Positions 1 to 35,814 of a DNA stretch of 35,814 bases are shown in pieces. Every line of letters starts with the position of its first letter. The stretch's first letter is position 1. This DNA is from Dehalococcoidales bacterium (lineage in GTDB: Bacteria > Chloroflexota > Dehalococcoidia > Dehalococcoidales > UBA5760), in assembly GCA_028716225.1 (NCBI GenBank), contig JAQUQE010000002.1, positions 204,613-240,426 of the forward strand. The letters run 5' to 3'. Below the pieces are notes generated by a model. The model saw nothing but the letters and a program-made list of their open reading frames with translations, did not search any database and was not told where the DNA came from. A program made the translations under genes and the position numbers.

Positions 1-627
1 TCCTTTATTACCATTGACATCAGCGGGTTCACTAAAATATATCTGCTGCAGCTTCTCCACTATCTTGTTGTCGAACTGAAGCTGGGACTGCCCCGAATAC
101 TGCACACGACACAGACATATCTCCCCAACAAGCTTACTTCAGGGGTGGCACAGATAACCACCGTGGCCAGCTTCTTCGGCTCCGTCAATGTGGAAAGAGA
201 AAAGGTGCTCATCCTGTTCCTGGGGTTTGAGGCGGAACGCGCGCTTACGGTCTGGAACCACTTCAGCCCGGTCAAGACTATCGCCCTGATAACCAATCCG
301 CCGCGCAACGAGAACCTGAACTACCTGAAGTACGCGGAGAAGAACAACGCCTGCCTGCTCTCGCAGCCTTCCGTGGAGGTAAGGAATGTTCCTGCCGACG
401 ATCCCTACGCCGTCAAGAAGGTGCTCGAAGAAATAAGTGATGAGCTGGGCGGTTCATACAATATTATTGTCGGCCCCTTCGGAACCAAGCCCCAGGTTGT
501 CGGGCTGTTCCTTTTCTGGCTGGAATACCCCGGAGTACAGGTAGCCTATTCTCACCCTACCGAGTACACCAGGTCATATCTGATGCGAAAACCGGGTCCC
601 ACCCTACTGCTGCCGCTCAATCCTTAA
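1..627 (+). CDS. Unrecognised protein, 3' portion (5' end outside window)
   Basis: The frame is open from the first base of the window to the stop at 625-627, so this is the C-terminal 208 residues of a longer protein; the GTG at 145 lies inside an open frame and need not be the true start. The visible part has alternating hydrophobic strands and helices suggestive of a Rossmann-like alpha/beta fold. Examples are VLILFLGFEAERAL, the strand TIALITNPP, and NIIVGPFGTKPQ followed by a hydrophobic helix. Proteins of this general look occur as uncharacterised genes in bacterial genomes, but I cannot assign a function. The sequence is more GC-rich than the genes at 798-4256, and 170 bp without a gene separates it from the next, oppositely oriented unit. 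It may therefore mark the edge of the accessory block. Confidence 0.75.
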   Translation, partial: SFITIDISGFTKIYLLQLLHYLVVELKLGLPRILHTTQTYLPNKLTSGVAQITTVASFFGSVNVEREKVLILFLGFEAERALTVWNHFSPVKTIALITNPPRNENLNYLKYAEKNNACLLSQPSVEVRNVPADDPYAVKKVLEEISDELGGSYNIIVGPFGTKPQVVGLFLFWLEYPGVQVAYSHPTEYTRSYLMRKPGPTLLLPLNP

Positions 628-797
628 CTTATGCTAAGGAAGAAAAGGGGAATAAATCCCGAAAATGTCGGGGAAAAGTCTGCTTTAGCATTCATTTACA
701 CAGGAATAGATTGATTTTTGGGGTTATTTTTCTCTAAAGCCGGGAGTTCTTATGGGTTCTCAGCTGTTTTTTGCCCTTGATGAATATTCACTTCTCA

Positions 798-1295
798 TTA
801 TCTTCTCAAATGTCCGAGAATTTGTAATATCCTGAATGCTGGATTGTTGGTGTCGTAGGTTATTTTACCTGCTTGTTCTAGAAGTTCGTCAACACAAGCA
901 GAGTATCTGTCATTAATAACTAATTCCAGTCCTTGAATCTTCTCCAATTCTATTTCCACACCAGCACTCACTACGGGAGACCAAAACATAAAGCGACGAT
1001 TTGGAAAAGATTCTTTGGGCAGATGATTCTTTGCATAGTCCCGCATTTTGTCATACTTGTTCTTTATCCTATCTATCGTATTGTTCTTGTTGCTTCCATA
1101 GAGCACACCATCTAGATGGGTAGTTACTTCACAAAGATAAGCCGTTTTTGTTGTAAAGTCTAATCCCATAACATCTAGCTCATTCAAACCTGCTAGGCCG
1201 CCACCTGGACGGCGGACGTTATAATCAACAAAATTACAGTTCATCTTGAGTTTGAGGTAAGCACCTATCAAGTATTCACCCATTTCCGTTTTCAT
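798..1295 (-). CDS. Small protein with restriction-endonuclease-like fold
   Basis: This 165-residue protein has a PD-(D/E)XK-like pattern. An N-terminal helix carries Glu7 (GEYLIGAYL), then comes NELDV with Asp41, then the strand AYLCEVTTH with Glu56. Thr58 stands where many family members have Lys. The spacing (about 15 residues between Asp and Glu) is typical of the fold. The start overlaps the end of the upstream membrane-protein gene by 20 bases, so the two are translated from one message. A nuclease linked to a membrane protein is a common design in defence or toxin modules, but that role is inference. The missing Lys could mean altered catalysis or a structural role only. I do not recognise a named family. 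Confidence 0.7.
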   Translation of the reverse strand: MKTEMGEYLIGAYLKLKMNCNFVDYNVRRPGGGLAGLNELDVMGLDFTTKTAYLCEVTTHLDGVLYGSNKNNTIDRIKNKYDKMRDYAKNHLPKESFPNRRFMFWSPVVSAGVEIELEKIQGLELVINDRYSACVDELLEQAGKITYDTNNPAFRILQILGHLRR

Positions 1296-2013
1296 TTTCC
1301 AACCCTTTCTTTGTAGAGCGGATACGTTCCAAATGGCTAGACGTTGTCTCAGCTATCTCATCACATATCTTGATGGTATCCGTTAACTTCCTTTCAAGCA
1401 GTTGTTTCTTCATATCGTCGTTCATTTGTATATCCAAGAAAGTCCAATAAAAAGCCGACCTAACCGAAGTCTGGCTAGCTCCAAGCTTACTAAGAAGTGT
1501 GGCAATGTCAGGGTGTTCCTCAATCACAAAAGAGTAACGACTTTGTAATGAGAATAGACCTTTCAATATATCGTCTAACTTTATACTTAAAGTTCTAGCA
1601 GAATTAACATTTAAGCTCGCAGAGGGGAGCATTAGACCATCTCGTATGACCCTTTTGGCAAAGGCTTCAGTTTTCTTGGTTGCCTCTCCAGTATCTTCGT
1701 CTGGAGTTTCTATTTTGAGGTCATTTTGTTCAGCGTATATACCGATTACTCTTACTACAGATTGGGCGTGTACTGAAATACTATCTAGAACGGTATCTTC
1801 TACTGGTCGTAGCCTTGCTTCCTTTTCTGCTTTCATTCTTCTATCTACCACCAGATATATCAGGAATAATCCACCCAAAAATACCGAGACCGAAGCTACG
1901 ATGTTAACCCACAAGTCTGCATTGCGTGTAACGGCAAAATATATTATTCCTGTTAACACACCTAATACAGATAGGATTATTACCAAAGTCCGACTACTCA
2001 GATTCCCATACAT
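1276..2013 (-). CDS. Membrane protein of unknown function, two N-terminal TM helices
   Basis: This is a 245-residue protein. Residues about 9-28 (TLVIILSVLGVLTGIIYFAV) and about 35-57 form two hydrophobic segments compatible with a hairpin in the membrane. A basic, charged stretch (DRRMKAEKEARLR) follows, then a mostly helical cytoplasmic domain of about 180 residues with no motif I recognise. The ATG at 2011-2013 follows an excellent promoter (2047-2075), but its ribosome-binding site is weak (AGGA about 14 bases upstream). It is the first gene of a two-gene unit with the nuclease-like gene and is divergent from the HEPN-containing unit starting at 2137. The arrangement suggests a membrane anchor or sensor for a soluble nuclease; this is inference. 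Confidence 0.7.
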   Translation of the reverse strand: MYGNLSSRTLVIILSVLGVLTGIIYFAVTRNADLWVNIVASVSVFLGGLFLIYLVVDRRMKAEKEARLRPVEDTVLDSISVHAQSVVRVIGIYAEQNDLKIETPDEDTGEATKKTEAFAKRVIRDGLMLPSASLNVNSARTLSIKLDDILKGLFSLQSRYSFVIEEHPDIATLLSKLGASQTSVRSAFYWTFLDIQMNDDMKKQLLERKLTDTIKICDEIAETTSSHLERIRSTKKGLENENGNG

Positions 2014-2046
2014 ATGACGTATCGTATTCCTAATTATCTTGTCCGA

Positions 2047-2075
2047 ATTCTATCCCCATACAGTATGGGTGTCAA
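2047..2075 (-). promoter_or_regulatory. Strong sigma-70-type promoter with palindromic operator in the spacer
   Basis: Read on the minus strand, TTGACA (2070-2075) and TAGAAT (2047-2052) are separated by 17 bases. The spacer contains a perfect inverted repeat, CCCATACtGTATGGG (2055-2069 as read on either strand), with 7-base arms around one central base. It drives the leftward membrane/nuclease pair and sits 60-90 bp upstream of the rightward unit. A dimeric repressor bound here would block the leftward promoter and could affect both units. No regulator gene is evident within the block. Confidence 0.65.
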
Positions 2076-2113
2076 TCCTGTCTTTAGACTGATTAATCTA
2101 CATCGTATTGTGT

Positions 2114-2131
2114 TAAAATTTATAGTGGAGG
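2114..2131 (+). promoter_or_regulatory. Possible -10 element and strong Shine-Dalgarno for the rightward unit
   Basis: TAAAAT at 2114-2119 could be a -10 element, although I see no convincing -35. GGAGG at 2127-2131 lies 5 bases before the ATG at 2137. This Shine-Dalgarno sequence decides the start at 2137 in preference to upstream in-frame codons as far back as 2014, which would put the N-terminus across the divergent promoter. Confidence 0.45.
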
Positions 2132-2136
2132 TTAAT

Positions 2137-2838
2137 ATGGAGTGGCGAGTTCAATTATCAGGGGATAAATCCGACTTAGAAGAACTGGCAAAGTCACTGA
2201 ATTCCGATGAATTGAAAATATGGGAAGATGATGGCAAGTTTATTCTTAGCTCTTCAGATTTTGATAGTCTGAATGAATCACAGGATGTTAGGGATAATGC
2301 AGAGATTAAACTTAACTATATCAATGGCTGCGCAAAGCTGAAACAATCTTTTCAGCAACCGATTACAATTGACGGAGTTGAGTCTCTTAGTCAAGACGGA
2401 AAGCGCAGTGTGTATATATCTGTTCCACCTGCTTCTATAGTAGTTAGGACGCATAACCCAACAGTTTTGATAAATGGTAGAGAAGAAGGAGCCTATATAT
2501 ACGATGAACTAGGAAGATATGTCTTAATAGCTAAGAAAGATAATAATGTAGCAGAAGTTTTCAATTGTCTGAAAGAAGAAGATGACCCAAGGACTTTGTT
2601 TAACATATTTGAGATTATCAGGAGTGATGTTGGGGGTGAAGAGAATATACGTGATAATGGATGGGCTTCTTTAAACAAAATTAGGTTATTCAGACAAACG
2701 GTTAATTTCGCAGGGGAAAAGGCTCGTCACCGAGGGGGCAAGCATCCACCGCCCAAGAATCCAATGTCGTTAGCTGAAACAAAGACTTTTATTCATAATC
2801 TCGTAAAGTGCTGGCTAGATTCTAAGATTCCTGCATGA
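2137..2838 (+). CDS. Unrecognised protein, first gene of a three-gene unit
   Basis: This is a 233-residue soluble protein starting MEWRVQLSGDKSDLEEL; the start is chosen from the GGAGG five bases upstream. The N-terminal half is rich in beta strands and acidic residues. The C-terminal end is basic and conserved-looking (EKARHRGGKHPPPKNPMSL, then helix FIHNLVKCWLDSK), which could contact nucleic acid or a partner. I do not recognise the family. It overlaps the next gene by 4 bases (ATGA, 2835-2838), a sign of translational coupling. Its downstream partners both carry HEPN-type R-x4-H motifs, so the three probably act together, but what this subunit does is unknown. Confidence 0.75.
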   Translation: MEWRVQLSGDKSDLEELAKSLNSDELKIWEDDGKFILSSSDFDSLNESQDVRDNAEIKLNYINGCAKLKQSFQQPITIDGVESLSQDGKRSVYISVPPASIVVRTHNPTVLINGREEGAYIYDELGRYVLIAKKDNNVAEVFNCLKEEDDPRTLFNIFEIIRSDVGGEENIRDNGWASLNKIRLFRQTVNFAGEKARHRGGKHPPPKNPMSLAETKTFIHNLVKCWLDSKIPA

Positions 2839-3440
2839 GTAATTTAGAGAATATGCAAAGTGAATTAAGACCCAATAAGTCAGAAATACAATTCCTAACA
2901 CTTGCGTATAACCGATTCTATGACATCTTTGAAGAAGTTATGGTTGATTCCTTTTGGGGAAAGAATTCTTGGTATCGTTTTTCAAAGGTGAAGGATGGAT
3001 TCGCAGTTTATTCTGAACTACTGAACTACGAACCATTACAGTGGGTTCTTGAGGATATGAAAATGTCCAGACAACCGATGGAAGCGGAAATTGCTAAAGA
3101 ATTATTCAAATTTGTCAGAAATGTAATTATCCACTTCCCCTTCTTTGATAGTTGGGACGATGTTTGGTTTAGTCAATCACTAGTTAATTGTTTCAAAGAC
3201 AGTCAATTCATTGATAAGTTTGTTATGAAATACAAGGGTAAGGAAACTGTGAAATATAGGTTCTGGGAAGCAACCAAGAAGAGGATGACTTATTTAAGCA
3301 TACACTTCCCAGAACATTATGAAGACGATACTCAGATATACTTGAAAGACGTCCTATCGGAAAAAGAAGGCGTAAAGTTTGCATTCATTCTAATGAAAAA
3401 AGTCCTTGACACCCAAGTTCTAAGTGCACAGTGGCAATAG
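2835..3440 (+). CDS. HEPN-motif protein, candidate RNase-like subunit
   Basis: This is a 201-residue, largely helical protein. The key signal is FVRNVIIHFPFFDSWDD, where Arg95-Asn96 and His100 form the R-x4-H motif of HEPN domains. These are the fold of many RNA-cutting toxins and CRISPR and other defence effectors, and dimerise to make an active site. Residues before it (PMEAEIAKELFKFVRN) fit the preceding HEPN helix. The start overlaps the previous stop by ATGA. Some HEPN proteins are non-catalytic scaffolds, so RNase activity is inference. The next gene carries a second R-x4-H motif, raising the possibility of a heterodimer or of an active/inactive pair. Confidence 0.75.
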   Translation: MSNLENMQSELRPNKSEIQFLTLAYNRFYDIFEEVMVDSFWGKNSWYRFSKVKDGFAVYSELLNYEPLQWVLEDMKMSRQPMEAEIAKELFKFVRNVIIHFPFFDSWDDVWFSQSLVNCFKDSQFIDKFVMKYKGKETVKYRFWEATKKRMTYLSIHFPEHYEDDTQIYLKDVLSEKEGVKFAFILMKKVLDTQVLSAQWQ

Positions 3441-3477
3441 ACATCTACTGTGCAGAAACAGTCAAATAGTGGTGAAT

Positions 3478-4053
3478 ATGGATAGGGAAGAGATTTCTAA
3501 AGCAATCAAACGCAAGCAATTGGAGGATTCATTGAAGCAGGATTTTATGGGCACGCTAGATGAGCGAATATCACGCTATCAGGAACTTGATTATATCAAG
3601 GTCATTCCTAATGCTCATTTCGCTTCCGTTTCTGCTGAGTGCGTCCTTCTATATGGTGATGGACACTTTCTAGCTTGCATAGCACTATGCCAAGCAGTAG
3701 CAGAAGCAATAGTTCGGTTAATGTGCGAAAGAAGTAAATTTCCATCAATTTCTAAGGACTATGGAAAAAACGTCGAGAAACTCCAAAAAAGAGGAATTGA
3801 ACCTGATTGTAGCGAACTATTCAAGGAAATATGGAAGGGCAGAAATGATTACCATCATCTGAATCCTGAGATTCCAACTGAAAGAAGTAAATTACAGGAT
3901 ATAGCAAAGAGCAAGATAACTACTCTCCATAAGATTGAATCAAAGGTTTTTGATTTTACCTGGACAAAGGACGGTGCAATCTCTCCAAGATACTCTGAGT
4001 ATTGGGACATTGAGAACGGACTTTTAAATGTATTTCTTCGGTTTGAACCTTAG
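3478..4053 (+). CDS. Second HEPN-motif protein
   Basis: This is a 191-residue helical protein. I chose the ATG at 3478 (MDREEISKAIKRKQ), with a GTG two codons earlier as an alternative. Longer readings from 3424 would overlap the previous gene with an unlikely N-terminus. The helix HFLACIALCQAVAEAIVRLMCE followed by a helix containing WKGRNDYHHLNP resembles DUF4145-type HEPN proteins. Arg122-Asn123 and His127 (or His126) form the R-x(3-4)-H signature. It lies 37 bases after the previous stop, in the same unit. RNA cleavage or a toxin-like role is possible but unproven. Confidence 0.75.
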   Translation: MDREEISKAIKRKQLEDSLKQDFMGTLDERISRYQELDYIKVIPNAHFASVSAECVLLYGDGHFLACIALCQAVAEAIVRLMCERSKFPSISKDYGKNVEKLQKRGIEPDCSELFKEIWKGRNDYHHLNPEIPTERSKLQDIAKSKITTLHKIESKVFDFTWTKDGAISPRYSEYWDIENGLLNVFLRFEP

Positions 4054-4067
4054 CAAAACCTTTTGAC

Positions 4068-4256
4068 TCAATTTCCTCTTCCTCTTAAATCAACCATGAT
4101 AGAAACGAAACCAATTATCCCAAATGTTAGACTAAGCCAATCACCGAACCCCCAAGGGGTATTTGAGAACGCAGGTGATACATCGTATGATTTGACTCTA
4201 ATGACAAACCAGAGCCAAGATACTACCAATGTCGCGTGAATTGATAACGATGGCAC
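4068..4256 (-). CDS. Possible small membrane protein or remnant
   Basis: This is a 62-codon frame with GTG start and two hydrophobic segments (ATLVVSWLWFVIRV and WLSLTFGIIGFVSIMVDL) ending in a basic tail (LRGRGN). It is convergent with the HEPN unit. No Shine-Dalgarno is visible and the frame closes about 8 codons upstream of the GTG. It could be a genuine small membrane protein or the 3' remnant of a longer one left at the edge of the accessory block. Confidence 0.3.
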   Translation of the reverse strand: MPSLSIHATLVVSWLWFVIRVKSYDVSPAFSNTPWGFGDWLSLTFGIIGFVSIMVDLRGRGN

Positions 4257-4263
4257 GTTTTTA

Positions 4264-4284
4264 GGCGCTATTTGGCGCTATTTT
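4264..4284. repeat. Short tandem repeat GGCGCTATTT x2
   Basis: Two adjacent copies of GGCGCTATTT lie between the end of the accessory block and tRNA-Pro. The repeat is too short to assign a function. It could be a slippage product or part of a recombination scar. Confidence 0.4.
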
Positions 4285-4508
4285 GAATGCTTATTTTAAT
4301 GGCTATAGTTTAGCATTGGTAAAAAACCGCTAGATTTTGCTATACGGATAGTGACCCAGTTTAGTGTTGCCGATTGATAGAGCGGGTAAGGGGCACTTTG
4401 GAGTGAGATCAGTTGCGACGAGACGACGTAGATTGTCTCTGGAATACCTTGGGAATTACTTACTGACAACCCTTCCCGTCTGCTGGAGAGGAGCCCTGCG
4501 AACAAAAA

Positions 4509-4585
4509 TGGTCGGGGTGGACGGATTCGAACCGTCGACCACCTGAACCCCATTCAGGTGCGCTACCTGGCTGCGCTACACCCCG
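4509..4585 (-). tRNA. tRNA-Pro, anticodon GGG
   Basis: Read on the minus strand, the 77-nt sequence folds as a complete cloverleaf. The acceptor CGGGGTG pairs with CACCCCG, and the D arm is GCGC/GCGC. The anticodon arm is CCTGA-ATGGGGT-TCAGG with anticodon GGG. The T arm is GACGG-TTCGAAT-CCGTC, the discriminator is A, and CCA is encoded. A T-run directly follows the CCA. The gene decodes proline CCC/CCU codons. Its 3' end points toward the accessory block at 798-4256, the usual geometry for tRNA-targeted integration, although I found no second copy of the 3' end in the window. Confidence 0.95.
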
Positions 4586-4818
4586 ACGAAGTGTCCTCGG
4601 CCAAATGGCCATCGTCCCAGTGGTGGTAACCTTCGTTAACATATTAATGATCGCGTTTTCCACGCCACTAACTCTCTTCGGAATAAGAATCCACCCGCCA
4701 GATAGTAGCCATCCCCTTTTCCAAGAAGCCCGGCTACTTCTAAAAGACAATGTGCAGGGACTGAAGTAACTACCTTACTAGTGATCCTAGTCATCTCTCT
4801 ATTCCCCGCTGAGGCTTT

Positions 4819-4848
4819 AGTCTATCAAGTTCGCTCGGCTGATGTCAA
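4819..4848 (-). promoter_or_regulatory. Candidate promoter reading toward tRNA-Pro
   Basis: On the minus strand TTGACA (4843-4848) and TAGACT (4819-4824) are 18 bases apart, starting just after the response-regulator stop codon. It could give a tRNA-Pro precursor with a leader of about 230 nt. The stretch 4586-4818 holds no gene; it contains the perfect palindrome GGCCAAATGGCC at 4599-4610. Confidence 0.35.
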
Positions 4849-4861
4849 GGAAAAAGAGTGG

Positions 4862-5533
4862 CTAGTCACGCTCAGGACTGAGCCATCCGTTTCGCATGGC
4901 TTTTAAAGCCGCTTCGGTCCGGGAAGCTACATGCATCTTGCCATAAATATTTGCCAAATGTTGCTTGACCGTGCGTGGACCGACACCAAGCTCGACGGCA
5001 ATCGCCGTATTAGTTATACCCTTAGCCGCCAATCTTAGAACCTCAAGCTCCCGGCGTGTCAGGTGTTCCGCCGCATTCACAGCGGTCTTCCGTGGTCGGA
5101 TAGCTTGTGTCAGAATTCTCTGTTCTACCGTAGAATCGCAGACAAACACTCCCGCTCTGAGGAATGGAATAGACTTTATCAGTTTGTCAGCATCATCGCT
5201 TTTCAGCAGGCAGCCACCGGCACCAGCCCTAAGCATATCCCCAATATATTCTTCATTCTCTAACGCAGTCAAGACAAGGATGGCACCTTCGGGATGCTGT
5301 GCCCTAACTCGCTTTACAGTTTCCACGCTGTCCTGCTTACCCATGCGTGCTTCCATAACAATGACATCAGGTTTGAGTTCCCGGGCTAGTTTGACCGTCT
5401 GGTTGCCATCATCGGCTTCACCAACTACCTCAAAGTCTGGCTCAGCCTCAAAGATGCGCCGTATGCCCTGCCGTACCATACGTTGCCCATCGGCAAGAAG
5501 TATCCTGGTTTTTTGTTTCTCTTCCCCCGGCAC
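4862..5533 (-). CDS. NarL/FixJ-type response regulator with Glu in place of the phospho-acceptor Asp
   Basis: This 223-residue protein has an N-terminal receiver domain (about 9-125) and a C-terminal LuxR-type helix-turn-helix (about 157-217: LTRRELEVLRLAAKG, TVKQHLANIYGKM). The switch Thr89 and the conserved Lys111 are present. The phospho-acceptor position reads PDVIVME, with Glu61 encoded GAA instead of Asp, and the metal-binding acidic pair is reduced to Asp15-Gly16. The usual MP after the acceptor is MG. The protein is therefore unlikely to be controlled by normal phosphotransfer, and Glu can mimic the phosphorylated state. The start is a GTG with GGAGG five bases upstream, and that Shine-Dalgarno is buried in a predicted hairpin (5537-5561). 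It lies 102 bases downstream of lexA on the same strand; no cognate kinase is adjacent. Targets are unknown. Confidence 0.9.
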   Translation of the reverse strand: MPGEEKQKTRILLADGQRMVRQGIRRIFEAEPDFEVVGEADDGNQTVKLARELKPDVIVMEARMGKQDSVETVKRVRAQHPEGAILVLTALENEEYIGDMLRAGAGGCLLKSDDADKLIKSIPFLRAGVFVCDSTVEQRILTQAIRPRKTAVNAAEHLTRRELEVLRLAAKGITNTAIAVELGVGPRTVKQHLANIYGKMHVASRTEAALKAMRNGWLSPERD

Positions 5534-5536
5534 GCT

Positions 5537-5561
5537 TCCCTCCCTTTAATTTGAGGAGGGA
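5537..5561 (-). promoter_or_regulatory. Hairpin sequestering the Shine-Dalgarno of the response regulator
   Basis: Perfect 7-base arms (TCCCTCC and GGAGGGA) flank an 11-base loop. In the minus-strand transcript the downstream arm contains the GGAGG ribosome-binding site located 5 bases before the GTG start at 5533. Folding would hide it. The upstream arm resembles an anti-Shine-Dalgarno sequence. There is no U-run, so a terminator is unlikely. Confidence 0.5.
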
Positions 5562-5635
5562 CAACACTCCAATCGCCTTCACGTTCTAGCTCAACCGAAT
5601 AATTAGCGCTTGGGGGTTTAGTCCCTATAAATCAC

Positions 5636-6280
5636 CTAGCGCGAATCCAGGCTATATTTCCTTAACACGGCTATCACTCGCCCCTGCACCTGTAACTTGC
5701 TCGAGTCGACGTAGATGGGATTCATGCTCTCGTTGGCAGGTTGTAGGCGTATGTGGTTCGGCTCATAGTATATTTTCTTCAGGGTAACCTCTTGTCTATC
5801 GGTCAGCCAGGCGGCGACCATTTGGCCGTTCTCCACTGCGGAAGTTGCCTCCAGAACTACGATATCACCGTCATCTACGAAGGCATCAATCATGGATTTA
5901 CCCTTCACTCTAAGAGCGAAAACCTGGATATTACTCGGTAACATGCCAGCCGGCACCTCGACGGTTTCCTGGGCAGTCATATTCCAGGTTTCCTCGGTGG
6001 GTACAGGGATTGGCTGTCCGGCGGCTATTACCCCGGGTAATATAACAGCCCGGGATCTCTTACCGATTCCAGAAATATTCATCGCCCGCGCTACCTCTGG
6101 TACCCGGTTAATGACACCCTGCTCTTCAAGAGCTTTCAAGTGGTACTCGACAAGTGATTTAGAGCTAAGGCCTAGGGCATTCTGTATCTCCGCCATGGTT
6201 GGGGCGTAACCCTTTTCTTCGATAAAACTGCGAGTAAAATCGACTATACGCCGTCGGGTATCAACTACTTTCTCTAGCAT
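5636..6280 (-). CDS. lexA: LexA repressor (SOS regulator)
   Basis: LexA represses DNA-damage genes and self-cleaves when RecA filaments form. With the ATG at 6278-6280 (MLEKVVDTRRRIVDF) the protein is 214 residues. It has an N-terminal winged helix (about 1-65, APTMAEIQNALGLSSKSLVEYHL), a cleavage site VIAAGQP (Ala87-Gly88), nucleophile Ser129 in GKSMID, and general base Lys168 in VTLKKI. All elements of a working autoprotease are present. I prefer this start to an upstream one that would add 20 residues, because LexA proteins begin close to this point and GAGG lies upstream. The promoter at 6321-6348 contains a palindrome that fits an operator for autoregulation. dinB, a classic SOS gene, lies just upstream on the same strand. 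Confidence 0.95.
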   Translation of the reverse strand: MLEKVVDTRRRIVDFTRSFIEEKGYAPTMAEIQNALGLSSKSLVEYHLKALEEQGVINRVPEVARAMNISGIGKRSRAVILPGVIAAGQPIPVPTEETWNMTAQETVEVPAGMLPSNIQVFALRVKGKSMIDAFVDDGDIVVLEATSAVENGQMVAAWLTDRQEVTLKKIYYEPNHIRLQPANESMNPIYVDSSKLQVQGRVIAVLRKYSLDSR

Positions 6281-6320
6281 CTCTCTGGTCCTCACAGTTG
6301 TACTTATGTCCAATGGGCTA

Positions 6321-6348
6321 ATTGTAGCACATCTGTGCAATTTGTCAA
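6321..6348 (-). promoter_or_regulatory. lexA promoter with operator-like palindrome
   Basis: On the minus strand TTGACA (6343-6348) and TACAAT (6321-6326) are separated by 16 bases. The spacer carries the perfect palindrome GCACAgaTGTGC (6327-6338). Position and symmetry fit a LexA operator that would block RNA polymerase at its own promoter. The match is by symmetry and position only, because I cannot compare it with a species-specific SOS box. Confidence 0.7.
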
Positions 6349-6437
6349 GGGTTTTTTGTCGTATTTCTTAAAGGAGAGATTCTGCCTAGGGGCTGGATTT
6401 AGTTATGTATCGATGCGGTGATCATGTGCTTTTTGCT

Positions 6438-7622
6438 TCAAGACTGAAATGAAATGTCCTTAAGCCGTATTGCGCGTCCGGTCTGGATGGCATCAAACCC
6501 ATGCCTATCTCGGATGCCGTCTATGGCTTTGTTCAATGCCTCCAGCTTTCGGGCCGATGGGGCGAATAGCGTTGCCTGTTGACTCAATTCCACCAGGTTC
6601 GAAACACCAATACCAATCAGCCGTACCGCCTGTCTTTCCTTAGCTAATGCCCGCTCGAGTAAATCAAGGCCTGTTTCAAATATCGCCCGGTCGGTATCAA
6701 TACCTTCGCGAAGCGTGCGACTGCGGGTGATAGTTGAGAAATCTGCATACCTTAACTTGAGAGTCACACACTTTGCCTGTTTGCTCTTCTTCCGAAGGTC
6801 AGATCCTACCTTTTCGCTTTGAGCCCATAGAGTTGCCTCGAGATACGAATGGTCTCTGGTATCCTCCCCAAAAGTGTTCTCCCGACTGATCGACTTAGCT
6901 TCACCGGGTGGCAATACCGGTCTGTCATCAATACCATTAGCATAACGACACAGCATTTCCCCAGCGGCACCGAGATTACTTTTTAGAGCGCGAGGAGATA
7001 TTCGGGATAGTGCGCCTATTGTATGCACTCCCAAGCCCTTGATAACCTTCACAGTCTGCTTCCCAACCCCGGGCAGTTTTTCTACAGGTAGAGGTGCTAG
7101 AAAACCTTGTTCTTCACCTTGAGCTACTTCAATCAGACCATCCGGTTTGGAAAGCTCTGATGCAACTTTGGCGACTACTTTGCAGCCCGCTATACCAACT
7201 GAAGCACAGAGTCCCAATTCACTCTGAATTCGCTGTTTCATTTCGTCTGCCATTTGCCGAATGGAACCGTGTATCGATTCAAAACCGGTTACATCCAGAT
7301 AAGCTTCGTCGATCCCCATCGGTTCAATAAATGGGGAAAATGCATTAAGAATTACCATAAACCTCCGGGAGAATTCGCGGTACTTGGTAAAATTCCCTTC
7401 GATAAAGATGGCTTCCGGACACAATCGGGCAGCGGTAGCCAGTGGCATGCCGGAGTGAAGACCAAAAGCTCGCGCTTCATAGGAAGCTGTCGCGACTACC
7501 CCTCTTCGGTCAGGTTTGCCACCGACTACAACAGGTTTACCTTTGAGTTCGGGATTAAGGACCTGTTCCACAGACACGAAGAAAGAGTCGAGGTCGATAT
7601 GGATGATAGTCCTTCTTGCCAT
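6438..7622 (-). CDS. dinB: DNA polymerase IV (Y-family translesion polymerase)
   Basis: This error-prone polymerase bypasses damaged template bases. With the ATG at 7620-7622 (MARRTIIHIDLDSFF) it is 394 residues; an in-frame GTG at 7640 is less likely. Catalytic metal ligands are Asp10 and Asp105-Glu106 (MGIDEAYLDV). SYEARAFGLHSGMP is the conserved Y-family finger motif. A helix-hairpin-helix region (LPGVGKQTVKVIKGLG) is followed by the little-finger domain. A clamp-binding motif QATLF (349-353) is present but, unusually, not at the very C-terminus. A promoter lies at 7665-7692. Proximity to lexA suggests SOS control, although I see no copy of the lexA palindrome at this promoter. Confidence 0.95.
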   Translation of the reverse strand: MARRTIIHIDLDSFFVSVEQVLNPELKGKPVVVGGKPDRRGVVATASYEARAFGLHSGMPLATAARLCPEAIFIEGNFTKYREFSRRFMVILNAFSPFIEPMGIDEAYLDVTGFESIHGSIRQMADEMKQRIQSELGLCASVGIAGCKVVAKVASELSKPDGLIEVAQGEEQGFLAPLPVEKLPGVGKQTVKVIKGLGVHTIGALSRISPRALKSNLGAAGEMLCRYANGIDDRPVLPPGEAKSISRENTFGEDTRDHSYLEATLWAQSEKVGSDLRKKSKQAKCVTLKLRYADFSTITRSRTLREGIDTDRAIFETGLDLLERALAKERQAVRLIGIGVSNLVELSQQATLFAPSARKLEALNKAIDGIRDRHGFDAIQTGRAIRLKDISFQS

Positions 7623-7664
7623 ATGATTACCCTGGACCACTCGAGAAATTAGCTATGTAGTTTT

Positions 7665-7692
7665 ATTGTAACACAGTCACCATGCTCAGCAA
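7665..7692 (-). promoter_or_regulatory. dinB candidate promoter
   Basis: On the minus strand TTGCTG (7687-7692) and TACAAT (7665-7670) are separated by 16 bases, the same spacing and -10 as the lexA promoter. The spacer has no clear symmetry. Confidence 0.5.
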
Positions 7693-7749
7693 GATAAATG
7701 CGATTCATGATTAATTATAAGTTGTACGAAATAGATAAGAAATAGAATT

Positions 7750-7926
7750 CTACGCTAGGTTCCAGTCCTCTTTGGTAGACCGTGCAGGACAAAAGGTAAA
7801 ACCTTTTCCAGAACCTTTGCCCTCGTTTGTTGAAATCTGCTTTACATTATGTAAGAAGGTATCTATCTTAGAACAGCTTTGCCTACCGTTCGGCTGTATT
7901 CCTTTAGCCAGCTGCAAGTTGATCAT
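7750..7926 (-). CDS. Possible small ORF overlapping the helicase end, containing the repeat tail
   Basis: This is a 58-residue frame starting with ATG at 7924-7926, within the last codons of the helicase gene, and ending FTFCPARSTKEDWNLA. No strong ribosome-binding site is visible. Its C-terminal part matches in frame a peptide encoded at 15224-15307 (SFTFYPRWWTKGDQN), after the end of brxA. The two indels between the copies sum to a multiple of three. That suggests this region once encoded, or still encodes, a protein tail. It could equally be the remnant of a longer gene. Function unknown. Confidence 0.25.
   Translation of the reverse strand: MINLQLAKGIQPNGRQSCSKIDTFLHNVKQISTNEGKGSGKGFTFCPARSTKEDWNLA
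7760..7820. repeat. Imperfect direct repeat, copy 1
   Basis: This 61-base copy aligns with 15228-15294 in direct orientation. It includes a perfect 12-base match, AAAAGGTAAAAC (7791-7802), and by eye about three quarters identity overall with two small gaps. The pair brackets the helicase and the 1230-residue gene. Confidence 0.6.
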
Positions 7927-10519
7927 TGTCGTTCCAATTAATCTTACGAGTGTATCCACAGCGCGGGTAATTAGAACACCCCATAAAGTGTTCACTCGTC
8001 TTGGAATTAAGACGCATAACCAAATTACCTTTCTTGCATCTTGGGCATTTAAGACTAGAATTAAAGTCGACTCTTTCGACATTATCGAGTGGTACCAAAT
8101 TGACTTCAGGGTGGCATATGATATCATCGATAAAACAAGAGGGATTTTGATTTGGTACTAAAATATAAACACTATTCTTAGTCCTGGTTAGCGCAACGTA
8201 AAACAATCTACGCTCTTCTGCAAAAGCAAACTTATCAGGTTCACTTAAGACAAGCTGAAGCATTTCATCGTCTTCGATCTCATTCGGAAAGCCCAGAAGG
8301 CCGCACTCCCCATTAGCGATTATCACATTATCGGCTTCTTGCCCCTTTGCTTTATGCACAGTAAGATAATACATATTGAGTTTAGGGTATTTCTCATATA
8401 CGATTTTGTGCTTCTCTCTAGATCTATCGTATGAAAGTCGGAAGGTTTTATCGCTTTTATCGTTCATGAATTCCAGATCATATTTTGTTCTACCAAGGAC
8501 CATAATACTATTATTGACGCCATATTCTTCTACAAGCATATCAACCGCTTTCACAAAGGCAATTCTCTTATCTTCAACGCCGCTATTATAAATGATCAGG
8601 CGAATAGGTTTATCTCTGTGCTTTTCTGAGGTCAGATTCTTGGGAATCTGATCCTTGTTCCTTAATATGAAATCACCTGCCATGCTGAGTAACCCTTGCG
8701 GACTCCTATATGTTGTCTCCAGCTTGAATAACTCACACGGAATATTATTCTGTTCAAACTTAGAAAATAGTTTAATATCACTTCCAGCGAACCTAAACAC
8801 CGACTGCCAATCATCACCCACTGCGAAAAGATTGGCATTAGTGTTATCAACCAATCGATTTATCAAGTTGTATCTGCTAAGTGATATGTCTTGGTACTCA
8901 TCTATCATCACTTGCTTATAGGTAAATTTCATGTCCGATACAAGTGCCGTAGCTCTTATAATCATGTCATCAAAATCTATGGTATTTGTTTCATGCAAAC
9001 AGTCCTCATAGTAAGTGAAGAAATTATTAAAAATGCGCATGAACAGCTTTGTCCTAATACTCCCAGGATCAGCATTTAACTTCGAGCCATTAGCTTTGTA
9101 TAGAGATAGGAATGACCTTATCAGTTTGGTGAATTCCTCAAACAGACGGTCCGCACCATCAATGTATACTTTCTTGTAAAATTCGCTGCAATCGATTGGC
9201 TTGAATTGCACATTGTAACTACTGAGAGTCTCCTTAAGTTTGTGAAATATATTACCGTCCTGACACTGGAAAGAATAGGTCTCGATTAGCACACTACGAT
9301 TGGCTTTGTGTACCCTGCGTTTCCACTCCATTGAAGATTCATATTTATGTCTCTCTCGTTCATCAGATAAGAAACTGGCTCTCATATTGCGGTCTACACC
9401 AAAATGCTCAATATAGATGTCATAATTCGGTAAGTAAAAATCTGGCCTATAAAGACTAACTGAACTGTTGGGGAATGAATTACCTTTGTAGTTAGTTTCG
9501 TACTCATATTCAATTCCATTGAGGAACAGATAGTTAGCTATCTGCAACTCCTCGAAGCTTCTAACATATTCTCCTTTGTGAGTCTTTAACCTTTTACCAG
9601 TCCTTGATCCTGTCGAAAATGAGTGACGCGCCATTTTGCTTTTAAGGGTTTCCAAATCCATTATCTTTAACGTCTCTATTTGATCCTCGAAATACTTTCC
9701 TTTCTTGGCTGGATTTTGATACAGGAAATAAGCGCAGAAATGAATCAGGTCACGAACATTAGCCTCACTTTGGAAGATATACTCGCCGAAGTACTTCTTA
9801 AAGATTCGACTAATGCCGTTTTCGTCTAGTATATCTTGAACTACATCAGGACCTCTTCTAAGAATATTCAAGCCGAAACTGTGGAACGTGTATACATCAA
9901 CGTCGATTTCTAATCTTTCGCGTATGCGTTTCCTCATCTCCTCAGCCGCTTTCCTCGTGAATGTAATCAACAGGATATCTCCAGGTTTCACCCCTTTACG
10001 TGTAACCAGATATTTAACCTTTGCAGATATCGTCAGTGTTTTCCCGGAACCAGCACCTGCTGCCACAAGACAATTCATCTCACCATTTACGACAGCAGTG
10101 CGCTGTTGTTCATCCAGACTCTTCCCATCAATATCGTCAAACATCTGTGAACACTCGTCTAATTCACGTTGGATATACTCTCTATTCCAAATCTGTACAT
10201 AGTTATCGAAATTCTCATAATGATCTATGAAATTGCTGATGATGCGGTGGTTTATGTTAACCTCATTCAACTTTGGGGGCCATTTCTTTATTGATTTCAG
10301 GACGTTATATGCGTCCTCATAGATCGTCAAGCCAGTTCGCTTCACTATTTTCGAAATATAGTCTTTCTTCAGCTCTGAAATATAATCCTCAAAGTCTTGA
10401 GCTGAATCGTAATGTTTCTTGAAGGCTACAGGATCAAAACGTTTGTTTCGTCTGCGACAAATCGCGACAATAATTATCGACACGATAATAATAAGAAAGA
10501 TCAATCCTGGAATGTTCAT
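7904..10519 (-). CDS. Membrane-anchored UvrD-type (helicase IV-like) helicase with inserted nuclease and C-terminal zinc ribbon
   Basis: This is an 871-residue superfamily 1 helicase. Residues 5-20 form one TM helix followed by CRRRNKR, so the enzyme is probably anchored with its body in the cytoplasm. Walker A is AGAGSGKT (154-161), motif Ia is ITFTRKAAEEM, and motif II is IDEYQD. VHKAKGQEAD and RRLFYVALTR are late SF1 motifs. Between the helicase halves lies a nuclease-like insert. Glu323/324 sit in a helix (SFEELQIANYL), followed by YRPDFYLP with Asp360 and YIEHFG with Glu371, resembling Vsr/Cas4-type PD-(D/E)XK domains. Residues 825-855 form a topoisomerase-like zinc ribbon (CPRC, then two more Cys). 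This architecture is known in helicase-IV-like proteins. A TATAAT lies only 8 bases upstream of the ATG (10528-10533), with no Shine-Dalgarno. A role in processing foreign or damaged DNA is inferred. Confidence 0.9.
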   Translation of the reverse strand: MNIPGLIFLIIIVSIIIVAICRRRNKRFDPVAFKKHYDSAQDFEDYISELKKDYISKIVKRTGLTIYEDAYNVLKSIKKWPPKLNEVNINHRIISNFIDHYENFDNYVQIWNREYIQRELDECSQMFDDIDGKSLDEQQRTAVVNGEMNCLVAAGAGSGKTLTISAKVKYLVTRKGVKPGDILLITFTRKAAEEMRKRIRERLEIDVDVYTFHSFGLNILRRGPDVVQDILDENGISRIFKKYFGEYIFQSEANVRDLIHFCAYFLYQNPAKKGKYFEDQIETLKIMDLETLKSKMARHSFSTGSRTGKRLKTHKGEYVRSFEELQIANYLFLNGIEYEYETNYKGNSFPNSSVSLYRPDFYLPNYDIYIEHFGVDRNMRASFLSDERERHKYESSMEWKRRVHKANRSVLIETYSFQCQDGNIFHKLKETLSSYNVQFKPIDCSEFYKKVYIDGADRLFEEFTKLIRSFLSLYKANGSKLNADPGSIRTKLFMRIFNNFFTYYEDCLHETNTIDFDDMIIRATALVSDMKFTYKQVMIDEYQDISLSRYNLINRLVDNTNANLFAVGDDWQSVFRFAGSDIKLFSKFEQNNIPCELFKLETTYRSPQGLLSMAGDFILRNKDQIPKNLTSEKHRDKPIRLIIYNSGVEDKRIAFVKAVDMLVEEYGVNNSIMVLGRTKYDLEFMNDKSDKTFRLSYDRSREKHKIVYEKYPKLNMYYLTVHKAKGQEADNVIIANGECGLLGFPNEIEDDEMLQLVLSEPDKFAFAEERRLFYVALTRTKNSVYILVPNQNPSCFIDDIICHPEVNLVPLDNVERVDFNSSLKCPRCKKGNLVMRLNSKTSEHFMGCSNYPRCGYTRKINWNDNDQLAAG

Positions 10520-10527
10520 TGGTTGTC

Positions 10528-10533
10528 ATTATA
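10528..10533 (-). promoter_or_regulatory. Perfect -10 element close to the helicase start
   Basis: TATAAT on the minus strand ends 8 bases before the ATG at 10519. With a normal initiation distance the transcript would begin at or within a few bases of the start codon, consistent with leaderless or near-leaderless translation. The -35 region is weak. Confidence 0.45.
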
Positions 10534-10860
10534 CTATCTCTGGCAACAAACGAGGAAGCTACTCAATAATGCGGGGGAGGGGCAATCAATTGGCTGGGGA
10601 GTTGACAGAATCGGTTCGAATCCCCTTAGGTGGGCTTAGGGGGACGATACCTAGAACTCTTAACAAGCCTCGAAAGGTATCGGGACAATCAACGCATGTA
10701 TTTTCAGCGACTTTCCCTTGGCCACCGGGCAAAGAAGAAATAAAAATCTGCCATTCTCATTCGATATTGAATTGAATCCTGGTGTATTATCTTTCTCTGT
10801 ACTTGTTGGCATGAAATCATATTGTGGGAATCGATTTCTGAACACTCCGATGAGTGGTAT

Positions 10861-11070
10861 GTGCAAGCCTTAGGTTAACAGGTGCAAGCGTGAGCCGTGG
10901 TATTCTTGCACTTTTCTTGCACTGCTAGCTTTGCACTGCCACCGGGCCAGGGCTTATATAGGGGGGAGGGGGGTAGCTTGTGCAACGCTTGCGGCCAAGA
11001 GTAACCGGACCACTAAACCGTGCATAAAAGAGGCCGCGGGAAAAAGTGCATGCAAAGGTGACGGGTGCAA
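10861..11070. repeat. Cluster of GTGCAA / TTGCAC hexamers
   Basis: Exact GTGCAA occurs at 10861, 10882, 10980 and 11065. The complement TTGCAC occurs at 10906, 10917 and 10931. Near-copies are GTGCAT at 11020 and 11046. That makes seven exact copies in 210 bases where about 0.1 would be expected by chance. Order by strand is ++, ---, ++. Several copies extend to GTGCAAG or GTGCAAA. The pattern looks like iterated binding sites for a DNA-binding protein, as in replication origins or complex operators. Confidence 0.65.
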
Positions 11071-11140
11071 AGGAGTGCCCCGATTATTTGCCGGCTACCT
11101 GATGGGCTTGGTTATCATGGGTGCCAAGACGATGGTTTGT

Positions 11141-11168
11141 TCAACTAGTTGACAAGAAGATTTCTTGT
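11141..11168. promoter_or_regulatory. Two abutting palindromes, candidate operators
   Basis: TCAACTAGTTGA (11141-11152) is a perfect 12-base palindrome. ACAAGAA-gat-TTCTTGT (11152-11168) is a perfect inverted repeat sharing one base with it. A TTGACA (11149-11154) overlaps both, but no good -10 follows at the normal distance. They lie about 90 bases upstream of the 1230-residue gene and may control it. Confidence 0.45.
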
Positions 11169-11255
11169 GAACGCACTCATATTCCGGATATTCAATGGAG
11201 ATATTCCTGAAAAGCTGATATATTAACAGGAAACAGAGATTACGGATCTGGTGAT

Positions 11256-14200
11256 TTGGAAGCCAAACTTAGAAAAGTAATTTCAGCAGCAGCTGCTTGG
11301 CCACCAAACAGGAATTTTCTTTACTACTGTCTATATCTTTGGTTAAAGCTACCTGATTTATCCAAAAACGTCAACATGGATTCAGATGACCTATCACACT
11401 TGTTATCGCAGCTCATAGATTCAATTCCCCAAAAGGATGCATCTTTATTAGCCAGCATAAGTGATATCTACGTAGCAGATCAAAGAACCGACATACCGAT
11501 TGGCTGGCATAACAAACCTTACCGCTTTTTCTTCGGTGATATGGAGCGTCCTCTCGCGTTAATGGGTAAATTTCTTGAAGACTTCGTTCCGTTAGATGAA
11601 CTTTTTCGCAATAAGTCAGGATTCAGCCCTTCAGCTTTAGTCAGTTTGTCATTGTTGCAACAAGACGTACTAATTGGTGAACTTGAGAGGTTAACTAGCG
11701 ACGTTGATTCTAACCCGAGTAATTTTCTGGAGGCACCTCCTTTAGACTTCCAAAGGAAATGGTGGCAATGCTTAATAGGGTCTTGGAATACGGCATATAA
11801 TGCTCTCTCAGCGAGCTACATACGGGAAATAGAGACTTGGCTAAAAACGGAGGCAAGAAAGCCAGAATCAAAGGAAGTATCCATAGACTACGAAACTGTG
11901 ACTAATCTATTCATCATATTTGAGAATGGTAGAGGGTATATCATCCCGTTCCCTCAAATGTGGTTGAGTCGTTTAGTGAGTTTATTCACACAGCAAGCAA
12001 GGATATTAACCGCAGACCCGGCAATAAACAGGACAATCGCATATAGTACTAAAGAAAGAACTATTGAATACTTAGCAATGCTTAGTCATCAGACTCCTGA
12101 CGTAATGTTATTTCCAGATGTTCATCTAAAGCGGGGAAGTGAAACCTCAAAGGAAATAGACGCCATACTACTCGTGGATATCGACAAATTAATAGCCGTG
12201 AAATCAGCAGCAGGTATCGATCCAGAAGAATTCCAAAAGAGCGTTGACTGCGCTCGCATGAGTATTTCAAACGTTTGTGACCTCATTAGTAAACTAGATG
12301 ATACTCATCAGCTTTCAGTAGTTAGAGACTCTGATCAAAAAACATTGAGCTTAGACCCCAGTGTCGAGTTCACTGTATATCCGCTAATAATAACCAACCA
12401 GATTGTCTTGGAGCCTATCGTTATAGGCCTGGAGAGTACTCCGACGAATACGGAAGTAATGATGCTCACAGATTTAAAAGCGATGACTCATGATATTGAA
12501 GATGCTCTAGATTTTGTCCGCTTCCTGAAGGCGATATATCGGTTAAGGGAATCGAATATACGGTTAATATATACTGACTTCCTTGACGTATGGGGTTGGT
12601 ACCGAGACAACGGCCACAACTTCCTTTGGTCTGCTGATAAATACCCTAATGCTATGTTTGTAGAACCACATCTATACTCACAAAAAGAAACTCAGAGTTT
12701 GTCGGAAATAGCAATTTTGCGCCGATTGATGATAGAACAAGGTGTTCCAGAACGATGTAAGTGCCCTAAGATTAACCAAGACACGTTTAGATTGATGGAT
12801 CCGATTTCGCTAATTGGGATAGTAGTCAGAACTTCTACTCTCGTACCTAACACGTTAACTATACACGTGTGCTCAAGAGAAAGTCATATTGATGATGTTA
12901 CCCATAATGAGTCACTATCTGAGTCAATACTACGCAGATACGAAGAGATTCGTGACACTGCGAAAGAACTAATCAATTCTGCTCCCAAAGATAGCCAGGA
13001 TAGGCTTGTGATTTGGCTTTATGGTGAACGAACTCTTCGCTCTTCGCCATCTCTAGATCATTTAGTCGTTCATCTCGATAACAATCCACAGGAATGTGTC
13101 ATTAGTAGGGGTGTAATACTACCCCAAAAGGGAATAGGTGTCGCTATACTCTACCGAGACAGTCTGCTTGAACTCATGGGGCAAGACACAATTGAAGGAG
13201 AGCTACTTCTGACGAAAGCTATACTCAAAGGTATTGCGTATGCAGTTAAAGCACCACATAACGTTGTAGATTCATTGCTAGCAAAGGTTAATATTTCTAG
13301 CAGGAAAGGAATAAATGTAACCGGAATATACACCAATCATACTTGGAATAAGCCAAGCGCACCGCACAAGAGAAGTCTTTCGACCAAAGCGCAGACAACA
13401 GTAGAAATAGCTGGGATGCTAGCATCAATAGGTGTAAAACCAGCCCAGTATCGAGGTCAACAAGCACGTGATTTGATTAATCATAGAGTCTTTCCTTTCC
13501 TACGGGATCGTCTGGACAATAATCTTCAGGAATTAGAGATCAATGAGGCAGTTCGTTGGGGCTATTTCCAAGTAGAAAACTCCTCGGCCTATTACCAGAT
13601 TGAGCGTATAAGATTAGGATCGGCAGCAACCTCTCTTGAGCTAGAATATGACTTCGGGAAAGCTGCTTATAATATGCAGAGTGCAAATGTTCAAGTCATT
13701 GAAGCTGGTAGTCTGATTCTGGAGAGACTTGCCTTGAGACGACCTTCTGGAACAAAGGGGATCACTCGCGAATTAGGAGAGGCTCTGCTGGATTATGCAA
13801 TTGCATTGCTTGAGTATAGCCAACTTAGCGAACGAGACTATCATAACATAGAAGAAATTGCCTTCGAAATAAGAACTGATTATGCCTTTAAACTCGATTT
13901 AGCAAAGGACAGCGTTTTGAGTATTGACTCTTGGCAATCAGATCATGCATCAGAGGATTTCAGCCGAGAACAGCCGCTTAGGTCTAAATCAACGAAGAAC
14001 AGAAGAGAACGCTATCCCGATGGTGACCCGGAATTGAAAGACATTAGTACGGAGTTTCACAATCAATTCAATTACAGACTCGCCGATTTGCTTGAAGTAT
14101 TGATGGGTTTAAGTACTTTTCCGGTTAATCCCCATGATAGCCTTTTCCCCTTGGCTTCTGCGGATGAAAACGTATTGCTAGATTATCTATGCTCTGTAGT

Positions 14201-14948
14201 AATAGATTGCCACAGATCGGAGGCTAAGAAGGCCTTAGCTAGTTTGTGCCTAAAAAACGATTCACTAGGAGAGGATTGGAAACCTTGGCTCCTGAGGGGC
14301 CGCAGATACCGTTTTACTATATGTCCGCTATTTCATTTGGGTGATAATTATGTTTTCGGGCCATGGTACGTCGAGCGTACTTGTAAGGTGTGGTTAGCTT
14401 ATCTTAATGAGGGTAAACTGCCAATACCTGATAGTGAGTTATCTATACAATTACGCGATGCTCTGCAACAGTTTCGTGACCGAAAGAATCGTCAATTGGA
14501 AGACGACGTAGCCGCTGAAATCGACAGACTAGAATTACCCAAGATTGGACCCAGAATACAGCGTCCTGAGGAGCTGTGGGGATCTAGTGACGACTCGCCT
14601 GTTGGCGAGATTGATATCTTAGTTGCTGACGTGAGCAATAAAGAACTATACGTTCTTGAAGTAAAAGACCCTACGAGAACGTTAACGATTTATGATATAG
14701 GTAATCAGCTTAGAGATTACTACGAAGGAGACGCCTGTTTCCAGAACAAGTTATTGAAAAAGACAAATTATATAGAGAGCCGTCTACCTGCTGTACTTTT
14801 CACCATGGGAATAAATCAGAATGCCAACTGGCAGGTCAAACAAGTGTTTATCACGCGTTTTCCTATTGCAGCGGCCTACTATAAGGAGCGTAAATGCCGG
14901 TTTTTGACCCTAAGGAATATGGGGTTATTGAAGTCCCACGACGTATAA
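11256..14948 (+). CDS. Large protein with C-terminal PD-(D/E)XK nuclease-like domain and a degenerate internal copy
   Basis: This is a 1230-residue protein. I use the TTG at 11256 because the N-terminus (MEAKLRKVISAAAAWPPNRNF) looks natural; the next ATG would remove 40 residues and has no ribosome-binding site. Near the C-terminus Glu1118-Ile-Asp1120 and Glu1135-Val-Lys1137 (VLEVKDPT) form a convincing restriction-endonuclease-fold active site. A parallel pattern occurs at Glu300-Ile-Asp302 and Ala314-Val-Lys316 (LIAVKS), where Ala replaces the catalytic Glu, suggesting a dead copy. I see no Walker motif, helicase motif or TM segment. I do not recognise the family. The gene is divergent from the helicase-nuclease gene and sits beyond the brxA end of the BREX operon. 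Its nuclease motif and neighbourhood make a defence effector role plausible but unproven. Confidence 0.8.
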   Translation: MEAKLRKVISAAAAWPPNRNFLYYCLYLWLKLPDLSKNVNMDSDDLSHLLSQLIDSIPQKDASLLASISDIYVADQRTDIPIGWHNKPYRFFFGDMERPLALMGKFLEDFVPLDELFRNKSGFSPSALVSLSLLQQDVLIGELERLTSDVDSNPSNFLEAPPLDFQRKWWQCLIGSWNTAYNALSASYIREIETWLKTEARKPESKEVSIDYETVTNLFIIFENGRGYIIPFPQMWLSRLVSLFTQQARILTADPAINRTIAYSTKERTIEYLAMLSHQTPDVMLFPDVHLKRGSETSKEIDAILLVDIDKLIAVKSAAGIDPEEFQKSVDCARMSISNVCDLISKLDDTHQLSVVRDSDQKTLSLDPSVEFTVYPLIITNQIVLEPIVIGLESTPTNTEVMMLTDLKAMTHDIEDALDFVRFLKAIYRLRESNIRLIYTDFLDVWGWYRDNGHNFLWSADKYPNAMFVEPHLYSQKETQSLSEIAILRRLMIEQGVPERCKCPKINQDTFRLMDPISLIGIVVRTSTLVPNTLTIHVCSRESHIDDVTHNESLSESILRRYEEIRDTAKELINSAPKDSQDRLVIWLYGERTLRSSPSLDHLVVHLDNNPQECVISRGVILPQKGIGVAILYRDSLLELMGQDTIEGELLLTKAILKGIAYAVKAPHNVVDSLLAKVNISSRKGINVTGIYTNHTWNKPSAPHKRSLSTKAQTTVEIAGMLASIGVKPAQYRGQQARDLINHRVFPFLRDRLDNNLQELEINEAVRWGYFQVENSSAYYQIERIRLGSAATSLELEYDFGKAAYNMQSANVQVIEAGSLILERLALRRPSGTKGITRELGEALLDYAIALLEYSQLSERDYHNIEEIAFEIRTDYAFKLDLAKDSVLSIDSWQSDHASEDFSREQPLRSKSTKNRRERYPDGDPELKDISTEFHNQFNYRLADLLEVLMGLSTFPVNPHDSLFPLASADENVLLDYLCSVVIDCHRSEAKKALASLCLKNDSLGEDWKPWLLRGRRYRFTICPLFHLGDNYVFGPWYVERTCKVWLAYLNEGKLPIPDSELSIQLRDALQQFRDRKNRQLEDDVAAEIDRLELPKIGPRIQRPEELWGSSDDSPVGEIDILVADVSNKELYVLEVKDPTRTLTIYDIGNQLRDYYEGDACFQNKLLKKTNYIESRLPAVLFTMGINQNANWQVKQVFITRFPIAAAYYKERKCRFLTLRNMGLLKSHDV

Positions 14949-15344
14949 GTGCAGTTCCATAACATCAGATTATTAGCAACAGTAAAGGGCTACAGTCATG
15001 TTATATGTACTAGCCAACCCCTTCGGTTAGCAGTTATTAGTCTCCTCTTGCCTGACTCTAATCTAGTCTGTTGGATCTCGAATTACACCCACTTCTTAAG
15101 AACGTATTTGAATGTATTTGTAAGCCACAAGTCTTTGTATGGTCGAAACTATGTAGATCCGTCAGTTCATGTACCAACTATTTGACGATCTGTTCAACAC
15201 GGGGGTAACTGGAAGACTCCAAGTCAGTTCTGATCACCTTTGGTCCACCATCGTGGATAAAAGGTAAAACTTGGCTTTTCGAGAAAACCTTTGCTTTGGA
15301 ATACTGACTAATGCACCTATAACATTCTAAGTTACTTCTAAACT
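14949..15344. other. Gene-poor gap between two convergent genes
   Basis: About 400 bases lie between the ends of the 1230-residue gene and brxA. An open frame beginning GTG at 14949 has no ribosome-binding site and no recognisable sequence, so I do not call it. The only structure I see is the second copy of the imperfect repeat (15228-15294), whose minus-strand frame at 15224-15307 encodes a short tail-like peptide without a start. No clear terminator hairpin with a T-run was found. Confidence 0.5.
15228..15294. repeat. Imperfect direct repeat, copy 2
   Basis: This 67-base copy matches 7760-7820, with the identical core AAAAGGTAAAAC at 15259-15270. Relative to copy 1 it has insertions of 4 and 2 bases, which keep the minus-strand reading frame. 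Both copies lie just beyond the 3' end of a leftward gene (helicase and brxA). Confidence 0.6.
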
Positions 15345-16100
15345 CTACTTCTGTTTAAGTATTACGAATTGCTCATTCAAACCATGATGAATGACTTGAA
15401 TTCGCCCGTGTTTTTCGAGGAGATTGGAGTGCACTGACGCAACTTTGAAAGGGAATAGAATTGGCGACTCTAACACCATCTTCAGAGATGAGCTATCATC
15501 TTCATTTATGCTCAATACACTTTCTATAAGCCAAGCAACCACCCCAGGCTCTGTCACACTTCGCACCTGCCCGGTTTCGTAAACCCCAAGACTGAGTCCT
15601 TCCCGTAAGACTCCCCATTCCACGAAGTTACGAAGGACATGCCTGGTGGCTCGACTCACTGTCTCGCGCTCTCCATACTTTTCCTTCAACCTGCGCTGAA
15701 CTTGTGATGCTGATGCTGTCCCTTGGAGTCTTAATAATCTGCCAACACTTTCGGCAACCATTCCAATGAATGGATAGGCGGCAATTGACATACCCCAATG
15801 TAGTATGATGTGCTCTTGAGTAGTCAGATGATTGAATAAAACTAATCCTCCCTTACGAAGAAATTCAACCTCAGCAGGTGCCCTGACCCATATTTTCTTA
15901 AGGATAGATATTGTTTTGCCACGACTTCCACGCTGTGCGTGGCTCCCCACAGAAAGTCTCTCACGCAGTAATTCCTCTAATGAGATGTCAATGGAATGTT
16001 TATCGAGTCCAGCCAAAACTAAGTTTGCCGTATACTCAAGCCACTCTAATTTGATTCGTTCGTTTATACCTATTTCCACTAAACGATTTGATTTCGTCAT
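15345..16100 (-). CDS. brxA: BrxA-like protein, last gene of the BREX operon
   Basis: This is a 251-residue protein at the end of the operon. Its start overlaps the pglZ stop as ATGA (16097-16100). The middle section (about 90-170) looks like winged-helix DNA-binding structure: HIILHWGMSIAAYPFIG, LRLQGTASASQVQRRLKEKYG and HVLRNFVEWGVLREG. BrxA (DUF1819) is a small DNA-binding protein found in several BREX types, and type 3 loci carry it together with brxF, brxC, pglXI, brxHII and pglZ. I assign it from size, helical content and position rather than a diagnostic motif. It is somewhat longer than the roughly 200 residues of type 1 BrxA. An unrelated accessory protein remains possible. Confidence 0.65.
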   Translation of the reverse strand: MTKSNRLVEIGINERIKLEWLEYTANLVLAGLDKHSIDISLEELLRERLSVGSHAQRGSRGKTISILKKIWVRAPAEVEFLRKGGLVLFNHLTTQEHIILHWGMSIAAYPFIGMVAESVGRLLRLQGTASASQVQRRLKEKYGERETVSRATRHVLRNFVEWGVLREGLSLGVYETGQVRSVTEPGVVAWLIESVLSINEDDSSSLKMVLESPILFPFKVASVHSNLLEKHGRIQVIHHGLNEQFVILKQK

Positions 16101-18094
16101 TCTATCCTCACCAAAGGCACAATCAGTTCTTCTACAGATATCCCTCCGTGGGCAATAGTCTTATGATTCTCCGTGATGAAAGCAAAGCGAGCAGGAGCAA
16201 TAAGAGGAACCAAGCTATCCGGGAGACCAATAGACGGCCACTCGATAGTTTCCGGGAATTGTTCCTTCACCCTCGAACGTAGAGCCGAATCAGGATATAT
16301 ACGTACTCGTTCGCCTCGTAACTCGGCTATTGATCCCTCTGAGGGACAGCCTAGCCCTTTAGCTTCAATGTTTCCGTGGTCAGAAGTTAAAACAAGACTA
16401 AAATTACTGGCTTTCAGCATATCAAATATATGTGCTAGGAACGCTTCATTCGCCCATTGTCGTATCAAGTTATGCATTCCGGCTGCGCCTAATTCCATTC
16501 CATGCATTATTCTGTCCACTTTTGTAACAACTAAACCCAACACTTTGACATTCGGATTAGCGGCTACTTCGTATAATTCGTCTATCTGATTGTCCTCGAG
16601 TATTTTGAAATATGAGATCTCATCGCTTGTTAACCCATTGTTCATCCAGAATTGGGTCCAGGAGGCAGATTCTCTGTCCGTTGAGCTTATACTTGATGGG
16701 AAGTAGATTGGCGCTTTCCCAGAAAATATGGCTTGTCTGGATATGGAGGTGATTGTTGGCAACCACGCAAAGCAGGCGCTTTCATTTAGTCGTAAATCAG
16801 GCAGTTGGGTCTGTAATGTATTTCGTATAACTATCCACTGGTCTATGGCAAGCCCATCAATAACAACAAGAGCTATCTTGTCGAGTTCTCCACTTTCTCG
16901 CTGTCTTGCCAAAGCTCGGGGAATGTGATGAACCATCACAGGAGGCACAGCAGGTTGGTTATGTAGACCGGAATACGCATTTTCGACCCAGCTAAGGAAA
17001 CTGGAATCGACTGTAGCCTGGAGCGTTAAAAATCTAGCAATAACTTCTTGTGGTTGCCCGCCGATTTCTACATCTAGCCACAGAGCGTTTAGTTCTCCCC
17101 ACAGATAGGCAAATCGTAGCCAATCCCGATATTTGCTTTCAATCGCTGGTATAGACGACTCTACTGACTCCAATAATCGGTTCAAGCGTTTAAGTCGGTT
17201 AGCTTTAGGGTCGCTTATAATTCCAGCAGTGACCCAAGTTCCGGCAAAATTAAATGATTCCGGAGGCTCAACAGGATGCAACAAGCCTTCTCCGAACATA
17301 TTATCTATGTAGATACGAATATCGGCATCGTCAAAAGGCAGTTTTACCGGACCCGAATATCTCAGATCATATGAACGTAAACCCGGTTCTCCGGAATCCG
17401 ACTGTGATATAGCCAACTGATCTAGGAATATCGGCCACCTTTCCTGAAGAAAAGAAAGAAATGCATACCTGTCGGAAACGATCTCCTCGAGCGGCCACTC
17501 GCTGAATTTATCGTTTTGACGAAGGACTTGAATGAGACGTTGATCTAGGATAGCATTAAGGCACTGGTTCCGATAATGTCGTCGAAGTAGCAACCTGAGC
17601 AAGTCTGCAGAAGTTCCGACAGACTCTGGAGCGATTCCAAAGACGTGACGTAATATAAAATCCTTGGTTGCATTATCGCCTAGTCTTACTGGTCTCAGTT
17701 GTTCTTGGGCCTTAGATAACGCGTCGAAGTCACTCAACTCCAGGGCTGCAACTATAGGGTAGCTGAGATTCGGGAAAACGTCGACAAGGCTAGTCGAAAA
17801 CAAACGTGTTCCGTGCATTAAATCAAAGGGTATTAAGTTTGGCTCTCTCGTTTTAAAATGTACAACTACAGAAGAGTCAGTGTTTTCACCACGGTCCCAT
17901 TTAGAGCGAAATCTGGATTCGTAAACGTACCTAAACGAGACGTTATCTTCCAAGACAAGTAGTTCGAAGCCTCGAGCGTGAATTACTTTCATTATTTGTT
18001 CTTCTAGGAGTAGACCATCGGGATCCAGAGCCACGGTTACACGCGTGGTTTGGGGAGAGAATTCGTCTAGGATTCGCTTGCGCCAATCACTCAC
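16097..18094 (-). CDS. pglZ: PglZ-family protein (BREX type 3)
   Basis: This is a 665-residue protein with the alkaline-phosphatase-like PglZ domain in its C-terminal half. Asp413 is in VVIDGLAIDQW, Thr447/Thr449/Ser452 in LPTITSISRQAIFSG, Asp527/His531 in VTKVDRIMH, Asp572-His573 in LTSDHGN, and HGGISVEELIVPL is at 649-661. These fit the metal-binding framework of the superfamily. PglZ is the hallmark protein of BREX systems and is needed for both methylation and phage exclusion in studied cases. The start is a GTG with GGAGG upstream, overlapping the brxHII stop by 8 bases. The N-terminal 380 residues are helical and probably serve complex assembly. Confidence 0.9.
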   Translation of the reverse strand: MSDWRKRILDEFSPQTTRVTVALDPDGLLLEEQIMKVIHARGFELLVLEDNVSFRYVYESRFRSKWDRGENTDSSVVVHFKTREPNLIPFDLMHGTRLFSTSLVDVFPNLSYPIVAALELSDFDALSKAQEQLRPVRLGDNATKDFILRHVFGIAPESVGTSADLLRLLLRRHYRNQCLNAILDQRLIQVLRQNDKFSEWPLEEIVSDRYAFLSFLQERWPIFLDQLAISQSDSGEPGLRSYDLRYSGPVKLPFDDADIRIYIDNMFGEGLLHPVEPPESFNFAGTWVTAGIISDPKANRLKRLNRLLESVESSIPAIESKYRDWLRFAYLWGELNALWLDVEIGGQPQEVIARFLTLQATVDSSFLSWVENAYSGLHNQPAVPPVMVHHIPRALARQRESGELDKIALVVIDGLAIDQWIVIRNTLQTQLPDLRLNESACFAWLPTITSISRQAIFSGKAPIYFPSSISSTDRESASWTQFWMNNGLTSDEISYFKILEDNQIDELYEVAANPNVKVLGLVVTKVDRIMHGMELGAAGMHNLIRQWANEAFLAHIFDMLKASNFSLVLTSDHGNIEAKGLGCPSEGSIAELRGERVRIYPDSALRSRVKEQFPETIEWPSIGLPDSLVPLIAPARFAFITENHKTIAHGGISVEELIVPLVRIE

Positions 18095-20888
18095 CGGATT
18101 GACCTCCCTCTACGCGCAGTATTAATACTGGGACTATCTCAGGATTTATTTGAGTGTTTCTATCAAACTGCTTGTGCCAGAGACGCTCTTCTTTCTCTAA
18201 CTCGGTAAGCCTATGATTGCGCACTGCAGGTAATCCGATGCGCTGGATGGCTCGTCGTCGTGCAGCGAAAGCGTACTGAATCTTCTTTTCCTCTTTGACT
18301 GAGCGGGCATTAAGTGAAGCTACTGATTCCTCATAGACGTCCTTGCCATAGGTTTCTGCATTTTCCATTGTCTCCTGGAACGCCAGATTGCTTTCTTCTA
18401 TCGTGCAGTAACCTTTCGTGACAACATCGTCTGATAGCATAAGGTCCCAGATGCGGCGGGCTGTTGGTAATAATACTCTTCCGTCATCGTGCATGAACAA
18501 TGCTATTATTCGTTTCTGTGACCAATCTTGCATAGAAACGTTGATCTGTAATAAGCACCATATTCCATTGAGGTCTCTTTGAAGACTAGGTACACTAACA
18601 AATGGGATGGGCTGTCCGGCTACCGCCCTTGGAAGCTTCATAACTAGGTCGCGAATACGCCGGTCCTCTAAGGTCAGATGCCGCTCGGCTGGCATTATTA
18701 TGGTTTCCTTGGTGACGAATACGCCTTCATAACAAACTCCATCTGGCCATATAATAGTCCAGCCAGTTTTCTTCTGTTCTGTAGATCCACCTTGAGCCCG
18801 TACATAACTTGTAGTCATACGTTCGATCCAATGTGGTAAGGGATGCTCTAAGACTTGCTTAGTATCTTTAAGGCTGAGTTCCGCTGTTGAGTTGAGAAGC
18901 GAACGATTGATTCGCCATTCATGGGCTTGAGCCTGGACTTGGGCAACTGCACTTTCTACCGTTGATTCGATGGTCTCAGGATGTAATATCGCTTCCACGT
19001 ACAAGTTATCGAATATTTTCTCTGCTTCAGCTGAATCCAGAATATCTGCTGTCTTGTCAACTCCGAACTCTTTAAGGATTACAGCTAACTTTTGTTCGAG
19101 GACTTCGAGTATTCGATGTTCAACCGAATCTTCAAGAACAAGATTAATGGCTCGGACAATGTGCTCTTGTCCAATCCGGTCAACGCGACCAATTCTTTGC
19201 TCCAGTCGCATCGGGTTCCAAGGAATATCGTAGTTAATTACAATGTGGCAAAATTGGAGATTCAAACCTTCGCCTCCAGCGTCGGTAGAAATTAGGATAC
19301 GAGTGCTCTTGGCAAAGTCTTCCTGAACCTGTACACGCTGGTCTATGTCCAAGGAACCATTCAGGCAGACAACTGAAAAACCTCGTTCTGCCAAGAAGTC
19401 TTTAAGCATCTCCTGAGTCGGCACGAACTCCGTGAAAATAAGTATCTTTAAATCTGGCTCACCTTCTTCCTGCTGTAACTTGTAGATCCAATCAAGGAGA
19501 GCTTCGGCTTTAGCGTCTGGCCCAGTTTCGCCACAACGTTTGGCAGTGTCCAGGAGCAAATTGACTTGAGCCTTTTCGTTTTTCAGAGCCATCAAACGGC
19601 CTTTGAGTACCGCTTCTAACTGTTCCTGCCCATCCATATCTGTCCAATCTGTATCCAGGTTAGATGGGAAGAGCAGGAGCTGTTCTTCGGGAGCTTCTAA
19701 GACTTCCGCACGCCGTTCGAGGGTGGTACATATGGCTCTGGTACTAGAGACAACAAGTCGTTGCATGAGAATCATCAGAAAACCAATGTAACTTCGCTTT
19801 TCGCGCATTGCCTGATTATAACCATTACGGACGTAATCTGTGACGGCATCGTAAAGTAACCGTTGCTTCTGGTGTTTCTCCTGCCAGGATGCCGGCTCTA
19901 GCTGGGTGCGTCGCGGCTTAAAAAGTGGTTTGCCCTCGATATCTATGGCCCGCCGTTTCTCTGTCCTGATTACATAGGGCTGCACTCTGTCTCGGCTGAT
20001 GCTGTTCGTCCCAGGGAACTGTTCTTTATCCAGAAGTGAGAGAACGCGCTGAAAAGAATCAGTTTTTCCCTGATGGGGAGTTGCAGAGAGTAATAATAAG
20101 TATGGTGTAGCTTCAGCTAGACCTTGTCCAAGTCTATAACGAGCGACCTGATCGGTACTTCCTCCTAATCGATGTGCCTCATCTACAATAACTAGGTCCC
20201 ACCCAGCCGATATAAGATCTTCAAAACGCCCCTTATTGTATTCGTCAACCTTTTTTTGAAGCCAGCCACGACGAATATCAAGAGGTTTTACAGAATCCAT
20301 GGGGCAGATTAATTGGTTGGAATGGCGCCATATGTTTGCTTCACCCGTTGCCTTGTGGTAGAGATGAATGTCACCGGGTATGACCACCTGGAATTCCTCT
20401 CCGAAACGGTTGTGCATCTCCGTAGCCCATTGAGTAACCAGGCCTTTGGGTACAACAATTAGGGTACGATTTACAAGTCCACGCAACTTGAGCTCTCGCA
20501 TGATAAGTCCCGCTTCGATGGTTTTACCCAAACCTACTTCATCAGCGAGTAGGTACCGGATGCTATCACCAGAAATAGCTCGATATAGAGTCTGGATCTG
20601 GTGCGGAAGCGGGATGATAGAGGATACTAGAGGAGCCAGTAACACATCCTGAGTTAGTGCTTCAGCAATACGTGCTGCAGCCGAGACGTAGGCAACGTAA
20701 TCTGTTGAACATGTCCTGGCTTCTATTGCTGGCAATAACCTACTTGCGGGGATGCGAACCACTTTATCCTGTTGCGGAAGCCAGATGCGGCAAAAAGAGT
20801 CTCCCCAGAGGGTCTGTGTCTCGATGATCTTACACAGTTCATTGTGATCAACACTATAATACCAATTATCGTCATGCATTGGGTTCAT
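18087..20888 (-). CDS. brxHII: BrxHII-like SNF2-type helicase (BREX type 3)
   Basis: This is a 933-residue superfamily 2 helicase/translocase. Motif I is DEVGLGKT (115-122), preceded by the Q-like LPHQIQTLYRA. Motif II is DEAH (235-238) and motif III is LLLSATPHQGKTD. The C-terminal helicase half has GGEGLNLQFCHIVINYD and QRIGRVDRIGQ. This matches the DEVGLGKT/DEAH SNF2-like subgroup used in BREX type 3 and DISARM. Its ATG overlaps the stop of the preceding GmrSD-like gene (TAATG). It probably moves on DNA to help discriminate or block phage replication. A general bacterial SNF2 helicase would look similar, but the operon position favours BrxHII. Confidence 0.88.
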   Translation of the reverse strand: MNPMHDDNWYYSVDHNELCKIIETQTLWGDSFCRIWLPQQDKVVRIPASRLLPAIEARTCSTDYVAYVSAAARIAEALTQDVLLAPLVSSIIPLPHQIQTLYRAISGDSIRYLLADEVGLGKTIEAGLIMRELKLRGLVNRTLIVVPKGLVTQWATEMHNRFGEEFQVVIPGDIHLYHKATGEANIWRHSNQLICPMDSVKPLDIRRGWLQKKVDEYNKGRFEDLISAGWDLVIVDEAHRLGGSTDQVARYRLGQGLAEATPYLLLLSATPHQGKTDSFQRVLSLLDKEQFPGTNSISRDRVQPYVIRTEKRRAIDIEGKPLFKPRRTQLEPASWQEKHQKQRLLYDAVTDYVRNGYNQAMREKRSYIGFLMILMQRLVVSSTRAICTTLERRAEVLEAPEEQLLLFPSNLDTDWTDMDGQEQLEAVLKGRLMALKNEKAQVNLLLDTAKRCGETGPDAKAEALLDWIYKLQQEEGEPDLKILIFTEFVPTQEMLKDFLAERGFSVVCLNGSLDIDQRVQVQEDFAKSTRILISTDAGGEGLNLQFCHIVINYDIPWNPMRLEQRIGRVDRIGQEHIVRAINLVLEDSVEHRILEVLEQKLAVILKEFGVDKTADILDSAEAEKIFDNLYVEAILHPETIESTVESAVAQVQAQAHEWRINRSLLNSTAELSLKDTKQVLEHPLPHWIERMTTSYVRAQGGSTEQKKTGWTIIWPDGVCYEGVFVTKETIIMPAERHLTLEDRRIRDLVMKLPRAVAGQPIPFVSVPSLQRDLNGIWCLLQINVSMQDWSQKRIIALFMHDDGRVLLPTARRIWDLMLSDDVVTKGYCTIEESNLAFQETMENAETYGKDVYEESVASLNARSVKEEKKIQYAFAARRRAIQRIGLPAVRNHRLTELEKEERLWHKQFDRNTQINPEIVPVLILRVEGGQSGE

Positions 20889-22867
20889 TAGTTTTCAAAA
20901 CACCAGAGTTTTTTAATGGCGTTGAACGTGAGCCTCTGTCTTGACTCAATTTGCGTTCTTGGGAAGGCACCGCTAGCATTAGGTTGAATAACTTCTACAC
21001 GCAAATCATCAGGTAGTCTGTTTTTATCCACCTCGGGAAGATGGCCAACAAGTAACTCATTCCAAATGAAATTGCTTTTCTTGTAAGTTTCGATTTTATC
21101 CCGATAAATCTCATTATTACTACTCAGGTTTTGAAGATCCTTAAGAAGAAGCACCATTCCGAGTCTATTACGCTCTATGTTGAATGTATGTTCATCGAAA
21201 CCTTGATCTCCATCCGTGAATTGAGCCATATTCGGCTCATTGTATGCATATATATGCTCAAGATGAAGACCGTACCTACGACGAGTTGTTTTGTTAAAGC
21301 GATCTTCCAACTGCTCTAATCCCGTACCTACATAAGTAGGCTTATCGAGAAGTTGCCAGAGATATCTGTCAATTCGCATGAGCACATATTTGCTATAATT
21401 CGTCCAGTTGTTGCTTACACCCTTGAACCGCTCGTAGGTAAAAATATCTTCTACACATTTGATATCACCCTTCCGAACAATTTCTCTTTCTTCGAGAATG
21501 CTGATCAATGTAGAATTAAATATGGTCGCGATCTGAGTTAAAGATTTATTTCTGATCTCTTTGTTGAGGGGATAAATAACTCTCTGAAAACTGTTGCTTT
21601 CATAGGCGCCTAGAAGGCGTGTAACCGAATGTAGCTGGTCAAATTTCTTGGCTATTCCAGAGATTTTAGATTCTTTGTCAGCATCGTTTTCCTCTAGGCC
21701 GGATAAGATCAGCAAATATTGCTGATTCTGGTCGAGAAGTTTGTTATATAGAAGATATTCGTTATCATAGCTTGTACGTAGCCACAAATACATCTTGGCG
21801 AAATATTGAATGTCTCTAACAATGCGGGAATATAAAAGCTGCGGGTCATTGAAATCTTTGAAGTATTTTCTTATCTGTCCATTTCTGTAGACCTCATAGT
21901 GGTAAGCTCCCTCAAATTTCTCATATTCATCTTCAGTATCAGCAAACTTGGCTCGGAAGAACGTCCGGAAAAATAAGTCGAGGTCGAGCTTTGACTCAGT
22001 GCTGTTTTTTAGTTCAGCGTTGAAATAGCTGTTTTGCAATTCAGTCCAGACTGTGTTTGCATGTTCCTTCTGGTTTGCTGGCAAATTACCGATTAGCTTA
22101 CCTTTAAGAATCTCGTATGGTTTGAGCCCGAGTCCACGGTCATTCACCACCTCAAATATCATTGCCACATTCTTCTGTTTCTCTATTTTAATTTCCACTA
22201 TTGAAATGCGATCCAGCAGGTAGGCAATGTAATATGTTAGTTTAACGACATCGTAACGCCCAGGTTCACCCTCGCTCATGAAGTAATTATCGTAGTACTG
22301 ACTGATTATTTCGTAATTCTCTTTGATTCTTTTTTGTGTTTCATCAACGGGTTTAATGTCCGGACCTTCCAGTAATTGCCGGAAAGTCGATTCCCTGTTT
22401 TCATTGAATATCTTAAAACGTTTCGCCTCCCCAAAATCATCACTTTCAAAAATAAGCTTTTCCAGAGTTTGGCTGCTGAAAGTCTTAACAGTATAAAGGT
22501 GATCTGACTCAATGGTTTTGAGTATCTTATGTAGCTTAATAAGTACCAACAGTAGAGTCGTAAGACGTTGTTGTCCATCTACTATCGAAGTGTTTGTAGG
22601 CGTACTATGGGTAAGGTATGTGTTTAGAAAATACGGCTCAAATCGTTCCTGAACCTCAGCCTGAATCTGTTTAGGCTCGGTATTTGTGCGTTGGTTGATT
22701 CCAAATTGGACTTCGATGTCATTGAGAAGCGTCTTTACATTGTCTGGAGTCCATTTGTATTCGCGTTGATAGATATCGATGAAGTAAGCTTTTGCGGTAT
22801 TGAAAACACTGCGCAGAAACTGGTCATTAGGAGTTATAACACTTCGAACCGTCGCTTCTTCTGGCAT
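20888..22867 (-). CDS. GmrSD-like protein (DUF262 plus DUF1524 HNH), inserted in the BREX operon
   Basis: This is a 659-residue protein. The N-terminal DUF262/ParB-like nucleotide-binding domain has IYQREYKW (32-39) and VDGQQRLTTL (96-105). NDRGLGLKPYEILKGKLIG follows in the middle. The C-terminal DUF1524 section has the HNH-type LHLEHIYAYN and NIERNRLGMVLLLKDLQN. This is the layout of single-chain GmrSD type IV restriction enzymes, which use nucleotides to cut DNA carrying modified bases. A comparable enzyme, BrxU, accompanies a BREX system in Escherichia fergusonii. Here it follows pglXI by 2 bases, with GGAGG upstream, and overlaps brxHII, so it is expressed with BREX. It would cover phages whose modified DNA escapes BREX. 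Specificity cannot be read from the sequence. Confidence 0.88.
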   Translation of the reverse strand: MPEEATVRSVITPNDQFLRSVFNTAKAYFIDIYQREYKWTPDNVKTLLNDIEVQFGINQRTNTEPKQIQAEVQERFEPYFLNTYLTHSTPTNTSIVDGQQRLTTLLLVLIKLHKILKTIESDHLYTVKTFSSQTLEKLIFESDDFGEAKRFKIFNENRESTFRQLLEGPDIKPVDETQKRIKENYEIISQYYDNYFMSEGEPGRYDVVKLTYYIAYLLDRISIVEIKIEKQKNVAMIFEVVNDRGLGLKPYEILKGKLIGNLPANQKEHANTVWTELQNSYFNAELKNSTESKLDLDLFFRTFFRAKFADTEDEYEKFEGAYHYEVYRNGQIRKYFKDFNDPQLLYSRIVRDIQYFAKMYLWLRTSYDNEYLLYNKLLDQNQQYLLILSGLEENDADKESKISGIAKKFDQLHSVTRLLGAYESNSFQRVIYPLNKEIRNKSLTQIATIFNSTLISILEEREIVRKGDIKCVEDIFTYERFKGVSNNWTNYSKYVLMRIDRYLWQLLDKPTYVGTGLEQLEDRFNKTTRRRYGLHLEHIYAYNEPNMAQFTDGDQGFDEHTFNIERNRLGMVLLLKDLQNLSSNNEIYRDKIETYKKSNFIWNELLVGHLPEVDKNRLPDDLRVEVIQPNASGAFPRTQIESRQRLTFNAIKKLWCFEN

Positions 22868-22869
22868 AC

Positions 22870-25611
22870 TTAACCTCCCTTCCTGGTTATTGCCTGGTCA
22901 TACCACATGAGGAGCTTGGGGTCCTCCTGCAGAACGTTCTCAGGAATCTTTCCTGCAACCTCAATGATGGTGGTGTAATCGCGATCAGCCCAGGCTTTCT
23001 TGAAGCCACTACGCACGGCTTCTAGCCGGAAAACTTTTAGTTGCTTCTGCTTGGACTGGCGATATTCTTCAAACTCGCGGAGGAGTGCACGTTCGCGTAG
23101 TTTCTCCAGGTCTCCCGCCTTATTTGGGTCCGGGACATACCAGCGGTCTTTAGCCTTAGTACGTAATGCCGGATCATTCTTAGGCAGATGGCGCAGTTCT
23201 TTGAAATTGCTTGATAGGTAGCTGTGAATCTGGCTGGGAACATCGCCGGTGCCATCGTACCTCAGGAAGTTCTGCTCCAGAAGCTCTGTTAGTTCCAACG
23301 GTTTCTCATGTTTCTGCCAGCCGCCAATCTCTCTCAGAAACTGCGGATGAAGCTCTTGGAAAGTCTGCGGTTTCTGAAGCAGTTGCTGTTTGAGCCATTG
23401 AATGGCTGAAGATTCATCTATCACAAATAGCTGGAGTTGCAGCACTTCTTTTACCGTCATCCGCTTTTTATCATATTCAGCAACCTGCTCCGGAAGGAAA
23501 TACATACCGTCACGCTCAGGGAAGCGCTGTTCCAGACCCAGATAGAAATCGGAAGCGGAAAGCGGTATGGTAACACCCCTCTGGACATGGAATGCCACCA
23601 TGCGGTCATATAGTAGAAAATTCTGCCGCTCGGCGATAACCTCTAATTGCCCATTCTTTCCTACGAATACGGGAAGCTGCCTTAGGTGAGTGCGGGTGAA
23701 GTCCCAGACACCATCTTCTGTGCCTGCTTCGAGCTTGAAGCGCTCCTCCAGACCGCCGTTTGGCTTGTATGCGGTTATTATTAAATCCTGTTTTACAGCC
23801 CCGGCTGTGGTCGCTTGTTTGAAGGATTTCTGCTTTTTGTCAAGTATTCTGACGTCAGCCACTACGAAACCTGACCTGGTCAGAGCTTCCTGAATCGCAT
23901 TCCACACGGCATTCTTACTATTATGAAACTCGATCGTTATCCAGCGACCCGGCTTTAGTACACGCCGAAACTCTGAAAAGCACTGCTCCATCAAATGTTG
24001 ATAGTCCAGCAAGCTTTTCTCTTGAATAGGGCTCTCGATTGCATCTGGCTTCAAGTTGGTGAATACCCCGAGCAGTGCTTCCCAGAGGAAGTTTACTTCA
24101 GAGTAAGGGATATTAGATCCGAAAGGTGGATCAACAAAGATATAATCTATCGCATTTTCGGGTACATTAAGGGATGTAGACGAGCCACACCATACTGTAT
24201 GACTAGTATTATCCCCTTTCCCCTTTTTTGGAAGGGCTGTCCACATTCCTTCTTCTGCAGAACGAATCATATCTCCTGCGGAGATACGTAACATATGGCT
24301 AAAGCGCATTTCCTGCCAGACAGAGGAGATATATAAAGTACCCTTTTGCACACGTCCAATCCCATCGGCGTTATAGACCATCAAGCGAGAGGTCTTCTGC
24401 AAGATAGACGTTCCAGTAAACAGAAGTGCACGGTGCTCAGCACGCTTGAGATCAAGGAGCTCCATGAAACGGCTGACGTAGTGCAGTTGCCTCTCAGCAA
24501 ATAGTTGGTGTGCGTGAGTTATTGGCCGAAGATGAAGACAGTTTTTCCATTGGTCTCCCCATTGACCATCGCGGAACAACATTTTAACTGCAAAGCGGTT
24601 CGCAGATTGCGGTAAAGGTGTCTGTCGAACTCTCGCAAGAAGATTTTTATCATCCTCATTTACCCTTCTTTTTTCAGCTCTCTTTGAACCATGAGAGACT
24701 ATTGCTAACACGGGCACCTGTTTATAGCGGGTCCACGGTTTCTTGAGTATCTGGTCATACACAGTCTCATGTGCTCTTTCAGCTGAGGTTTTGGAGTTCT
24801 CTGCCCCGCAAGAATTACATGTGAACGTGTCTAAGAATTTTTTCTGTCGGCTATCGAAAGCCACTTCCCAAAATACTATTTCTGATCCACAAGAATTACA
24901 TATAAATACATCAGACCAAACATAGTAATTACAAATTGCCGAACCTATCACATCTTGACCAGGACGATACATCCACCCCAGTTCGTCATCAAGCTGATCC
25001 GCAATACGTAGAGCCTCTCTCAAGTAAGTATGAGTGTCTACTTGGCATAAATATACCGATGCAATAAAACTTGCAGCGGGGGATAGGTCACATATAAGTG
25101 TACTCCGACTTGGATTAGCCATTAGGGCAGCAATACCCGTCATGCCGCTACCAGCAAACCCATCAAGGATTATTTCTCCAGGTTCGGTGTAGTGTTCAAT
25201 GAAATTCTTAAGAGCTTTAGGGGGCACTTTAGTATGGTAAGTATGTGCTTTATAGAGCCACGTATGTCTACCCTCTGTAATATCAAACGCGAAAGGTTTC
25301 TTGTTGTATACTTTCATTGAATCGTATGGCTTCCCGTAGCACCGGATAAAGTCCTCAATGAATGGGTTGGGACAGGCTGTATAATATGGTGGGTCTGATA
25401 ACGCCAGGATATCTTCATCAGAGCCTATGGGGAAGCCTTCAATCTTGCGGAACTCCGGGTCCTCGAGCTTTTTCTTGAGCCTTTCAATGAAGTATTTGCG
25501 GCGCTCCCCATCATTCTGAAATGTCGTTCCCAGGCATTCAACAGGACCCTCTATTGAAGACTGGCTTTTCTCACCATCAAACATTAAAGTTTGTCCGGCC
25601 TTCTCTTCCAT
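22870..25611 (-). CDS. pglXI: PglXI-like adenine-specific DNA methyltransferase (BREX type 3)
   Basis: This is a 913-residue methyltransferase. SAM-binding motif I is DGFAGSGMTG (150-159). There are two DPP-type motifs: SDPPYYTACPNPF near 72-84 and FVDPPFGSNIPYSE near 492-505, the latter being the probable catalytic motif IV. A zinc-ribbon-like insert has CNSC at 238-241 and 264-267. The C-terminal 300 residues are helical and could read the target. In BREX this enzyme marks host DNA, usually at N6-adenine of a non-palindromic site, so that self is spared. It starts 11 bases after the DUF6602-like gene with AAGGA upstream, and ends 2 bases before the GmrSD-like gene. The family is clear; the site is unknown. 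Confidence 0.9.
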   Translation of the reverse strand: MEEKAGQTLMFDGEKSQSSIEGPVECLGTTFQNDGERRKYFIERLKKKLEDPEFRKIEGFPIGSDEDILALSDPPYYTACPNPFIEDFIRCYGKPYDSMKVYNKKPFAFDITEGRHTWLYKAHTYHTKVPPKALKNFIEHYTEPGEIILDGFAGSGMTGIAALMANPSRSTLICDLSPAASFIASVYLCQVDTHTYLREALRIADQLDDELGWMYRPGQDVIGSAICNYYVWSDVFICNSCGSEIVFWEVAFDSRQKKFLDTFTCNSCGAENSKTSAERAHETVYDQILKKPWTRYKQVPVLAIVSHGSKRAEKRRVNEDDKNLLARVRQTPLPQSANRFAVKMLFRDGQWGDQWKNCLHLRPITHAHQLFAERQLHYVSRFMELLDLKRAEHRALLFTGTSILQKTSRLMVYNADGIGRVQKGTLYISSVWQEMRFSHMLRISAGDMIRSAEEGMWTALPKKGKGDNTSHTVWCGSSTSLNVPENAIDYIFVDPPFGSNIPYSEVNFLWEALLGVFTNLKPDAIESPIQEKSLLDYQHLMEQCFSEFRRVLKPGRWITIEFHNSKNAVWNAIQEALTRSGFVVADVRILDKKQKSFKQATTAGAVKQDLIITAYKPNGGLEERFKLEAGTEDGVWDFTRTHLRQLPVFVGKNGQLEVIAERQNFLLYDRMVAFHVQRGVTIPLSASDFYLGLEQRFPERDGMYFLPEQVAEYDKKRMTVKEVLQLQLFVIDESSAIQWLKQQLLQKPQTFQELHPQFLREIGGWQKHEKPLELTELLEQNFLRYDGTGDVPSQIHSYLSSNFKELRHLPKNDPALRTKAKDRWYVPDPNKAGDLEKLRERALLREFEEYRQSKQKQLKVFRLEAVRSGFKKAWADRDYTTIIEVAGKIPENVLQEDPKLLMWYDQAITRKGG

Positions 25612-25622
25612 CTGACCATCCT

Positions 25623-26402
25623 TTAAAAAGGTGAAGGTTCTGGGTTAGTGAAAGATATACAATATTTCCTGAACCGTTCTTTCCCGCCTTCGATGGGAAA
25701 CCAGGCGAATTGCATATCAAGGTTATTATTGCGTGATGTATCCCATACAACGTTGCTTAAGAAATAAGCGTATGCCAGTCCATCTTCCAATTCGTAAGAG
25801 TGCCATGTCGGACCATGACACTGACTGTAGACATCCTCACCTCTGCTCCAGAAGCGGAAAAAGCGTTTCGGGCCCAAAGCGACCCAGTTTATCGCTCTCC
25901 TTTCCACCATATTGGCAGAATCGACGAGCTCGTGTAGGACAGCTTTATCATCACAGTTCTCATTATCGTCATAAACAAAAAGACCAGCGCAACAGTGCTT
26001 ATTACCTAAGCTACGAATCCGGTCCGCATTTTCCGCAAGCTTCTCTAACGTGTCTTTTAGACTGGTGATATTTTGGGCTGTTTTTACTTCAACGATAGCC
26101 TCCACTGCATCCGGAGTTACTATAAAAAGGGTGCCGTCTTTGAACAGCGTGGGCTTATTTTTCGAGACAATCAGGATGTCGATTTGTGTAGACGTTTTAT
26201 CTTGATAGCAGACAAATCCTCTGCCAACCTGGACGGATTCTGGGAGATGGGAATTAAGTATCCGCCGCAAAACCGCTTCTTTGTGCTCCCCGTCAGTCTG
26301 CCAGTGACTGGACCCAATGAGATTACGAACTCGGTTTTTTGTAGCACGCAATTCTCTTGCTAGAGACTTGTGATATTCCAAGTAGTCAATATGAACCGGC
26401 AT
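25623..26402 (-). CDS. DUF6602-like protein with PD-(D/E)XK-type motif
   Basis: This is a 259-residue protein between brxC and pglXI. A conserved-looking N-terminal helix (DGEHKEAVLRRILN) is followed by QIDILIVSKN with Asp75 and EAIVEVKTAQ with Glu105 and Lys107. These fit the D...E-x-K core of restriction-endonuclease-fold nucleases. The overall pattern matches what I know as DUF6602, often found near restriction or BREX genes; the family name is from memory and unverified. It starts 2 bases after the brxC stop with GGAG upstream, so it is part of the operon. It is not in the core type 3 set, so it may be an accessory nuclease. Confidence 0.8.
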   Translation of the reverse strand: MPVHIDYLEYHKSLARELRATKNRVRNLIGSSHWQTDGEHKEAVLRRILNSHLPESVQVGRGFVCYQDKTSTQIDILIVSKNKPTLFKDGTLFIVTPDAVEAIVEVKTAQNITSLKDTLEKLAENADRIRSLGNKHCCAGLFVYDDNENCDDKAVLHELVDSANMVERRAINWVALGPKRFFRFWSRGEDVYSQCHGPTWHSYELEDGLAYAYFLSNVVWDTSRNNNLDMQFAWFPIEGGKERFRKYCISFTNPEPSPF

Positions 26403-26404
26403 AT

Positions 26405-29400
26405 TTACTCCAGTACTATGCGTACTTTTGTGGCTTCCTTGCCTTTTGTAAGGCTATTAACATACTCATCGAACCTTTTCTTCAGGTCTGCTGGTGTAGC
26501 TGGGGAACCACCAGAAAGCAAAGCATGACGAAGGTCCTCAGCTTTGACTGTCACTTTTACCAGACCCGCCAAAACCTCTTGCAGAGCGTGGATAAACACC
26601 TGGCTCAAGTCATCTGGCAATGCTCGTGTAATCATGAGATCTTCAATCAATTTTCTGGGCTCTTCAGACAGAAGACCAAGACTTTCTTGGGAGGAGGGAT
26701 CTTCCAGATTTGTAAGGAGAGTCTGTATCCATGCACTAAGCAGATTATCCAGGTCTAAGTCCAGTTGTTCCAATGTCTTAGCGGCCGGCTGTTTGATTTC
26801 TTCCGAACTCGGTTTGAAAGAACAGTGTGGGCAGATCGGAGATGATTCCAGTTCTTGTGGAGTGAGAACAAAACAGCTTTTCAAACCCGCCAGTCTATTC
26901 TGAAGATCTATCAATTGCTGCCGAGGCATCAGATCGATAGTAGAGAGCTTCTGTAAGTTCTTGAGACGCTCATCGGTTGTGAGTTTGGCTTTTCTCTTGT
27001 CTTCATTGACGCCTAACCTAGCTTTTGTATGAAGTGCGAGATACACGGTTATATACGATTTCTTGAGGTCTGTCAGTTTCTGGGCCAACTGCTGACGGAA
27101 AGCAGAATCCTTATATTTACCAGTATCGGAAAGTTTAATGAGCACTTCTTCACGGGATTGCTTTACACGCTCCATCCATTCGTGGTCTATTGGCAGAACT
27201 GCCTCAGCTGTGGATAAATAAGCGGCTATTGTTCCCGAAGCTGATACCAATTCCTGCATAGATTCGGCATCCGCCAGTGCTGCTAATCCAGTACGCTGCT
27301 TGTTGATTTCTGGCAAATCGTATCGGAAATTCTTGAGTTTCCCGGGCGATGAATAAACCTGCAAAGACTCGAGGAATATTTTAGTTTGTTCCAGCTTGGG
27401 CTGCATGGCTTTATTCTCCCCTTCGTCAAGCAGGTTCCGTCCCCAAAAGCTCAATCCCTCTGCAACGCGTTGCTGGGCTAAGACCAGTCTTTCCACATGT
27501 CCTGAAATCGCTTTCTGCAGTTCCTGAACAGGCTCATCTTTACCTTGAGCAATAAGTTGAGCCATGCCAGGCGTTAAATTCAGAAGCTCAAATAGTGCCT
27601 TGAGGGCAGGAATGTTATAATCTCTAGGCCGTTCGATGTGTTTGAATTGAATGAGGTCCTTTATAGGTGTACCGGCTAACGTATTGAGGCCCATTACATC
27701 AAATTTCTTACCTGGTATTGCGAGAATATTTTCCCCGGAATAAACCAAGGCAGCCAGAAGGACAACAATCCATTCAGGTTCCAGCCTGAAGGCTGAGGGA
27801 GCCAAGTACTCAACCCCAAATACTTCAGTTAGTAGCTCAGAACGATTGACTACCTGGCCCTGGCCTTTCTTCTTTATAGTCTCCGTTATATATTTAGCAT
27901 ACCTGGATTTACTTGGGTCGAGTCTATCACCATCCAGCAACTCCAAGGCGTCTAAAACGGCAATAGCCTGCTTCGTACGTATCTGTCCAGCAACGGCACG
28001 AAGGGCATCCTGAGCTGCCTGGTTACGATTCTGTCCCGTAATCAGTACAGAAAAGACAGGATACTCTGGCGCCTGATCTTCAAAATGCGAAGCAAGGCAT
28101 ACCGAGCCCACTGTGTTGATAATATCTCGAACATTAGCACGAACACCGCTGGTTGGTACATATTTCCCCTTGATCCATTCTACAAGATTACTTGTCTTTC
28201 CTTGGTAGGTGACATCAAAGGCAGTAGTAATATGCTCCTGCAGCCACTTAACCAGATCTTTATGGAATCCGCTCGCTTTGGCTTCGTAGGTCTGCTTCTT
28301 GTAGCCTGACGACATAGAACTGAGGTCAAGAGCGGCCGCATAACTACTCAACGCCTTACGAAAGGTGTCATCCATCCCCTTCAGACGAAAGAATACTTCA
28401 TCCGCTTTCTTTTCATCCTTATAGAGCGGAGGCTCGAATGGTTGAACAAAGTAGAGATAAAAATCCCGAGGTGGAACCGCGGTAGAGCGCTCATTAGGCG
28501 CGCCGAAGAATAGATAACCCGTTCGCGCTGCCTTACGATCAATCCATTCTAATTCATGTTCCCAAATACGATAGCCGTTAACATACGTCTGGTCTTCGCA
28601 TTCCATAGCTCTCTTAAGAGCTTCGTAATAATAACGATCAAGTTGAGATTTATCCAAGCTCTCCGTTCTTTTTTCGATTAATGCATCAAAATCGTCTGTC
28701 TTCTTTAAATCAAGATAGTATTGGTGATTGTCAGGATTTGAGGAAATGAACTGGCCACTAACAGTTTTGTGTATCTCCCTTAAAACAGCTTCGATGTGGG
28801 TAGCTAAGTCTTCTGCTGGTGTTGATCTATCTTCCATACCGGGCTGATAAAGACAGAGCCCGTCGCGTAACTCCTCAGGACTGGCACCCATAGGTGTGTA
28901 AATATCCCCGGTGGTTAGTCTGTGAATCGACAAAGCGTGAATAATACGAATAGCTAGAGGCTTGTACACAGGTCGAGTAAAGGCTTGCTGCACGCGAGAT
29001 TCTAATACCTGACTGCAATCTATAACTGCCTTAATATCTGGAATCGTGCGAAAGGAAGGGTTCTCACGGAGTATCGGCCAGTAACTATCATACGCGATGA
29101 GTCCTGGTTCATTATCAGGAACTTCTTTATCTATCAGCCGTTTCATTATTGATGAAAGAGTCCTTAAAACCTCTCTTTTTTCAGCTATCGTTATTCTTTC
29201 AAATGTATCAATGAAGTCAGGATGAACCGGGAAGAGGCTAACGAATTCGTCCATTCGTTCGTTCATATGACCATAAAACTTTGCAAATGGAGTGAGATGC
29301 TCGCGAATCTTTGTTTGTTGTTCGCCATTCTTTTTAAGAAGGCGCTCAGCTACCACGAACTTGATATCCTTGCGGGCGATAAGAACTTGCTCAAAGCGGT

Positions 29401-30115
29401 CTTTAACACGCCGAATGCTATCAGCGACGAAAGAGAATCGAGGGCTGTCAAAGATAGCTTCTTGGACTCCAGCGATGAAGCGAAACCGGAGATCTCGGCA
29501 TACTTCTCCAATCTCACGCAAGAAGCTGAGGTCGAGGATCAATTCCTGATCTTTGCGAGAACGCAGATAATCCAGCAATTCATCTACCACCAGAACCAAA
29601 CCATGGTCAGGATATTTTTCTTGAAATGAGGCTACCATATCTTCAAATGCTCGTTTACTGCTCGAAATCTGACCGACACTTGGAAACGTGAAATTGACGT
29701 TCATCCGGCCTAAATGATCTTCGAGTTCCGCCACAACTATATCCCTCAAAGACATTGTTGTAGCACCGATTTCTGTTCGTACTACCTTGAATCTACCAGC
29801 AATCTTGGATGCAGCCTCAACGACTGTTCTGTTTGTCACCCCTTTGACAAGCTCTTTGTTTTCAGCTATCGCTGATATTACAGACATGAGGTGAGACTTG
29901 CCCGTGCCATAATTACCCACCACCAACAATCCTTTATTGTCAGCCGGCTGGTCAAATTGAAGTTGGGAGAATACCAGCGTAATAATCTTTTCGGCCATTT
30001 CATCGGAAAAAACGTAGGTCTTGATAAGTTGTTGAGCGGCCGCCTTTTCATCTGCGACTCGAAGTTGAACCACAGACTCAATAGGGTCAAACTGAAGTAA
30101 ATCACCGTATTTCAT
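26405..30115 (-). CDS. brxC: BrxC-like large P-loop ATPase (DUF6079, BREX type 3)
   Basis: This is a 1236-residue ATPase. Walker A is GNYGTGKS (68-75) and Walker B is LVLVVDE (173-179). Sensor-like arginines lie in the following helices, and the long C-terminal part is helical with coiled-coil tendency ([36 protein letters not shown]). A CPHC pair occurs near the C-terminus ([10 protein letters not shown]). The size, the early Walker A and the gene order match the BrxC of type 3 systems, an AAA+-like protein thought to form the large assembly of the system. The ATG overlaps the brxF stop (TAATG). The functional role is by family; the assignment is firm from context. Confidence 0.9.
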
Positions 30116-30603
30116 TATTCTCCCCCGTTTTGCTTATAATGCGGAGCTACAACTAGAAAGTCACTCACATGGTAACGTCGGTATTCCGGATGACTTATCG
30201 CAGCATAAGTTATATATTCGTCTTCAAGAGTTCCATTCCAAGAGCAGACTACAGTCCTATTACGGGATAGATCCTGCAAGAGACGGAGAGGGTCTTGGCT
30301 GAGTGTTGGGTCAAAGAGTAGCTCAATATTATCCAACAAGACTATGTCGCCAGGAGAACCATTTACTATCTGCTCCATGATTCTAGGTAACTGAAGTATT
30401 CGCTGCCTCTGAGTGAGATCAATCAATAATCGAGATAGCTCCAAATTTATATTTACAATGGGTTTGTTAAGCCTTTTACTTACTTCATTCAATACTTCGG
30501 TCTTACCTTCACCTGAAGGTGCCACTACGAGGACGAGTCTGTAATACAGACTTGATGCGCTATCTATACTTTTAAGCAGACGGTCTACCGGGCTTTCGAT
30601 CAT
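30115..30603 (-). CDS. brxF: BrxF-like small P-loop ATPase (BREX type 3)
   Basis: This is a 162-residue protein, from the ATG at 30601-30603 with AGGAG 7 bases upstream. A longer reading from 30654 would overlap the HTH gene and lacks such a site. Walker A is APSGEGKT (28-35), and Walker B is DIVLLDN (86-92). The C-terminal part (FLVVAPHY) is short. BrxF is a small ATPase specific to BREX types such as type 3, where it precedes brxC, exactly as here. It probably hydrolyses ATP and works with BrxC or the helicase. The small size and lack of other domains rule out a full AAA+ remodeller. Confidence 0.88.
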
Positions 30604-30622
30604 TGATGCACTCCTGGGTCTC

Positions 30623-30805
30623 TCAAGCTTGTCTCTTTTCCAACCAACGATCAATTGTTTGTTTTCGGAAGCGCCAGTGGCGGCCTACTTTTTGAGCTGG
30701 AATTCTTCCTTCTCGAACTAGCTTGTAAACCGTGGATTTAGGTACTTTAAGATAGTTGGCTAGTTCCTCCAATGTAAGAATGTCACCTGATCTATTTTCA
30801 CGCAT
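30623..30805 (-). CDS. Small helix-turn-helix protein (excisionase/MerR-like fold)
   Basis: This is a 60-residue protein from the ATG at 30805, with GGAG six bases upstream; GTG/ATG codons at 30820 and 30817 are weaker alternatives. The pattern LTLEELANYLKVPKSTVYKL, GRIPAQKVGRHWRFRKQTID is the standard winged HTH of helix-turn-helix 17/excisionase-type proteins. It is the first gene of the BREX operon, 19 bases before brxF. A palindrome lies over the promoter (30832-30846). It may autoregulate the operon. The same fold is used by recombination directionality factors, so a mobile-element origin is possible, but no integrase is in the window. Confidence 0.85.
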   Translation of the reverse strand: MRENRSGDILTLEELANYLKVPKSTVYKLVREGRIPAQKVGRHWRFRKQTIDRWLEKRQA

Positions 30806-30831
30806 GTATTTCTCCATCACGGCTTATGTCT

Positions 30832-30862
30832 GTAATTTACAATTACTGATAGTTGTTGTCAA
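30832..30862 (-). promoter_or_regulatory. BREX operon promoter with overlapping palindrome
   Basis: On the minus strand TTGACA (30857-30862) and TAAATT (30834-30839) are separated by 17 bases. The perfect inverted repeat GTAATT-tac-AATTAC (30832-30846) covers the -10. A protein bound there would block initiation, and the small HTH protein encoded just downstream is the obvious candidate. Confidence 0.6.
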
Positions 30863-31191
30863 ATAGTGTGTCCCATATGCACAAAATTACCGGGGTACAC
30901 TCGACGAAAGGTGTGAAAATAGTTGGCGGCAGCGAGTACCCTTTCTGTAGTGAGAAATAGGAAGGACTCACCACTGCCATGGGAAAGCCCTCATTCTATT
31001 AGTCGTATTGCACTTTCCTGACTTTTGTGACATGGCGCATCCAAAAGCTGCACCCCTAAAATTCCAGAAGTATACTTCCCCCAGCCTTGTGAAGAAAATG
31101 CAGTAATCTTGTATTGTGGCAACTGCTAGTTTACGCTACTTATTAGGTAATGCGGAAGTGAGCTAATTGTTGGTGGCGCATCACTATATTA
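30863..31191. other. Gap upstream of the BREX operon
   Basis: About 330 bases between the BREX promoter and the end of the lipoprotein gene show no gene, RNA fold or repeat that I can support. This is probably the right-hand edge of the accessory region. Confidence 0.4.
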
Positions 31192-31896
31192 TTAGCAGGT
31201 GACTATCATCGTACCATCATTGTTGGTGTGATACTCGTAATTCTGCCCTTCGTATTTCAAGATGATTCGGAATCCAGGTACGATTACATCAGAGTACTGC
31301 ATATCCGGTTCGGGACATCCGAGGCTCGTATTACTCCACATCACTTCTTCCACACTAAACACCTCAATTTGGCTGGCAGCTACCCCAAGTCTGACCGCCA
31401 AAGCCTCTAGTGCTGCGCTAGAAGCAGCAGATGAGTCTAAAGCAGACGTTGGTGGAGACCAGGGCAGAAGCTCTACTTTTAAGGGAACTATCTGAGAATT
31501 ATACGCTCCCAGGTGCCCGTATTGCCCCCCATGTTCAAACTTCCCTTCGAGCCTGACTTTTCCATAACGTTCTTGCGGCCCCATCATTGTTTGTCGGTAC
31601 AACTGGTCATAGACTTCCTGCGGTACTCCTCCCTCAATCCACACCATTCGGCCTTTAGGTACAAGGTGTCCCGGAGCGTATCCCGAATAATCCAGCATCT
31701 CAGCCAAAACGATGATCTCAAAGCCATGAAAACAGAACCCCTCTATGGCAATGGTCTTGCCATTATATTTGTCCGGATTGGCAAACAACCGGTCAAATGT
31801 AGGCTCCTGCACTTCGTTGACCGCTCTGGCACAACCAAAGGTTATGCTAATGATCCCCAATAGCAAAATAGCGACCGGAGTAACGTATCTATTCAT
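31192..31896 (-). CDS. Probable lipoprotein of unknown function
   Basis: This is a 234-residue protein. Residues 1-21 form a signal peptide (MNRYVTPVAILLLGIISITFG) ending at Cys22, which looks like a lipid-attachment site, although the residues before it (TFG) are not the most typical lipobox. The start has AGGA seven bases upstream. The mature part begins with a region like an OB-type or nucleic-acid-independent beta barrel (PDKYNGKTIAIEGFCFHG, RYGKVRLEGKFEHGG). After a Ser/Ala-rich linker comes a second section (AVRLGVAASQIEVFSVEEVMWSNTSLGCPEPDMQYSDVI) with a repeat-like beta pattern. No catalytic motif is seen. It is probably exposed at the outer face of the membrane; function unknown. Confidence 0.8.
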   Translation of the reverse strand: MNRYVTPVAILLLGIISITFGCARAVNEVQEPTFDRLFANPDKYNGKTIAIEGFCFHGFEIIVLAEMLDYSGYAPGHLVPKGRMVWIEGGVPQEVYDQLYRQTMMGPQERYGKVRLEGKFEHGGQYGHLGAYNSQIVPLKVELLPWSPPTSALDSSAASSAALEALAVRLGVAASQIEVFSVEEVMWSNTSLGCPEPDMQYSDVIVPGFRIILKYEGQNYEYHTNNDGTMIVTC

Positions 31897-32512
31897 ATAT
31901 GTTCCTGCGGTTTAGTACCAATCTTCCCTTCCACTGAGAAACAAGATCATGGTTGGCACACTACTTTCCGCTCACTGAATTATAACCGGGAGTAAATTAC
32001 CACGCAAACCTCTTGACCTGCCAACCGAAAACAAGTCCTGTTATATTTTGAACCAGTGTCAAGCAATTAATACCTACCTCTCCATCCCCCTATACACCCT
32101 CAAGCTTTCCTCAAACCTCACGCTTTTCGTATACCTCGCCACCATGTCCAGGCTTTTCTATATGCTTAGCCTCATAGTGTGCTCGGTGTCCGAGTGGAGG
32201 TTATACATTACTCATTTTTGTTAAGGAGCTGGCCTCACTCGATTGGTGGTGTACCTTCCAGTTCATGGCAGGTATTATCCCTAATACTTATTAGCTTTTC
32301 TTCAAGCAGCGCTGGTTTATCATACTTACTGATTGATAACACCCCAGCAGATCAAAGCATCAAATAGAATCCTCATTGACCCCGAAGATTTGTTCTTGGT
32401 TCAACCTTGACTTGATTACCGGGTTATTGTACCGTATAGAACTATCTTAGGGGACTAGATTATACATACCGATGTTGAAGTTTCTGGTGTAATCTTCACC
32501 GAGGAGGCTGAA
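31897..32512. other. Long upstream region of the sensor gene
   Basis: About 615 bases between the divergent lipoprotein and sensor genes. I see GAGGAGG at 32501-32507, the ribosome-binding site of the sensor gene, and weak promoter-like strings in 32400-32450. There is no RNA fold, repeat or supported gene. The 62-residue frame at 32179-32367 has no distinguishing features. Confidence 0.4.
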
Positions 32513-35500
32513 ATGGTGGAGCGGAATAACACAGATGCCCAGCTTATCAAAGAGCTGGAGAGGCTCAAGCCTCACGATCACCTTTGCCTTATCCATGAAA
32601 CTCATCAGGAATGGGAGGAAGCCATCATCCCGTTTATCCGCATCGGTTTAGAGCGGAAAGAGAAGTGCATCTACGTAGCTGATACCCGTACCGCCGAAGA
32701 GTTGCGCAACTATCTCAGCAAGGCTGGGATAGCGGCGGCTTTTTTTGAAGAATCCGGCCAACTTACCATCCTCAGGGAGAGCGATGTCTACACGAAAGAA
32801 GACTCTTTTGACCCTGACCGTATTATCCGCCTCCTCATCACTGAAACCGAGAAAGCCGTTAGTCAAGGCTATCCGGCGCTACGGGTAACCGGCGAGATGA
32901 CGTTTGTGCTCAAAGGGGTTACCGGCTCGGAAAGGCTCCTGGAATACGAGACCAAGCTTAACCGCGATTTATTTCCCAAATACCCCTGCCTTGCTATCTG
33001 CCAGTACGACCGCTGGAAGTTCGACTCGGAGATTATCAAGGGCATCATCATGACCCATCCCAAGCTCATACACGGCAACCGGGTCAGCCCCAACTTCTAC
33101 TATATACCTACCGAGGAGTTTCTGAACCACAAGCGTGCCGAGATGGAGGCCCAGCACTGGCTCAACAATATAGCCCGCGAACAGAAGCGGAAAGAGGAAC
33201 TAGAAGAATCGGAGGTTCGCTACCGACGACTCTTCGAAGCGGCCAAAGATGGGATACTGATCCTTAACGCAAAGAGCGGAATAATCATGGACATTAACCC
33301 CTATTTGCTGAATCTGATGGGATACTCCAAGCAGGAGATATTAGGAAAGCGGCTCTGGGAGCTCGGGTTTTTCAAGGATAGGCTTCGTAGCCATGATTCC
33401 TTCCGCGAGTTACAGCAAAAGGGATATATCCACTACGAAGATCTGCCGCTCGAGACTAAGGATGGACGTAAGCTTGATGTTGAGTTTGTTAGCAATTCAT
33501 ACCTGGTCAACAGCGAGATGGTAATTCAATGTAACATCCGCGATATCACCGAGCGCAAAAGTAAGAATGAGGAGATACAGCATCTTAACCTGACCCTTCG
33601 CGCCATTCGCGATGTGAATCAGCTTATCGTGAGGGAAAAGAGCCGCAAGCGGTTGCTCAACGAGCTCTGCCGTATTCTCATCCGGACCGGTAGCTACTCT
33701 GTCGCCTGGATTGCCCTGCTGGACCAGTCCGGGAAGGTGGTGGTACACGCCCAGGCAGGGTTAAGTAAGAAATTCACGCCTATGTTCAAGCAGATGAAAG
33801 CCGGTGAGCTACCGCCTTACGGACAGCAAGCGCTGGGGCAAACATCAGCGGTGGTCACTAAAGAACCGGGGTCCGCCTGCGGTGACGGCTCTCTCTCAGG
33901 TGAACTGAAAAACGTCAGAACGGCACTGACAGTCAGACTGGAGCATGCGGGAAGGATCTACGGACTGCTGTCTGCTCATATGCCAAGCGCTTCCGTCACT
34001 GATGAGGAGATAGTCTTGTTCCAGGAAGCGGCCAGTGACATGGCTTTTGCTCTGCATGGCATTAAACTCTTGGAGGAAAAGAGGCGCGCGATGCGATCCC
34101 TGAAAGAGGCGGAGGCAATATTCCAGGATCTCTATGATAATGCCCCGATTGCCTACCTGTCTATGGATACTACAGGACACATCATAAAAGCTAACAAAGC
34201 TGCCTGTAACTGGCTGGGGTATAGTCTGAAAGAACTCTCCGGAATAGATCGCTCCGCTATCTTTGCTGGAGAGTCTCAAGACAGGGCAAGAATACTGTTT
34301 GAGCGGTTTAAAAAGGGAGATCCGGTTGAGGATGAAGAGCTAATCTATATCAGAAAGGATGGGCAGAAGGTCTACGGCTTACTTTCTTTTAGTGCCATAC
34401 GAGACGACAACGGCTGCATCATCGCCAGCCGCACTGTAATAAAAGACATTACCGATCGCAAGCAGGCAGAGGAGAGTCTGCGCGATAGTGAGAATAAGTT
34501 CCGGCATGTCTCATCGATTACCTCCGATATTGCTTATTCCTGTCTGAGTAAGCAGGGTGCGGCCTATTCGTTTGACTGGCTTTCCGGTGCTACAAAACGC
34601 ATCACGGGGTACAAAATTGGCGAGATCAAAGCACAATCGTGCTGGCGCTCTCTGGTAATAGATGAGGATATACCACTATTCGAGAAGAATGTTATCGGGC
34701 TCCGGCCAGGGCAGACATCCTCCTGCGAACTGCGCCTCCGCCACAAGAATGGTGAAATTGTTTGGGTCGCTTCCTACGCTCAGTGTGTTACGGACACCAA
34801 AAGCCCAGAGTGTCTCCGTCTCTATGGAGGGTTGGTTGACATCACCAAACGCGTTCTGACTGAAGCTAAAATATCCCAACAGAATCGCGAATTGAAGTAT
34901 TTTGCTTCTCAAGTCCCCGGTATGCTTTATCAATTCAAGAGAATGCCGGATGGTACTTACTCCGTACCTTTCTCTAACGATGCCATCAAGGGTATTTTTG
35001 GCTGTACACCGGAAGACGTAAAAGAAAGCTTTGCCCCCGTTGCCAAGGTCATCGTGCCAGAGGATATTAAGAGAGTAACTGATTCTATCGAGCAATCCGC
35101 CCGGGAGATGACGCCGTGGGAGTGCGAATACCGAGTAAAGCTCCCCGGTAAAGGTATCAGGACCCTTTGGGGGCACTCTGTCCCCGAAGCTCAAACCGAT
35201 GGCAGTATTGTCTGGTACGGCTTTAATACCGACATTACCGACCGTAAGCAGGCTGAGGAGACAATAAAGCAATCCGAGGCAAAGTATTCATCTCTGGTAG
35301 AGAATAGTAATGATGGCATCATTATTATTGAGAATGGCATACTCCGGTTTATCAATACGAAGATGTCAGAGATGACCGGCTTTGTGCCTGAAAAGGCAGT
35401 AGGGCGAAAATTCGTGGATTTCTCCCCCCCGGAAGAGAAAGCCATATTAATGGAACGACATCTCAGAAGGATGTCCGGTGAGAAGATTCCCGAGACCTAT

Positions 35501-35814
35501 GAAGCAACCATAGTGAGTCGGGATGGACATCACATCTTCGTAGAGGTGCATGCCAGTAATACGGTGTATCAGGGGCATCCGGTGGTCATTGCCATTATCC
35601 GCGATATTACCGAGCGCAAGCAGGCGGAGAGGAAAATCCTGCTAAATACAAGACATGTGCAAAGTCTCCTTGAACTGTATCGAATGTCAGAAGATGAAAC
35701 CAAATCCATATCCGATTATATGGATTGCATGTTGGAGGCTAGCCAAATATCTCTGCAAAGTCACTTCGCTTTTATTGGCATGATGAATGCGGATGAAAGT
35801 GTGATGACTATCCA
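32513..35814 (+). CDS. MEDS/multi-PAS/GAF sensor protein, probably a histidine kinase (C-terminus outside window)
   Basis: The frame starts with ATG at 32513, five bases after GAGGAGG, and is open to the window end (1100 codons). An N-terminal MEDS domain (about 15-180, HDHLCLIHETHQEWEEAIIPF) resembles the DcmR sensory domain of methanogens and methylotrophs. It is followed by PAS1 (about 233-345), a GAF-like domain (about 365-520), PAS2 (533), PAS3 (659), PAS4 (790) and PAS5 (921), several ending in the PAC signature (DITERK, DITDRK). A second GAF-like domain begins near 1042 and is cut off. No TM segment is visible, so it senses inside the cell. A kinase or diguanylate cyclase output must lie beyond the window; I cannot tell which. 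Confidence 0.9.
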   Translation, partial: MVERNNTDAQLIKELERLKPHDHLCLIHETHQEWEEAIIPFIRIGLERKEKCIYVADTRTAEELRNYLSKAGIAAAFFEESGQLTILRESDVYTKEDSFDPDRIIRLLITETEKAVSQGYPALRVTGEMTFVLKGVTGSERLLEYETKLNRDLFPKYPCLAICQYDRWKFDSEIIKGIIMTHPKLIHGNRVSPNFYYIPTEEFLNHKRAEMEAQHWLNNIAREQKRKEELEESEVRYRRLFEAAKDGILILNAKSGIIMDINPYLLNLMGYSKQEILGKRLWELGFFKDRLRSHDSFRELQQKGYIHYEDLPLETKDGRKLDVEFVSNSYLVNSEMVIQCNIRDITERKSKNEEIQHLNLTLRAIRDVNQLIVREKSRKRLLNELCRILIRTGSYSVAWIALLDQSGKVVVHAQAGLSKKFTPMFKQMKAGELPPYGQQALGQTSAVVTKEPGSACGDGSLSGELKNVRTALTVRLEHAGRIYGLLSAHMPSASVTDEEIVLFQEAASDMAFALHGIKLLEEKRRAMRSLKEAEAIFQDLYDNAPIAYLSMDTTGHIIKANKAACNWLGYSLKELSGIDRSAIFAGESQDRARILFERFKKGDPVEDEELIYIRKDGQKVYGLLSFSAIRDDNGCIIASRTVIKDITDRKQAEESLRDSENKFRHVSSITSDIAYSCLSKQGAAYSFDWLSGATKRITGYKIGEIKAQSCWRSLVIDEDIPLFEKNVIGLRPGQTSSCELRLRHKNGEIVWVASYAQCVTDTKSPECLRLYGGLVDITKRVLTEAKISQQNRELKYFASQVPGMLYQFKRMPDGTYSVPFSNDAIKGIFGCTPEDVKESFAPVAKVIVPEDIKRVTDSIEQSAREMTPWECEYRVKLPGKGIRTLWGHSVPEAQTDGSIVWYGFNTDITDRKQAEETIKQSEAKYSSLVENSNDGIIIIENGILRFINTKMSEMTGFVPEKAVGRKFVDFSPPEEKAILMERHLRRMSGEKIPETYEATIVSRDGHHIFVEVHASNTVYQGHPVVIAIIRDITERKQAERKILLNTRHVQSLLELYRMSEDETKSISDYMDCMLEASQISLQSHFAFIGMMNADESVMTI

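Follow-up and report, generated by a model that had tools for sequence, protein, structure and literature searches.

A GTGCAA hexamer array in a dispersed repeat beside recombinase genes of a Dehalococcoidales genome

The locus and its hexamer cluster

The window, the whole stretch of 35,814 nucleotides analysed here, comes from a Dehalococcoidales bacterium whose genome (G000) is a fragmented assembly of 2.64 Mb on 156 contigs. The segment under study sits between a UvrD-helicase gene on the minus strand (7904-10519) and a gene for a 1230-aa protein on the plus strand (11256-14948), which is followed by a BREX operon; no recombinase gene lies beside it. The helicase is an 871-aa UvrD/GajB-like protein with a C-terminal topoisomerase zinc ribbon, and the 1230-aa protein has no match in Pfam, PADLOC or NCBIfam. 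The operon (15345-30654, minus strand) resembles type 3 BREX (brxF, brxC, a pglX-type methylase, a helicase, pglZ and brxA) and has two inserted genes, encoding a 659-aa Orf5/HEC-06-like protein and a 259-aa PD-(D/E)XK/NucC-like nuclease. The family scans covered part of the ORFs of the window. An inverted repeat, GTTGACAAGAA-N3-TTCTTGTGAAC, at 11148-11172, between the array module described below and the gene for the 1230-aa protein, is a possible operator. The hexamer sites in the segment are as follows.

10861..10866, plus strand: GTGCAA site 1, exact hexamer
10882..10887, plus strand: GTGCAA site 2, exact hexamer
10906..10911, minus strand: GTGCAA site 3, exact hexamer
10917..10922, minus strand: GTGCAA site 4, exact hexamer
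10931..10936, minus strand: GTGCAA site 5, exact hexamer
10980..10985, plus strand: GTGCAA site 6, exact hexamer
11020..11025, plus strand: degenerate site GTGCAT, which reads GTGCAA in the copy on contig C37
11046..11051, plus strand: degenerate site GTGCAT, conserved in six of the seven module copies described below
11065..11070, plus strand: GTGCAA site 7, exact hexamer

Seven exact copies of GTGCAA/TTGCAC thus occupy 10861-11070 in the strand order ++, ---, ++, matching the range, count and strand order of the original prediction, and both degenerate sites fall between sites 6 and 7. The start-to-start spacing is irregular (11-85 bp) and both strands are used. The prediction that the cluster far exceeds chance was borne out, since dinucleotide shuffles of the segment (n=2000) contained 0.35 copies on average and four at most. 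Across the full window the hexamer is no more frequent than expected (14 copies versus 16.1 in shuffles); half of its copies (7/14) fall within these 210 bp, and GTGCAA is its most clustered hexamer, the runner-up reaching five. Nor is the clustering a property of the genome at large: pairs of the form GTGCAA-N5-20-GTGCAA number 14 in the 2.64 Mb; copies of the module described below hold 12 of these, and a reversed-sequence control gave a count of one.

TTGCAC also occurs at 6335-6340, as part of the palindrome-like TAGCACATCTGTGCAA (6325-6340) at the start of lexA, a possible LexA box of the lineage. This overlap with the array hexamer is most likely a coincidence, as had been supposed, because TAGCACATCTGTGCAA matches only itself in the window when up to three mismatches are allowed. 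LexA as the binder of the array, or the array as a LexA (SOS) operator, was rejected on the same observation.

A dispersed repeat with a sharp junction

The array belongs to a repeat that recurs in G000 and in a MAG of the same genus, Dehalococcoidia bacterium UBA5760 (G008). This membership in a repeat associated with mobile elements could not be seen from the letters of the window, on which the original prediction was based. The repeat is composite, with a left half and an array module that also occur separately.

10623..11134, plus strand: composite dispersed repeat (left half and array module), with 85-91% identity on C23 and C37 of G000 and once in G008
10613..10657, plus strand: fragment GGTTCGAATCC, like the 3' end of tRNA-Ala, matching tRNA-Ala 3' ends and the DNA that follows them in other families of the order at 80-91% identity over 44-49 bases
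10629-10635, plus strand: core GGTGGGC, inside the tRNA-Ala-like fragment; other large serine recombinases (LSRs) have GGTGGGC or GGTAGGC at their end and run on into a tRNA gene
10640-10657, plus strand: LSR-type arm GGGGACGATACCTAGAAC, inside the tRNA-Ala-like fragment
10623..10852, plus strand: left half of the repeat, ending in CGATG (10848-10852); found without the array on C10
10853..11134, plus strand: array module, 282 bp, non-coding, ending in GACGATG (CGATG at 11130-11134), beyond which the copies diverge; also found without the left half

A search of G000 with the intergenic region of the window returned C23 (91% over 512 bp) and C37 (85%) with the composite repeat, C26 with the module only (86%) and C10 with the left half only (81%). 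Full module copies number four in G000 (the window, C23, C37 and C26) and three in G008 (G008a, G008b and G008c), at 86-96% identity, and the left half is missing from those on C26, G008b and G008c. One further, degenerate module copy stands in tandem on C37, starting right after CGATG. The array is kept in all seven full copies: in their alignment, 90% of the hexamer columns are invariant versus 69% of the columns elsewhere in the module; when the motif mask was shifted circularly, 0.4% of the shifts reached this value. This constraint, together with the near-absence of hexamer pairs outside the modules, fits sites for a protein specific to the elements and speaks against a general host operator. 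We therefore predict that GTGCAA is the recognition hexamer of a protein-binding array. The original prediction had named origin iterons or a multi-site operator as the typical settings of such arrays; its multi-site binding is favoured by the genomic rarity and the conservation in seven copies, so that neither of the refuting outcomes it had named, equal density genome-wide or a lack of conservation in homologous loci, was observed, whereas the iteron origin does not fit, as discussed below.

On the right, homology ends at GGTACCAAGACGATG or a close variant in all seven copies, and the DNA beyond is largely unrelated. The left half on C10 closes with CCGATG, and the next six bases, GTTTGT, are also those found 3' of CGATG in the window. 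The flank of one G008 copy is related to contig C25 of G000, which has no module, with 86% identity over 373 bp up to CATCG, after which the two differ. C25 gives the one related flank without a module. The shared stop at CGATG, the unrelated flanks and the C25 flank suggest site-specific recombination at a CGATG-containing core; a search with the host flanks of other copies found no homologue that spans a junction. The flanks on C23 and at G008c have CGATGTRAAGTTACCTA in common, which pairs as an inverted repeat with the GGTACC at the end of the module, and half-sites GGTACC...GTTACC around CGATG occur in these two copies only. A classical MITE has terminal inverted repeats and variable target duplications. 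The module was rejected as one, as no inverted repeat joins its two ends and CGATG is identical in all copies rather than a variable duplication.

The module was seen in G000 and G008 only. In 156 other genomes of the order, nothing comparable was found apart from one weak 34-base match. A sequence profile run with stricter filters over 393 genomes of the class matched only G000, and G008 is itself absent from these matches, so that either the sample or the strict filters missed it. A scan of genome contigs with a 17-bp pattern gave 39 matches; the G008 copies account for the three in UBA5760, and when loci were ranked by hexamer cluster, no others appeared among the top ones listed. In viral contigs a 20-bp module pattern had no match and a 16-bp pattern gave chance-type matches, with only module copies at the top of the hexamer-cluster ranking. 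A core match in a further genome (G004) was rejected as chance, having no similarity to the element loci.

Recombinase genes and tRNA-like cores beside the module

Six of the seven module copies adjoin a recombinase gene, the window copy being the exception. The neighbours comprise three LSRs (C23, C37 and C26), one tyrosine integrase (G008a) and two operons of an AbrB-like protein, a 240-aa protein and an LSR (G008b and G008c). The C23 enzyme has Resolvase, Recombinase and zinc-ribbon domains. The C37 enzyme lies in a prophage-like region, close to HTH, IrrE-like and gp3-like recombination-directionality genes, and on C26 the tail of an LSR is present at the contig end. Two of the three PF07508 recombinases detected in G000 border a module. 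The frame upstream of the G008a integrase, its apparent N-terminal part, reads to us like an arm-binding N-terminal domain but has no standard start codon. In the G008b and G008c operons, the 707-aa product of the last gene is recognised as an integrase by PHROGs, with a weak Resolvase match in Pfam. A promoter-like TTGACA-17-TAGATT (sigma-70-like) precedes the operon, beginning 37 bp past the last base of module homology, inside the module edge. At one G008 locus (L076, 8962-12193) the AbrB-like/240-aa/707-aa operon has a regulator-like C-terminus on the integrase (phrog_95, phrog_323) and few relatives in the order; viral contigs yielded no relatives of the 240-aa and 707-aa proteins.

The left half starts like the end of a tRNA-Ala gene followed by an LSR arm. 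LSRs at other places in G000 and G008 stop at GGTGGGC or GGTAGGC, their 3' ends running into an apparent tRNA gene of the other strand; loci L261 and L262 show this arrangement. The pattern suggests a tRNA-like attachment core in the left half as well, namely its initial GGTGGGC. In several families of the order, GGGGACGATACCTAGAAC lies directly 3' of tRNA-Ala genes with different anticodons or of tRNA-like fragments (L018 1501-1549; L019-L022; L024), and these occurrences are apparent scars of LSR integration. If GGTGGGC is such a core, the C23 and C37 LSRs may have crossed over there, in which case the module would lie outside their elements and may come from an older, neighbouring one.

Explanations for the array

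The explanation that we favour, although we put its chances only at about even, is that integrative elements of a family restricted to this lineage carry the array at their end, where it would act as attachment-site arm and regulatory region. In its favour are the dispersal of the seven copies, their common GACGATG end, the C25 flank without a module, the recombinase neighbours of six copies, the promoter-like site of the AbrB-LSR operon and the conservation of the hexamers. Such elements would be bounded by the CGATG-containing recombination core, with the recombinase genes just inside. A GTGCAA-binding protein, which could be an accessory recombination factor, an element repressor (for example the AbrB-like protein encoded by the G008 elements) or a recombinase, would load on seven to nine sites beside the crossover point and the recombinase promoter, and would thereby link recombinase expression with integration or excision. 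The element end would persist in the window as a scar or island border. Because no recombinase stands beside it, the window copy is probably such a scar or border, between the UvrD-helicase gene and the island of the 1230-aa gene and BREX operon. Several observations count against the arm explanation. The adjoining recombinases are unrelated (several LSRs and one tyrosine integrase), so that no single enzyme accounts for the CGATG junction; no element was recovered with both of its ends from the fragmented assembly; the window copy has no recombinase beside it; the module is confined to two genomes; and, to our knowledge, the serine integrases described so far need no arm sites. Its main weakness is the ambiguity of the crossover on C23 and C37, where the LSRs seem to recombine at GGTGGGC, left of the left half.

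In a different explanation, the left half and module together form a pre-existing repeated target, a mimic of a tRNA end with GGTGGGC, into which different integrases insert from the left, the array being old cargo or a remnant of an earlier element with no part in the reaction of the present recombinases. Three recombinases, namely the C23 and C37 LSRs and the G008a tyrosine integrase, meet this same left half at GGTGGGC, other LSRs of both genomes end at this core or its GGTAGGC variant in tRNA genes, and the left half resembles a reversed LSR 3' end. However, the modules of G008b, G008c and C26 do without the left half, the recombinase side there facing different DNA, and the hexamers are under constraint, unlike a dead relic. 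We regard such a landing site as possible but rather unlikely.

The hexamers could also act solely on transcription, as an operator or enhancer of the AbrB-LSR operon in G008 or of the gene past the junction, and be carried along with no role in recombination. The promoter-like site of that operon, directly inside the module edge, fits this proposal, as does the gene start found 110-190 bp past the junction in the direction of the module in most copies. The nearest hexamers, however, lie upstream of the AbrB-LSR promoter and not over it, the genes on both sides vary between copies, and the module end always falls exactly at the recombination-like junction, which leaves a purely regulatory array unlikely. 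We are equally doubtful of a mobile cassette for attachment that is tied to no single recombinase, in which the CGATG-bounded module of about 280 bp could stack in tandem and would give the unrelated integrases of serine- and tyrosine-recombinase elements in this lineage a common platform for an accessory protein.

In architecture, the module resembles the attP arms of tyrosine integrases (lambda-type and ICEMlSymR7A), with a few hundred non-coding base pairs that hold several predicted protein sites beside a core and an integrase promoter. In ICEMlSymR7A the RdfS/IntS system provides joint control of attP and promoter, one protein acting on both recombination and transcription (PMC11963761). 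RdfS has no consensus motif (PMC11963761), whereas the GTGCAA of the module is strict, and most module copies adjoin serine recombinases, which are not known to need arm sites, a tyrosine integrase being adjacent to one of seven (G008a). In setting, the module resembles the Dehalococcoides genomic islands. Passages on these islands in PMC3146451 describe integration at ssrA, a CcrB-like serine recombinase at the island edge, islands in tandem with ssrA repeats in between, and a dsiB homologue that contains an att repeat; they make no mention of a hexamer array. These described islands share with our loci the class of bacteria, the tandem integration scars and a serine recombinase at the edge, which here holds for C23, C37, the C26 tail, G008b and G008c and not for the window copy. 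The att repeat within the dsiB homologue, as reported there, is matched by LSR 3' ends that overlap an att-like site in G000 and G008. The islands as described use ssrA and a 20-bp repeat, in contrast to the tRNA-like GGTGGGC and CGATG cores here, and no tmRNA gene was found in the window or the loci scanned. We class the module neither as an ssrA-island member, given the absence of the ssrA repeat, nor as a member of the tyrosine-integrase attP arms, whose mark would be an integrase that binds the repeated sites.

Iteron origins consist of tandem direct repeats of about 17-22 bp at regular spacing. The module shares with them a clustering of short repeats, here in non-coding DNA of a mobile element, but an origin of this type, serving replication or transfer of an element after excision, is very improbable, given the 6-bp unit, the irregular spacing on mixed strands, the absence of a DnaA box at up to one mismatch in 10483-11357, the higher G+C content of the module than of its surroundings, and its place at recombination-like junctions beside integrases. 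The scan of neighbouring genes recognised no Rep gene, in agreement with the original prediction, and placed the adjacent 1230-aa protein in no family. A structured non-coding RNA gene, which a conserved non-coding segment adjoining recombinase genes might suggest, is just as remote, since shuffled sequence folds as well as either strand (z +1.95 and -0.62), no Rfam family matches at gathering or relaxed thresholds, and column conservation follows the hexamers, which lie on both strands.

A puzzling hexamer cluster is now tied to integrative elements in Dehalococcoidia. In this class, according to the passages of PMC3146451 cited above, dechlorination genes are carried on islands that serine recombinases have put in place. 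If the LSRs here use an array of accessory sites in the manner of an arm, they would differ from known serine integrases with their simple attP, and the GTGCAA array with its GACGATG tag would mark the borders of elements, defence islands included.
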